Below are positions 1 to 64,000 of a stretch of DNA of 64,000 nucleotides, in pieces. The position numbers and the translations under genes are program-made. The first letter of the stretch is position 1, and each line of letters opens with the position of its first letter. The stretch comes from Porphyra umbilicalis (taxonomy: Eukaryota > Rhodophyta > Bangiophyceae > Bangiales > Bangiaceae), in contig KV919034.1 of NCBI GenBank assembly GCA_002049455.2, positions 1 through 64,000 of the forward strand, given 5' to 3'. The notes under the pieces are model-generated. The model was not told the origin of the DNA and did not search any database. It saw only the letters and a program-made list of their open reading frames with translations.

Positions 1-1390
1 CGTGGCTCGTCGTCACCACCGACGGGGCGAGCGGGCCGTCGACGCGCCCCCCCCCGACCCCCCCCCCGCCGCCCCCACCGCCGCCGCCGCCGCCCCGGCC
101 GCCCAGCCACCGCCCAAACGACGACGTTGGCGCGTCGGCAAAGTACGGAGACCCGTCGTCGAGCCCCCGCCGCTCCCACCGCCACGTCGCGTCGGCCGCC
201 GAGTCGTCGTCCGCCGGGTGGGCGGCGAGCGACCACGGGTGGCGCGTCGTCTCCCACTCGCGGGGGACGCCGTGCGCAGCGGCAACGCCGTTGGGGCCGA
301 CCCCGAGGGCCACGTCGGGCACCCGCCCAGTCAGGCGGATGGTTTCCGCAGTCCGCGTCGGCGCCACCTCGTCGACCGCCCACCCGCGGTCCGCGTTGAG
401 GAGGCGGACGCCAAACTCCACCCGGTCCACCAACCGCAGCGGCGTCGACGCGGCGCCCTCATCACCAATGCCGCCGGTGGGGGTGGCCTGGAAGCGGACA
501 ATGGACCATTCGACGGAAAAGACGCAATGCCCGTCGGGCGTGTGCGTCACAAACGAGTGGAGGGTGCCCACAAAGGTGAAGGCCACCGCGGTGGTGGACG
601 GCAGCGGCGCCGCCACGTCGGGCACGTCAGAGGAGAACTCGACGGTGTGGATGTTGTGTCCGACGCGGCGGTGGAGACGCCGACCCCCCACGCCACATGT
701 ACAGCGCGCGCACGGCGGACGTGGCCGCCGCGGGTCCAAAGGCACAAGCGGTCCGCCTCGGCCCGGTTGACGCACCCCGCCGCGGGCCCTTTGCAGTGCG
801 GTGCGGTCGCTTGCATCGACAATGCCGCCAGCAGGCACGCGCGCGGCCGTGTGGTTGTGGGTGGAAATGGTCTCCACCCACCTGCGGGTGACCACCGACG
901 AGAGAAGCGGCTCCGAGCGGCTCCGGCTCCGCCGTGGTGAGCGCCGAGCCGACGGTGCGGCCGTCACTAAATTTAGTCGCCCTCGGGACGACTCGTCACT
1001 CACTGGCAGCTCGAGGTGGACCACCCGGTCGGCCCCCACAGTCATCTCGACGCCCGAGGCGTCCTCCACGCCCCACTGCCGGACGATCAGCCGCCCATCG
1101 GGGAGGAGGCGTACGAGACGCACAATCTTAACGGGCGCGGCGCCGGCTGCCGGTGGCGCCGCCAGCCGCACGACCGCCCACGCCGGAACGCGGTTTGGGT
1201 CGGGGCCCGTCGCGGCGCCTCCGCGTCCTTGGTCGCCGCCACTCAGCTCGGGGGGGGTACGCGCGAGTGCCGCCGCTGTCAGCCCAGCGAGAAAGGGTGA
1301 CTCTGCGGCTGGCGGCTCTGGGTCGGGGCGTCGCAGGCGGGGGCCCCGCCAGCGGCGGCGTGCACGGTCGGTAGACGGGGCACCTTTCAT
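1..1390 (-). CDS. Unidentified protein, open-ended at the left edge of the window
   Basis: A continuous minus-strand frame runs from an ATG at 1388-1390 to the first base of the window, about 463 codons without a stop. The text looks protein-like, not low complexity: the N-terminus starts MKGAPSTDRARRRWRGP, stretch AWAVVRLAAPPAAGAAPVKI lies near 1180, LLPDGRLIVRQWGVEDASG near 1090, and a beta-rich part with FVGTLHSFVTHTPDGHCVF near 540. Later come VDRVEFGVRLLNADRGWAVD near 420 and a poly-Gly linker near 90. The basic, Ala/Arg-rich first 40 residues could be a plastid transit peptide (inference). I do not recognise the family; an NTF2-like or fibrillin-like beta barrel is only a guess. The C-terminus lies outside the window. 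The middle (about 950-680) is Arg/Pro-rich and might hide a small intron or frame error. Confidence 0.55.
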   Translation of the reverse strand, partial: MKGAPSTDRARRRWRGPRLRRPDPEPPAAESPFLAGLTAAALARTPPELSGGDQGRGGAATGPDPNRVPAWAVVRLAAPPAAGAAPVKIVRLVRLLPDGRLIVRQWGVEDASGVEMTVGADRVVHLELPVSDESSRGRLNLVTAAPSARRSPRRSRSRSEPLLSSVVTRRWVETISTHNHTAARVPAGGIVDASDRTALQRARGGVRQPGRGGPLVPLDPRRPRPPCARCTCGVGGRRLHRRVGHNIHTVEFSSDVPDVAAPLPSTTAVAFTFVGTLHSFVTHTPDGHCVFSVEWSIVRFQATPTGGIGDEGAASTPLRLVDRVEFGVRLLNADRGWAVDEVAPTRTAETIRLTGRVPDVALGVGPNGVAAAHGVPREWETTRHPWSLAAHPADDDSAADATWRWERRGLDDGSPYFADAPTSSFGRWLGGRGGGGGGGGGGGGVGGGRVDGPLAPSVVTTSH

Positions 1391-3810
1391 TTCGTCGATG
1401 GAGAGGCGGAGCCGAGCGGACGACATGGTCGAGGAAGTCTCGTACGCAGAGGCAGGGGTGCTGACGCTTTGGATCAATGGAGGAGACGAGCCGGTCGGAC
1501 GCGCGGCTCAGCGGGATTGGCAACGTACGGAGATGGCCCGTCGACCAAGAGCAGATGAGAAGCCGACCGTGCTGGAAAGAAAGCCAAGGTGGTCGGGGGA
1601 CTGGCGCCCAATGACGGCGACGCCAACCCTGCTCCGTGCCCGTGGCACTGGTGGTGCCTCCACAGCGTCGCGCTGTGACAGCACTACCTACAAAGATGGG
1701 GCAGGGCCTTCCTCTTCCACGCGTCGTGGCTCCGGGTTTCTGCCACGGGTTCGCAATTGTGCATGCGCTACGTGCCGACGCTCACGTGCCGTCTTCGTCA
1801 CCTCGTAGCATACACTGGACTCTGGCCAGCTCAGGCGTTCTCGGGGGGCTCGGCGCTCGACAGCCTCAAGTCTGGATCTGGGCCACCGCGTGAGTGTCCA
1901 GAGGTCCAGCACCGCTGCCTTCCGTACCCTCATTGGTCCCCCGCGGCGGTCCGCTGCCAACGCACGCCTGGCGCTGCTTGCAGTCGGGTCGGCCTGATTC
2001 ATGGGATCCGAAGGACCTGCATGCAGGTGCTCCTTTGGTCCTGCATGCGGGCCAACGGACGACTCGAGCTGGCCGCCCCGCCTCGTGCCAATGCCGCCCA
2101 TCTGTGGAGCCAACAAACGCAGCGACCGCGAGGTCACGCTCCTGACCCGAGCTGGCGGCCCGTCCATTGACTTGCTTGACCTTCCATCGCTGTTGCCTGC
2201 AGACACCTCCACTGACGCAGGGCGTGGCAAGCACGTCGCGGCAGTGCATATCAAACGCCGCCCAGAGGCGGCGGCAGACAGCTTCCACCACTGAGGCTTT
2301 GTGGCGGCCGCGCCGAAACGAGACCGCGGTGGCCACCCGCGGTGCGGCACCAAAAACGCAGACGCTGCGCCCCCACCATCGACCGATGCACTTGACCGCA
2401 GGCTCCCTGTCAGTGCCAGACCTGCCAGGGCTGGTTGGTCAGTCGGTCAGGCCACGTGGTGTCTCCCCAAGGGACTGCCAAGGGCGGTGGCGGGCGGCGG
2501 ACAGCGAGGTGGGGGGACTAGAGAAGAAAACAGCCGGGCAGCGGACCGCGATGGTCGGGGAGGGCTGTGTAGCAGCATCATGACGATACTGTATCCGTCT
2601 GTCACCAGTTCTTGACACTTGCACCAGTTCTTAGCAAATCGGGGTTGTGTGGGAAATCCACAGTGTTTACATATGAAATCGGGTTCCTGGGGATGCTCCG
2701 GAACCGCCTACGGCGCAGTTCACTGTTTTTTATAAAATAAACAAAGCATATCAGCGCGGTCTGAGTCACACCACTGGACTCGTGAACTCATCAGCTCTCC
2801 AACGATGCCTTGTGCGCCTCAAACGGAGCACTTCTGGACGAGAACAGCGTGTTTCCCTGGAAAAGAGCAGGAAAAAGTACATGGCCGGATCGGTGCAATT
2901 CCGCGTCCACAGAGCCCTTCCAGTGATTTCCGATCGGAGCGTCTTGCTCCCGCCCGCGTTCGTCGCATGGATCCGGATGTCGAGTCACTCCGATGCACCC
3001 CGGAGCCCCGTAGTGGCTGTATGGGCCGATTTCTCGGTCAAGGTCGACGAAGAGGTGTGGTCAGCACATGAGAGAGGCTCTGGAGCCCGAGTTTCGTGGT
3101 CACATTGTACTGTGCGAGTTTTTCAGGGCTACCCATCGCCCCCCCCATCCCCCGCCCTTCATGTCACCACAGCACAACCCTGTCCCAGTTCCCTGCGTAC
3201 CAGCACAGGCTTACTCATCATTTGATCGTCCATCTGATAGCCCCTGAGCCCCCCTAACCCACCTCCCCCCTTCCCATCCGCCCCCCTTCCTCCCCCACCC
3301 GTGCGCCCCCCGTCCCCACGTCTGTCCTTGGCCTGCAGCCTTCCCCCCCCGCCTCCCCCCCTCCCTCCCCCCTGCTCTATCCTCGACCCCCGCCCAAAGT
3401 CTTGTTTTAGCAACCCTCTGACTCTCATGACCCTAGAGGTTCCTCGACAACTCATGTGCCCCTCGTCTGCGAAGCGTCTAGAGCTACACGCGCTCCCTTC
3501 GCTGTCCACACAGCTCCTTCGTGTGGTCGAAGGCGACACAAAGATGGAAACTCGGGGCTCCAGATGATCAAATACTCCTTTCATGCTAAGTTTTTCTGAC
3601 TGTAATGTGCGATTCCGAGCCGTTCTCATATGAGAAATCATTGTGTCAAGAACTGGTGCAGACATTTTCTTGGGTGCATTTTCCAGTAGAAGAACGGAAG
3701 CGCCCCAGCGGAAACAGAAAAAACCGCCGACCCCGCCAGACTCTCCTGAGGCGAGCCATATTTTTATTTTCCGGTGGGGATAAGATTGAGCCTTCATCAG
3801 AGGCCAGTTG
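1391..3810. other. Intergenic, no gene supported
   Basis: Open frames here are short or lack protein-like composition on either strand. The GC-rich left part (1391-2580) gives way to an AT-richer patch around 2600-2780 that contains a TATA-like TTATAAAATAAAC near 2727, with no convincing gene after it. A long pyrimidine-rich tract with runs of C covers roughly 3125-3380 on the plus strand. I see no RNA gene. Confidence 0.4.
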
Positions 3811-4521
3811 CTAAGAATTGGTGTCGGACGGATACGTGAAAGGCAACGGGCACAGGCGGTGGCCGAGGCCTGTTGACATGAGGGATTTGGCAGCCATGCA
3901 GCTCGAAGAGAGAACGAGGTGGACCCAGATTAATTGCACGATTTTGGACGCTGGTCTGGATTGACGTTGGCCGTCTTCTCTGCCACTACGGCACGCCCAA
4001 ACAGCTGGACCATTATGGGCGAGGCGGACCCAGCATCTATCGCCCGCACCACTGGTGCCGATCATCCGGGCCACAGGGGCGTCTGTTTCTTCCAGACTTG
4101 ACTGTCCGCAACGGGTCGTTGCCAAAGCGCGGCAGGTTTGCAGCTGCTTGGGGACGTCCTCGTTTCTGGCACCGGTCATGGTGGTGCAAGTGCCGCCCTG
4201 CACTGTAACCCAATCGCCGCCGTCCTTCCCATTGGGCCACGAGGCGCAATGAACGGGGCCGTCGTAGCAGGTGCTAGCCAGGCTGGAGCCCGTTGCCCCG
4301 AACGACGTCCTGGGGGTGTAGCCGGGCGGCGCCCGTCGGCAGCACCCCGCCCGTTTCTTGCTCGACCAAGTAAGTCCGTTGTTTCGCAAGTCGAGGACCC
4401 GTTCCGTTTGGTGCGAGAACCAATTTTCGTTGGATCCCAAGTCGTGGACATCAACTCCCGTCCTTGAGCTCTGGCGTCGCGGTGGCCGCCGTCCCCCGCG
4501 AATCTGACCACGAGCGCGCAT
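3811..4521 (-). CDS. Possible hypothetical cysteine-rich protein
   Basis: A 236-codon minus-strand frame with a more balanced composition than its neighbours. Its central part (about residues 60-170) carries repeated Cys and Gly/Thr/Trp residues, for example STCYDGPVHCASWPNGKDGG and GDRCWVRLAHNGPAVWACRS. The N-terminus is basic and no clear signal peptide is visible. It lies just upstream of, and divergent from, the RsmD-type gene. The family is not recognised. The frame could be a chance opening or a single exon. Confidence 0.25.
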   Translation of the reverse strand: MRARGQIRGGRRPPRRQSSRTGVDVHDLGSNENWFSHQTERVLDLRNNGLTWSSKKRAGCCRRAPPGYTPRTSFGATGSSLASTCYDGPVHCASWPNGKDGGDWVTVQGGTCTTMTGARNEDVPKQLQTCRALATTRCGQSSLEETDAPVARMIGTSGAGDRCWVRLAHNGPAVWACRSGREDGQRQSRPASKIVQLIWVHLVLSSSCMAAKSLMSTGLGHRLCPLPFTYPSDTNS

Positions 4522-4778
4522 CCATTTGACATTTGGTCTAGCGAGCTCCTCTCGTTCCTTCCTGGCGCGCCACTGCAGCCGTGCCGGTCGCGCTCGCGCC
4601 GACCGACGTCACCGCGCCCCCCGCGTGCGTCGTGTCCGACTCGAAACGCGTCTTGGCTGCGGCCTCCCCCCCCACCCCACGACCTGTGCAAAGCGGGGCT
4701 GCCCGCTGTCCCTTCCCCCGGGCGACCCATCGCACCGGCGCCCTCGGCGGCGCCCCTGTCCCCGGCGGCGGCCCCGCC

Positions 4779-6016
4779 ATGGCCGCCTTCCTCCCGCCCC
4801 CACCCCCCCCCTCCGCGCGGGCGGTCGGCCACCACCCTCCTTGGCGTCTGCCACTGGCCGCGCCGCCGCCGTGTCGCGGCACCCCCCCCCCCCCCCCCCC
4901 CCCCCACCCCCGCGCGGACAACACCGACGGCCGCCCGCGGGGTGCGCGGCGGCCGGCGCCCCCCCCCCCCCCCCCAAACCCGACGGCTCGCCCGCCTGGC
5001 GACGGGGCAACGGCCACAGCGTCCACCGGCGACGGTGCCGCCGCCGCCGCCGGCGCCGGCCCCCCCCCCCCCTCGGCGCCACCGACCCGACGGTCCCCCC
5101 CCCCTGGGCGCCCGGCAAGGTGCGCGCGCACCGGGCGGCGCGCGGCGGCACCCGCCGCCGCGCCGTCCACATCCAAGGGCGCGGGTGGGCGAGCAGCGGG
5201 GCCCCCCCCGCGACCCCCCCCCCCCTCCGCATCTTTGGCGGCGCCGCGCGTGGGCGGCGGCTGTCGTCCCCCCCCGCCTACCTCCGCCCCATGATGGGCA
5301 AGGTGCGGGAGGCGCTCTTCTCCATGCTCACCCAGTGGGACGCCCTCGACGGCGGCCGCGCGGCGGCGCTCGACTTGTACGCGGGGTCGGGGGCGGTTGG
5401 GTGTGAGGCGCTCAGCCGCGGCGCAGCGTCGGCGGTCTTTGTCGACGCGAGCGCCGCGTGCGTCGCGACCATTGAGGCGAACGTGGGGGCGGTCGGGTTT
5501 GCAAGCCGCGCCACGGCCGTGTGTGGGCGGGTGGAGGAGGTGCTCGCACACCCGGCGCGGTACGGGCTGATGGCGGCGGCGGCCGAGGCGGCGGCGCGGC
5601 CGGGCGCGGGGGCGGTTGCGGGGGGGGACCCGGCGCCGCGCGTCGGCGTGTTTGGCGTCGTGTCCGTGACGCCCCCGTATGAGGAGGTGGATTACGGGGT
5701 GTTGATGGGGCAGCTGGTTGACAGCCCCCTCGTGGGGGAGGGCACCTTTGTGGCCGTCGAGTACCCGGTGGAGCTCGGCAGCCTCCCGGCGGTGGTGGGG
5801 GGGGGGGGGGGGCGCCTCGTCGGCGTGCGCAACCGCCGGTACGGGCGGACCATGATGGCGCTGTACGTGTGGGGGGGGGGGAGGGCGACGGCGCGCGGCC
5901 AGATGAGTTTGGCGCCTAAGGTGGGGTGGGGGGGGGGGGGGGGGCGGTCGGCGCCGGTTTTGGGTAGGGGCGCTTTTTTGGTTGTTCCGTTGCTTACGGG
6001 ACTGGGAATGCGGTAG
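4779..6016 (+). CDS. Plastid-targeted RsmD-type 16S rRNA (guanine-N2) methyltransferase
   Basis: The C-terminal ~220 residues (from about 5224) are a class I SAM-dependent methyltransferase of the RsmD family, which methylates G966 of small-subunit rRNA in bacteria and organelles. Visible landmarks are RIFGGAARGRRL followed by RPMMGKVREALFSML (substrate-binding start), the SAM-binding motif ALDLYAGSGAVGCEALSRGA, and VSVTPPYEEVDYGVL in place of the bacterial DPPY motif. The TPPYEEVDY form is, as I remember it, also found in plant plastid homologues. The start is ambiguous. The catalytic frame is open from an ATG at 4526, but GCCATGGCC at 4779 gives a transit-peptide-like MAAFLPPPPPPSARAVGHHP in another frame, and joining the two needs a net -1 shift within the C tracts at 4880-5110. 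I prefer 4779 as the biological start with a homopolymer error or polymorphism. The tail after ~5870 is Gly-rich. Confidence 0.85.
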
Positions 6017-6443
6017 GGGGGGGCTGTAGGAAGCGCGCAACTGGCGCAGTGGGGTGATGTCCATGTTTGATGACAGGGTACAGTACGGTCTTGGCCACGA
6101 GCCTCGGCTGTTGGCGCGTTTGACCAGGCACGCCCGTTACTCGGCGCGCCAGTGATCACCTGCACACGCTCATCGACCACGTCAGGAGCAAAGAGCAAGA
6201 GCACACGCAGCGTTGTCGGCATCTGCCAAGCTGCCGGTCCGAGACACCCCGAGTACGGGACGGAGCCAGTGCCAAAGTGCAACATGCAAGGACCAACAGA
6301 TGTATATAGCGCGCCGCTCACCAGGCACGATATCCGCCTGTACCTCCACACCACCCCCCTCCCCCGTCCCACCACAGACGATGCCCCCTCTCCGCCAAAA
6401 AAAGAGAAGCAATATGCACACACGGGTCCGCACAACAGCCCTC

Positions 6444-7418
6444 CTAGTCGTAGTCGCGATCAAAGTACGACTGGTCAAAGTAGTGCAGCCTGACAAAACC
6501 GTCCTCACCACCGCTCACGTATCCCTTGCCGTCGGGCGTAAACGCGACGGTGTTGATGGGCCCAAAGTGGCCGCGCACCCGCCCAAACTCCGACTCGTAG
6601 ACGGTGTGGAAGAGGCGGGCCTCAAACTTGCCCTCCCGGTTGCCGGTCGTTGTCACCTGCGACGCCTCCTGCCCACCACCGAGGAGCACGTGGTCAAAGG
6701 TCGGCGACATGGACGCCGAGTTGACCGGCGCCTCGACCGTAAACGTCTTGAGCACCTCGAGGGAGCGGGTGTCCCACACCTTGGCCGTGCAGTCTGACGA
6801 GGCGGTCACAAACTGCTCCCCCGTGGACGACCACTGCGCGTCGTTGATGCCCTTCTTGTGCAGCCGCACGGTCTCGAGGAGCGTCCCGGTCTCAGCGTCC
6901 CACTTCTTCACCGCCGCATCCTCTCCAACCGTGATCAAGAAGGTCGACGTCGGGTGCCACAGCACCCGCGTGGCCGTCGCTTCAAGGCCGCCGAGCACCA
7001 TCACCGGCTCTGGGTCGACCGACGCCATATCCGCCGCGTGGCGGTAAAAGTAGATCTGTGCTTGTTGGCCCATCAGCTTGGCCGTCGCCGCCGTGACGAT
7101 AGAGTCCCCCGGGGAGAAGGCGATTGCACGCACGGGGGATTTGTGGGTCCACTGATGCAGCCGCTTCCCCGAGGCCGTGTCCCACAGCATCGCCGAGTTG
7201 TCGGCCGAGCCGGTCAGCAGCCGCGACGAGTCGTAGGTCATGTCCGCGCCCCACACCGCACCATTGTGGCCATTGTAGGTGCCCAAGCGCTCGCCCGTGT
7301 CCGCGCGCCACACGGTCGGGCGCTTGTCTTTCGCGGTCGTGAAGAGCAGGTCGCCCTCCCGATTGAACTTGACCTGCGTCAGCGGGCGCTCGTGGCCCTT
7401 GAGCAGCAGAGGTCGCAT
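6444..7418 (-). CDS. EIF3I: Eukaryotic translation initiation factor 3 subunit I (eIF3i/TIF34), WD40
   Basis: 324 residues, the usual length of eIF3i, with the family's typical start MRPLLLKGHERPLTQVKFNR. WD40 repeats can be followed across the protein: GERLGTYNGHNGAVWGADMT, SADNSAMLWDTASGKRL, GEDAAVKKWDAETGTLL, SSDCTAKVWDTRSLEVL, and the conserved end GHFGPINTVAFTPDGKGYVS then GGEDGFVRLHYFDQSYFD. eIF3i is a seven-bladed propeller that docks on eIF3b/g in the cytosolic initiation complex. The frame is open further upstream to 7661, but the ATG at 7416-7418 matches the family start. No intron is seen. The gene is divergent from the P450 gene, with 737 bp between their start codons. Confidence 0.97.
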   Translation of the reverse strand: MRPLLLKGHERPLTQVKFNREGDLLFTTAKDKRPTVWRADTGERLGTYNGHNGAVWGADMTYDSSRLLTGSADNSAMLWDTASGKRLHQWTHKSPVRAIAFSPGDSIVTAATAKLMGQQAQIYFYRHAADMASVDPEPVMVLGGLEATATRVLWHPTSTFLITVGEDAAVKKWDAETGTLLETVRLHKKGINDAQWSSTGEQFVTASSDCTAKVWDTRSLEVLKTFTVEAPVNSASMSPTFDHVLLGGGQEASQVTTTGNREGKFEARLFHTVYESEFGRVRGHFGPINTVAFTPDGKGYVSGGEDGFVRLHYFDQSYFDRDYD

Positions 7419-8155
7419 CGTGAAAGGGGAAGGGAAACACGCAGGCCAGTGAGAAAGAGAAGAGAGGAACGGGGGGGGGTGGAAGACGGCGTCGTGCACC
7501 TGGTGCGGGTGCGACGCCGACGCAGGGGGGGGTGGTTGGGACGACGGTCGGTGACGAGCGCACCGCGCGGCGTCCACTGCACACGACACGAAGTTTGGAG
7601 TGCAATTGCTGTTTGGAGTTCTCGACTTTTCCCCAGAGTTAACGTCTACCCCAACTGTCATTGCGAAGTGGCTCCCGTGAATCTCTGCGTCAGGAACCTG
7701 AACTAGCAGCTTGATTCATGACCGTGGGAGTCCGCGGCTCTATGGCGCGTGTTGGCCATACGCTCTGCCCGCCTCAGTCGGCCATATGGACCTACGATTG
7801 TGGGTCCACAGGGCCGACTGCGGCGACCCACAAGTGTACGTCCACATGGCCGACTGAGGCAGGTGAGCTGCAGGGGCCTCTCGCGCCGGACTCGTGCGAT
7901 CTGTCTCGCGCCCCCCCTGAAGCTCGGAACCCAGGCTGTCTTGGCACGCGGTGTCCAACGTCTAGCTAGAGGGGCTGCCTGACGGGAACCTTGCTCAGCA
8001 CGTGGTTGCGGCAGAGCGATTTGCGTGGCCCACTGTCGCGGTCGAGTTCCGCCTGTGCCTGTGCCGTCCTGCATAAAGAGGTGGCCAGCATTCGCCGAGC
8101 ACCCCTCGTGCGCAGCGTCAGCCGCCACCACCAGTCTACATCCATTCCCATCGCT
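7419..8155. promoter_or_regulatory. Divergent intergenic region between eIF3i and P450
   Basis: It must hold the promoters of both flanking genes, since they are transcribed away from each other. No TATA box stands out. The foldback repeat described separately occupies its middle. Confidence 0.5.
7771..7860. repeat. Foldback (MITE-like) inverted repeat
   Basis: Two 21-bp arms match 20/21 as inverted copies: GCCTCAGTCGGCCATATGGAC at 7771-7791 (given without its last base here: GCCTCAGTCGGCCATATGGA) and its complement at 7840-7860. The 48-bp loop itself contains a second, shorter GTGGGTC/GACCCAC inverted pair. The motif AGTCGGCC/GGCCGACT recurs three times. It sits in the divergent promoter region and could form a cruciform or hairpin transcript. 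Confidence 0.7.
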
Positions 8156-10026
8156 ATGGGGAGCGCCACACTGCCCCCGCGGCCCGTAGCCGCAGCCGCC
8201 ATTGCCGCCGCAGCCGCCACCGCCTGTTTTGCCGCCCCCATTCTGCTGGGATGTGGTCGGGTTGGCGCAGCGCTCGCGGCCATACTCGCTGCCTCCTTGA
8301 CGGCGGTAACGTGGCCGCGCTTTGCCACCGACACGCTCGGCCTCCATGGCACCATCTTTCCCGTTCCCGCCGGCCCCGGCGACTGGCCGATCCTCGGCCG
8401 CGCCGCACAATTCAAGTCTGCCGTCACTTCCCGCAGCCTCTGTCTTGTCTACGCCGGCTGGCGGGTGGCGGCGGGCGCGCGCAACTTTGCCGTGTGGACG
8501 GCCGGCACGCGGCGCATATGGGTCACGCACCCCGAGGACGTGCGGTATGTGATGGCGCGGGTCAACCCGCCGCGGGACGTGAAGCTCCTCGCGCCCATGG
8601 GCCTCGTCATTAGCCCAAACATGCTGCTGCTGACGGCGGGGGAATCCCACACCCGCACGCGGCGGCTGCTGCAGGGGCCCCTCAACACAGACGCGGTGCT
8701 TGCAATGGCCGTTCGCGTGGTGCTTGCCGACGTGGGGGGGGCGACGGGACGGTTTGGGGCGGCTTTGGCGGCGGCGGCAGGGCGGGAGGCGGCCGCCGCG
8801 GACGACGAGGTCGGGTCCACCGACGGACCCGGCGGCGGCTCGCCGCTGCGCTTTGAAGACCTGTGCGAGCAGCTGACGCTGTCAGTCATCCACCAGGTGC
8901 TCGTGTCGGCGCCAGTTCCCGACCAGGTGTTTGTCGACAAGATCCACTCGGCGCTGCCGCTGACCATGGCGGCGATGGGGGTGCCGGCGCCCAAACTCCT
9001 CGCTCGCCGGGCGGTGGCACGGCTGCGAGCCGTCGGCGAGTACTTTATAGCGTCCTACACAAACCACGAGGTGGCGCGGCGGGCAGCGTACGCGGACGGC
9101 TCGTGGAACCCCAACCCACCCAAGGACGTGCTGGACGTACTGCTTGCAGATATCGATGAGCCAAAGGGGGCGTACCGGGGAGACCGCATCCGCTCGGCGG
9201 CCGATTTTATGCTCTTCCTATCGGCGGGATACGACACGACGGTATGTGTTGAAGGGTGGAGCCGCAGCGGTCGGGCTGCGTGTATGACGAAAAAGAGCGC
9301 ATCTGCAGCTTTGACTAACGCGAACCAAGCGCTCCTCTTGTATCTGTCTCTTGTCGGACATGTCCCTGTATCATTTGTTTTCGTCGTGGCTCGTCCGCTG
9401 TTGGTGTACGTTTTCAGGCTCACTCTATCGAGTGGGGCATCCTCACCCTCTGCCGCCACCCCGAAGCTCAGGACCGCGTCCTCACCGAAGCGCGCGACGT
9501 GCTTGGGTGCCCCCCCACGACCGCAGCGGCGGATCTGCCCATCACCCCCACCACCCTCGCCCGCATGCCCATCCTGCACGCCGTTTGGAAAGAGGTGATC
9601 CGCCTGTACCCGCCGACGGCGGGCGGCCCGAGCCGGCGCCCCGTCGCCAACCTCACCCTCCCGTCTGACGGCAGCGTCATCCCCGCGGGCACCGCCATCA
9701 AGCTCTCCCAGTACGTGGTGCTCCACGATGAGGAGGCCTACCCCGACCCCTACGCCTTTCGCCCAGACCGCTGGCTGCCGACCGACGCGGCGGGGCGGGC
9801 GGCGGCCAAGGCCGCGGAGGTGGCGTGGGCGCCCTTTGGCACCGGGCCAGTGTCGTGCCCGGGGCGGCGGCTCTCCGAACTCGAGTGGAAGACGACGGTG
9901 GTGTGCACGTTGTGGGGGTACCGCCTGGGCCTCGCGTGGGGGGAGCCGGTCCGGGGGTTGGACTTGGTGACGCTCCGCCCGACGCCGTTTGGGGTGCGGG
10001 TCACGCGGCGGTCAGCGGCGCCATGA
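8156..10026 (+). CDS. Cytochrome P450 monooxygenase, membrane-anchored, one intron
   Basis: Two exons (8156-9241 and 9418-10026) join in phase 0 to give 564 residues. The N-terminus has hydrophobic segments (VAAAAIAAAAATACFAAPIL and ALAAILAASLTAV), suggesting anchoring in the ER or a plastid membrane. Landmarks: the proline-rich hinge PVPAGPGDWPILG, the I-helix oxygen-activation motif AGYDTT spanning the exon end, the K-helix ExxR in KEVIRLYPP, FRPDRW in the PERF region, and the haem loop FGTGPVSCPG with Cys as fifth ligand. The usual Arg two residues before that Cys is Val, which is unusual because it normally contacts a haem propionate. I cannot assign a CYP family or substrate. The next gene, HAAO, lies 461 bp downstream on the same strand. 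Confidence 0.92.
9242..9417 (+). other. Spliceosomal intron in the P450 gene
   Basis: 176 bp with GTATGT at the 5' end and a TTTTCAG 3' end, phase 0. Its removal restores AGYDTT-AHSIEWGILTL across the I-helix. The intron is AT-richer than its exons and has a pyrimidine-rich 3' end. Confidence 0.87.
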
Positions 10027-10487
10027 TGCGAGAGCCTGTACTGGCGCTCGTTCGGGGGGGGGTTGTCGGTGCGCGGGCTCGTGTTGTCTATGTACATAAG
10101 CGGTCGGGCCTGGCTATGTGGCGGGACTTTGTGTACGCCTGCCCCGCGTTCACAAGCGTTTTTTTCTTGCTCGTTTGCCGGTCTCAGGATTCAATGAGAT
10201 TTCGCCAGGAGTTGAGGTCTGGAGCTCGTGATCCGAGACTCCACCCGCGGCTGCATCCTCCTGCATCCATCCCGCCGGAAACCACCGCCTCGTCGACAAC
10301 TTTAGCGCTGCGCTCCCTTTTCCCTCCTTTGTGTACTCTCATCCCCGCCCTTGCGCGCCAACTGTAGTGTGCCCACTCGTCTCGTGCCGCCGCGACGCGC
10401 ACGCAGCAAGCACGCTTCTTCGTGCTGCGGCTGCACCTTCCACCTGTTCAAGTGTCACTCCCCCCCCCCCCGCCCGTGTCCCCTACA

Positions 10488-11113
10488 ATGGCTCCTCCCC
10501 CCGCAGACAATGCGGCGGCCCCCACCCCTCCAGCCTCCCCCACGACCCCCCCCCCCCCTCGGCCACCCACCTCCCCACGTGGCTCGCCGCTCACGCGGCG
10601 TCGCTCTCCCCCCCCATCTGTAACGCGCTGTTGTCCAACGGGGACCTCGTCGTCATGGTCGTTGGGGGCCCCAACGCGCGCTCTGACTTCCACGTCGAAG
10701 CCGGCGACGAGTGGTTTTACCAACTGGCCGGCACCCTCACCCTCCACACGGTGGCACCCGACGGGGCCCACTCGGCGGTCGTCCTCGGGCCGGGCGACAC
10801 GTACGCCCTGCCGGGGGGGGTGCCCCACTCCCCGCGCCGCTCGGCGGCGTCGGTCGGCCTCGTCGTCGAGCGGCGGCGGCGGCCGGGGGAAGTCGACGCC
10901 CTCCGCTGGTACTGTGGGCGGGGGGGGGTGCCGGGCGGCTGCGGCGCGGTCGTCCACGAGGAGGTGTTTGTGTGTCGGGATCTGGCGGCGGACCTCCCGC
11001 CGCTCGTGCGGGGGTACTGGGCGGATGTGGGGAAGCGCACGTGTGGGGGGTGCGGGTGGGTGGAGCAGCCTGGGGGGGGGGGGGGGGGGAGGGGGGGGGG
11101 GGGGGGTGATTGA
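10488..11113 (+). CDS. HAAO: 3-hydroxyanthranilate 3,4-dioxygenase
   Basis: A cupin-fold non-haem Fe(II) ring-cleaving dioxygenase of the kynurenine route to quinolinate and NAD. Visible: NGDLVVMVVGGPNARSDFHV followed by EAGDEWFYQ with the Fe ligands His and Glu, the third ligand His in LPGGVPHSPRR, and the family segment LRWYCG. A C-terminal four-Cys site (WYC, GGCG, then RTCGGCG) matches the rubredoxin-like zinc site of the bacterial/fungal-type enzyme. The likely start is ATG 10488 (context CTACAATGG, MAPPPADNAAAPTPP), but the catalytic body is in the next frame. The two join by a net -1 shift in the 13-C run at 10546-10558. After the zinc site the frame ends in Gly encoded by G tracts, so the exact C-terminus is uncertain. 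Confidence 0.88.
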
Positions 11114-12557
11114 GGCGGACCCTGCGGCCGCGGCCGAGGCGGCGGCGGCGGAAGCGGCGGCGGCGGTGTTGGGGGCGGGCGCGGGGGGGGGGGGGGGTGA
11201 CGGGCCGCGTGTGGGTGGCAGCCGCGGGGCGGGCGGCACGGGGCGGCGGGGCGCCGCGGTTTGGCGGCGGTCCCGCTGCGGGGGGCTCGCCCGCCCACCG
11301 GTTGGGAGAGACCCGGGCGTGCAGCAGAGGCAGCGTCATGTAGGCTGCCGCAGCACCCGGCCGGGTACCCCGACCCGACGGGTCGCTGTCGCGCGCCGGT
11401 CGCCGCCACTGTTGCAGCTGCCGGTTGGTGTGTACGCCGCTCGGGGCGCGACGCGCCGCGCACGCTGCCCGACGAGTCGCTCGATCGACCGGGCGCTCGT
11501 CGTTTCCGGGGACACCCGCCAGTGGCGGCTGCTGCCGCCCCACGACGGACGGCGCCCGCGCCGGTCGGTAGCCGACGGCGGACGGCCTGGCGGCCGCCTG
11601 GCGTGCGATGATGGCGGCTGTGCGGCGCGGAGGAGCGCTCGTGGCTCTTTGGCACGAGGGGGGGGGGGGGGGATGCGACGCGGGCGTCGAGGGCGCCCCC
11701 GCGCGCACCCAACCGGGCGGGAGGGGAGCGCCACTGCGCGCACGCCGCCAGTGGCAGCGTCACGGGCGCCCCGCCGCCGCGCGGCGCGTTGGCGCTCTGG
11801 GGGCGGCGGTGACGGCGCGTTGGGGCGGGGGCGGTCGGGCACAGTTTAAAAATCGGTTAGCAGTCGCTCCCCTGCCCGCGCGCCGTGGCGCGCCGGCGCC
11901 ACCCGTGGCGGGGCGGTGCGCACCGCCGCTCGGCACGCGCGCCCCGTGCGCGGCGCCGCACCGCCAAGGGCGGCGGCGTGTCACTCGCGACCGCCACGAC
12001 GGCGGGGCGCCCCACCACCGCCCGCCGTCACCGCCGCCGTCGCACGGACGTCCCGTCCGTGGCGCGGTCGGGGCGGCGGCGCCCGCAGCGGTGGCACGGC
12101 CGTCGCCGCGGCCGCGACGGCGCAGCCCCGTCCCGCGATCGCCGCCGACACGGCCGCCACGTGCGGGGGCCCGCCGCCAGATTGGCGGGGCGCGGCGACG
12201 CCGCAATGCCCCCGCGCCGCCGCCGCCGCCGCCGTGCCGGGCAGCGCCCGCGGGGGGCACCGCCGACACAGCGGGGACGGCCGACCCCGCGGCGGCATAG
12301 CCGCCAGCGCCGGCAGCGGTTTGGGAAATGAAAAAAAACGGGAGACCGTCGGCGGCCGGCGCTACCACCGACCTGCTGCGAGCGGCGGCGCAGCGGCGCT
12401 CGCAAACTCCCGCTACCACGCCGAGCGCCTCGCAGCCGAGGTGCGGCCGCGGCGGAGCGGGGATGCGGCCGGCACGCCGGCGACGGGACCGCGCCGCAGG
12501 GGGCGCCGCCCGTCCCCCGCGCGCTCGACCGGCACGACGCGGACCGGCTCGCCCCTG
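11114..12557. other. GC-rich low-complexity intergenic sequence
   Basis: Both strands are open in several frames only because stop codons are rare at this GC. The deduced proteins are Arg/Pro/Gly/Ala mixtures with no recognisable domain. It starts with an interrupted poly-G tract (about 11079-11106) and contains a short A run near 12328. I see no gene. It should hold the 3' ends of HAAO and of the MFS gene, which are convergent. Confidence 0.45.
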
Positions 12558-14486
12558 CTAGGGACTCGCAGCCGCGGACGACGGTGGTGCCTTGAGGTCG
12601 ACTTCGGCCATGGGCGACGCGTCCCACTCGTCCCTCGCCGGGGACACTGCCGACGGCACGGGCGGCGGTGGCGTGGCGGCGTGCTCCCCCCCTGCCCCCC
12701 CCGCCGCCGCAGCCCCGCTCGGCGGTGCACCCCCCCCCACCGCCGTCGCCCCCCCCACCGGGGCGGCACCCCCCCCCCCAGCCTCGTCCCCCTCAGACGA
12801 CGACGACGCGTCGAGCGTCACCATCTCATACGACGATGGCGCGCGCCCGCCTTCGGCCGCGGCGCCCACGTCCAAAAACCGGCGGAGCGCCGCCATGGCC
12901 ACGGGCGACGACACGGCCACCCCCCCGATGATCGCCCACATGAGCCGCGTGCGCCGCACCGGCGGCGGCTTCAACGCGCAGTAGGCGCTGAGGAGCGCGC
13001 CCGACATGCCGCCCGTGAGGAGCTTGGTGAGGAAGAGCGGCGCAGACGCCAACGACGAGTACATGCCCTCCTGGCCGACGGGCGAGAGCGTCATGGCATA
13101 CTCGTAGCTGCGCGGCGAGTAGACGGCCTCCCCAACGGACAGGGTGATGAGGAAGGCAATGACCGCCACGTACGAGTCGCCCAGGGCGGTGAGCCAAAAG
13201 GGGGACACGGCAGCGACGGCGGCGCCGCCGAGGATCATGGGGAAGGACGCAATCGGGCGGGAGGCGGCGCCGACGAGCGGCACGAGCACAATAATCATGG
13301 CCGGGTTGATGGCGTAAAAGGCGCCATAGGGCGCGTTGGGGCCAAACACCCGCACCCTGTGGCGGAAAAGCGCGGAACGGCCCGCGGGCGGTGCCACACG
13401 GCAGTCACGGGCAGGCGAGCGAGCAGGGGGTAGCAAGCGGTGGCGGCGGGTCAGTCAGCGACCGGCACCCAGACGCCTCCACCCCCCCCCCCCCCCAACG
13501 GTGACGGCGCGAGCAAAACGGGGAGAGCCACAGCGAGCAAAACGGGCAACGCACATGTACTTGGGCAGGGTACTGTCGAGGTGGCGAAAGACGCTGCGCA
13601 CGCCGACGAGGAGCAGCATGAGCACGGCGAGGCGCCAAAACTGGCGCGACCGCAGCACGATGCGGCAGCGCTCGAGCGTCGACGGTTCGGCGAGCAGCGG
13701 GTCGGCCGTTGGGGCCCGTCCCCCCCCCCCCCCCCCCCACCCCTCCCCCTCCCCCTCCTCCGCCCCGTCCACCACCGCCGACACGGCAGCGGCGGCGGGG
13801 GCCCCCCCCACGGGCGGTGGCACGTACGGGCGCACGACCCCCCCCTCGTCCACCTCCACGTTGCGCACGCCCACAGCAATGAGGATGGCCGACGAGGCCG
13901 TCGCGGCCGCCCCCAGCAGCAGCACCCCCCGCAGCGCCGACAGCGTCCCCCCCCCTCCCCACGGGGGCGTCAGCCCCCCCGCAAACGCCGCGCGGGCAGC
14001 GTCGACCCCCCCCCCCGCCACCAACGCGCCGACGTTCATGACCGTGTAAAAGAGGGCAAAGCCGAGCGTCCGCGACCGCCCGTTGGTGTACCGCCGCACG
14101 GCGATGGTCAAGACCGGCACGCCGAGCGCGTCAGACGCGGGGAGGAGGGTGTAGAGGAGCACGAGCGCCGTCGTACGGTCGCGCGTCACGCCGAGCACCC
14201 CACGCGCGACGGTCGCGACGCCGGCGCCGACGAGCAGCGACGACCGCACGCCGAGGCGGTCAATGACGGCGCCGCCGGCGACGCCGTAGAGCGTCGACGC
14301 GACGCCATAGCCGCCATAGTGGAGGCCGGCGGCAATGTCGGAAAAGTCAAACTCGTCGCTCAGGTAGAGGGTCATGGTTAGGCTCGACGAAAAGTAGGCA
14401 AAGGAGGCGAGGAGCTTGAGGAGGTAGACGAGCCACAGGTCGCGGGGGGCCTCGCCGAGGGGGCCAAAACTCGAGAGGAAGGACAT
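12558..14486 (-). CDS. Major facilitator superfamily transporter, one intron
   Basis: Exons 14486-13555 and 13356-12558 join in phase 2 to give 576 residues. The start MSFLSSFGPLGEAPRDLWLV is followed by a first half with about six hydrophobic helices, the loop sequence GGAVIDRLGVRSSLLVGAGV typical of the MFS helix 2-3 loop, then a long Gly/acidic cytosolic loop. The second half begins at the splice junction LPKYM-VRVFGPNAPYGAFYA and continues with INPAMIIVLVPLVG, SVGEAVYSPRSYEYAM and SLASAPLFLTKLLTGGMSGA. The Ser/Gly/Ala-rich C-terminal tail is likely cytosolic. The substrate is unknown; the VRVFGP-INP region resembles a protist/oomycete MFS group I know only as uncharacterised. Confidence 0.87.
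13357..13554 (-). other. Spliceosomal intron in the MFS gene
   Basis: 198 bp, GTGCGT at the donor and TTTTCCGCCACAG at the acceptor on the minus strand. Splicing rebuilds the continuous LPKYMVRVFGPNAPYG segment. A run of 14 G lies inside the intron on the minus strand. Confidence 0.85.
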
Positions 14487-14572
14487 GGCGTGGGGGGCTG
14501 CGGCGACAGGGAACAAGGGGGGGAAGGGAGGCGCGGGGGTGGCGCAAGAGTCGTGGAGGGATGTGGGGAGAA

Positions 14573-14622
14573 GGGCAAGACGAGCCGGCCAGCTGCAGGG
14601 CAAGACGAGCCGGCCAGCTGCA
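14573..14622. repeat. 25-bp tandem duplication upstream of the MFS gene
   Basis: Two perfect head-to-tail copies of a 25-bp unit beginning GGGCAAGACGAGCCGGCCAG, about 90-140 bp upstream of the MFS start codon. It could be a duplicated promoter element. Confidence 0.8.
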
Positions 14623-17600
14623 GCGCCGAGAGGAAGGGCCGGATGCTGCACCCGGCTGGACTGGGTGGCCGTCTCTGTCGCAGAGCTCGGCACTGGTGAC
14701 GCCACCAGCCTGGCACTACGCAGAATTTCACAAATACATTATGAGCTGACTCTTCCAATTACCTATACCAGACATTGGGCGAAATATTAAAACTCTGGCG
14801 AAAGCCTTGCACTGAGTGCCAGGCTGTGAGCGAAGCTTCGCGAAAATATCTTCATAGTCAAGGACACTCGGGGAAAATCGAGCGAAGACACTCAAAAGAG
14901 TCGACATGAATGCACACGACCTTTATCACCAGAGCGTCGGCTGCACCCCACCCGGTCTGCATATGACTTTTTCTCCGCGACACTGCCGATTTCTGCGAGT
15001 GCTTTCTCCACGGCCGGCACGGGCTTCAAAACAACAGCGTCTACACGATAGGAAAGCGCGCCGCCACAGCAGTTAGAGGCGGGCCCATGTGCGTCCCCCC
15101 CCCTCACTCTTTGCTTTTTTCAAAGATTCATGAGGACACTTGCCCATGCCGTATGCCTTTGCGCTGCTCGACCATTCTGTGAACGACTGTTGTCCAGAGC
15201 GTCGTGTCCACATGGCGCGTGTCAGCGGCTGTGAGCGCGGCGACGGTGTGAAATCTAAGCGGCATAGTAGCTCACGTGAGCTGCAGCGCGTGCGTGACAC
15301 GGTGCTTGGTCGCTTCTATGGGAGCCACAGGACAAAGGGCGTTGAGGTCGGGGTTGAGCTGCAGGGGGGGGTTGCCAGTTTAGTCGGCTCTGCGATTCTG
15401 CCCACGATGGCAGGCCATTTCGCTCAGATCTTACTTTTTACGTGGCGTGCCACAAAGGTTCCACTTGGAAGTCAATCAGTGGGCGAACGCATTGCCACGT
15501 GGGTCTCTGAGAGTGCGTTTCGTCGAGGGGGATGTGGAAGCTTCTGTACCTACTGTACAGTACGTACGTACTGTAACAAGTCTTGAAGATGTTCGGAGAC
15601 TTTCGGGCGAGACTGCCTGACTGCCCGCGCCACTCACTCGAGCTGCCTGCCGCTCATGCCTCGCTCATGCCACGTACCGCTCCCTTATGCAGCCGATGGC
15701 CGAGAAGCGCGCAACGCTGCAGCGCGACGCTGAGGGGCGGCAAGGGATCACCCTCCCCACTGTATTGATGGATTCCCCACAATCTGCGACAACCAATGGC
15801 GGGTCGTGTGGTTCTTCAGATTAGGGCCTGACGTTCTGTACTTTGCACCACGGCCGCGGGCAGCCAGGTGATGCGGCTGACGCTCGACCGGTCGCCTCGC
15901 ACCGGCCGCGGCTCGTCAGCTACCCGGCAACGTACCAGGCATCGCCGAGCCGCGGCTGCCTTCTTGGGTCCCTTGGTGGAGTTTCTCCGGCTGCCCGTTG
16001 TCGTCCAAATGCCCAGCCTCGTTGCGACGCTAGCGCGGCGGCGCGCGGGCCCATTGCGGGCCCCCCACTGCAGTACGTAGGTTGGAGAGCGGTGCGGCTT
16101 TAGTGAAGGGTGTTACGCGTTGTCAACTGTTGCGTCGCCGTGTCTCGTGCCGGCCGCGATTTGTTCAGCTCCCCCGCCATTGGGGCCGAGGGAGGGGGCC
16201 GGCGCCCGGCTTGCCGTCTTAAGGGGAGGAGGAGGTTGTGTGATTGACAGTGGCACGCATGTACGCCTACTGTGGCCCGCCCTCACCTCTGTTTTTCTTG
16301 TGCACGACGGCGCATGGAAGTGGCTACGTGGTGCGGCGGCCGCGGGGGTGTGTATGGAAGACGATCGGACGCAGCAGCGTGGCAGTGGCAACAGACGTCG
16401 GCCGACGTTGTCTGACTGGGAAGGCGCGCCACCATCGTCATGTCATGACTTTTTCCAATCGAGACCTCATCGAGGCCTCATTTGCGATGAGGTTGGCATC
16501 GCTCAGGATATGATTTCCTGCAGGGTTTCTCGATGGACATTGTTGGGGTTTGCGATGGGCTGAATTGGGTGGCCACAAGCGCCCAGACCGTCGACCTATA
16601 GGATGCGTGGAAGAGCAGTTACTTTCGCTGAGTTGATTGGAGAAACTCCTACGAACTAAACTAAATACAATGGGACGACCACCGTCGTCCCGCCACCTCC
16701 TTCGACATCTTGCCGGTCTGTGACTCCTGGCCGAGCTCGAGCTTGGGCGAACTGAAGTGGAGTCAATGTGTGGAGCGTGCGCGCGGGCGAATAACGTTTG
16801 CATACAGAGTGTTCGAGACAATGACTGTGCTTTCAATGGTTTTTTCGCTCTCTCATCGACGTGCGACTGTCTCTATGTACACTTCTGCGGTTGATGCTAT
16901 CGGCCCGACGAGCTGTTGCAGACGCCAAGTCAGATGCCGCCGGGGATGCTTCTTGCGAAGAAGACGTGGTCACGACGACGGTGAGACGAAGAACTTGTAA
17001 AGCTAAGTTCATCATCATTCGTGCAAGAATGCTTGGATTTTCTATTGACAGAACGTTGGTCGACACGTCAAGACACTTCGGAATCAACTGCCCAATCAGG
17101 ATGGCTGCATCTAGTTTAATGACAGAACAGTCAGACCCTCGAAAGTTGACAGGACCTCATCGCGTCGATGACTTCAATGGGATGACCGATGGACAGGAAA
17201 AAGCCCATCGACGGTCTTTTTTCGCCCATCGAACGTCCATCGAGAGCTCGATGGGTCCGCGATGGGAGAATGTCCAGAGCGGACGATTCTGACTGCTGAG
17301 TACAGCAACAGCACCCGCGGCGGGGCGGGAAGGACGCAACGCGGGCCCGCATCGGCACGTGTGGGAAGGAGGGGCTGTGGGCGGCCCAAACCCCCCTCGT
17401 AGCGGCTGACGCGTCGGAGGAGTGGGGACGGGATGCCGGCGCCACTCTGCTTGCAGCGTGGGAGTCGGGGCTCCACCCGCGCCACGCGTAGACGGCGCGT
17501 GCCGCGTGGTTGCGGCGGGTGTGGGGGGGTGGGAGTCGTCGCTACTTGAGCGCACCGCCGGTGTGCAAGGTAGAACGCTCCCCCATTGCAGCAAAATCGG

Positions 17601-17694
17601 TTAGCCGCCGATCCGCATACCCCATCATCGTTCCGGGGAGCGTCGTCCCTTCTCCATTGCGGACGACGCGCAAGTCCTCCCCCTTCCCGCCGCC
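14623..17694. other. Intergenic, AT-richer, repeat-bearing
   Basis: No protein-like frame is visible. The sequence is AT-richer than the genes around it (notably 14700-15000 and 16560-17130) and has short palindromes such as ACTGTACAGTACGTACGTAC near 15551. A cluster of CATCGA motifs at both ends of 16450-17270 is described separately. The last ~60 bp lead into the alkaline phosphatase start. Confidence 0.45.
16450..17270. mobile_element. Possible non-autonomous element with CATCGA subterminal repeats
   Basis: CATCGA/TCGATG motifs are concentrated at the two ends (left near 16458-16535, right near 17155-17265) and sparse between. The right end includes the palindrome CCATCGAGAGCTCGATGG at 17238-17255. 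This resembles the subterminal repeats of other elements in the window, but I found no clear terminal repeat or target duplication. Confidence 0.3.
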
Positions 17695-20058
17695 ATGGCG
17701 TCCTTCCGCCGGGCCGTGGCGGTCGCCACTGTTGCCGCCGCCGCCGTTGCGGCGGCGGCACCCGCCGTCGGCCTCCAGAAGCCCGAGCGCCACTTTGGGT
17801 GCCCCCCGGGCAAGAATGTGTGCGTCTACCCCATCGACACGGCGACGATGCAAGCCGAGGCCCTGTTTGACTTCCAGGTAGAGTTGCACGTCCTCGACCG
17901 GGTGCCCGTGGCCAAGCCCGTGACGCAGGAGTTGGCCATCACCATCAAGCTCCCGTCGGGGGAGACGACCACCCCGGAGGCCCTCTTCCCGGGCGTCAGC
18001 CCCGTGTACCGCACGTGGGACCTCAAGGCGTTCAAGGACATGTCCGATGAGAACCCGGTCGGGTACGACTCGTACGCGGCGACGTGGCGCAACGTGTTCA
18101 TCCCCAAGGCTGTTGGCGGCGGCGCCCTGACCGTCTCCGTGGTGGCTCGCAACGTGACCACCGAGGTGACGTACGACATCCGCAAGCCGACGGTTCGCAA
18201 GGCCAAGAACGTTATCTTGTTCATTGGCGACGGCATGAGCTTGACGATGATGTCCGCCGCTCGCCTCGTGTCCCGTGGCATGTACCATGGCAAGTATAAG
18301 GACAAGCTGACGATGCAGAAGATGGACAACTTTGCGCTGCTGTCGACGAGCGGCGTTGGCGCCATCATCTCGGACAGTGCCAACACCGCCTCGACGTACC
18401 ACACGGGCCACAAGACGAGTGTCAACGCGCTTGGCGTCTACGCCGACAGCGGGGACGACACGTTTGCGCACCCGAAGCAGGAACTCCTGACTGAGTACGT
18501 CAAGCAAGCCATGGGCATGAAGGTCGGCGTCGTCACTACGGCGCAAGTGCAGGACGCGACGCCCGCGTCGGCCTACTCCCACGTGCGCCGTCGCGGGGAG
18601 AAGGCGGCGATCACGTCGCAGGCCATTAACGGCTGCGCCAGCTGTGTCCTGCCCGTGATGCCCGACGTGCTCATGGGCGGCGGCGGCAAGTACTTCCTTC
18701 CCGACCGCTCCGTCGACGGCAGCAACATGTTTGACAAATACGCGGCGGCGGGCTACACTGTCACCCACACGGCCAAGGACATGGCGGCGGCGGCGTCGAA
18801 CCCGGCCACCAAGAAGCTGCTGACCATCTCTCACCGGTCCAACATGGACGTGTGGATGGACCGCCACATGTACCCGGAGAACCTGCGGGCGAGCAAGGAC
18901 GACCCGACGGGCGAGGGCAAGGTCCTCGACCAGCCCGACCTTGAGGACATGGCCATGTCGGCTCTGGAGGTGCTCACGCGCGATAATGACAATGGCTTTT
19001 ACCTCCTCATCGAGGGGGCGTCGGTCGACAAGAGCGCGCATTCGCTGGACACGCCGCGGGCGCTGGCGGACCTCATTGAGCTGGACAACACCGTCGCCAA
19101 GGTCTTGGAATGGACCAAGAAGAACGGCGACAACACGCTCGTGCTTGCCACGGCCGACCATTAGCACAGCTTTGATGTGTACGGTACTGTCGACACCAAG
19201 ATTTGGAAGGATTCGGTTGTGGCGACGGCGGAGAAGCCCGTCAGCGACCTGGACAACTACTGCTCGTCGGTGACCGACAACGTCGGCCACTCCTTCAAGT
19301 CGGCCTTTGGGTCGGGCAAGAACTCGGGGCGGTCTTCCAACTTGGCTCGCCGCTCGGCGATCGGCACGTACGCCAAGGCGGGGTACCCCGACTTTGTGAA
19401 CCGCGGCGACAACTTCCCCGTGACGTGGGACGTGCGGACGACGCTCGCCAGTGGCTTTGTCGCGCACCCTGACCACACCACGAGCTTCTCCGTCCAGTCG
19501 TCGACCAAGGATCCGGCCGACAAGGTTGGCGGCGTGGCCGTCAACGTCAAGGAGGACGACCCCAACGGCATCTTTATGAGCGGCAACCTGCCACCGAAAT
19601 CCTCGTCGGGCGTCCACTCCATGGCGGACGTCGGCGTGTTTGCGTCGGGGCCGGGCTCGGAGCGCGTGCGCGGCATGCTCGACAGCACGGACCTGTTCCA
19701 CATCATGGCGTCGGCGCTCGGCGTCGGCACGGACGGGCGCCAGGGCGGCGCGCCGGTGCCGTCGGGCACGACGCCCACCGCGCCCGTCCCGGCGCCGGCG
19801 CCGACGGCGGCGGTGCCGGCGCCGACGGCGGCGGTGCCGGCGCCCATGCCGCCAGTGACGGCGCCGCCCCTGGTGTTGGTGCCGACGCCCACGCCGGCGG
19901 CGACGGCCATGCCGGCGACGCCAGTCACGCCAGCCAAGCCGGGCAACGGCGGGGCCGTGGGCGTGTCCCCCCCGGCGTGCTCCCAGGCGACGGCGTCGAC
20001 GGCGTCGACGCCGGTCGACGATGACGAGGAGGACGAGGACGAGGAGGTCGAGCAGTAG
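17695..20058 (+). CDS. Secreted alkaline phosphatase with one in-frame TAG codon
   Basis: 787 codons with a single TAG (19162-19164, codon 490) inside an otherwise continuous frame. A signal peptide is evident (MASFRRAVAVATVAAAAVAA). The alkaline phosphatase core has NVILFIGDGMSL (metal Asp), ISDSANTAS with the catalytic Ser, ATPASAYSHVRR, EGASVDKSAHSLD, LATADH (metal Asp-His), then after the TAG HSFDVYGT, and the C-terminal ligand region SGVHSMADVGVFASGPGSER. The enzyme hydrolyses phosphomonoesters outside the cell. Where relatives have a sense codon between TADH and H(S)FD, the gene has TAG, one C-to-T step from CAG (Gln). Coding character is equally strong on both sides. The tail has PAPTAAVPAPTAAVPAPMPP repeats and ends DDDEEDEDEEVEQ. 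Possible explanations are a recent nonsense mutation, a base-call error, or readthrough. Confidence 0.9.
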
Positions 20059-21652
20059 AGTTGCGTCTCTGGGGCGCGTGTGGGGGCACCGCGGGGGCGT
20101 CGCGCCATCTTTTTCAAAGGAAGCGACCCGCGTTTTTCGTTCCACAAAATGTGTCTGCGCGCGCGGGAAAAAAAAAAGGGGGCACGGCTCGCGGGCGCGT
20201 CGACGGCCCGGGCTCCCGCCCGCCCGACGCCGCGCGCCCCGTGGGACGGCGGTCCACGACGCGGGCCCGACGGATCGGTCGCCGCCGCGACGGTCCGCTC
20301 CAGCGTGTCGGTTTGAAGGCGCCAACCGGCGGACAGGGGTGTGTGTCTGGGCGGCTCTCCCGCGCACGGCCGCCCCCCCGCGCGCGCGCGCTCCCCGCGC
20401 GCCGCGCGGCGGCGGCGGCCGCGTCAGACCCCCACGCCGCCGCCCGCCGGTCGCGCGCGCGCGCGCGCGCGCCCCCAGGCGGCGCCCCGCCGCCACCGCC
20501 GACCCCCCCCGTGCCCCGGCCTGTGCGCCGCCCGGTCCCCCGGCCGCCCCACCCCGCAGCGCTTTGCGGCACCGCCGGTGGCGGCAGGGGCGCACGGGCC
20601 CGCACGCACGCGGGCGCCCGGGCGGCGGCACTGGTCAGACGCCCCCCGCGACGGCGGGCGCGTCGGCGCGGGGGAATGAAGCGGAGCGGCTCGTCGGCGC
20701 GCGCGCGGCGGCGTAGACGCGCCTAAGGTAACGGAAAAAAAAAAAAAAAAAAAAAAACGTGCCCCACACGGGCGGCCGCCCCGCGCGCGCGGCCACCGCC
20801 ACAGACGTGCGCGCCTCCCAGCGGCGTGTGGCCACCCCCCCCCCCCCACCTCACGCGCGCACGCGGGGGCGGCGCGGGTGGCGGAGGCGGGTCCCCCCCC
20901 CCCCACGCCCCCCCCCCCCCCCCCCATCCGCCAAACACTCCCCCACCGTCGCCCGCGGCGGCGCCCCCCCCACCCGCGCGTTGACTCAGCGCACCCCCCC
21001 CCCCCCCGGTGCCACCACCACCCCCGCCCCCGCCGCCGCCGCCGCCGCGCCCGCAACCGCCCGCGCCGCACCGGCGGGCGCCCCGCCGCCGCCGCCGCCG
21101 CCCGCCCCGGGTGCGTGACGGCGGCGGCAGCGGCGGCACGGGGACACGGCGCCGGGGGGGGGGGGGGGCGGGGGGGGGGAGCGCCCGCTTGCGCCCCCGG
21201 GGGGGAGGACTGGGGACGGGGGGGGGGGGGGGGGGGTCGCCCCCACAACCGCCTCGGCGGCCGCAACCACCGCCGCCGCCGCCGCCACAGCGTCGGCAGA
21301 CGCGCCGGCGGCGGCGGCGGCGGCCATCACGTCGGCGGGGGGGGGGGGGGGCGCCGCCGCCGCCCCCGCCGCCGCCGGGGGGGGGGGGACCCCACCCGCC
21401 GCCGCCAATGACGGCGGCGGCGGCGGCGGCAGCGGCGGCGGCGACGGCCGCCGCCCCGTCAGCGGCGGCGGCGGCGGTGACTGCTGCGTCGGCGGCCGCC
21501 GCGCGCGCCCCCACCCCGCCGCCGCCCGCCGCCGCCGCTGCCGGCGGGTGCGCGTCGCCGGCGGGGGCACCCGCTGGTGCCGGGGGGGGGGGGCGCCGCG
21601 CGGCGCCGGGGGGGGGGGGGCGCCGGCGGGTGGACGGCCGGCCGCGCCCCCG

Positions 21653-21687
<35 letters not shown>

Positions 21688-22293
21688 GTCGGCGGCGGCG
21701 GGCGGGGTGGGGGTGGGGGTGGGGGTGGGGGTGGGGGTGGGGGTGGGGGTGGGGGGGGGGGGGGGGGGGAGCGACCGCCGCCATGGCGGCCGGCGCGCGC
21801 AAGTGTGGGAACGGGGGGGGGGGGCGGGGGGGGGGGGGGGGGGGGGGGGAGGCACACCCACCACCGCCAACGACCCCCACGCGCCGCCGCCACCGCCGCC
21901 GCCGCCGGCCGCACCGCCCGTCGCGGGGGGCGGCGGGGGCGGCGCGGGCGGGAGGGGGCGACGCGCGCGGCGCGGGCGGGGGGGGCGCCAGCCGCGGCGC
22001 GGCGGCGCGGCGCGGCGGCGCGACGGGGGCGTGGGGGGCGGCCGCGGGCGCCGCCGCGGGCGCCCCCGCCGCGCCCGCCGGGGCGACGGCGGTGGCGGCA
22101 GCGGCGCCGCCGCGCGGCGCGCGCGCGGTCGCGGTGGGGGGGGGGAGGGGGTGGGGGGCCCGCGCCGCCGCGCCCGTCCGCCGCGCGCGCGCCCCGCCGC
22201 CGCCGCGGTGCGGTGGCCTCCCCGTTTGGCTGCACGGGGCTTTGCCTGCGCACGCGCGGCGTTGCGTGGCGGCGTGCTAGGGGGTTATCCCTC
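20059..22293. other. Extreme-GC low-complexity block
   Basis: Nearly pure G/C with many runs of 8-20 identical bases, open in most frames and without recognisable proteins. An uninterrupted A run of about 27 lies at 20731-20757 and a shorter one near 20168. The tracts make the sequence itself doubtful. No gene is supported. Confidence 0.5.
21708..21770. repeat. (GGGGGT)n microsatellite running into poly-G
   Basis: Eight or so copies of the hexamer GGGGGT followed by an uninterrupted G run of about 19. On the plus strand this is a strong G-quadruplex-forming sequence. Confidence 0.9.
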
Positions 22294-22876
22294 GGGGGGG
22301 ACCGCCGGGGGGACCGGTGTCCTGTAAGCGGTCCCCCCAGGGATGATAAGTTGGAATAAGCCGATGTATTCTTGGGGGGGACCGCTGGGGGGACCGCTCG
22401 GCATGCGGGAGGACCGCGCACGTCCACGCCGCACCTTCCACATCTACATGGCGCACTCGAGAGCTTTAAGAACCAAAGCGGGAGCCCACGTGCAGCGCTC
22501 CCAGGTGAATTTCCAGATTTAGAGATTGACGTTTTAACCGCTGCCATCTGCGGGCCGCCGTGGAGTGTTTCCCGGGGCAAATCCTAGTGGCAGCCACGCT
22601 CCGCTCTGCGCGAAAAACGCAGTGTCATCTCGGCACCCTCGGGGCCCGGCTCCGGCGCTGCGCGCCTCCGCTGCGGGCCCCGAGGGTGCCTCGCTGACAC
22701 TGCGTTTTTCGCCGCAGTGCTCGCTGCCAAATTTATATAGAAAGATGGATACGTGCATTCCGGGACATGCGATTGGTTTGATAGCGATGAGAATCGACCA
22801 ATCAAATTGTGGCAATCTGCTGTCAGAAACCAATTCAAGTCGATTTGAAGTCCCTGGTCCCCCCGGCGGTCCCCCT
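22294..22876. mobile_element. Non-autonomous element with GGGGGACCGCC terminal inverted repeats
   Basis: Inverted ends: GGGGGGACCGCCGGGGGGAC at 22295-22314 and the complementary GGTCCCCCCGGCGGTCCCCC at 22856-22875. The unit GGGGGGACCGCTGGGGGGAC recurs inside near 22375-22395. The interior is AT-rich (about 22700-22840), codes for nothing recognisable, and carries the foldback at 22610-22712. No target duplication was identified. Confidence 0.6.
22610..22712. repeat. Large foldback hairpin
   Basis: Arms of about 40 bp beginning GCGAAAAACGCAGTGTCA and ending with its complement TGACACTGCGTTTTTCGC are joined through CACCCTCGGGGCCCG / CGGGCCCCGAGGGTG. Only a few mismatches occur in the stem, around a GC-rich loop of about 20 bases. 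Confidence 0.85.
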
Positions 22877-23284
22877 ACCCCGAATGAGAGTAGGAAACTG
22901 TAGGTGGCCCCGTGCCGTTTTGGGTGTCGTGGAGGCCACTTTTTGTTTGGGGAAGCCGCGGGGGAGCCACCGGACGGCGGTCTGCCGCGGCAGCCCGCAC
23001 CGCTCCGTCTGCTGCTTTCGGCAGGCCGTTGGCGAGCGCCCGGTGTGCGGGCGGGACCGCCATGATGAAACGACGGGACAGGGTACAGGACGGGGTGTGT
23101 CGAGGACCGAGGGACCCCCTCAAGTGCGCTCCACAGCGCGGTTGCGGGAGCCACGTTGTGCGTCTGGCAAGAGTCGCAGAGCTGCACCATCTTGTGGCTC
23201 CCACTGCCTGGATATCCCTCGCCTCCACACAGGGCGTCAACAGACTTTGATATTGATACTGTATGGTCCCAAAACCCCACACCC

Positions 23285-24406
23285 TGCACAGTGCGGCTTA
23301 AACCACGTGCCTGGAAGATCTGCATTCCCTTGTAAATGGCTTGCACAGAGGCGTGCAGGAAACCTGCAATCGTCGATTCTGACCCTTCCAGAGCGTGTGC
23401 GCTGTACAAGACCTTTGTAGAGCGATCCTCCTGGGCTATCAAGACGTCGCCCAGATCCCTTTTCTACACCTTTTGTACCGCAGAGGAGGTGTCTATGAGT
23501 GCGTAAAAAACGAGACCTGGCCTCTTCTTCATGCGCACGGGGCGTCCACGAACGTGTTTCTGGCATGCAAAATTCTTGTACCTCGCACCCTGAGTTCGTG
23601 CAAGCGTGCTTGCACAAGCAAGTACGGAAATTCTGGAAACGGATCCATCTTTGTGCAGACTTCTTGCACCTTGTGCATGATTCTTGCACCAGTGAGCGAC
23701 ACTTGTTTTCCCTCTGGAGCGGCTCCACCGGCAACATGCTCAACCTCATTACGCACTCCAAAGACTGACCTTCGGTTGCTTATCACTCCTGTACCCCTCC
23801 ACACCTCACCCCCCCCGCTCCCCAAGAACAACCAGACTTCCGAAAGAAGGGTGAAATCGACTAATGTCCCGGAGGCCGTGAGGACGTCAACATGGGGATG
23901 CGGAAGCTAGGAAACTATCCGAAGCCATCTCCCCGGCTACCAGGAGCACATCAGAGGTACCCTGCTCCAGTAGCTCCAGTGGGAAGCGGTCATTTGGCTT
24001 CTGTTGCTATGTCTTCAGTGTCCTGTGCTGCGACTGAGCTCATGACGGGTGGGGAACGACAAGAGGCTGTGGCATTGTCGGTATGGGCAGACGTGGCCCC
24101 TATAACCCTGATCTTTGCCACACGGCGCCCAGACTCCGGCCCAGCTTCCCGCTTGTAGAACTGGAATGACGGTTGTGCAGCGAGATGCAGAAATTCTGCA
24201 CCGCAACGTGCACGATTCTTGCACGACTGCTGCCAGGTTTGGTACATAATTCTTGCACAGACACTGACTCTGTGCAACTCCCATACAAGAATCGTGCACG
24301 AAGAGCTGCCGTTTGTGCAAGAAATGGAGGCCTGTAAAATCTTGTATACAACTGTATACAAGGAAATTCGGGCTCTCCCAGGAACGTGGTCTAAGCCCCA
24401 CTGTGC
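23285..24406. mobile_element. Non-autonomous TIR element with TTCTTGCAC subterminal repeats
   Basis: The left end GCACAGTGCGGCTTAAACCA (23287 on) and the right end, read as its complement GCACAGTGGGGCTTAGACCA (24406 back), match 26 of 30 positions. Subterminal copies of ATTCTTGCAC or its complement occur near 23665-23695, 24208, 24252, 24293 and 24323. The interior has no convincing gene. The length of about 1.1 kb and the repeat layout suggest a deletion derivative of a DNA transposon. Confidence 0.6.
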
Positions 24407-25119
24407 TGTGGACCCCAATCGCACACGGTGAGACGGCGCGACATCCCAACGCACAGGACGCGCTGGTTTGGCGGTCCGACCCCGCGCACGGCGAGCACGC
24501 CCCAGTGACCCGCGTGCGGTGACGGGGACACGCGCGCGGGGGCGCGGTGCCGCAGCGGCCGGGCGGCCCGTGCTCGAGACGGGCGGGGGGGCCCGCGGCG
24601 ACGCGAGCGGGCGGCCGCCCCCGTGGCGCCGCCGGTCGCGGCGCCGCGGGAGACGGCGCCCCCCGCGGCGCCCGCGTGCGCCCCCGTTTGCCCCGCGGTC
24701 GGTGCCGCACGTGCCGGCGTGTGGGGTTTTCGCCATTGGCCGGAGAGAGTGGGTGGGTCGACGGGTACTCGGCTGGTGCACGCCGCCTTTTTTTTTATTC
24801 GTGTTGCCGCCGCGGCGGGGCCGCGCAGGAGGGGGCGCGCGCTCAATGGGCAAAGTGGTGGACCAAGGGCGTCGCCCGATGCACCTTTGCACGGCGATTG
24901 ACCTGCTGGCAACGCAGGTCGGCTGCCCCTGACGTGCATGTATGTACACAAGAAAACTAAAAAAAAATTGACCCGCGCCCCTTGTCTCTTCTACACGACT
25001 ATACAGCGCACACAGCGCACACCCACGTAGTACCAAAACTACGCGCGCGATACGGTGGCCCCTAGCTCAATTTACACCGGCCGCCCGTCGGCGCACCCCC
25101 ACAGATCGACCCCGCCGCT
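24407..25119. other. Intergenic, no gene seen
   Basis: GC-rich, changing to mixed composition at about 24940. An Ala/Arg-rich minus frame (24391-24951) has no domain. This should contain the 3' region of the coiled-coil gene that ends at 25120. Confidence 0.45.
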
Positions 25120-26901
25120 CTAGGACAACGCCGCCACTCGCTTCGCCACCGAGCGGCCTGACGAAGACATGGACGACGACGACGACGAGCGCATCGTCGT
25201 CGTCACCTTCTGCATGACGACCTTGTTGGCCTTTTGGGCCTTGGCCGCTTCGGCCTCGAGCTCCTTGACCAGCTGCACGGCCAGCTCGTACTCGGCCTGG
25301 AGGGCGTCGGTCTTGGCGGCAGCCGCCGAGCGGAGGCTCGTCTCCATGGTCGTCACGGCCACGGCCGAATGGGAGCTCTCCTTGAAGGACTCCATGTCCT
25401 CCCCAAGCGACGCAACCAGCGCCGCCGCCTTCTCCCGCTGCGCCTCGAGGGCTTGCACCTGCCCCTCGACGGCCGACTGCATGTCCGCGCGCACCGCCGT
25501 CACGACGCCACGCACGTCGCCGCCCGTGTCACCCTCCATGTCCGACGCGAGGCTCTGCGCGAGCGACGCCGCCTTGGCGCGCTCCGCTTCGAGCGTCAAC
25601 GTGTGGTCCGTCGACACGGACACGAGCTCCGTCTGGAGTTCCTCGAGGACACTCTGCATGCGCGCCTTGTCCGCGGCGAGCGCCCCAAGGGCCTCATCGC
25701 GCGCGTTCACGGCGTCGCTGTAGCGGCCCTTGGTCTCTTCAATCGACTTTGTGATCATAGACAGCTGCTCTTTGGTCTTGTCGAGTGACCCCGACACCTC
25801 CTGGTTGGCCGCCTCTTCCCTCTTGAGGCGGGTCGTCAGCTCCGACTTGGAAACCACGAGCGCTGTCTTTTGGGCGCGGAGCTCACTGGCAGTGCCCTCC
25901 AAGCCTTGCTTGGTGAGGCCCGCTTGGGTGACCTTGAATTGCAGGTCCTTGCGGATGGCGACGAGCTTGTCCAGCTCCGCGCTGTTGTCCGACAACCGCT
26001 CCTTGAGCGTCTTCCTGGCGGAGATGACATCCGCGACGCGGGTGCGGAGCTTCTCATTCTCCGCCATCGCCGCGTCGCGCTTGGTCTCGAGCGTCGTCGT
26101 GGACGTGGAGAGCGTGTTCCACTCTGCGATGTGCTCCTTTGCCGTGGTCTCGAGCGACGAGATGGTCGTCTCCCGCGATTTGATGGTCGTGGCGATCTGT
26201 CGCACTTCGGCTTCAAGCGTCTCGGTGCGCTCAACGAGAGTCTCAATGCGCTCCTCGTCGCCCTTGGTGATCGCTTCCAGGTCCGCCTCGACCGACGCCT
26301 TGGCCGACTCGAGTTCCACGACCTTCGCCGCGTTGGCCTTGTACTCCTTCTGCACGGCGGTCAACTGGTACTGGGTGCCGGCGACCGCCTGCTTGGTCGT
26401 CTCCAACTCGGACGCCATGGCGTCGGCACGCTGCAGCTCCACATACAAGTCACGGTTTTCAATGTGTAGCTTCTCGTTGACGGTCGTCACTTGCGTCAGC
26501 TCCGTGGACAGGTGGGCGAGCTTGAGCTTGAGGGCCTCGGTGAGGCGAAGGATGGCCGACTTCTCCCGCTCGGCAATCGCCTCGAGCGCGTCCAGGTCCG
26601 TGTCCATCCCCTCCGTGCCCGTCGTGGTCATCTTGACGGTCGTCGTCGTCGTCTTGGAGCCGCTCATAGAGGAGGATTGCTTGTGGGCAGACATGGTCTG
26701 CTTCGAGCTGCTCGATGAGGCCTGCTTGGCGCTGCTGGACGACATCTGCTTGGTCGAGCCGGCCGAGACGGACTTGCTGCCGCTCATGGAGGCGGACATG
26801 GCGCCGGCAATGCCGGCGCCGCCGCTGCTTGCGACGCCCCCAGAGCTGGAGCTCGACATCTTCATGCCACTCTTGATGTGCTGGGCGTTGTTGTTCGGCA
26901 T
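25120..26901 (-). CDS. Intermediate-filament-like coiled-coil protein, paralogue 1
   Basis: 593 residues in a three-part layout. A Ser/Gly/Thr-rich head (residues 1-105, with SSSSSGGVASSGGAGIAGAM and repeated SKQMSSSSAKQ units) is followed by a long, almost uninterrupted heptad-rich rod (about 110-560; e.g. LRLTEALKLKLAHLSTELTQ) and a Ser-rich tail ending SSSSSSMSSSGRSVAKRVAA. There are no Pro residues in the rod. The rod aligns with the protein encoded at 32341-34566 (shared LK-K-AHL--E, ELE-T and, near the end, ALQAEYELAVQLVKELEAEA). The layout is that of lamins/keratins or other filament-forming proteins, but I see no lamin-tail or SF-assemblin signature, so function is inferred from architecture only. 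Confidence 0.88.
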   Translation of the reverse strand: MPNNNAQHIKSGMKMSSSSSGGVASSGGAGIAGAMSASMSGSKSVSAGSTKQMSSSSAKQASSSSSKQTMSAHKQSSSMSGSKTTTTTVKMTTTGTEGMDTDLDALEAIAEREKSAILRLTEALKLKLAHLSTELTQVTTVNEKLHIENRDLYVELQRADAMASELETTKQAVAGTQYQLTAVQKEYKANAAKVVELESAKASVEADLEAITKGDEERIETLVERTETLEAEVRQIATTIKSRETTISSLETTAKEHIAEWNTLSTSTTTLETKRDAAMAENEKLRTRVADVISARKTLKERLSDNSAELDKLVAIRKDLQFKVTQAGLTKQGLEGTASELRAQKTALVVSKSELTTRLKREEAANQEVSGSLDKTKEQLSMITKSIEETKGRYSDAVNARDEALGALAADKARMQSVLEELQTELVSVSTDHTLTLEAERAKAASLAQSLASDMEGDTGGDVRGVVTAVRADMQSAVEGQVQALEAQREKAAALVASLGEDMESFKESSHSAVAVTTMETSLRSAAAAKTDALQAEYELAVQLVKELEAEAAKAQKANKVVMQKVTTTMRSSSSSSMSSSGRSVAKRVAALS

Positions 26902-28299
26902 CGTGACGGGGGTGTGTTAGTCGTCGGCGAGGTCAGAAGAGGGTTTGGGAGAGCGGAAGGAGCGCGTCGGTGCGGTGGGATGGTGGGATGTCGAAGATCT
27001 GCGCGTGTGTGAGGACCGCGCGTAGTCGATCTTCGTGCACTGCACCTCGCCGCCCTATGTAGCGGTCGCCACTCCACCCGTGCCTGCAATAACTCAGTAC
27101 CCGGGCCACGCGAGCACGCACCCCCCCCCCCCCTGTCTGGAAGCCAGCCATGGACCCAGGCCATGCGGACGAAACCCGTCGTCGCGGCGTGCGTGACCGG
27201 GCCTCTCCCCCCTGCCTGCGCCCGTGTCTGCGCGTGCGCCATGAGCACGCCCCGCGGCCACTGCGCCCGCACCATCCCCTCATCGGTCACGAGAACACTC
27301 TCTGATCCCCCTCCCCCACCCCCCCAAAGACTAGAAGGGTACCTACTCTAGGATCGTTCTTCCAGAGCCTCCCCTGTGGCGCCTTGTCTCTAAGGATCCA
27401 CCGAGGACGTCTGCGCCGACTGAAATATAGGGGTCGGCGGTCGGCGGGTGGGAACCCGAGCCGGGCTGCTGATTGGGACGCGTAGCGCACCTCTGCACGG
27501 CGCCCAGGCCGTCCATCCTGCCGCTCGAAGGAGGCGGAGGAGGGGGAGGAGTTCGCAGTGGCCGCGGTGCAGGCGATGCACTCGTGGCCGGATCACTGCC
27601 GGTGTCCGTGTTCCAGCCAACGGCGCCGCTCACAAAGAGGGGTCCACTCCAAAAAAACTCGGCGGGACGCCGCCACACCCGGCCACAGAATACGAGTGTG
27701 ATCGTCGCGACCCCCCAGGCAGCTGCACTGTCCACATCGCCAACACAATTCTGCACGATGAGGAGGTGCAAAAAAAGCGACATTATCCGATGCCCTGCAG
27801 CTGCTCAACGATTGAGCGACCTGTCAAAAGTTAACTGCCGCCCGTTGCCGGCTTGTCGCGAGAGATGGAAGCGGCTGCCCATCACGAGGACTTTGACTCC
27901 GGTTGGCAGCAGGCTGCGGCTGCCGGTGCGTGCAAGGTGCGATTTGTCCTCTGTGTGGCGCAGTGAATCTGAAGAACGCCCGGACCGCCGCGCCAGAGCA
28001 TGGTCTGGTTTGCACGAAGGCCACGCCGAGCGTCGGCTTCCAGCGTGGCCCTGAGGCACTCGGCAGTATCGGCAGGGCTGGCTTTGGGCAAAATTTTGTC
28101 CATTTCCAGATGATGCGCTTTCGTCATCCATGTCCTCATCATGAAGTACAGTGCGTTCTCGTTAGAAGAGAATCGTTTACAAAAGAATGTGGGTCGCGAG
28201 TCTTCCATTCCAGTCCGTGTGGGCCACTTATTCTTCATATTGAGCCGAATCAGCTGTCTCTTAAAACGAGAACGCCCTGGTGAATATTATCTCCGCAAG
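26902..28299. other. Intergenic region upstream of the coiled-coil gene
   Basis: It contains the promoter and 5' leader of the minus-strand coiled-coil gene and a run of 13 C at about 27121. Frames here are short and unlike proteins. The last bases (28292-28299) are one copy of the 8-bp duplication flanking the hAT-like element. Confidence 0.45.
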
Positions 28300-29062
28300 T
28301 AGGCTTGTTGAGTGCGCCCCGATTTTCGGGGCGCTGGTGCATAATGCGCCCCTGAGCGCCCTTTGAGCGCTCAGTGCGCCCTGAGCGCCCCTTGAGCGCC
28401 CGTTGTAGCACCCATAAATGATCAGGTAGCCCCCTCTTGTTCTTACGTCTTGACTGTGTTTCGTGGAAACTAGCGACCATCTGTGAATTTCTCTATGCAT
28501 GTGAAAGAAGGATTGTTGACGGTCATCCGCAAGCCCCAATGTGTCTGCGTGCCGCCCACAGCGGCAGCTCCCAAGGACAAACAAGAGAACAGCTGAAAAT
28601 GTTTCAGGTGGTGATGTAAACAACCAGACCGTCGGCCATGAGGACAAGAAACACACGCACACCATACACAGTCACGCTCACCTATTCACGTCTGCAGCCT
28701 TGGCCAAGTAGATATCCTTGTCAAAGATGTCTTGCAGTCGTGGGAGGTGGTTGAGAAGGATGCTGCTGCTCTGGCGCCAAGACGAAGGCCATCGCTGCTG
28801 CCATGGCCACCTCCTGACGGGCCCTTCCCGCCTTACCGCTGGGGCACCTGCAGCCAGGGCTGCGCGCCCGTAGAGGCTGCAGACAGAGTCGTCGGGCACT
28901 CGGTCGACCACGTAGTTAAAATGTTACGACAATCATTATTCAGAGCGCCCATCAAAGCGCCCTGGAAACCGTGGGCGCTGGGCGCTCGAGCGCCCTCTGA
29001 GCGCCCATTGAGCGCCTAAAATGCGCCCAAAAAGAGCGCCCTGGGCGCACTCAACAACCCTA
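28300..29062 (-). mobile_element. hAT-like DNA transposon with 8-bp target duplication
   Basis: The ends are inverted copies, TAGGCTTGTTGAGTGCGCCC at the left and (complement) TAGGGTTGTTGAGTGCGCCC at the right. They are flanked by the direct 8-bp repeat TCCGCAAG at 28292-28299 and 29063-29070. TAGGG-type ends with an 8-bp duplication are the hallmark of the hAT superfamily. Dense GCGCCC/GGGCGC subterminal repeats fill about 100 bp at each end. The middle holds two minus-strand coding-like pieces (28911-28681 and about 28600-28420) separated by a GTGAGC...CAG intron-like gap. They share sequence with the copy at 46967, so they may be remnants of an element gene. No intact transposase is present. 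Confidence 0.8.
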
Positions 29063-32000
29063 TCCGCAAGTGCCATCGCCAACAAACACCGGAGGACATT
29101 GGCACTGTGATGCTGAGGCACACCGGGAAAACTCAGTCGCTGACGGACAGGAATGGAGATGCGCGTCCATTTTTCCCCCGTGTGCGAACCATCCTGCGGA
29201 CAGGGTGCAGCCTCCTATGGTCTGCATATGGCTTCTGATGGCCTGGGTGTGGCCTCCGGTGTGACATCATGCCCCCTTACCAAGATCCTCATGAAATAGA
29301 TTCGAACCCTGATACTTCTGCAGTTCATTTTTGACAGGTCGTGCTTGACTCTTTAATGAACAGTAGTCTGTCAGCCGAAAATCCCACTGTTTCCTACTTT
29401 CACGAAGCATCCACGAAGCGTGCGACCGTCGGACTCCGACAGCACTCGCCGTTTTCTCCGCCCCAATGCTGCGGCGCCACCCACAGTGTGCCACCACTAT
29501 GAATCTAAAAACTCGCATGCAAGCGCTGCGGCCGTTGCGTGGACAACTCGGCCCCCCGTGATCCAGTTGCTTGGGCGCGGACAACGTCTCTCAGAAGCGT
29601 CAGAAAAGTGTGCACTTGAACGGGGGTCTGAACGGGAGTCTCCTTGTCGGTTGCCCTGAACGAGCGATTTTCCGTCCTGGGTTTTGTGCAGTATGTAAGA
29701 AATCCCTGGACGACAGCGACTCCCGTTCGAGTCTGGGTTGCCTGGTCCTGCTTTTCTTTCTTGCAGCACCGGGATCATCTCGAGGTCGAACACCAGCTCA
29801 GTGCCAGTATCGGCCAATCAGAGGATAAATTCTCCAGGATCACGCATAATAGATGATCGTTGCGCACGCTGCACGGGTCTTGCTCTCCTGGCCCTCTTCT
29901 CCGCGCACCGCAGGCACGGCTCCAGCTGCATCCGTCTCTCCGCTCCTTTATTCTGCGTGCCCGTGAAGGCGACTCCCTGCGCAACCACGTGCACACTCTG
30001 CCCGCCCACCAGCACGAGCAGCATTGGGCTGTTTTGTCAATGGCGGGTCTGGACCACCGTCGCAGCGGCGCCTACGTCGGGACGCGGCAGCTGGTTGCCC
30101 CCACCCCAGCGCCCACCTCTAGACGCGGCAGCTGGCTGCCCACCCCCCCGGCAACGTCAAGGGCCCTTTTCGATTACCGACTGCATGCCGAATACTGTGC
30201 GCGCCTGTGACAGACGGTACTGTTTGCAAAGGTGGGGCAGGTGACAGGCTGGGGGGCAGAGTGAACGCCCAGAAGAAAATCACAGACGGATTGACACCGT
30301 CGTGGCGGGGGGAGCACAAAAGGGTGGACGGGGAGGGTGCCTATCCATCATGCAAGAAGAAAAAGGCTATATGTTGACACGCACGCCGACATAGACATGA
30401 AGAAACCACCCCAAGACACACCTCCCTTCCACCTCTTGTCCCCCCCCCCCCCCCCCCAGCACGGCCTCAAAGCGCCGGTAACAGCGCTCGACTGGTCCGA
30501 GGACAAAAGACGTTTGTGAATAAGCATGACGCCCGTCGCTCCGTGGCCGTCGACTCCACAGTTGCAGTCCCGCCCCCCCGCCCCCCCCGGCCCCCCACCC
30601 CCGCCGCCCCCCCACTGCAGCAGCCGCTGACCGCCGCTGTGTGACCCTCCTGACTGGCACGTCGTGCCTTGTCGTGGTGGTTCGTGCGCACCGTCCACCC
30701 CCACCTGCCCCTATGTTTTGCCTTCAACTCTCTCGCCCCTCCCGCCCCCCCCCCCCGATATTGGACTTTTTGCCCGCCGCTTTGCCCCCAGACATGCAGA
30801 TGCCAACGACGACTGGCAACTGTCATTATCCGAGCACAGTATGTCTACTTCCTGTGGAGTCTGAGTGTGAGGGCCGTGGCACCCACAACCCAGCGCGTAG
30901 CGCTGGGCATCGTTTCTCATTGTCGTTTGTGTCCTTTTTGTTTCGCGGCCTCCACAAGGACGCAGTCTGTCATCTCAAGCCGCCATCCGTTAAGCAGCGC
31001 ATGAGCAGGCGGTGTCGCCGTCGTGGGCGGCGTAGCGCCGCGTATAGCCAACAGAAACAAAACGCGGCAGCAGCAACCGCGACCGGTGCCCGGCGCCCGG
31101 CTGCTTCCCGGCGCAGGCAGATCATAAAGTCCCTGGCTTAATCGTGCCCTACCAGCGTCTCGTGATCTGCCTTGCGTTTCCACTCGCGACGGGCACCGTG
31201 CACCTGGACGGGATTGTAACAAGAAATTGCTTGTTCAGGCCTCGTGCCGTGACGAAACCCTGAACGGGATTTCCTCCCGTCCAGCCTGCAGGTTACTCTG
31301 ACGGTGTCCACACGGTGCACTATTCAAGGATGTCGCTGCTCGTGCCGCGCGGCCTCACAACATCATGTTGATGATCGACTCCCACCCCTCGCCTTCTCCC
31401 TGCGCATAGACGCCCCTCCCAGCAGATAGCCTCCCCTTCTGCCCCCTCTCCCCCACCTGTCCACGTTCCCATACAGATTTTTCTGGGGTCGCCTGTTTTT
31501 GAGGGCGCACCTTGAGCAGCCGCGCAAGGCTCTGGTGTTGCTGGAAATTTGCATTCGCCCATAGCCGCGCGTGCCCCACACGCACCACTTGGGCGGGTTC
31601 CAATGGGGCACCCAGATCACGCGCAGTTCCGACATATCGACCGCCGCGACTCGCGTGGGGGTGACGGTGCCTCACCGAGGACGGGATGGGCGGCTGTTGG
31701 GTGGAACCTTTTGCAAGTTGATCTCGTGGGACGCTATAGGGACGATGTCTGGCAGCACCGATGTCTGGCAGCACCGTTGTGCAGCTCAGCCCGACAGGGT
31801 GATCCCATTGGGCCAAGTCCCATTCGACCACGTGAGCCCGCCCTTTCCTCGAGAGAGTGGCGGGGTCCGCTCCTCGGCGCTCGCGCTTGGCGAGGACGGC
31901 CTTTAGCTAGGTCGGGGTGGGGGATGGGGCGATGGGGCAGCGGCCAGAGACTGGGGGCGGAGCCGCGGAGCGGGTGTGCCGCCCGCGACTGTCAAGCGGG

Positions 32001-32340
32001 TGGCTGCCGTAGCCCCCGTGTGCGCCCGACGGCTCTGGAGGTGGGGGGGCCGTCTGCTTCCCCCACAGGCGGCAAGCACCCTGCCGCCATCGGCCATGCA
32101 AATCACGGCGGGGGGTCGGGTGCGCCGGTCGGGGCAGAGTACAAGACGGACGGCCATCGCGTAGTGCCCCTCTTGTACCGACGCACGTTACCATCACCAT
32201 CACTACCGGACACAACACGCGCAGGTACACCAACTCTCCGCCCCCCCCCCGCTCCCATTCGTGTACAAGAGCCTCCGCCGGCGTTCTCTCCCGCACTCCC
32301 GCACCTGTCAGCCCCTCACCTCCAGTCCACCGGCTTGTCG
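29063..32340. other. Intergenic region, no gene supported
   Basis: It starts with the right target duplication of the hAT-like element. Frames are short. Noticed structures are a GC-stem palindrome CCCAGCGCGTAGCGCTGGG (30889-30907) and an inverted pair TGGACGGGA / TCCCGTCCA (about 31206 and 31275) that could form a long hairpin. Several C tracts occur near 30440 and 30570-30620. The last part (about 31900-32340) leads into the second coiled-coil gene. Confidence 0.4.
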
Positions 32341-34566
32341 ATGGCGGAGCAGTGGAAGGGGCCTCTGCATCACGTCAGCTCCGCTTTTGAGTCCGTGTTC
32401 AGCAACGCCAACGACGCCAAGGCGCGCGCCAAGGCCGCCGCGGAAGCCGCGGAAGCCGCGCAAGCGACTGCGACGCGGGGTGCTAGCTACACGACGGGCA
32501 GCAAGACCGGTACAATGCCTACCGGCCGCTCTACCTCCTCGTCCGCCAACCAGTCGTCGTCCAAGGTCAGCGGCGGCTTGACGAACACGTCCAACGGGGG
32601 CTCTCACACCAAAACGACCACGAGCACCTACAGCTACAAGAGCGGCGGAGGCGGTGGCACCAGCGATGGGGCCAGCGCGGGCACAACCACGATGGGCGCT
32701 GATCAGAGTGGGACCCTGGTCGCCCTCAATGCCGGTTCAACGGGCAGCTTGATGGGCTCCCGGATGACCAGCCACTCGCGTAGCAGCAGCGCGAGCTCCA
32801 CTCGCCGCCATAGCGGCACGTACAAGAGCCCATCGAGCATCCTGCGCTCGGATGACGACTACGACGCGGCGGTCGCCAAGCATACGCAGGAGATCTACGC
32901 CAAGCTCGGCTCGTCGGTCGAGGCGGCGCGCCTTCGGGCCGCCGCCATGGCCGCCGAGACGGCGGCCATGCCCCGCTCCAGCAGCCACACCTCTGAGATT
33001 TACACGATGGGGAACTCCGGGGCGATGTCGGCCGGCGACGGGTCATTCACGCAGACGGTTGCGCGGCGCCGGACGTCCATGTCCCGCGCGGAGGGCCCGA
33101 CGTCGGAGCTGGAGGCCATCGAGATGCTTGCAAACGAGGGCAACCTTTCGACGTTCCGCCTCGTCGAGCTCCTGAAGGCCAAGATCGCCCACCTCAACGA
33201 GGAGTACGAGGTCGTCACGTCGGAGAACGAGTCGCTGACGGCGAGCAACGAGGGGCTCTCCCAGCACCTCGAGACGGCCGAAGAAACATCGATGGAGCTG
33301 GAGGTCACCCGCAAGACGATGGAGGAGTCGACGCGTCAGCTGGAGGAGGTGCGCGAGCAGATGGCTTCCAACGAGGCTCGCATCACTGCCCTGACCGTTG
33401 CCAAGCAGGAGATGCAGATCAGCTTGTCTGCCGTCCACGAGGGCGACGACGTCAAGATCGAAGAGCTGACCACGAAGACGAGCACGCTTGAGAAGGAGCT
33501 TCAAACCAGCCGGACGCAACTCAACGCCCGCACGACCTACTGTAAGGAGCTCGAGACCAAGAATGAGAAGCTGCTGCGCAAGCGCCAAACCATCCAGGAG
33601 CGCTATGATGTGCTCATGGCCGAGTCGACGCAGGTGACCGAGAACAACACGCTACTTAAGGAGGAGGTCACACAGGAGACCGACAAGAAGACGGTGCTCC
33701 AGGCGCAGCTCTCTGAGCACGTGGCCAAGCTCGAGGCCATCTACCAGGAGCGCACGACGCTGCAGGAGGAGCTTGAAGCCATCACCAACGACAGCGAACA
33801 GCTGAAGGGCGTGAACCAGACGCTCGTGGAGGAAAAAACTAAGCTCGAGCAGGTAACGGAGGAGATGGAGACCACCGTGTCGTCCAAGACAGCGACGCTC
33901 GCGGAGAACGAGTCGACCCTTCACGAGATGCAAGCGCTCGTTTCGGACCGTCGGTTGGAGCTGGAGGACTTTAAGACCCGCATCGTCAACACCGAGTACG
34001 AGAAGGACTCGCTGGTCGAGAAGCTCGCGGCGGAGCAGGCCGAGTTCAAGGACGTGATGGAGGAGATCACGACGAAGTTGACCATCGCCACATCGTCGCA
34101 GCAGACGAGCTTGGAGAAAGAGCGTGCCAAGGCCGCCGGCCTCGCCGCCGCGCTCGGCAAGGATTTGGCGCTGTCCAAGGACACCGCCTCGATCGACGCG
34201 GCGGTCGTGGCCGTCAAGGCGCGCATCGCCGAATCGGCCATGGCGCAGGTGGCGGCGCTCGCCGAGCAGCGCTCCCGCGCCGAGTCGATGCTCCGCACCC
34301 TTGAGCAGCAGATCAAGGCGGTGCGCGCGGGCGCAACGACCTCCTGGGCGGCCTCTGAGGTGCAGCTGCAGGTGGCGTGCGTCGCCGACGCGCGCTCCCG
34401 CGCTCTCAAGGCCGAGTACATGCGCGCGTGTGAGCTGGTCAAGCAGCTCGACGCCCAGATTTCGGCGTCGCACTCGACGTCGTCGGTCGTGTCGGTCGTG
34501 ACCAGCCGCCACAGGCTCGTGCACTTCTCCTCATCCTCGTCCAGCATGTCGGCGGCGTCGTCGTGA
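32341..34566 (+). CDS. Intermediate-filament-like coiled-coil protein, paralogue 2
   Basis: 741 residues from ATG 32341 (MAEQWKGPLHHVSSAFESVF); the open frame reaches back to 31549 but that part is not protein-like. The head of about 255 residues is Ser/Thr/Gly-rich (RSTSSSANQSSSKVSGG, SRSSSASSTRRHSGTY). The rod of about 440 residues is strongly heptad-patterned and Pro-free (ELLKAKIAHLNEEYEVVTSE, TLEKELQTSRTQLNARTTY, LEQQIKAVRAGA), and the tail is SSSSSSMSAASS. Conserved positions with paralogue 1 run through the rod, ending in ALKAEYMRACELVKQLDAQI. The pair is head to head with 5.4 kb between, and the insertion at 28.3 kb lies between them. Likely a structural filament protein of cytoplasm or nucleus (inference). 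Confidence 0.88.
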   Translation: MAEQWKGPLHHVSSAFESVFSNANDAKARAKAAAEAAEAAQATATRGASYTTGSKTGTMPTGRSTSSSANQSSSKVSGGLTNTSNGGSHTKTTTSTYSYKSGGGGGTSDGASAGTTTMGADQSGTLVALNAGSTGSLMGSRMTSHSRSSSASSTRRHSGTYKSPSSILRSDDDYDAAVAKHTQEIYAKLGSSVEAARLRAAAMAAETAAMPRSSSHTSEIYTMGNSGAMSAGDGSFTQTVARRRTSMSRAEGPTSELEAIEMLANEGNLSTFRLVELLKAKIAHLNEEYEVVTSENESLTASNEGLSQHLETAEETSMELEVTRKTMEESTRQLEEVREQMASNEARITALTVAKQEMQISLSAVHEGDDVKIEELTTKTSTLEKELQTSRTQLNARTTYCKELETKNEKLLRKRQTIQERYDVLMAESTQVTENNTLLKEEVTQETDKKTVLQAQLSEHVAKLEAIYQERTTLQEELEAITNDSEQLKGVNQTLVEEKTKLEQVTEEMETTVSSKTATLAENESTLHEMQALVSDRRLELEDFKTRIVNTEYEKDSLVEKLAAEQAEFKDVMEEITTKLTIATSSQQTSLEKERAKAAGLAAALGKDLALSKDTASIDAAVVAVKARIAESAMAQVAALAEQRSRAESMLRTLEQQIKAVRAGATTSWAASEVQLQVACVADARSRALKAEYMRACELVKQLDAQISASHSTSSVVSVVTSRHRLVHFSSSSSSMSAASS

Positions 34567-35686
34567 GGTCGTGGCTGGGGTTGTAACCGGCGCCGACGCG
34601 TCGAGTAGAGAGGAACGATGGCAACATGTGAGTGTACACTGTGTGTAAAGTGTTTCGATTGTGTAGTTCCCTGGCCTTTAGGACAGGGTGCTCTCAAAGT
34701 GTAGTGATGCACACATATACTTAGATCAAGGGACTTGATCTCCGTTTCAGAGGTGGCAGTCTGCATTCGTGTCCTCAGGGATCTGAGGGCGTGTCAGTGT
34801 TGGAAGGGTCGCGATGACGCTAAAAACGAATCGAGTTACGTGGCTGAGAAGGACTGTCCTGCCACAGGGGTCACTGGGCCCGGACGGCGCCTGCTCCCGT
34901 ACCCCCTCTACCGCGCCCCGAATTGCGCGCGGTGACCGCGGGCAGCGACTTCCGGGGCTTGACGCGCCCACGATGACCCGGGGGTGATCGTGCCTGCGCG
35001 CCGTCTTCTGTTGCGGCGGCGCGTCGGCGGTTGCTGACGCCATCTAGCGGCGCGGTTACAGGCGCCTCGTCGCGCGACGATCAGTCCCACCCGCCCGCCC
35101 GTGCGCCTTGTCGGCCGCCCTGCCCGCCGTGCGCAGGTGCGCTGCGCGGCGGAGTGATGGCCTCGCCCGTGGGCGCCGCGCGACGCCGGCGGGCCGCCGC
35201 CGCTGCGGTGGCGAAGGCTGCACCCCTTTCCCCGCCGTACGCCCCCCCCACCACGACAACGTGGCTGTATGTGCCCCCGTGCGCGCCCGCGGCCATAGAG
35301 CCGGCCGGCGTGCCCGGTGTCAATGCGTCGCCGAGCGCGCCACCGCCCTGAAGGCCAGGGTATTGCACGCACGTGCCTGGAATTGTTAGCGAAGCTTCTA
35401 GTAGGGATCCATTCGTGTTCTCAACGCTCAGGCAGCCACGTTGCATGGAATGGATGGCCCCAGTCGATTTGATGGTCACCCTCTAGGCCATTTTATTGGA
35501 TGGTCCCATCAGCACGCCCAATCAAGAATATCCACGTTTCAGCTTTCGATGGCTCACAATCGCTCTGGTCCAGATGGATTACACACGCAAGCGATTACAG
35601 ATTCTGCCAAAAGCGTTTACAGATGCCTTCGGGGAACCCCCACTGTACAGTATACACTCCACACCAAGGCCCAGAAATGCAAGACG
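34567..35686. other. Intergenic; a short open frame may be a gene fragment
   Basis: The first ~350 bp are AT-richer 3' flank. An ATG at 35157 opens a plus frame to 35351 (MASPVGAARRRRAAAAAVAK) that resembles the start of a plastid- or mitochondria-targeted protein but stops early. A minus frame overlaps it. Neither is secure. Confidence 0.3.
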
Positions 35687-38333
35687 GGTAATCGTAGCCT
35701 TGACGGCGTCAAGGCAACCTTGACGGATGAATCTGATTGGTTCTCGCATCATCGATTTGGGCAGGTGGTCTCACCCCTGAGGGGAGCAACCGCCAGCCCC
35801 CCTTGCCGCAGTTGGGATGCGGACGGGCCAGACAGGTCCGCGTCGCTCAGCCTGCTCTATCCTATAGAACCAGGGTCTGCCAGTGGGGGGCTGCCGCCGG
35901 TGCAGATGCCACTCGTGGGGGCCCGCGCCGCCGCCCTCCCCCTCTGGGTGGGTGCTGCCACCCCCCTGTCTGACTTTCTGCCGTCCTTGGCGGCGCGCCC
36001 GCTGCGGCGGCTTGCCCCCCCTACGGCGGCGAAACCGCCGCCGATGCAGCGCCACTCGCGGTGCGGGGGGGGGGGGGGGGATTGAGGGGCGGGGGGGTAG
36101 AGGGTGCGAATGGCACCGCCGCCACAGACGGCGACACGGAGCCCGAGGGCGATCTGCCAGACGACGCGCGCGGCGTCACCGCCGTTAACGTTGCCACAGG
36201 TGCGGTGCGCGTGTCCGACCCCGCCGCCCCCCGTGGCGCAGCTGTGGCCGCCCAGGGACACGCGGGGGGTACACGCTGCGCGTTGCAGCGTCGGTGGCGG
36301 CGTTGGCGGCGGCACCCCCCACCGCGCCGTCGCCGGCCAGTGGGGGGAGTGACTGCGGGAGGAAAGGAGGTGGGGGGGGCGTCAGCGCTGGACCACGCGC
36401 GCGTGTGTGTGTGGGGGCGGGGGCGGCCAACGAGCCCTACGCGCGGGGCGCGATGGCCACGGAAACAGAGGCTGACGTCCGCCTCGCCGCCGTCGCCACG
36501 GCCGAAGCGGCCGCGGCGCCCGCCGCCGACCGACGGCCGTCGGGCGTCTACGGCGGCCGCAGCGCACAGCTGGGCGCCCGTCACCCCGCCACCGTCGTGC
36601 CACCCGCCCCTCCGCGGTCACGGGGGCTGTCACGGCGACGTCGGCGGCCGGTCGCACACGCGGCCGCGGCACCACCAGCCAACCGGCCGGGTCAGGAGCG
36701 GCGGCGGTTCCCCCATGCGTGCCTGCCCCACCCCGCTTCATCGGCAGGGCCCCCACGGGCGCAGCGTCCCCCGCCCCCCCCTCCCCCACCTCGGCCGCGA
36801 AGAGTACCGGCGGGAAGCGGCCCGCCAAGACGCTCTCCCGCCCGACCACCGCCGGGAGCCCCGCCCAGCGCCTTCCCCCCTCCAACCGGTGCTCGCCGAC
36901 GGTCGTCCGGCGGGCGCGTCGCGCCCGCGCGTGTGGGGCGGGGGCAGCGGTCGCTGCGCGGCCGACGCGACGGCTACTAAATTTAGGGAGGGGGGGGGGG
37001 TTCGTGTCGCCGCCTTGCCCGCCGCCGCCGCCCTGCCCGCCTCCGTGCCACAGCGGTGTGTGCGGGCGCCGCTCCGCCGCCGACGCTCTACGCCGCCGTC
37101 GGCATATCCTGGCTCCAAACACTTTCGAAACTACGTACACACACTTTGGTGTTGGCCATCTTGCCTAGACTGCCGAGTGTCTCGGCTTGACAGAGCTACT
37201 GTTGGGGACGGTCATGTGTTCAGTAGAAGTGTCTTTCGCGCCCCCCGCAAGGAACGTATCCTGGGGCCCGTGGAAGAGTACGCTGCAATCGACCGATGCG
37301 CGCAAAATACGGCAGTGCCCGTGATACATGAGCACAGCGCCCTTGCCTCAGGGCGACCCGGACTTTTTGAGTATGCTGAGAACGATGGTGCTACTGGCAG
37401 AGCTCGCACATGATTTCTTCATGTTGTTTCCTCCGCGGTCAATTATATCGTATCGCACGTCACACTATGCACAATCGTTGTCGTGACGATGCGCCCGGCG
37501 AGGACAGTCCCCAGCCAGGCGGCTTGCTCAAAATAGGTGTCGATGGCAGACACAGACGCGGGCGAGTGCTCTGCGGTGCACGCCCAGTACCGGCACAAAC
37601 CCGCGCGCACCCCTCTCGCGGCCCTCGCCCCGCCCTGTTGTTGACACCGTGGCATGGCGGAGCGCTGGCAGTGCCGGGTGGCTGTTCATGCCAAACACCG
37701 TGAGCGAGCCGTACACAGCGTGGGCTGCCCCACCCCGAACTGTCGATCATCCGTCGGCCTTCTGGGCGGCTTGGCGCCACCAGCCCCCATAAGCACACAC
37801 ACACACAGCGCCTCACCACCGCACCACCACAGCAGCACAACTCTTTCCTGAAGCGTCCGGACACACGCGGCACCAGCCTCTGAGTCCCGTACACAACTTT
37901 GCCGCCGCCCCTGCCGCAGAGCAGAGTGACAGATGTCAGCAAGCAGCGACAGGGGCCGCCGTTCTCGGTAGCATACAACCAAGCGGTGGCAGCCGTGCAG
38001 CGGCGGCGACCAGCTGGCGTCGGCGGGGAGGCAGCGGTGTTTAGCTGAGGGGGCGGAGATCATGGCAGCGGGGCAGAGGTACGGGCACGGGCAGTGACAG
38101 CGACGAGGAGGGTACAAAGGTGCTGAGCTCACACCTGCTGCCGATATGGATGTCCTAACATATAGGAATCGCTGGTTCAGGGGGAGCACATTCCCCGTGC
38201 CCCCCCCGACCGCGCCAGCCCGCCCTCCCACCGCACTCCAGATTCCAAATCTCCCCCCCCCCAAACCAACCTTGACGCAACCTTGACGACGCCTTGACAA
38301 GGCCCTTGCATCTCCGTCAACCCTACTATTACC
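35687..38333. mobile_element. Candidate 2.6-kb TIR element with CCTTGAC repeats
   Basis: The left end GGTAATCGTAGCCTTGACGG (35687 on) and, as complement, the right end GGTAATAGTAGGGTTGACGG (38333 back) match at 17 of 20 positions. Both ends carry clustered CAACCTTGACG / CCTTGACG repeats (35698-35728; 38264-38300). No flanking duplication was recognised, so the two ends may belong to one element or to two. Confidence 0.4.
35777..37168 (+). CDS. Possible hypothetical gene split over three frames
   Basis: Four consecutive protein-like stretches lie in successive frames: LPLWVGAATPLSDFLPSLAA (about 35940), EGDLPDDARGVTAVNVATGA (36140), MATETEADVRLAAVATAEAA (from 36452) and SAAKSTGGKRPAKTLSRPTT (about 36795). 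Each step is a net -1 shift, the first at the G run 36063-36079. If those are sequencing undercalls, a disordered, basic protein of about 450 residues would result. No domain is recognised, and composition alone could create this impression. Confidence 0.22.
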
Positions 38334-38693
38334 GAGGTTCAGAAATGGTCAGCAGCGCGCCTGCACTGCCTCTCCGCTCTCTTCCGGGGGGGGGGGGGGG
38401 GGGCGGGGGGCCGCGACCACGACCACCCGCGCCGTGTCTGCCGCGTCGGCCGGCTCGCCGTGGGCGACCACGGGGGGGGGGCGCCGCGACGTCGGCCACC
38501 GCCGCCCCTGCGCCTGCCTCGCCGCGGGCGACGACGGGGAGCCGATCGCTTGAGCGGGCCGCGCCCACCCCCGGGGGGGGTACCTGCTCCGCCCCCGCTG
38601 CCCCGCCCACCACCCCACCGCGACCGACCCGGCGGCCGACCCCGTCGCTGCCTCCCCGTCCTCCCCCCGCTCGCGCACCCGGTCGGCGGCGGC

Positions 38694-38725
<32 letters not shown>

Positions 38726-38959
38726 CGTCCGCTCCCTCGGCGGCACCAATGTCGGCCACCAGCCGGGATGCCCCCGCCCACCCGACGTCGGCGCCCGTGC
38801 CGGCGCCGCCGCCCCCTGCCGTCACGTCGCCGCCGCCACCCACCCGACGGGGCGGTGGTCGTGACCACCCCGTGGCCCGGACACGCTGCTCGCGACGGGC
38901 GCCACCATGAGGGACGCCCGTCGGGTACTCCCGTCGGCGGGAGCCGGCCTGGCGCCGCC

Positions 38960-39320
38960 CCGCGCGCCCACCGGGGGGGGTGGATGCGCCCCGACCGCCG
39001 GCGACGGGCAGGTCAGGGGCATCCGGGGGGGCGGTTGCGCCCCGACCGCCCGCCGTGGGTGGGCCGGGGGCACCGGGGGAGGGGGGTGCGCCCCGACCGC
39101 CTGCCGTCGATGGATAGAGGGCACCGGGGGAGGGGGGTGGGCCCCGAGCGACTGCTGCGGGCGGGTGGGGGGCACAGGTGGGGGCGGGTGCGCCCCAAAC
39201 GCCGGTGGCGGGCGGGTCGGGGGCACTGGGGGGGGGGGGTGCGGCCCGACCGCCTGCCGTGGGTGGGTCGGGGGGCACCGGGCGAGGGCAGTGCACCCCG
39301 CCCGCCGGCCGTGGGCGGGT
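38960..39320. repeat. About 51-bp GC-rich minisatellite
   Basis: Roughly seven degenerate units whose translation in one plus frame is a 17-residue repeat of the form GGGGCAPTACRRWIEGT. The units contain the motif GCCCCGACCGCC. They lie just upstream of the MRG-like fragment. Confidence 0.75.
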
Positions 39321-39408
39321 CTGGTCTGTGGGGGGGGGAGGCGGGGGGAGACGGCGGCGGCGGCGGCGGCCCAGACGCGGCGGCGGCTGGGCCGGCGGCG
39401 CCCACGGC

Positions 39409-39651
39409 AGCGCGCCCGTGCTGTCGACGCCCGGCTGGGAGGCGACGTTGCCGTTCAAACTGCTCGCATCGCTCAAGCGGCAGCTCATTGACGGTTGGGA
39501 GTTTGTGTCCAGGGAACACGAGCGCGTGCCGCTGCCGCGGGAGCACATCGTGTGTTCCGTCCTCACGGGGTGGCTCGCCGAGGCGGGGGGGGGCGCCGCG
39601 GGCGCCGGGGGGGGAGTCGTGGGGGGGCGACGGCGGCGGCAACGGTGGTAG
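39409..39651 (+). pseudogene. MRG-domain fragment (MORF4/Eaf3-like)
   Basis: About 50 residues look like the beginning of an MRG domain, the chromatin-binding module of Eaf3/MORF4L1 proteins: WEATLPFKLLASLKRQLIDG then WEFVSREHERVPLPREHIVC and SVLTGWLAEA. This matches the family pattern LP..L...L..DW..V......LP....V..IL. The frame then runs into Gly/Arg and stops at 39651, whereas the family domain is about 170-200 residues. The rest of the domain and any chromo domain are not seen. Either an intron follows (no good donor found) or the gene is truncated. Confidence 0.45.
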
Positions 39652-40734
39652 CGCCGCCGCCGGTGGCGGTGCGACGGGGAGTGGGGCTGGCGGCGCACGC
39701 CTAGTCAAGGGCGGTCTTCTTGTATTCGTCATTACAGTTTTTTGTGAATATATTCAGACAACACGTCTCATTCGGACAGTCCGACCCCTCTCTGCAGCAT
39801 GCTTCTGACGCCTTCGGCCTACGAGCTCGACCACCCAGTTTCTCAGTGCAGCACACGTATTTTTCATTGCTTTTTTCTGCAAACGCTACTAGACTACGTG
39901 ATGATGTCGAGGACCCCAACAGGACCCCAAAGACCCCTGCTTGTTTTCCCGCTATGGCCACCTCTCTTTCGCACTTGGGAGGCCTCCCAGAGACACCGAA
40001 AAGGCCACTACGGCTTCAAAAAGAACGTCAGACAGCATGTGCGAAGTCCCAAAGGATAGGAGAGGTGGCTACATGGTATGTAAGGGCTCTACGGATGCCG
40101 TACCGGTAGCTCTGGCGGTGGTGTCGGATTGGGAGGGTGGACTCTGACGAGCAGAAATGTGAAACTGCTATCGAAAATGTTGCCGAATGCGTCCACCGGA
40201 GCCGCTTTGTTTCATCGAGAGATCAGGTAGTTATTGTCCAAGCGTCTGTTGATTGGGTGCTGAGTGCCACGTCAAGCCCATTCGAAACTCATTAGATATT
40301 TCCACCTGGACCATGTCAGTACGCTCGTCCACCAATGAGGTGAAGCGAGCCCCTGGCAAGATGAGGGAATCACCAATGGAAGGACAGATTCACATGAAAA
40401 ACCCAGAAGTCCGCTTTTAGGCCCTCTTGACTAGGCGTGGGCGGCGGGGGCGGTGGCGACTAGGGCGGCGGACGCAGCGGCGGCTCCGGCTCGGCCGCCG
40501 TCGCTGCCGTCTGCACGTCCAACGACGTGGCCGATGGCCACCGCGAATTCTCTGACGTGGCACTGTTCGACTTGCCAATTCATCTGTCGTCGTTTGAAAA
40601 CGGTTTTATGGTCTCGTCAGTCCAGGGTATTTTTGCCAACGTGGTTTCAGAAGTCAAATCGTGGTTCTGGTCCCAGGATTGGGACTTTCATTTACTGTAC
40701 TTCAAGTCGTGGCGTGGACTTTTCTATATTTACT
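39652..40734. other. AT-richer spacer, no gene
   Basis: Mixed composition with several short frames, none protein-like. It leads into the tandem array. A frame at 40527-40735 continues into the repeats and is probably incidental. Confidence 0.45.
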
Positions 40735-41491
40735 TGCCAGACGACCGTGCCGCTGTTCTCACCGGACAATCCGACAAATACGTCCACACGTCGGTGGTAA
40801 GTCGTGTTCAGACGGTATGTGTCTTGCGTTTTTCTGTATTTACTTGCCAGATGACCGTACCGCTGTTCTCACCGGACAATCCGACAAATACGTCCACACG
40901 TCGGTGGTAAGTCGTGTTCAGACGGTATGTGTCTTGCGTTTTTCTGTATTTACTTTGGGGGGGGGGCGGGCGACACGGCGGCGGGTGTCGGCGCGCGGCG
41001 CCGCGGCAGGGGCGGAGGCGGGGGCGACCGCGGAGGCGGGGGGGCGCCCGCGCGGGCGGGGCGGCGGTCGTGGCGGGGGTCCACCGTATCGCGTTTGGCC
41101 CTCGCGTCGGGGGCTCGCCGCCGTCATCATGACGGGGATGATCCCCACGGGGGCCGACGGAAAACGTTCCGGTCAGAATAGGTGCACGGTCATCTGGCAG
41201 AAAAGTGAATGGAATTAGTTTCACCCCCGTGTTGTCAAAGCTGGAACAGCGCCCATTGGGGTGCCTGCATTGGGCGCACCGAGGGTGGCCTCAGAGTCAC
41301 ATCCGCCCGGTGCAATACGACTGAACAACGGGCCCACCCGTCCGAGCATGACTGGCAGGTGTTCACCTGGAACGGTCGACACACAACGGACGAGCCCCAG
41401 CGCATGGACGGTTTCACGACACGCATGGGGTTGGGCGCATATTGATTGCAAAATGAATGTATAAGTCGTTTTCAGATGGTATGTACTTTTA

Positions 41492-42552
41492 TGTACTTGA
41501 TTAGCCAGATGACCGCGCACCTGTTCTCACCGGATAGTCCGATGCCCTCCTGTCGGCGCCGCGGACGCACAAATACGTGATCTTGTTGGTGGTAAGTCGT
41601 GTTCAGACGGTATGTGTCTTGCGTTTTTCTGTATTTACTTGCCAGATGACCGTGCCGCTGTTCTCACCGGACAATCCGACAAATACGTCCACACGTCGGT
41701 GGTAAGTCGAGTTCAGACGGTATGTGTCTTGCGTTTTTCTGTATTTACTTGCCAGATGACCGTGCCGCTGTTCTCACCGGACAATCCGACAAATACGTCC
41801 ACACGTCGGTGGTAAGTCGAGTTCAGACGGTATGTGTCTTGCGTTTTTCTGTATTTACTTGCCAGATGACCGTGCCGCTGTTCTCACCGGACAATCCGAC
41901 AAATACGTCCACACGTCGGTGGTAAGTCGTGTTCAGACGGTATGTGTCTTGCGTTTTTCTGTATTTACTTGCCAGATGACCGTGCCGCTGTTCTCACCGG
42001 ACAATCCGACAAATACGTCCACTCGTCGGTGGTAAGTCGAGTTCAGACGGTATGTGTCTTGCGTTTTTCTGTATTTACTTGCCAGATGACCGTGCCGCTG
42101 TTCTCACCGGACAATCCGACAAATACGTCCACACGTCGGTGGTAAGTCGTGTTCAGACGGTATGTGTCTTGCGTTTTTCTGTATTTACTTGCCAGATGAC
42201 CGTGCCGCTGTTCTCACCGGACAATCCGACAAATACGTCCACACGTCGGTGGTAAGTCGTGTTCAGACGGTATGTGTCTTGCGTTTTTCTGTATTTACTT
42301 TGGGGGGGGGGCGGGCGACACGGCGGCGGGTGTCGGCGCGCGGCGCCGCGGCAGGGGCGGAGGCGGGGGCGACCGCGGAGGCGGGGGGGCGCCCGCGCGG
42401 GCGGGGCGGCGGTCGTGGCGGGGGTCCACCGTATCGCGTTTGGCCCTCGCGTCGGGGGCTCGCCGCCGTCATCATGACGGGGATGATCCCCACGGGGGCC
42501 GACGGAAAACGTTCCGGTCAGAATAGGTGCACGGTCATCTGGCAGAAAAGTG
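41492..42552 (+). mobile_element. TIR element copy inside the array (six monomers)
   Basis: Left end TTAGCCAGATGACCGCGCAC at 41500 and inverted right end CACGGTCATCTGGCAG near 42532. In between are six 110-bp monomers and a GC-rich segment. No intact coding frame. The spacer of about 290 bp to the next copy is the same between copies, so element and flank were duplicated together. Confidence 0.7.
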
Positions 42553-42836
42553 AATGGAATTAGTTTCACCCCCGTGTTGTCAAAGCTGGAACAGCGCCCA
42601 TTGGGGTGCCTGCATTGGGCGCACCGAGGGTGGCCTCAGAGTCACATCCGCCCGGTGCAATACGACTGAACAACGGGCCCACCCGTCCGAGCATGACTGG
42701 CAGGTGTTCACCTGGAACGGTCGACTTACAACGGACGAGCCCCAGCGCATGGACGGTTTCACGACACGCATGGGGTTGGGCGCATATTGATTGCAAAATG
42801 AATGTATAAGTCGTTTTCAGATGGTATGTACTTTTA

Positions 42837-43677
42837 TGTATTTGATTAGCCAGATGACCGCGCACCTGTTCTCACCGGATAGTCCGATGCCCTCCTGTCG
42901 GCGCCGCGGACGCACGAATACGTGATCTTGTTGGTGGTAAGTCGTGTTCAGACGGTATGTGTCTTGCGTTTTTCTGTATTTACTTGCCAGATGACCGTGC
43001 CGCTGTTCTCACCGGACAATCCGACAAATACGTCCACACGTCGGTGGTAAGTCGTGTTCAGACGGTATGTGTCTTGCGTTCTTCTGTATTTACTTGCCAG
43101 ATGACCGTGCCGCTGTTCTCACCGGACAATCCGACAAATACGTCCACACGTCGGTGGTAAGTCGAGTTCAGACGGTATGTGTCTTGCGTTTTTCTGTATT
43201 TACTTGCCAGATGACCGTGCCGCTGTTCTCACCGGACAATCCGACAAATACGTCCACACGTCGGTGGTAAGTCGTGTTCAGACGGTATGTGTCTTGCGTT
43301 TTTCTGTATTTACTTGCCAGATGACCGTGCCGCTGTTCTCACCGGACAATCCGACAAATACGTCCACACGTCGGTGGTAAGTCGTGTTCAGACGGTATGT
43401 GTCTTGCGTTTTTCTGTATTTACTTTGGGGGGGGGGCGGGCGACACGGCGGCGGGTGTCGGCGCGCGGCGCCGCGGCAGGGGCGGAGGCGGGGGCGACCG
43501 CGGAGGCGGGGGGGCGCCCGCGCGGGCGGGGCGGCGGTCGTGGCGGGGGTCCACCGTATCGCGTTTGGCCCTCGCGTCGGGGGCTCGCCGCCGTCATCAT
43601 GACGGGGATGATCCCCACGGGGGCCGACGGAAAACGTTCCGGTCAGAATAGGTGCACGGTCATCTGGCAGAAAAGTG
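42837..43677 (+). mobile_element. TIR element copy inside the array (four monomers)
   Basis: Same structure as the copy to its left, but with four monomers. Left end at about 42846, right end CACGGTCATCTGGCAG near 43657. Confidence 0.7.
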
Positions 43678-43961
43678 AATGGAATTAGTTTCACCCCCGT
43701 GTTGTCAAAGCTGGAACAGCGCCCATTGGGGTGCCTGCATTGGGCGCACCGAGGGTGGCCTCAGAGTCACATCCGCCCGGTGCAATACGACTGAACAACG
43801 GGCCCACCCGTCCGAGCATGACTGGCAGGTGTTCACCTGGAACGGTCGACACACAACGGACGAGCCCCAGCGCATGGACGGTTTCACGACACGCATGGGG
43901 TTGGGCGCATATTGATTGCAAAATGAATGTATAAGTCGTTTTCAGATGGTATGTACTTTTA

Positions 43962-44802
43962 TGTATTTGATTAGCCAGATGACCGCGCACCTGTTCTCAC
44001 CGGATAGTCAGATGCCCTCCTGTCGGCGCCGCGGACGCACAAATACATGATCTTGTTGGTGGTAAGTCGTGTTCAGACGGTGTGTGTCTTGCGTTTTTCT
44101 GTATTTACTTGCCAGATGACCGTGCCGCTGTTCTCACCGGACAATCCGACAAATACGTCCACACGTCGGTGGTAAGTCGAGTTCAGACGGTATGTGTCTT
44201 GCGTTTTTCTGTATTTACTTGCCAGATGACCGTGCCGCTGTTCTCACCGGACAATCCGACAAATACGTCCACACGTCGGTGGTAAGTCGAGTTCAGACGG
44301 TATGTGTCTTGCGTTTTTCTGTATTTACTTGCCAGATGACCGTGCCGCTGTTCTCACCGGACAATCCGACAAATACGTCCACACGTCGGTGGTAAGTCGT
44401 GTTCAGACGGTATGTGTCTTGCGTTTTTCTGTATTTACTTGCCAGATGACCGTGCCGCTGTTCTCACCGGACAATCCGACAAATACGTCCACACGTCGGT
44501 GGTAAGTCGTGTTCAGACGGTATGTGTCTTGCGTTTTTCTGTATTTACTTTGGGGGGGGGCGGGCGACACGGCGGCGGGTGTCGGCGCGCGGCGCCGCGG
44601 CAGGGGCGGAGGCGGGGGCGACCGCGGAGGCGGGGGGGCGCCCGCGCGGGCGGGGCGGCGGTCGTGGCGGGGGTCCACCGTATCGCGTTTGGCCCTCGCG
44701 TCGGGGGCTCGCCGCCGTCATCATGACGGGGATGATCCCCACGGGGGCCGATGGAAAACGTTCCGGTGAGAATAGGAACACGGTCATCTGGCAGAAAAGT
44801 GA
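43962..44802 (+). mobile_element. TIR element copy inside the array (four monomers)
   Basis: Same structure. Its right end reads GGTGAGAATAGGAACACGGT, closer to the fuller element at 45.2 kb (GTGAGAATAG) than the other copies (GTCAGAATAG). Confidence 0.7.
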
Positions 44803-45170
44803 ATGGAATTAGTTTCACCCCCGTGTTGTCAAAGCTGGAACAGCGCCCATTGGGGTGCCTGCATTGGGCGCACCGAGGGTGGCCTCAGAGTCACATCCGC
44901 CGACGCATACACACTTTGGGATGTGCACTGCCAGTATGGTATGGCCCCGCATTGGCCCTACCGTGCAGCTCTGGTGCCAGCCACAATCCCCACCGACTTT
45001 GTGACGTCCTTGCGTGGTGGACGTCGCCGACCCACAGTATTGGAACTGGCCACCACCATCCCCCAAAGGGCCAGTGTCTGGACAAGCTGCTGGGATCCTT
45101 TTGCAATCACCAAAGTATAGCACCCAGTGCGCCCGTGGCGCCGCTTCTTGTCATGAGAAGTAATTCCAAG

Positions 45171-46755
45171 TACTTTTCTTGCCAGATGACCGTGCACCTA
45201 TTCTCACCGGATAATCCGAGAGGGTTCCGGCGGCGTTGCTTCATGCCAACTACGTGGAATTTTTTGTGGCACCAGCCATTGCGCAAAGCATGGACGGTCC
45301 ACACGTTCTCACTGGTCTATGTCGGGCTCGTCCTGACTGTCGAGTCGGTGAAGAGACATGCACCACCCCAATAAATGCGGCAACTTCGGTTACACCGTGC
45401 ATCGGCCAAACGGCCCGCGTTGTCCTTTCCACGCCACCCCCGGCGCGCACGCGGCTGCTTGAGGTGTGTGCACCGTTGGTCCCTCCCAAGGGCCGACCCC
45501 AGCGCTCATGCGCCGCGCCCCCCCCCCCCCCACTCGCCCTCGCCCATTCCTTGGTCCCACTCTGAAGTTGTGTTGGCTGTTCGCTCCCACCCGCAGCTGT
45601 GGAATGTCGGTCGCCGTGGGCAAAGTGGTGCCCCATGATATCACCGTCGCGGACCTTCGTTTGCCGGCAGAGTCTGCGCGGACGGTGGATCGCGGGCACA
45701 TCGCTCGCATCAAGGCAGAGGTCCGAAGTGGGAACTTCGCCTCTAACGTGTTGCACATGATCGTCTGCGTCGCACCGGAGGACCCTGCCAAGAACCGTCC
45801 TTTCGACGGCTTTCACCGTCGTCGGTCTGTCGGAGGAATTTCCCAACCCGCCGCGACGGACAGCCGTCACCGCCGATGCGAACGGCGTGGCGACCGACGA
45901 CGCGGGCGCTCCAAGCCACCTTGTGAGGGACGATGGGCACGAGGAGGACGGGACCGCCGCGGACGACGGGCTGGAGGAGACCCACAGTTTCGCCACGGAC
46001 GTCGAAGTGGTGGAGGACGAGGTTGACGCCACGGACGACGAGGTGCAGGAGGAGGGCAGTGCCAACGCGGAAGACGGGGAGGCGGACACTGCCGCCGCGG
46101 ACGACGAGGAGGCGGGCAGTGATGAAGAGTACGACGAGGAGGCGGGCAGTGCTGACAAGTACGACGAGGAGGCGGAAACTGCCGCCGCGGACGAAGAGGG
46201 CATCTACGAGGACGACGTGGAGCTTTCAAGCAGTGGCGACGCGGACGAGGGAGCCGCCACGGCAAACGATCCCATGCAGGTGGATCCCGGGGAGGACGGC
46301 GTCGAGACTGGCGGTGGCACGTTCGCCGGCTCTGCCAACGACGTCGCGGAGGATGACGGGAAGGGTGGCGACGATCAAGATGACGGGGAGGGCGTCGATA
46401 TGGATGGTGTGGTCGACGGTGGTGACGCCAATAGGGCGGCTGGTCAGGGGGGGGTTGCCTCCGTCCCGGGCTGCTGGCGGGTGGGGGTCATGACGTGGGC
46501 TCATAGCCACGGGGGGTGACCGCGACCGCAGACGGGCCCCTGTGGGCCCCGTTGTATTGGTTGGGCGGACGCTCTGCGTCTGTTGGACACAAGTAAAAAA
46601 CACACACGCAGATCGACTCGTCTGCGCAAATCAATACATCGGAATACTGCGAGCATGCCAAAAAAGTCCAAGGATTTGTCGTCTTCCACCGCCGTCGGAA
46701 TGCTCTCGGATTATCCGGTGAGAATAGGTTCACGGTCATCTGAGAAAAGAAATAC
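45171..46755 (+). mobile_element. Fuller 1.6-kb member of the CCAGATGACCGTG TIR family
   Basis: Left TIR at 45171-45240 (CCAGATGACCGTGCACCTAT then TCTCACCGGATAATCCGAGA) and right TIR at about 46685-46755 as its inverted copy (CTCGGATTATCCGGTGAGAA then TAGGTTCACGGTCATCTG). Similarity extends to about 70 bp. It encloses a single broken gene for an acidic protein. I cannot assign a superfamily from the ends alone. Confidence 0.75.
45604..46519 (+). pseudogene. Element-encoded acidic protein gene, frameshifted
   Basis: ATG 45604 opens a normal-looking N-terminal domain (MSVAVGKVVPHDITVADLRL, then HIARIKAEVRSGNFASNVLH). At about 45800 the sensible frame changes (net +1) to STAFTVVGLSEEFPNPPRRT and a highly acidic region with a repeat of the form DDEEAGSDEEYDEEAGS, ending at 46519. 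The first domain is vaguely like a ParB-type fold (inference, weak). The acidic tail may mimic nucleic acid or bind basic proteins. It is the only gene in the element, so it could be the transposition protein or cargo. Confidence 0.5.
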
Positions 46756-46966
46756 ACAGAAGTACGAGGGGCCACGCAAGGTGAACAAAGTCAGTACATG
46801 GAAGTACGAGGGGCAACACAAGGTGGGCCATGGGACGGCCCCATGTGAGTACGTATTTCGTCTGTTTGGCTGCTGCTGTCGCGCGTGCGACGTTGAGCCA
46901 TTGACCTGGACCTGGGGCGCAGGGCAGTGTGAAACCGCCTCTTTACCACTTTTTCGTGCGTGTGAG

Positions 46967-47595
46967 TAGGGTTGTTGAGTGCGCCCAGGCCGACGCTTTG
47001 GGGCGCATTGTTCGCGCTCTATGGGCGCTCAGAGGGCTCTCCAGCGCCCAGCGCCCACAGTTTTCTGGGCGCTTTGCTGCGCGCTATGCATATTAATTGT
47101 CATAATATTGTAATTACGGAGTCGACCGGGAGACCGGCGACACTGTCTGCAGCCTCTATGGGCGCAGCGGCCCTGCCTGCAGCTGCCTCAGCGGTACGGC
47201 GGGAAGGGTCCGTCGGGAGGTGGCCGTGGCAGCAAAATCCTTCCTATCCCCCCCCCACGACTGCAAGACGTGCGTCACAAGGATCTCTGTTGGGCGTCGG
47301 CGATCGCTACTTGGCCACCGCTGCAGCCGTACATGGTGGGTGTGACTCTGCAGCGTGTGCGGGTTTTTCTTTTCCTTGTGACCCGGCGGTCTGGTCTGGC
47401 TGGTTGACCCCGTCACCACCTGGAGCATATGCAGCTGTTCTCTTGGTTGTCCTTGACACGCAGACACCCTGCGGTTGGAGGATGACCGTCCGTAGTACTT
47501 TTTTCACAGATGGTCGCTGGTGATGGCGAAACACACGCAAGGTTGTGAGATCAAGGGGTGGCTGCCTGACCATTTCTGGGTGCTACGACCGTCTT
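46967..47595 (+). mobile_element. Second hAT-like copy, right side lost
   Basis: It begins with the same end TAGGGTTGTTGAGTGCGCCC as the element at 28.3-29.1 kb and follows that element (inverted) through GCGCCC repeats, CTGCAGCCTCTA, CGGCGGGAAGGG, CCCACGACTGCAAGAC and GGTGCTACGAC to about 47595, with many substitutions. The expected second end is absent. The 8 bp before it (CGTGTGAG) has no partner found. Confidence 0.75.
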
Positions 47596-50500
47596 CCCAA
47601 TGTTGGCCGCTGCATGGCTGTATTTCCAAATTTGGTCAAAGTCAATACGTGGTCTCGGTCAACTGCCCACAGGTCGGAGGACTTTTGACGGCATCGGCGG
47701 GAACTGGGAAGATTGAACCCTGTGGCGTGTGCGGGACGGCCGTAATTGGTGGTACGGGTGCACCAGTGGCACAACACTGGCCAGTCATTCGACCCTGAGC
47801 GATGGGTCCAATAAGGAGTCACCACAAAACCGTGCTGATGTGTGTGGGTTTTGACTCACCCCATGACTGTCCACGTGAAGACTTGTCGTTCACATCAAAC
47901 ACAGTCAGAAACAAATTTGTCTATATTTCTGCTTGCAAGCACAGTCACTGAACGATCACGGCGCACTGGCATCTGTTGCGCACCTGGTGGCCGGGAGGGG
48001 ACCATACTGGAGGGACGCGGCACACCAGGGCCGCAGCGACAACGGATATCACCATGATATGAGTCGACGCGGCAAAGAGGGTGCTTGCCGGCACCCAGAC
48101 GGCACGCACGCTCGGCACTCACGCTCAGCGGGCGGGGGACGCAGCTGAGGACGGGCGCGTGATGACCGACACCTTGAGGACCCGCGACCGGGGGCAACGA
48201 ACGCCCAGCCGACCACACCACCAGGATGTGTCCGTCACCTACCCACACCGGCGCCGGGTCGTCGATCGACGCGTGGCCGCCGATCGACGTTTACGTCGTC
48301 GATGCGTGCGCGCCGGGGGTGTCGGTGGTGGGACCTTGCGCGTGCGGCGCGCCAGACGTCTGCCCGCACATCGCTTTGATTTTATAGGCTTGGGTGACGG
48401 TGGGCTACGTTTCAAGATTCAGCCAAACTGCGATGATTGTGTTGCTCGCTCAAGTGGTGCAGTCAATCGCCGCTTATATGGCACCCCTGTGCACTTTGTA
48501 GCCCACCCGCTGTTTCAAGAAACATATTCCTCCACGCCGGCTACTTCGTGTCGTTTGCTGGATTGGGCCAATGAGATATCAGCGATCGCGACCCTCCCGG
48601 CTATATGGCAGGGTGCCATATAACCGGGACGCATATAACCGGATATTGACCGTACCCCCTGCGCGTCCCCAATCGGCAGAGTGGGTGCAGCACACGACTG
48701 AGCGCGCCTCGTGGGGGCACCCACCGCAGCCTGCTGGGCTCAAACGGTCACACGCTTCTCCCCAGCCCCCATTCCATGGCGCAACCGGCTTGGGGGGCGA
48801 CACGCCATACGCACCACCGGGTGCTGATCACCCACCCCCACCCTCTCCGTTTGCGCATAGCAGACAGTCGTACGGGGCTGTCGTGTTTTGTGTTTCATTG
48901 TTGCCGCGCGCGTACAGGTCTGTACGCCACATGTACATAGGCGTGTGAACAGGTGGCTTTCCTTGCAGTTCCTGGCGTTTTGTGTCTCCTCCAGTGGCGC
49001 ACCTGGGGGCCCGGTCGGCGACGCGGACCGCGTCCCTGGCGAGGTGCAACCGAGCGCGAGGACGGGCATGGACCAGTGCTCACCGCGTATGGGGTGCGCG
49101 GCCGTCGTGCCGCGTGGGTGGGGGGCAAACAGGGATGTGCGCCAATTCCAAATGTCCGTGTCGGACACGACGTGTGTGCCACCCAAAAGATGTTTTCACA
49201 GACAAGAACCCGACGCCCACGATCCGTCCCGACGCGCTCTCGAGTGTGTGCGGGGCGCAGCGGCCCGCGTCTGTCGTGCCCCCACGCCACCTGTACGCGT
49301 CCACGCGTCGTGGGGGGGACGAACCCGCTGCCGCAGGGGTCGAATCATGAATCTTTGACATGATCGGTTGTCTGAATAGTGCACCCCGCCACCGTCTGTC
49401 TCACCAGATGCCAACCATGTCACGATGGAGAAGACAACGTCGTCGGGAGCGGCCGCCGCGCATCACCCCGCAGGTGCTGACACGGGGGGGCACAGCCGCC
49501 CACACCCACTGGTACAGGTGCGCGCCGCATGCCACGGGCACTGTCCCTGGCGCAATTCTGGATCAAGATTACGCCTGTGGGGGATTGCGCTTTCGGATCT
49601 CATCGCAGGAAACAGGTGCTGACGGGCCCGTCAAGGGAGGCCGACGTTGCCCCAGAATGTGCGCACCAGGAGCGGTCGGCCGGTGCGGGGCGGACAGCAC
49701 CCCACCTGCTGTACCGGCCTGGGTGTGACCATCGAGAGTCGCCGCCGCCCGAGGTCGAATGCTGGCCTGTGACTGGCCGGAGAAGGACTCGACGCTCGTC
49801 GAGTCGGCGTGGTGAGGTGTACCCTCCTGCCACCGTACTGTATCCTACAAACCCCCTGCCGTCATGCGCCCAAACCGGTGCGTGCAATGGGGGTTGATGA
49901 GGTCAGGCGGGCCGGTTGCGGTGGGGGACTGCACGCAGATGTGGGCCGCGACAACACGCCCTTTGCGCGGTGGCACCGCCCGGGCCCCCGCGTGTGGGGC
50001 GCGCGGCCCCGTGCAGCCCCGTGGTGGCAGACTCCCCGTCAGTCGCTCGGGCGACGGGGCCGCTTGGGCCACGACGTGTGCGGGTGTGTGGTCGCAGGGG
50101 ACGTGCGGCTGCCCCGTGACGACGGGACGCAGTTGCCGCCCACAAACGCGCACGGGACGGGCCCGGAGACGGTCGCCAGTCTACCGCGTCACAACTAGGC
50201 GCCGCCCGCCGGTGCGGTTTACCACTACGGTACCACCACCACACAGCCACGTGCATGTGGAGTGGGGATGTGTGTGGGATATACGCCTGCATGTGTGCAC
50301 CTCGGAGAGGAGGTGCGAGCATAAGCTCGGCCGACCTGGATCAAGGGTTGGGCCCGCGGTTTCGACACACAGACGTCTGTCAACGTGCTTGGGGCGTGCC
50401 ACGGCCCCGCTCAGTAGCGCGCGTCGGCGCCACAGGCGTCGGTCAAATGCGGACATGCTGTCTATCGCAGCCGCACGCCCGGCGTGCGTGGCGCCCCGTT

Positions 50501-50670
50501 TGCATGCGCGCTCGTGTGTTTGTCTGTCTTTCGACGCTGCCCACGCTTGGGCGGCGCGCCGTATGAACCGTCTCGCATTGCCGACCTGTCTGAGGCCTGC
50601 ATCGTCCCACAGCGTCATGCCGCGAGACACTGCCTGTCTAGTTGCTCGACCCGCCGGAATCCGTACGCGT
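47596..50670. other. Accessory region upstream of the Fanzor gene; no secure gene
   Basis: Several 100-150 codon frames exist, for example at 49887-50198 (MGVDEVRRAGCGGGLHADVG) and 49360-49728. None shows a known domain and none is clearly better than its overlaps. A strong hairpin lies at 48596-48628. This is where the left end of the Fanzor element should be sought. Confidence 0.35.
48596..48628. repeat. Strong 15-bp-stem hairpin
   Basis: CCCGGCTATATGGCA, three G in the loop, then TGCCATATAACCGGG: 14 of 15 positions pair. A partial direct copy, GCATATAACCGG, follows at once. It could be a transposon end structure or a terminator-like hairpin. Confidence 0.8.
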
Positions 50671-50671
50671 G

Positions 50672-50681
50672 CCTATAAAAG
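50672..50681 (+). promoter_or_regulatory. TATA box upstream of the Fanzor gene
   Basis: CTATAAAAG in a GC-rich context, about 240 bp before the preferred ATG at 50917 and 390 bp before the alternative at 51064. A first ATG at 50700 is in another frame and could be a short upstream ORF of 77 codons. Confidence 0.6.
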
Positions 50682-50916
50682 CGCCACCGACCGGGACCGA
50701 TGGGCGGCACCAGCAGGCGCAACAGCGCACACTGGGCCGACGCCCCCCGCCGCCGCGCGTGCCGGCGGCGCGGGGCGTCTCGTGCGCGCCGCCCCCCCCT
50801 TGTTGAGCGCGGCTGCAGCCGCACGCCCTCGGCTGCCCCCCTGCTCCACCCCGGCCGGCAGACGGTGTCACCCGCCGTGGTGCCCCCCGCCTGTACGGCG
50901 CGCGGTACGTTGGGGT

Positions 50917-53900
50917 ATGGCCGACCCGGGTGACAGTGCCCGTACGCCTCTGGGGCACGCGACACACCCTGGTGTGTGGGGGTATGTTCGACCGGGCCCC
51001 ACTCCCCGCGTCCCTGACGCGGCGGGTGTCGGCGGGCACGCCCGTGCTCGCCGGAACGACGCCATGCGCGTGGACGCACCCCCGTCCGTCGCAAGCAGCG
51101 AGCACTCGCGTCGTTCGTCCGGTACCGGCGCCGGTGCGTGCGGCACCGTCCCGCTGGGGGGCATTGGGGCGACACCCGGCACCGACGCAGACGACGTGTC
51201 GTCGACAGACGAGGAGGAGGCGCCCGGCACGTCGACGGCGCTGCGAGCGCGTCGCGGCCCCACCGGGGCGCGGCGGTCAGCCATGATGGCGGGCGGTGGT
51301 GCGGGTGTGGCAGACGGCAACGGGCCCGCGGGTGGGGGCACCGCTGGCGGCGGCGCACGGGCCGTGGCCGCGACCACCAGAGTCGGTACCGCGGGCGGTC
51401 CCGGCGACGACACTCGCGCCTCGGCGATTGGCGGCGACCACGGCGGTCTGCTCCCTCGGGTGGGTGGGGGTGCCCCCGACAGTCGCCCACCACCAACGGG
51501 GGGCGTCTCCGCGCGCCCCGCGCCGTCGGCGAGTGTCCCCAGCGGCCCCCGTGTGCCCGGCGGGGTGCCCCCCCCTTCAGCACCAGTGACCGACCCCGCC
51601 CCACAGACAGCTGGTGGGAGCGGCGGTGGGGACGCCGGGGGCGGGGACGGCCCCGTCGACGGACCCGTCGACAAGGACCTCGACCGTGACGGCGCCGTCA
51701 CGCGTCTGGGTGCGACCGGCGGGGACGCGGCCATCAAGGCCGGCGGCCACGTAGACGCCGCGCGACAATGTGCCGCGTCTGCCGTGCGGTCCGCGACGGT
51801 CGAAGTCGCCGCCGCCGCCGCCGCGTGCGAGGCGGCCGGCGACGTGGGGCCGGTGGGCCCCTTGCGTGACGCGAGCACCCTGCTGGCCAAGCTGCTCGCA
51901 GCAAACCCCTTGCACGCGCGGGGCACCACGTCGTACGCGTCGGCAGCGCTGGGCGACGCCGAGTCGGCCTCGACCGCAGTGCTGCGAGCCATCGACGCGG
52001 TGACCGTGCCGCCGCACCAACCACCCGCTGCCGTCCCTGGGGACGGCGGCGCGGCAGACGCTGCCGCCGGCGCTGCGACAGCCGCCGACAATGCCGCGGT
52101 GGTCGCCTGTCGGCGCCTGCGCGCGCGCGCCCGGCACGCCGCAAGCAGCGTCTTGTCCGCGGCCAAGGGCTTGATACCCATGGCAACCCCCGACGCGGGG
52201 GACCACCCGGGCGACGACGCGGGTGCCGGTGCTGGGGGCGCGCCGTCGAGCGGCGGCGGCAAGCGCTCTGGTCGACGCCACTGTGGCGGCTGCGGGGCGA
52301 CGGGGCACTATGTGCGGACATGTCCAGCAGACGCAGCCGCCAAGGCTGCGCACGCGGCGCGCGTGGCGGCCGCCCGGGCGGCCAAGGGCGCCGCGGCCGG
52401 CAGCGGCCGTACCAGGTGCGGTGCCTGCCACGCGCGGGGCCACACGCGCGCGAGCGCAGCGTGTCCGCTGCGTGCCGTCGCCCACGGCTGGTCGGACCAC
52501 AATGAGGACCGCGGCCGCGACTTGGCGTGCGCCGACCAGTACCGCATGACGGGGGAGGTGACGACGACGGTGGCCGTGTCGGTCGACCGGTTTTTTGGCG
52601 TCTGGCGGCGGAGGCTCCCGCGGCCGCCCACAGACTGCGCGCCGCCAGCGGGACGCCCGCCGACCACCTCGGCTCATCGCAAGACCGAGGCGTCTGCCGA
52701 GGCCGACACCAATGCGGCGGCGGGCGCGGCTGCGCTGACAAAGTTGGCTACGGCGCAGACGCAGCATCTGCGCCTCGTCTCCATTGTCATGGACGGCACG
52801 ATGCGGTACCTGCTTGAGGGCGTCGACGGTGGTGGCGGCGGGCTGGGTGCGGGTGGTGGTGGCGGCGGCCGACGCACGCTCGACGAGTTTATGGCGGCCG
52901 TGCCGGCGTCGCTGACGGGCAGCTTCGGGCTTGCGTGGAAGCAGGTCGCCTCGACCGTCTCGTGTCGCGGTGTCCACGCGTTTGACGGCGCCCCCCGGCG
53001 GGCGTGTGTCTCTTGCTCGGGGTGGCGCGCGCACGCCAAGCCGCGTGCAGACGTCAAGGCGGCAACCGGCGACGGCGATTACACCGCCTTTGTTGCCGCG
53101 TCGGCGGCAGTGGCTGCGGCCGTAACCGAGCGAGAGCAGCTGCCGTGCAGCACGCTGCTGCCGAGTCCGGCCGAAACGGGCGGCTGGGCGACCGTCGCAA
53201 CGTCCTTTGAAAACCACTATGTGACGCACGTCACGTCGGCGGTCAAGGCCATTGCAAAGTGCATCGTCCTCGCGGTCTACCCGCAGGCCCCCGGCGGTCT
53301 CGACGGACAGCGCCGCGCGGCACTGATTGCGGTCCTGGTTGCCGGCCTGCAAGCCGCCGACGGCACGCGCCCGCCGTCGTTCAAGTGGCCGGCGGGCAAA
53401 GTGTCTGCGGCGCATGGGGCTGCCATGACGGCCGCCGCGGCGCTGGCCTGCGACACCGTCCTCGTGTACACGGATGGCGGCGGTCAGCGGCGCTCGCTGC
53501 TGCACCTAGACACGTTGGCCCTGCGACAGCGGCCGCTACACGTTTACCCGTTGCTGCACTATGCCCAGGCCCTGTGCGTCGGCGCCGGCATCGAGGCGGC
53601 CGACACGTCACCTGGCCGAGTCGCTGCGTGCACCGGGTACGCGCGCGTCAGCGGCGCGCTGCTCCGCAAGCGCCTGGCGGTCCACGGGGGTTCAATCCCA
53701 CCAGAGACGGCCGACGGTTTGGTCGTGCAGGCGCTGCTCCGCCGCGCGGGCATCATCCGCGCCTCGACGGTCGTTGGCCCCTCCATCGTGTCGGACGGCG
53801 TCGGCGTGCACTTTACGATACGACACCCCGCCACTGCAGCGTCGACAGCGGCCGCTCGGCGGGCGCGCCGCAGGGCGGCCAGTGACGGTCGCGGGGGGGG

Positions 53901-56361
53901 GGTCCGACCGAGACGGCGAGCGTGCGGACGCAGCTCGACCGCATGGCGTTTGCGCCCGACGCTGTCAAGGAGCTGGCGTTTGTCGGGTGGGACCCGGGCG
54001 TCGCGTCCATCGTCGCTGCCTACTGCCCCGGGCAGTGCCGTTTGCGCTCTCACCGGCACCGCACCTGCACGCGTACCGGGCGTATCGGGCGCTGCGGGTC
54101 GCGGCCGACGCGCTCGCGCGGGCGGCCATGGCCGCGACCGCAGCTGCAGAGTGCCACGTGCGGCGCAGCGGTCGGTTCCTGCCGACCGTCGACACGCTGC
54201 GCGCAACGGTGGCCCGGATTGTTCGTTCGGCCAAGGCCACCGCGGCGAACCTACCCGTCGGCGGCGGTGACGCGGTGTGCGGGACGACCAAAAAGCGCGG
54301 CCGTGGCGCGCTCGGCGCGTCGACCGGGGCGGAGGGATCTCCCCCAAAGCAGAGTCGTACAGCTCTGGTGGGGGGCCCGCCGGCGGCCACGCCGGCGGCA
54401 CAGGCGTCTGTGCCGCCTTTGGAGGACGCACCGACGCAGCCGGCTGCTGGCTGCCCCCCCCCCCCCCCCCCCGACCCGCCCAAGCGGCCGCGGTACACGC
54501 AGCCACAGTATGGCGACGAGTGGCTGACGCCCGCGCAGCGGAAAGAGGTCGCCCGCAAGCGGGGGACGAGCGGCCCCGACGGCCGGCGGCCTCTGCTGAC
54601 GCGCCTGCGCGCGCTCGCACACGCCGCGGTCAACGACGGCGGCGTCCAACCGTGGCGCCTCCCCAACCACGTGTGTGTGTGGATGGGCGAGGCGGCCCTG
54701 TTCAAGGCGTCGACCGACGCGGCCGCCGACGCAGGCGCCAAGGCTGAGGCGGCAGCGAACGCAGAGGCGGCGTGGTACGCCCTGTCGGTCAGGGATCAGC
54801 GACACGCTGCGCGCTTGTGCCACAGCGCGGCGCGCACCGCGAAACGGGCGGCGGCGGCGGCGCGCAACGCAAAGCGCGCGGCGGCTGCGGCCGCCGCCGC
54901 TGCACCCGCTGCGCCACCGCAGCTCGGCGCGCCCGGCACGTCGCTGCCGTCGGCCGACCGCTTGCGCGTGTTGTGTGCCGCACTCAAACGTGCGGCCCCG
55001 CCGGGGCGCCGGCGCGTGTGCGTCCCGCCCACTGGTGCGACGCTTGTCGTCTCCAAAGGCGCGTACCGCGAGGCGACGGGCGCCGGTATGACGAGGCGTG
55101 CCGAGGCGGCAGCGGTGGCGGTGTGGGCGGCGGCACACCCAGGCGTGCCGCGCGAGTCACTGACGGCCGGGTGCTCCCTCAAGGTCCCGACGTGGGGCGC
55201 GTGGGTGGTGGCGGCCACTGCGCGCATCGCCCGCACCTACACAGATGCCTATCAGGCGGCGTACGGGGCGGCCGCGACGTACGGTCAACGCAAGGCGCGG
55301 CTACACGCCCTCATTCAGCGCAACCGGTACGCGGCGGTGCTGGCGCGCCGCTTGACGGGTGGACTCCTGCGGCGCACGGTGGACGGCACCAAGGCGGTGC
55401 TGGCGATTGGGCGGTGCAGGCCCCGCGCCGGCAGCGTCGACCTCGTGCGGCGCATGGCCAAACACGTGCACCTCGTGTACGTGGACGAGCACAATACGAG
55501 CCAGACGTGCGCCGAGTGCGGCCACGGCTTGTGCAACACGTACGTGTCGCCCGACTCGCCGGTCGACCTGACGCCCCTCAAGGCGGCAAGCAGTTACGCA
55601 CATCGCGCGTCGGCGTCGGCGGCCAAGCGCGCCTCACCCCTCCGCGGCGGCCGGCGCGCGCGACGGGGTGTGACGACCGGCAGTCGGTCGGGTCCACGCG
55701 ACGGTGCGGCTGCCCAGCGCGCCAAGGAGCACGCAGAGGCGGTGCGGACAATGGTGCTGCAGGCGATTGCGGCTCACGGCAAGTGGGCGTTTGGGACCGA
55801 CCCGCTGGCGCTGTGGGGGGTCAAGCTGTGTACCAACGTCGCCTGCCCGGCTTCGTACGTCGGGCGAGACACCAACGCGGCGCGCAACATGTCCAAGATT
55901 GCCATCAAGAGCATGCGGGTCGGAGCATCTTCCCCCACATCCGGGGGTACACCGTGTCACGCGCGCCACCCCAGGAAGACCATGTACAGGCGGTGCGGCA
56001 CGCGGCTGCGATCGACGCGGGTACCTACGAGGCCGGCTACGGGTGGACGCGGTGTTCACCCACGTCGTGGGAGCCCTGGCGCCGACCTGTCGTCGCCGAC
56101 GCGCCGGTCGCAGAGGCGGGGACGGCCCCCACGGCCGTGCCAGTGGCGGCGCCAACGGTGCGGGTAGAGGCGCTGGGTGTGGTGGCAGACGGGGCGAACT
56201 ACGCAGCTGCTGCGTCGGCAAGCGGTGACCTGGCGACGAGTAACGTCGGCCAGATGGCTGCTGCCAGCCCCGCGCCAGCCGTGGGGCACAGCCACTCGTC
56301 TTCGAGCCGCCTCGAGCGGGTAATCGTAGACTGTTCACCAGGTTCATCTCGTGGGGTGTGA
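50917..56361 (+). CDS. Giant Fanzor (TnpB-like RuvC nuclease) gene with three -1 frame breaks
   Basis: Fanzors are eukaryotic relatives of TnpB/Cas12, carried by transposons and guided by a noncoding RNA. Frames in order are 50917-~53900, ~53900-54030, ~54030-55920 and ~55925-56361, each step net -1. The N-terminal ~440 residues are disordered, Gly/Ala/Pro-rich with an acidic patch (STDEEEAPG). Then come zinc knuckles CGGCGATGHYVRTC (residue ~456) and CGACHARGHTRASAAC (~501) and the mid-region FENHYVTHVTSAVKAIAKCI. RuvC-I is FVGWDPGVAS (Asp at 53991), followed by LHAYRAYRALRVAA. The RuvC-II glutamate is in VYVDEHNTSQ (Glu at 55487), leading into zinc-ribbon TCAECG. A ~90-residue insert follows, then LCTNVACPASY and RuvC-III VGRDTNAARNM (Asp at 55868). 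All catalytic acids are present. At about 1,815 codons it is far larger than most family members. Breaks at a 10-G run (53892) and near a 5-C run (55940) suggest sequencing undercalls; decay is the alternative. Confidence 0.85.
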
Positions 56362-56365
56362 ATAG

Positions 56366-56447
56366 GGAGCTTCGCTCCTCACCTCTGCCAGAGGTGACTA
56401 CTGGTCTAGGGCTCCGTCGGGGACAAGGAGGTGGCGCTGGCGCCACC
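56366..56447 (+). ncRNA. Three-hairpin cluster after the Fanzor stop: candidate guide-RNA scaffold
   Basis: Four bases after the stop codon begin GGAGC-TTC-GCTCC (56366-56378), immediately followed by TCACCTCT-GCC-AGAGGTGA (56379-56397, perfect 8-bp stem), and later GGTGGCG-CTGG-CGCCACC (56430-56447, perfect 7-bp stem). In TnpB and Fanzor elements the guide (omega) RNA is made from the 3' end of the nuclease gene and flank, so the position and structure fit. The element boundary, where the guide portion would start, is not identified. Confidence 0.4.
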
Positions 56448-58623
56448 GCGATCACAGCGCAGTGTACCTCGTTGCTGGATCCACCGCGAGCCCGGTTCTG
56501 GCTCAAATTGCTCGTTCAGAACTTGCACGACCCCTCGTTAACGCCTCTGTGGAGCGTTTTTCTCGTGCCAACCATGTTTTCACTTGCATACTTTTGCAGT
56601 CGAGCATTTTACACCGACTTTTTGGATGCATCAGAAGCGTCTCTGGAAGCGCCTCCTATGGTGTACAGGGCCATAGTGCGAATGCCCGTATGCAAACGTA
56701 CGCAGATGCTCAACAAGCGCGTGCGAGCTCTCCCGTTCTCTCAACGAGGTGTTTCTGCTCAGAACGCCCGGGGCGTCACTATTGCCGATCCCGCAATTTT
56801 GAGAGATGCGCAGAGCGGAGATAGTTCCAAGAAGGACAACTGCAAAAGAGTGTAAAGGAAAGTGACGAAGACTGGCTCCTCAGTGCATGAAGAGTGCACG
56901 GTAAATAATTTTGCATCCACCCACGGACCTCACGAGATGACTGTCTGCCTTTGACATATCGTGAAGTAGCTGCTCATGAAAAATAGTGCGGGTCCCACCC
57001 TCAGATAAATGACGGAGCGGGGACTCGATCCGTCTTTTTGGACTTTTTCCATGTACTGGGCAGAATCTGTGAGGCCTCTCACGGCGAGACTGCACCACAA
57101 ATGCACGCCATGAGCCATGAATGTCAAATATCTGAGGCGTGTCACTACGCTGGCCAATCACAAGAGAGAGGGACGCATCTGCAGCGCGCCAGTCTGCCTG
57201 GTGTCCCAGAAAACATACCCCAAAGAGCGCCTGGCGAGAGAGACTTACGCTGAAGAAATGGAATTATGTGAGAATCGCAGGACGGCTGTGGCGAATCCGT
57301 GGCGAGGTCAGGCCTTCCCAGCAGATCTTGTGATCCACCCTCGGTTCACCTCGCTTCAAACCCCCTCCTGTCGCGGACACGCAGTGGCGCGACAAGATGC
57401 CCGCCGCCCAGCAGGTGTGCAGAGTAGAAGCTCACTCATGGGGCATCGCAGAGGCTGCCCCAGAACCCACATCTGCCTTGTCATGACGTGGCGGTCCCCT
57501 TGATGTGGTCGGGTGGACTGGCCATCATCCATTCCCATCATTTTCTCCCCAGAAGAGCCACGAAGCAGCCAGCTCATGCATCTCTTGCTGGGGGGACCGT
57601 TTGAGAACGGGGTGTCATCGACCAAGTCAGAGGGTTTTGACTTAGCCGCCATTCGCGATGGATCCGATGACACATCGTGATGTGGCACAAGTCGATTTCT
57701 GCGACTTGGCCGAAAAACGGCTGCTCCGCCGTCGCCAAATGTACAAAAAGTGCTCTGCGCTACTGCCAGACACAGACAGCCACGACAGCGGCTACTCGCC
57801 GTCCAAAAGTGCATTGCCATCCTTTCGCTGCCATTAAGCTTCTTCAGACTTTTTTTTTCATTATTGCTGCAGCTGATTGGCTTCTGATGAGTCTGTGAAG
57901 AATATGCTGGAAGTAACAAATAGAAAACGTCACCAAGGGTCCATTGGCACAGGGGCACCGTTGAGTAGCCCTTCGAACGGATGCAGGTCTTTGCGGAAGG
58001 GAGCGTCAGTACAGCCGGTGCTGGGAGAAGAGCGAGGATAAAACAGCGTCACAGCGGGGAGGGGGAAAGGAGCAGTAGGCCACAGATGCACGAAGGCAGG
58101 AGGTCAGAGCGACGCACATACCAGTAGGATGGACTTGCGAGGCGTGTCGGCGACGGGGGCGAGGGCGGGGAGCAACGACAACGGTGGCGACGGGGCGGCA
58201 GCGACGGGGTGGGGGTGACAATGAGAATTCAGCAAGGGGGGGGGGGGGGGGCGGGGGGGACGAGGACAGCGACCGCGGTGGGGGTGAGGACGACGAGGGC
58301 GACGACGACGGACGGTGGTCGTGGTTTGTGCCCGGGTGGTTTCCGGGACAGGGTCAGCTGGAATCGTTCGCCGCTGTGTTGCGACTCATGATTTCCTCCA
58401 CGGACTGACCGGTCTTGAGTCGCTTGTGCAAGGCTATCGCTCCTTAACGATTTCTTGATCTTGCTCATGTGGATCGAAGAAACTGCGGAAGAAGCCAGAA
58501 CAGTCGATATCAGACGAGGCACTCCAGACTTCTGTGGCGACTCTCCTGGAAACTGATCAGAAACATCTTCTCCGACAAGCTGATCTACAGTTCTCGCCTT
58601 TCTCAAAATTGCGGGATCGGCAA
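56448..58623. other. AT-richer region, no gene supported
   Basis: Mixed composition with only short frames; none is protein-like. Runs of G and C occur near 58231-58257 within a short region encoding only Gly/Asp repeats. No element ends were recognised apart from those at 58624. Confidence 0.45.
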
Positions 58624-58949
58624 TAGGGCGTCATTTGGGCGTCGTGCGCCCCTGACGCCCCAACTCAAAAGGGCGTCAGCAAGGCGTCGCGAAGAGAAAG
58701 TGTTCAGGGGGGTCTACATGATTCAGCAGGTGGCGGCTGTGCACCTTGGTTGGGGACAGGCACCCAGTCTTGATTCAAACATTTCATACGAGAGCACAGT
58801 ATGGGTGCCACTTGACCAATAATGCGAGTACCGAGGGTGCTACTTGGGGCGTCGTGAGGGCGTTTTGGCTGCCTAATGGGGCGTCAGTAAGGCGTCTTAT
58901 CCGTCGCGCGCCCCTGACGCCCCCGAAAAAGGGGCGTCGTGTGCAACCC
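58624..58949. mobile_element. Small element with GGCGTC subterminal repeats and TAGGG ends
   Basis: Starts TAGGGCGTCATTTGGGCGTC and ends, read as complement, TAGGGTTGCACACGACGCCC. Clusters of GGGCGTC/GACGCCC fill the first 70 and last 130 bp, including the shared units GGGCGTCAGCAAGGCGTC and GGGCGTCAGTAAGGCGTC. The flanking 8-mers (ATCGGCAA, CTGGCGAG) do not match, so a hAT assignment rests on the ends only. Confidence 0.5.
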
Positions 58950-59372
58950 TACTGGCGAGGAGGTGGCGCCACCGCGATCGCAGGGTGTCGGGCGGGGTCG
59001 CCTGCGCGAGCAGCTGCCCGACAGCGCCGCCGGTGCCGCGCGTCGGCGCGCCGCCCCTCCCACCACCCCCGCCGCCCCGCGCCCCCGCGCCCCCGCGCCC
59101 CCCACCGCCCCCCCCGCCGTCGACTGTGCCCGCGTCCCCGCCGCCGCCCGTCGACGCGCGGCGGCCGCCGCGCCGCCGCCGCCGCCGCCGCCGCCGTCGC
59201 CGCCGCCGCCGCCGCGACGCGGCACGCTGCCGCCCGCGGCTGCAGCGGCGGTCACCCCCCCCCCCCCCTCCCCCCCCTTTTCGGATGGCGGGGCGATCCC
59301 CCCCAGCGGGGTGCGATCCCCCCCCCCCCCCCCCCCCCCCAGCGCGCACCCCCCCCCCCCGCACCCCCCCCC

Positions 59373-59760
59373 ATGCCGCCCCACTCCCCCACCGACGCCC
59401 TCCTCTCCCCCGTCTCGCGCATCATGACCGACGTGACCGCCGTGCGGCGGTCCCTCTTTTCCCTCGGTGACGGGCGGGGGGGGCGCCCGCCGCCGCCGCC
59501 GCCGCCGCCGCCGCCAGGGGGGGGGGCGTCCCGCCGCGGGCGCCGCCGCCGGGCGCCGCCGCCGCCGCCGCCGCGGCGGCCGAGACGGCGGCGGCTGCGC
59601 CACTGGGGGCGGGGACACCCGCGCGCCCGAGCCCGCTGGGGGGAGAGGCGTCACCGCGCCACGCGCGGCGGCGGCGGGCGCGCGGGAGGGGGCAGGGGGG
59701 GGGGGGGGTGCCGCCGATAACGGCGCCGCGCGGTAAACCACGCCGCCGTCCCCTGCGGCG
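59373..59760 (+). CDS. Possible hypothetical gene start in the GC-extreme block
   Basis: ATG 59373 gives a credible N-terminus, MPPHSPTDALLSPVSRIMTD then VTAVRRSLFSL. After the G/C tracts near 59475 the protein-like frame is the next one (AGTPARPSPLGGEASPRHA), again a net -1 step. The family and the 3' end are unknown. Confidence 0.25.
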
Positions 59761-60468
59761 CGTGGTCGCGCGGCGGCGCGTACCGGCGCGGCCGGGTGGA
59801 CCCACAGCCAGACGCGGGCCGGCGCCGCGGCGGCGGCGGCGGCGGCGGTGGCGACGGCGGCGGCGGGCCGCCGCGCGGCGGCGCCCCGCCGGCCGCGCGG
59901 CGGCGCCCCGCCGGCCGCGCGGCGGCGCGCCCGCTACCGGGCGCGGGCGGGGCAGCCCGGGCGGGTGGGGTACCCCACCCCGCCCCGTGACCGCGCGCGG
60001 CCGCCGGTGGGCGGGCGGGGGTACCCCCACCCCCCGGTGCGGCAACGTGCGGCGTGCGGCGCGCGTCGCCGCCGCCGTCGCCGCCCGCCCGCCGCGGCGG
60101 CAGCGTGCGGGCGCGCGGCGGGCGGGGGCGGGGCGGAAAAAAAAAAAAAACCAACCGGCGCGTGCGCGGGTCGCCGCGGTGGCGGCCGCCGGTCGCGCCG
60201 CGCGCACGTGCAAGAAAAAAAAAAAAAAAAAACTTAAAGATAAACACGACGCCGCCGCGGCCGCGCCGTCCTCGCGACGGCTGCAGAGGTGGGGCGTCTG
60301 TGGCCACGGCGCCGCCCCCGGTGGGAACGGCGCGTGCGTCGTCTGTCCATCGGCCCCCCCACCCCCCGCGTCGCACCACCAAAAAAAAGAAACCCACCGC
60401 ACACCCGCCCCCAGCCCCCCCCCCCTCCGCCATGGACGCGGGGCCGGCCGGCCGACGCGCGGGGCCGC

Positions 60469-60840
60469 TCAGCCCCCCCCCCCCCCCCCCCACGCCGCCG
60501 CCGCCGCCGCCGCCACCCGCAGCGCCTCCACCGCCTCGGCGGCGGTCGTCACCGACGCCTCCACCCGCGCCGTCGCGTCGCGCTCCGCGTCTGCCGCCGA
60601 CGCGACGCACGCGGCGGCCACGAGGCACCGCACGTCGCGGAGGGTGCCGCCCGCCGCGCGAGCGCGGCGGCGACGGCGGGTCGGTGGCCCACGCCCCCGA
60701 CGCCGCCACGAGGTCCCATCGTCAACCGACGAGCGGGCGGCGAGCACCGACACGGCCGCGGCGGTGGTGGCGTGGAGGAGGTCGGGGCGGCGGGGGCTCC
60801 CCGACGGGCGCCGCGAGTGTGGCGGCCACCGACGACAGGT
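60469..60840 (-). CDS. Possible hypothetical gene fragment, helical Ala-rich
   Basis: The minus frame reads LLHATTAAAVSVLAARSSVD and later GGTLRDVRCLVAAACVASAA then DAERDATARVEASVTTAAEA, which looks like amphipathic helices and not random GC translation. It is cut at the right by the ambiguous base and at the left by a Gly tract. Not recognised. Confidence 0.22.
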   Translation of the reverse strand, partial: TCRRWPPHSRRPSGSPRRPDLLHATTAAAVSVLAARSSVDDGTSWRRRGRGPPTRRRRRARAAGGTLRDVRCLVAAACVASAADAERDATARVEASVTTAAEAVEALRVAAAAAAAWGGGGGG

Positions 60841-60845
60841 GGCGG

Positions 60846-60846
60846 N
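60846..60846. other. Ambiguous base N: possible assembly join
   Basis: The only ambiguous base in the window. It separates the extreme-GC block from moderate-GC sequence that immediately looks like a gene exon, so it may mark a join between contigs. Confidence 0.9.
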
Positions 60847-61352
60847 TTGCAGCTGCCTGTCGGTGCGTGGGGACATTGAGTTTGCCATCCTACGGTCTGG
60901 CCTCCTCCACGCCCATCACGTGCAGACGTACGTGAGGGACAGTGACCACCCACCCGGGTCGCGACACATAGGTGCAGACGGGTGTGTCGGCGTACCGGGC
61001 ACGTTTTGCTTCCCTCTTCAGTGGCCTGTTTGTTCGTGGGCACGCGGTGCTGCCACACGCAGCAAGCGCACTGATGATGGGCGATGTGGGTACCACCGTG
61101 TCTTTCGCTTTGTGGACCCTGCTGTGCGGCCCCATGGATGGGCAGCCCCCTCTGACCGACAACGTTCGAGCGGCCGAACACTTCCATGAGGCGATTTCGA
61201 CCAACGGCGGCGACGACGATCAGCACCGGCTCCAAGCCCGCCTCGACCTGTTTCTCACCCTTCTTTTTGCGCAGATGTCATGCGCCCACGTGCGTGTGAA
61301 TGCGGCGACGTTCCGTTCGAAACGCAAAGCCGATGGTGGTGGGGGTGCGTAG
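60847..61352 (+). CDS. 3' part of a spliced gene of unknown function
   Basis: An exon to 60927 (GDIEFAILRSGLLHAHHVQ) and an exon 61022-61352 join in frame across a canonical 94-bp intron (GTACGT donor at 60928; TTTTGCTTCCCTCTTCAG acceptor ending 61021). The second exon reads GLFVRGHAVLPHAASALMMG, then LWTLLCGPMDGQPPLTDNVR and LFLTLLFAQMSCAHVRV, ending RSKRKADGGGGA. The 5' part is lost at the N. It lies inside (left of) the TIR end at 61529-61592, so it may be an element gene. Not recognised. Confidence 0.4.
60928..61021 (+). other. Spliceosomal intron in the unknown gene
   Basis: 94 bp, GTACGT donor, pyrimidine-rich acceptor CTTCCCTCTTCAG, phase 2. Removing it keeps the frame open. Confidence 0.6.
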
Positions 61353-61528
61353 TGCTGGCTCCCGTTACTGTCATGTTTTCGCGCCTGTCGTTTACTTTTT
61401 TTTTTCCCGCTGCGTGTGGTGTATGCCTTTGCTTTCTCCACGTTTTGTTTTCTTTTGCCATCATTCCCTTGTCATTTGCGCAGAAGTCTCCTCTGTGTGG
61501 CCCTTCAGTCCATGTATTTGTCACCAAG

Positions 61529-61592
61529 CAACGCCGCTGGAACGCTCTCGTTTTATCCGGTGAGAACAGCATCACAGTCATCTGGCAAAACA
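61529..61592 (-). repeat. Solitary right-hand TIR of the CCAGATGACCGTG family
   Basis: CAACGCCGCTGGAACGCTCT then TTTATCCGGTGAGAACAGCA and CACAGTCATCTGGCAA match the right end of the element at 45.2-46.8 kb. The element body should extend leftwards from here, and no left end is present before the N at 60846. Confidence 0.7.
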
Positions 61593-61723
61593 AGTAGATC
61601 GAATTACATTTGGTGTTCCCCACGTTCTGCCGTGCGCGTCGACCCGGTGTGGGGCACTGCGACAGTGTGGGCAGTGGGTGAGGCCTCCAGGACAGGGTCG
61701 CCACCTGCCTTGTGGAGCCCAAT

Positions 61724-61733
61724 GCATAAAAGG
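61724..61733 (+). promoter_or_regulatory. TATA-like box upstream of the protease gene
   Basis: GCATAAAAGG, 78 bp before the ATG at 61811. The layout is similar to the box in front of the Fanzor gene. Confidence 0.5.
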
Positions 61734-61810
61734 GGGAGCCCGCGACAATCCAGAGCCCATGCGGGTCCATCCTTGTCCTGCTTGTCGACACCCCCCCGCC
61801 ACCCTCGACA

Positions 61811-62862
61811 ATGGCGACGTCCCCGACACGCCCGCCGATCACGGTCGAGACGTTGGTGCGCGGCTCCCGCCGTGCTGCCGCCGCTGAGGGTCCACCCGAC
61901 CCCCTCGTGGCCGACGCGCCCCGGCCTGGTGTGACCATCGTCCTACCGATCCGTGAATACGCCTCTACGCGTGAATACGTCTTTACCACGCGGGAGCGCG
62001 ACGCGCTGCACAATGGGACCATGCTACGCGATGAGACGGTCGACAAGATTGGTCAGCTGCTCATGTCGCTCCACTGCTCTGAGCGTGAAGCTGGCGTCAC
62101 GTGGCTGATGCCGTCTGCCACGGTCGGAATGATTCTGGGTGGCTACTCTGCCGACCGCTCTGGTGTTGGCGGCGGGGTGCGCCCCGCGACTGACGCGCGG
62201 TGGGCGTCTGATCCGTCAGAGGCCTTCCACTCCTCGATTTGGCGCAACACTGCGAGCACGTCGCCATTCAAGATGGAGACGGTCTTCCTCCCAATCGTCA
62301 CGGGGCAGCATTGGATCCTGGCCGTCCTTTGTGGTTTGCCAGGTCTGCTAAAGGACTTGCACCTGGAGGCCGCCAAAACCGAGGTCGTGACCGGCCGCCG
62401 ACGGCTCGATGCGGCCGCCGTCAAGCGGGGGAGGCTCCACCGATGCCAACTCTTGATGTTTGACTCGGCAGTCGGTTTCTGTAACCACGAGCACGTGGCC
62501 GCGTCTGTGCGCGCGTGGCTGTTGGAGGAGTTCGTTGGCGGCACACGGAGGTGCCACCCAATCGGCCCTTGTTGGCCCGCTTCCTGGGTGGCGTCGTCCT
62601 TTGGACACTCGTGCACACCGGCCCGCAGGCCACGGGCAGCTTGACTTGTGGGGCCTTTGTCTTGGAAGCGCTGCACACGTGGCTTGTTACGAGCGCAGGC
62701 AAACGTGCTGCATTGTTGGGAAAGGTGTGGCACTCGCACAAAGGTGACGGTCGAGATTGGGTGCTCGGCGAGGATGCCGGTCCACGGTTTTTGAAGTGGA
62801 TGACAACGTTTCTAGACGCGTCCACGTCTCTTCCCGTCGATGGCAGTGTGGTTGTGGTGTAG
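61811..62862 (+). CDS. Ulp1/SENP-like (C48) cysteine protease, one -1 frame break
   Basis: C48 proteases cleave SUMO or SUMO-like proteins; copies are often carried by large DNA transposons. The first frame (MATSPTRPPITVETLVRGSR) holds WLMPSATVGMILG, the catalytic His in VTGQHWILAVL (His167) and the catalytic Asp in LLMFDSAVGF (Asp218). At about 62545 the frame changes by net -1, after which the rest follows: LARFLGGVVLWTLVHTGPQA, then TGSLTCGAFVLEAL with the oxyanion Gln and the nucleophilic Cys in CG, ending at 62862. The full H-D-Q-C set is present, so the shift may be a sequence error. It sits just outside the TIR end at 61592. Confidence 0.72.
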
Positions 62863-63201
62863 TGTTTTTTTTTTTTTTTTTTTCCCACCCCCATTCTGGG
62901 GACGTCCCCCATTTGGGCCTTGACCGCGCCAGCGGATCACCGCGGTGAATGATCAGGCGTGTGTGGGCTACCGTTGGTTGACCGTCGTGCCCCGTCCAAT
63001 CCACCCCATTTGCTGCCTGTTGGGGCTGGCAGGGCCGCTGTGCAGGATCTGCGCCGGATGTGGTCAAGACGGGTGGCAGCCGTCGGCTGCGAATCACTGG
63101 CCGTGCGTCGGTGGTCCCGTGTCGTGCTCCACCCCCCACGCGACCCGGCTCTCGCGGACACCACCCCCGAGACGGCGTGACGCCGCGCCGACGCCCCCCA
63201 G
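62863..63201. other. Spacer with a poly-T run
   Basis: Starts with an uninterrupted T run of about 21 (62863-62883), directly after the protease stop. A frame at 62945-63325 has a Cys cluster (CRICAGCGQDGWQ) but no other support. Confidence 0.4.
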
Positions 63202-63936
63202 ATGGCGTCTGCTCCACCGCCCCCGCCTCCTTCCCGCGGGCCACGTGTGCCCCCATCTGCCCCTGCTTCCGCTCCAATGGCGCGGAGCCGGCCCCGCCAC
63301 CAGCCTGTGCGGGCAGAGGTGTTGAAGGAGGCCTCCATCCTATCCACCTTCATGACCGAGATGCTGAGGCTCCATGAAGGCCACGCGCCGACGCCGGGTA
63401 TCGAGGAGACGACAGGGAGAGGGGCGCCCCTTCCGTGCGCCAACCCGCCGGGCAAGCGCACCCGGCGCCTGGCCCGTGCCAGTGGCGGTGGGCGGCCACC
63501 CCCCGCCGCGGCCTTGACCTCGACCACCAAAAACGACGAGGCGGTGGCGCCGCCCGAAGCGACGGCCGTTGGTGGTGGTGCTGCGGGAGCGTCTCCCCCC
63601 GTTACAGCCGGGCCACGCGGCCGACCGCCCGCTGCGGCCGGCAACCGGAATGGCGGTGGCGACACGTCGGTCGCTGGTGGGCCTGACCGCCCCGACGCCC
63701 GGCCCGCACCCTCCGACGGCTCTGAGGGTATTGCTGGGGCGAGGCCCTCGACGCGGAGCGGTCGTGTCGCCGCGCATGGTCCGGCGGTGAGCACCGTCGA
63801 CGAGGGCAGCAACAGTGGCAGCAACGACGAACAAGATGATGGCGGTGATGTGGACTATGAACCGTCCCGTTCGAAGCGCCCGCGGCCCGGGGCGGGCGCG
63901 CCCGTGGGGTCTGCCAAGCGCGGCCGTCGCCGGTGA
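63202..63936 (+). CDS. Hypothetical disordered protein with a basic, NLS-like tail
   Basis: 244 residues from ATG 63202 (context CCAGATGGC). A Pro/Ala-rich start (MASAPPPPPPSRGPRVPPSA) is followed by one helical stretch (VRAEVLKEASILSTFMTEML), Gly/Ala/Pro-rich linkers, an acidic segment (SNDEQDDGGDVDYEP), and a basic end SRSKRPRP...KRGRRR that looks like a nuclear localisation signal. Same strand as the protease and possibly part of the same element. Family unknown. Confidence 0.45.
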   Translation: MASAPPPPPPSRGPRVPPSAPASAPMARSRPRHQPVRAEVLKEASILSTFMTEMLRLHEGHAPTPGIEETTGRGAPLPCANPPGKRTRRLARASGGGRPPPAAALTSTTKNDEAVAPPEATAVGGGAAGASPPVTAGPRGRPPAAAGNRNGGGDTSVAGGPDRPDARPAPSDGSEGIAGARPSTRSGRVAAHGPAVSTVDEGSNSGSNDEQDDGGDVDYEPSRSKRPRPGAGAPVGSAKRGRRR

Positions 63937-64000
63937 ACAGGCCGTGTGGGGTACTGACCTGTAGTACTACGCCAGAGGCGTTGTACTCGTGGCTGTGGGC

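Follow-up and report, generated by a model that had tools for sequence, protein, structure and literature searches.

A multicopy mobile element with a giant, zinc-knuckle-containing Fanzor-like gene and its possible spread by retroposition

We consider it fairly probable that the DNA described here holds a copy of a multicopy mobile element with a giant Fanzor-like gene, that this element is retroposed in trans by a machinery recognising its tail, and that the encoded protein binds RNA and uses a guide derived from the flanking sequence. The window, that is, the whole stretch of 64,000 nucleotides that was analysed, is part of contig C274 of an 83.8-Mb eukaryotic assembly. An eIF3i gene (6447-7715, minus strand) is located in the same window. 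The GC content pointed to an alga as host, but the actin chains scoring best in the PDB carry the names of C. elegans and other animals; some further chains are amoebozoan.

Results

The Fanzor-like gene

A preliminary description of this DNA had listed two CCHC zinc knuckles, three motifs with the RuvC acids, a split zinc ribbon and an upstream TATA box, and all of them can be read from the sequence where it had placed them (Table 1). In the window copy the motifs lie in different frames, and at least three frame changes are present, one between the poly-G run at about 53,895 and position 53,985, one near 54,035 and one near 55,920. These breaks, at least one of them at the poly-G run, could be due to decay or to assembly error.

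Table 1. Positions of the element and of its motifs in the window
Feature	Position	Strand	Remarks
Stretch common to A-type copies	50641..56405	+	BLASTN; right (3´) end at 56,405
TATA box, TATAAAA	50674-50680	+	read from sequence; also in all eight sister copies with the left part examined
Fanzor-like reading frame, first part	51199..53895	+	frame 1; from conserved SSTDEEE to the poly-G run
Zinc knuckle 1, CGGCGATGHYVRTC	52282..52323	+	frame 1; CX2CX4HX4C
Zinc knuckle 2, CGACHARGHTRASAAC	52417..52464	+	frame 1; CX2CX4HX6C; zf-CCHC_6
RuvC-I, GWDPGVAS	53985..54008	+	frame 3; Asp codon 53991-53993
RuvC-II, YVDEHNTSQTCAECG	55478..55522	+	frame 2; Glu codon 55487-55489, six residues before the first ribbon CxxC
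Second zinc-ribbon half (CX4C) and RuvC-III RDTNAARNM, CTNVACPASYVGRDTNAARNM	55829..55891	+	frame 2; Asp codon 55868-55870
121-bp tail (coding end, stop, 3´ untranslated end)	56285..56405	+	common to a second element family
Stop codon	56359-56361	+	frame 1, as is the C-terminus
Right terminus, AGAGGTGACTACTGGT	56390..56405	+	83 genome places with at most one mismatch

The joining of the frames in the preliminary description is justified by a sister copy, L023, in which knuckle 1, DPG, E-x6-CxxC and RDTNAARNM all lie in an unbroken frame of 1921 codons. Among the 20 sister loci fetched, L023 alone can be read from knuckle 1 to RuvC-III without a change of frame; the RuvC acids of its predicted protein (P0001) are D1124, E1622 and D1749. 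A whole-protein search yielded one relative among 8000 candidates scored, P0002 (1408 aa, from an ENA contig, 33% identical), a single frame of which contains knuckle 2 as well as the three RuvC motifs. With an alignment search we obtained six matches (P0003-P0008, best local identity 64–94%, among 7995 candidates scored), of which P0006 and P0007 have both knuckles joined to RuvC-I. A search starting from P0002 revealed P0009 (1331 aa, 48% identity, among 7969 candidates scored), which contains knuckle 2, RuvC-I and RuvC-II in a frame that stops short of RuvC-III. Judged by their reading frames, the knuckles and the RuvC motifs are parts of one gene, because both L023 and P0002 hold a knuckle and the three RuvC motifs in a single frame. 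The giant size and the in-frame position of the CCHC knuckles reported for the window are thereby confirmed, and the two single frames, with partial support from P0009, P0006 and P0007, exclude that the knuckles lie in a separately transcribed gene.

The predicted protein is perhaps 1730–1780 residues long, with a start inside the L023 frame. A-type copies read through SSTDEEE; the B-type copy L020 reads MDDQSSTDEEE at this position, which is why the start is placed further in. The protein would begin with a low-complexity region, to which one or two CCHC knuckles and a long middle part are joined, and would then have the RuvC motifs with a Fanzor-type repositioned Glu and the zinc ribbon. No relative was detected in IMG/VR viral contigs with P0001 as query, or in PDB sequence searches, in which matches had E values of 0.15 or worse, and NCBIfam and PHROGs gave nothing beyond sub-threshold or ribbon-only matches of the TnpB/transposase type.

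Signatures of the Fanzor family

What sets Fanzors apart from most TnpBs is a DPG motif together with a Glu that precedes the zinc finger by six residues (PMC10711439). DPG is present in P0001 (residue 1124), P0002 (753), P0009 (800) and the window (RuvC-I in Table 1), and the alternative Glu, E-x6-CxxC, is found in P0001, P0002 and P0009. The zinc ribbon is followed by RD in RDTNAARNM of P0001 and NRDVTAAANI of P0002. The ordered pattern DPG..E6CxxC..C..C..RD did not arise in any of 20,000 residue shuffles of P0001, nor in any of 20,000 shuffles of P0002. The Fanzor identity proposed previously thus holds for the signature residues but not for the published spacing. In the D-X(125,275)-[TS][TS] motif that Bao and Jurka defined, 125–275 residues separate D and TS (PMC3627910), whereas D1124 and T1625 are about 500 residues apart. 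The ribbon is not compact either, with about 100 residues between its halves and a second half of the form CX4C. Since the published spacing fails while the DPG, Glu and RD signature holds, we classify the predicted protein as Fanzor-like and not as Fanzor proper.

The Fanzor/TnpB profile search suggested in the preliminary description matched PF07282 only at threshold in the window copy (26.3 bits with a cut-off of 26.3, 26.2 in a second scan; 22 of 60 profile positions spanned), yet it found matches at 32 places in the genome. Window knuckle 2 scored 23 bits against zf-CCHC_6, the cut-off of which is 22. An AlphaFold2 model of a part of P0002 was too low-scoring (pLDDT 38.2, pTM 0.24) to place the three RuvC acids. 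The protein would, by our best inference, be a working OMEGA-type RuvC nuclease.

Conservation of knuckles and motifs

The unusual spacing of knuckle 2, CX2CX4HX6C, is identical in P0002, P0009, P0006 and P0007. Knuckle 1 is missing from P0002 and P0009 and seems to belong to the lineage of the window. Four cysteines aligned in the middle region (C781, C795, C798 and C842 of P0001) may form a further zinc site.

A family of decaying pseudogenes having no present function would explain why the window copy is spread over three frames and why the frames of most of the 20 sister loci are likewise split. A survey of these loci and the window copy showed changes that fit such decay: DPG is altered in L009, L025, L026 and L027, and the second ribbon half has lost a residue in L009, L011 and L019. 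Knuckle 1 is changed in L011 and knuckle 2 is damaged in L019 and L023, in the latter by loss of the first Cys; knuckle 2 was not found in L013, neither knuckle in L010, L027 and L028, and no RuvC-I in L010. The motif residues are, however, retained in most copies, related proteins occur in other public contigs, and dN/dS is below 1 in most of the regions compared. For the knuckle region the ratios are 0.32, 0.32 and 0.24 (L023 against L018, L009 and L025, respectively), and for the stretch before RuvC-I 0.22–0.44 (four pairs); the RuvC-I block (0.00–0.50) and the block from RuvC-II to RuvC-III (0.30–0.68) both rest on few changes. Constraint is weaker in the N-terminus (0.31–0.81), the linker (0.45–0.94) and the C-terminal tail (0.81–1.22). 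These ratios suggest that purifying selection acts between the copies, with the linker, the C-terminal tail and the N-terminus partly near neutrality. A pseudogene family is therefore a somewhat unlikely explanation, though one that we take seriously.

A multicopy element with an exact 3´ end

Comparison with the 20 sister loci by BLASTN gave a single block from 50641 to 56405 in six of them (L012-L015, L021 and L022), the others being longer, split or shorter. On the right side, the copies agree on ...GAGGTGACTACTGGT and then continue into unrelated flanks, which was seen for 33 distinct ends and for 32 more; L001 and L087 were the one pair with a common right flank, and of the 20 loci L026 and L028 do not have the shared right end. 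The 16-base terminus is found at 70 of its 83 genome places without mismatch, and a reversed-pattern control gave two places. We examined 64 of the 83 places, leaving out nine exact ones and ten with one mismatch.

The mobile unit thus ends at 56,405 and not at 56,447, to which the element had been extended previously. Its 5´ end is located upstream of 50,672. Position 50,641 was considered as the left end and rejected, because only one group of copies departs there and others run further upstream with different sequence. In C3 and C141, long repeats extend as far as about 38 kb, a limit confounded by another repeat that ends at 38,340. The comparison of sister copies has provided an unbroken copy, L023, and the right end, but did not reveal the 5´ end of the element.

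Structured sequence had also been reported downstream of the gene. The 3´ end of the element can indeed form a hairpin, but its predicted advantage over shuffled sequences is not convincing (z = -1.42; 20 of 200 shuffles fold as well or better), and a compensatory change was seen in only 2 of 22 pairs among 33 sequences. No reverse transcriptase (RT) or endonuclease domain was found in the window frames 50704-53895, 53922-54100 and 54035-55951 or in 12 relatives; the RT scan upstream covered two frames only, between 38 and 50 kb.

Short tails with target-site duplications

The 32 additional right ends differ in how much of the element they keep. Three match the Fanzor coding sequence throughout, ten begin at 56,285, two begin at 56,230 and 56,282, and the remaining 17 are shorter; a contig end truncates L069, which belongs to these 17 shortest tails. 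We compared 18 solo tails, namely the 17 shortest without L069 and the two starting at 56,230 and 56,282, and asked whether the first bases past the right end recur before the tail, with 306 swapped flank pairs as control. Direct repeats of at least 8 bp (8–17 bp long) were found for 9 of the 18 solo tails, compared with 1 of the 306 swapped pairs. With a minimum of 10 bp the numbers were 7 of 18 and 0 of 306, and with a minimum of 6 bp 12 of 18 and 15 of 306, leaving six tails without a repeat of at least 6 bp; the two 7-bp repeats may be due to chance. A narrower count, with the breakpoints of L060, L065 and L071 placed too near the tail, gave repeats of at least 8 bp in 6 of 18 compared with 2 of 306.

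In 8 of the 12 cases the left repeat is preceded by TNAT (six times TTAT and twice TGAT/TCAT), the background frequencies being 0.0011 for TTAT and 0.0074 for TNAT. The other four left repeats follow CTTT, GTAC, TGGT and TTTG. In L060, the shared tail is preceded by about 53 bp that are also Fanzor sequence, and a 13-bp duplication follows TTAT; in L071, about 133 bp of other sequence are located between duplication and tail.

For the long Fanzor copies, no convincing target-site duplication was found in the fetched stretches, most of which do not reach the left end, or by a motif search in two copies. The repeats GCCAGGAGC of L013 and GTCTCTTG of L018 were considered as duplications and rejected as chance. 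One of these two repeats is located in a repetitive stretch, the other inside the Fanzor-like gene. The LINE feature of 5´-truncated copies with variable target-site duplications is therefore found for solo tails only, and it is for these short tails alone that the sequences point to 5´-truncating, retroposon-like spread.

The same pattern could have another origin. A non-autonomous Helitron2-type element would, by one-ended rolling-circle transposition, also leave copies with constant 3´ ends, truncated 5´ ends and duplications of varying length, and this pattern is described for the Chlamydomonas Fanzor1 elements CRe-1, 2 and 3, with duplications of about 7–19 bp after T-rich tetranucleotides (PMC3627910). 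The possible hairpin at the 3´ end would fit as well, and in C13 a Helitron Rep match (C13:496127) and a copy of a second, tail-associated element (C13:505770) are about 9 kb apart. However, none of the 28 Helitron_like_N matches in the genome is located less than 100 kb from any of the 83 right ends, a comparison that would miss Helitrons whose tails have diverged further, and C26, the sole contig with both a match and a right end, has them about 111 kb apart. We thus regard a Helitron origin as unlikely.

A second element adjoining the tail

The second element is about 8.2 kb long, is located on the opposite strand and abuts the Fanzor tail. C2H2-like fingers and RT-like motifs were recognised in it by eye; its split frames gave no Pfam RT, and no PDB match was obtained. 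Among 40 of 120 candidates scored, 25 near ends were visible, 20 of which start within the Fanzor tail and five at the junction only. L090 has tail sequence on both sides of the 8.2-kb element, and in C55 and C288 two copies each are found 8.2 kb apart. The Fanzor tail may be the insertion target of this element, which would then be a site-specific LINE; alternatively, the element may be part of a composite.

This element offers a further explanation, in which the Fanzor genes are passengers of segmental duplications and the solo tails stem from another retroposon, namely the 8.2-kb element or its tail. Long flanks are common to several copies (C141, C3), the last 121 bp are also present in the second family, and most solo tails fall inside those 121 bp. 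On the other hand, the end at 56,405 is exact and nearly all of the 33 ends have unrelated flanks, and L060 combines a target duplication with sequence from upstream of the shared tail. Taken together, these observations make the passenger explanation quite improbable.

Discussion

Target-primed reverse transcription, as known from non-LTR retrotransposons, leaves copies that share their 3´ end, are truncated at the 5´ side and are flanked by duplications of varying length at a preferred tetranucleotide. We therefore return to retroposition of the element in trans as the explanation that we favour. A trans-acting retrotransposon machinery would recognise the tail and insert the element transcript with its 3´ end first, similar to SINEs, which share a tail with the LINE that acts on them in trans. 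Reverse transcriptases are abundant in this genome, with at least 150 matches (150 of 847 candidates scored); no partner ending in the Fanzor tail was identified. The protein would bind RNA, with the knuckles assisting. An RNA covering the tail and extending into the right flank might serve as the guide, and the target of the nuclease would then be the empty allele, with TTAT followed by the flank sequence. The right flank after TTAT would also suit the logic of Fanzor targets.

It might also be that both activities are coupled, so that the nuclease recognises TTAT together with a guide-matched site, the knuckles hold the transcript, and a cut produced by the nuclease, or with its aid, primes insertion of the 3´ end of the transcript by a borrowed reverse transcriptase. 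We consider such an RNA-guided retroposon very unlikely, but if it existed, it would be a coupling of an OMEGA nuclease to target-primed reverse transcription in nature. Our search of the open-access literature for Fanzor together with target-primed reverse transcription returned, judged by the listed entries, gene-editing papers only.

The protein resembles the Fanzor1/Fanzor family in DPG at RuvC-I, the repositioned Glu, the zinc ribbon, RD...NAA at RuvC-III and the context of a mobile element. It differs in its length, perhaps 1730–1920 residues and nearly three times the usual one (most Fanzor1 proteins have 600–700 aa; PMC11423790), in the D-to-TS distance of about 500 residues, in the ribbon split by about 100 residues and in the in-frame CCHC knuckles. 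With the TNB zinc ribbon of TnpB/Cas12f (PF07282) it shares the CxxC half with the TS motif, at the cut-off and over only 22 of the 60 positions. In the open-access literature as far as our searches covered it, no paper pairing Fanzor with CCHC was found, and none of the best 20 of 616 papers with Fanzor or zinc knuckle pairs these two. A giant family with a conserved in-chain CCHC knuckle shows how far the Fanzor architecture can stretch and provides a natural test of whether an extra RNA-binding module alters the handling of the guide.

As for the element itself, short 5´-truncated tails, target-site duplications and a coding element without a recognised RT are similar to the situation in HAL1-type LINE derivatives. 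Unlike HAL1-type and SINE systems, it encodes a Fanzor-like nuclease, and its LINE partner was not found. An analogy of Fanzor1 elements to HAL1 has been drawn before (PMC3627910), and the available text of PMC6338049 places Fanzor solely in DNA transposons. A corresponding pattern is that of CRe-1, 2 and 3 from Chlamydomonas, which have 5´ truncation, intact 3´ ends, variable duplications and a T-rich tetranucleotide upstream; these three Fanzor1 families are interpreted as products of one-ended Helitron transposition (PMC3627910). CRe-1, 2 and 3 have TTTT and are linked to Helitron2 ends, whereas here the tetranucleotide is TTAT, the right ends show no link to Helitrons and the protein carries knuckles. 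New in our data are the multicopy gene, its exact 3´ end and the 5´-truncated tails with target-site duplications. The truncated tails after TTAT bear on the question posed in 2013, whether reverse transcription or one-ended Helitron transposition moves the Fanzor1 elements that have such ends, and if it is reverse transcription, a natural link between an RNA-guided nuclease and retroposition becomes testable.

Divergence and conserved cysteines of the Fanzor-like gene

Between L023 and L018, two loci of the same genome with copies of the giant Fanzor-like gene, synonymous divergence over codons 188-1921 is uneven: from ~0.3-0.58 in the upstream part of the gene it drops to 0.05-0.09 at the 3´ end, which may reflect recombination between subfamilies or RNA constraint. 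In the L023 protein (P0001), aligned cysteines outside the knuckles and the ribbon (residues 781, 795, 798 and 842) are kept in the related proteins P0002, P0007 and P0009, and may, judged from this alignment, form a third zinc site.

Neighbouring genes, repeats and an adjoining element

On visual inspection, the long open frames next to Fanzor copies in L027 and L028 resemble Copia-type polyproteins; one of them has a CCHC knuckle of its own, and both are separate from the Fanzor gene.

Features in and around the window
Feature	Position	Strand	Remark
MFS transporter	window 13458-14738	-	match
Alkaline phosphatase	window 17605-20055	+	match in two adjacent open frames
Separate repeat family	window 37944-38340		sharp right end 38,340; L049-L051
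110-bp repeat arrays	window 40720-44901		upstream of Fanzor gene
Junction, 8.2-kb element/Fanzor tail	equivalent to window ~56366-56381	element opposite	L089, L090
Partial Fanzor element copy	G000:C274:69705		same contig, beyond window
Another Fanzor element copy	G000:C274:82875		same contig, beyond window
Long open frame	L027 857-4222		adjoins Fanzor copy; by eye
Long open frame	L028 97-4071	-	adjoins Fanzor copy; by eye

The 110-bp arrays are contained in larger duplicated blocks with a spacing of ~1.1-1.3 kb. Since window position 35,679 is closely followed by 38,331 in three loci (L052, L053 and L056), 35680-38330 looks like an insertion.

At two loci (L089 and L090), the Fanzor tail, the 3´ end of the Fanzor element, is adjoined by an 8.2-kb element in opposite orientation, and in L090 tail sequence lies on both flanks of the 8.2-kb element. 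With 40 of 120 candidates scored, the tail was adjoined in 20 of the 25 visible near ends. The 8.2-kb element carries C2H2-like fingers and RT-like motifs, recognised by eye, and is possibly a site-specific LINE.
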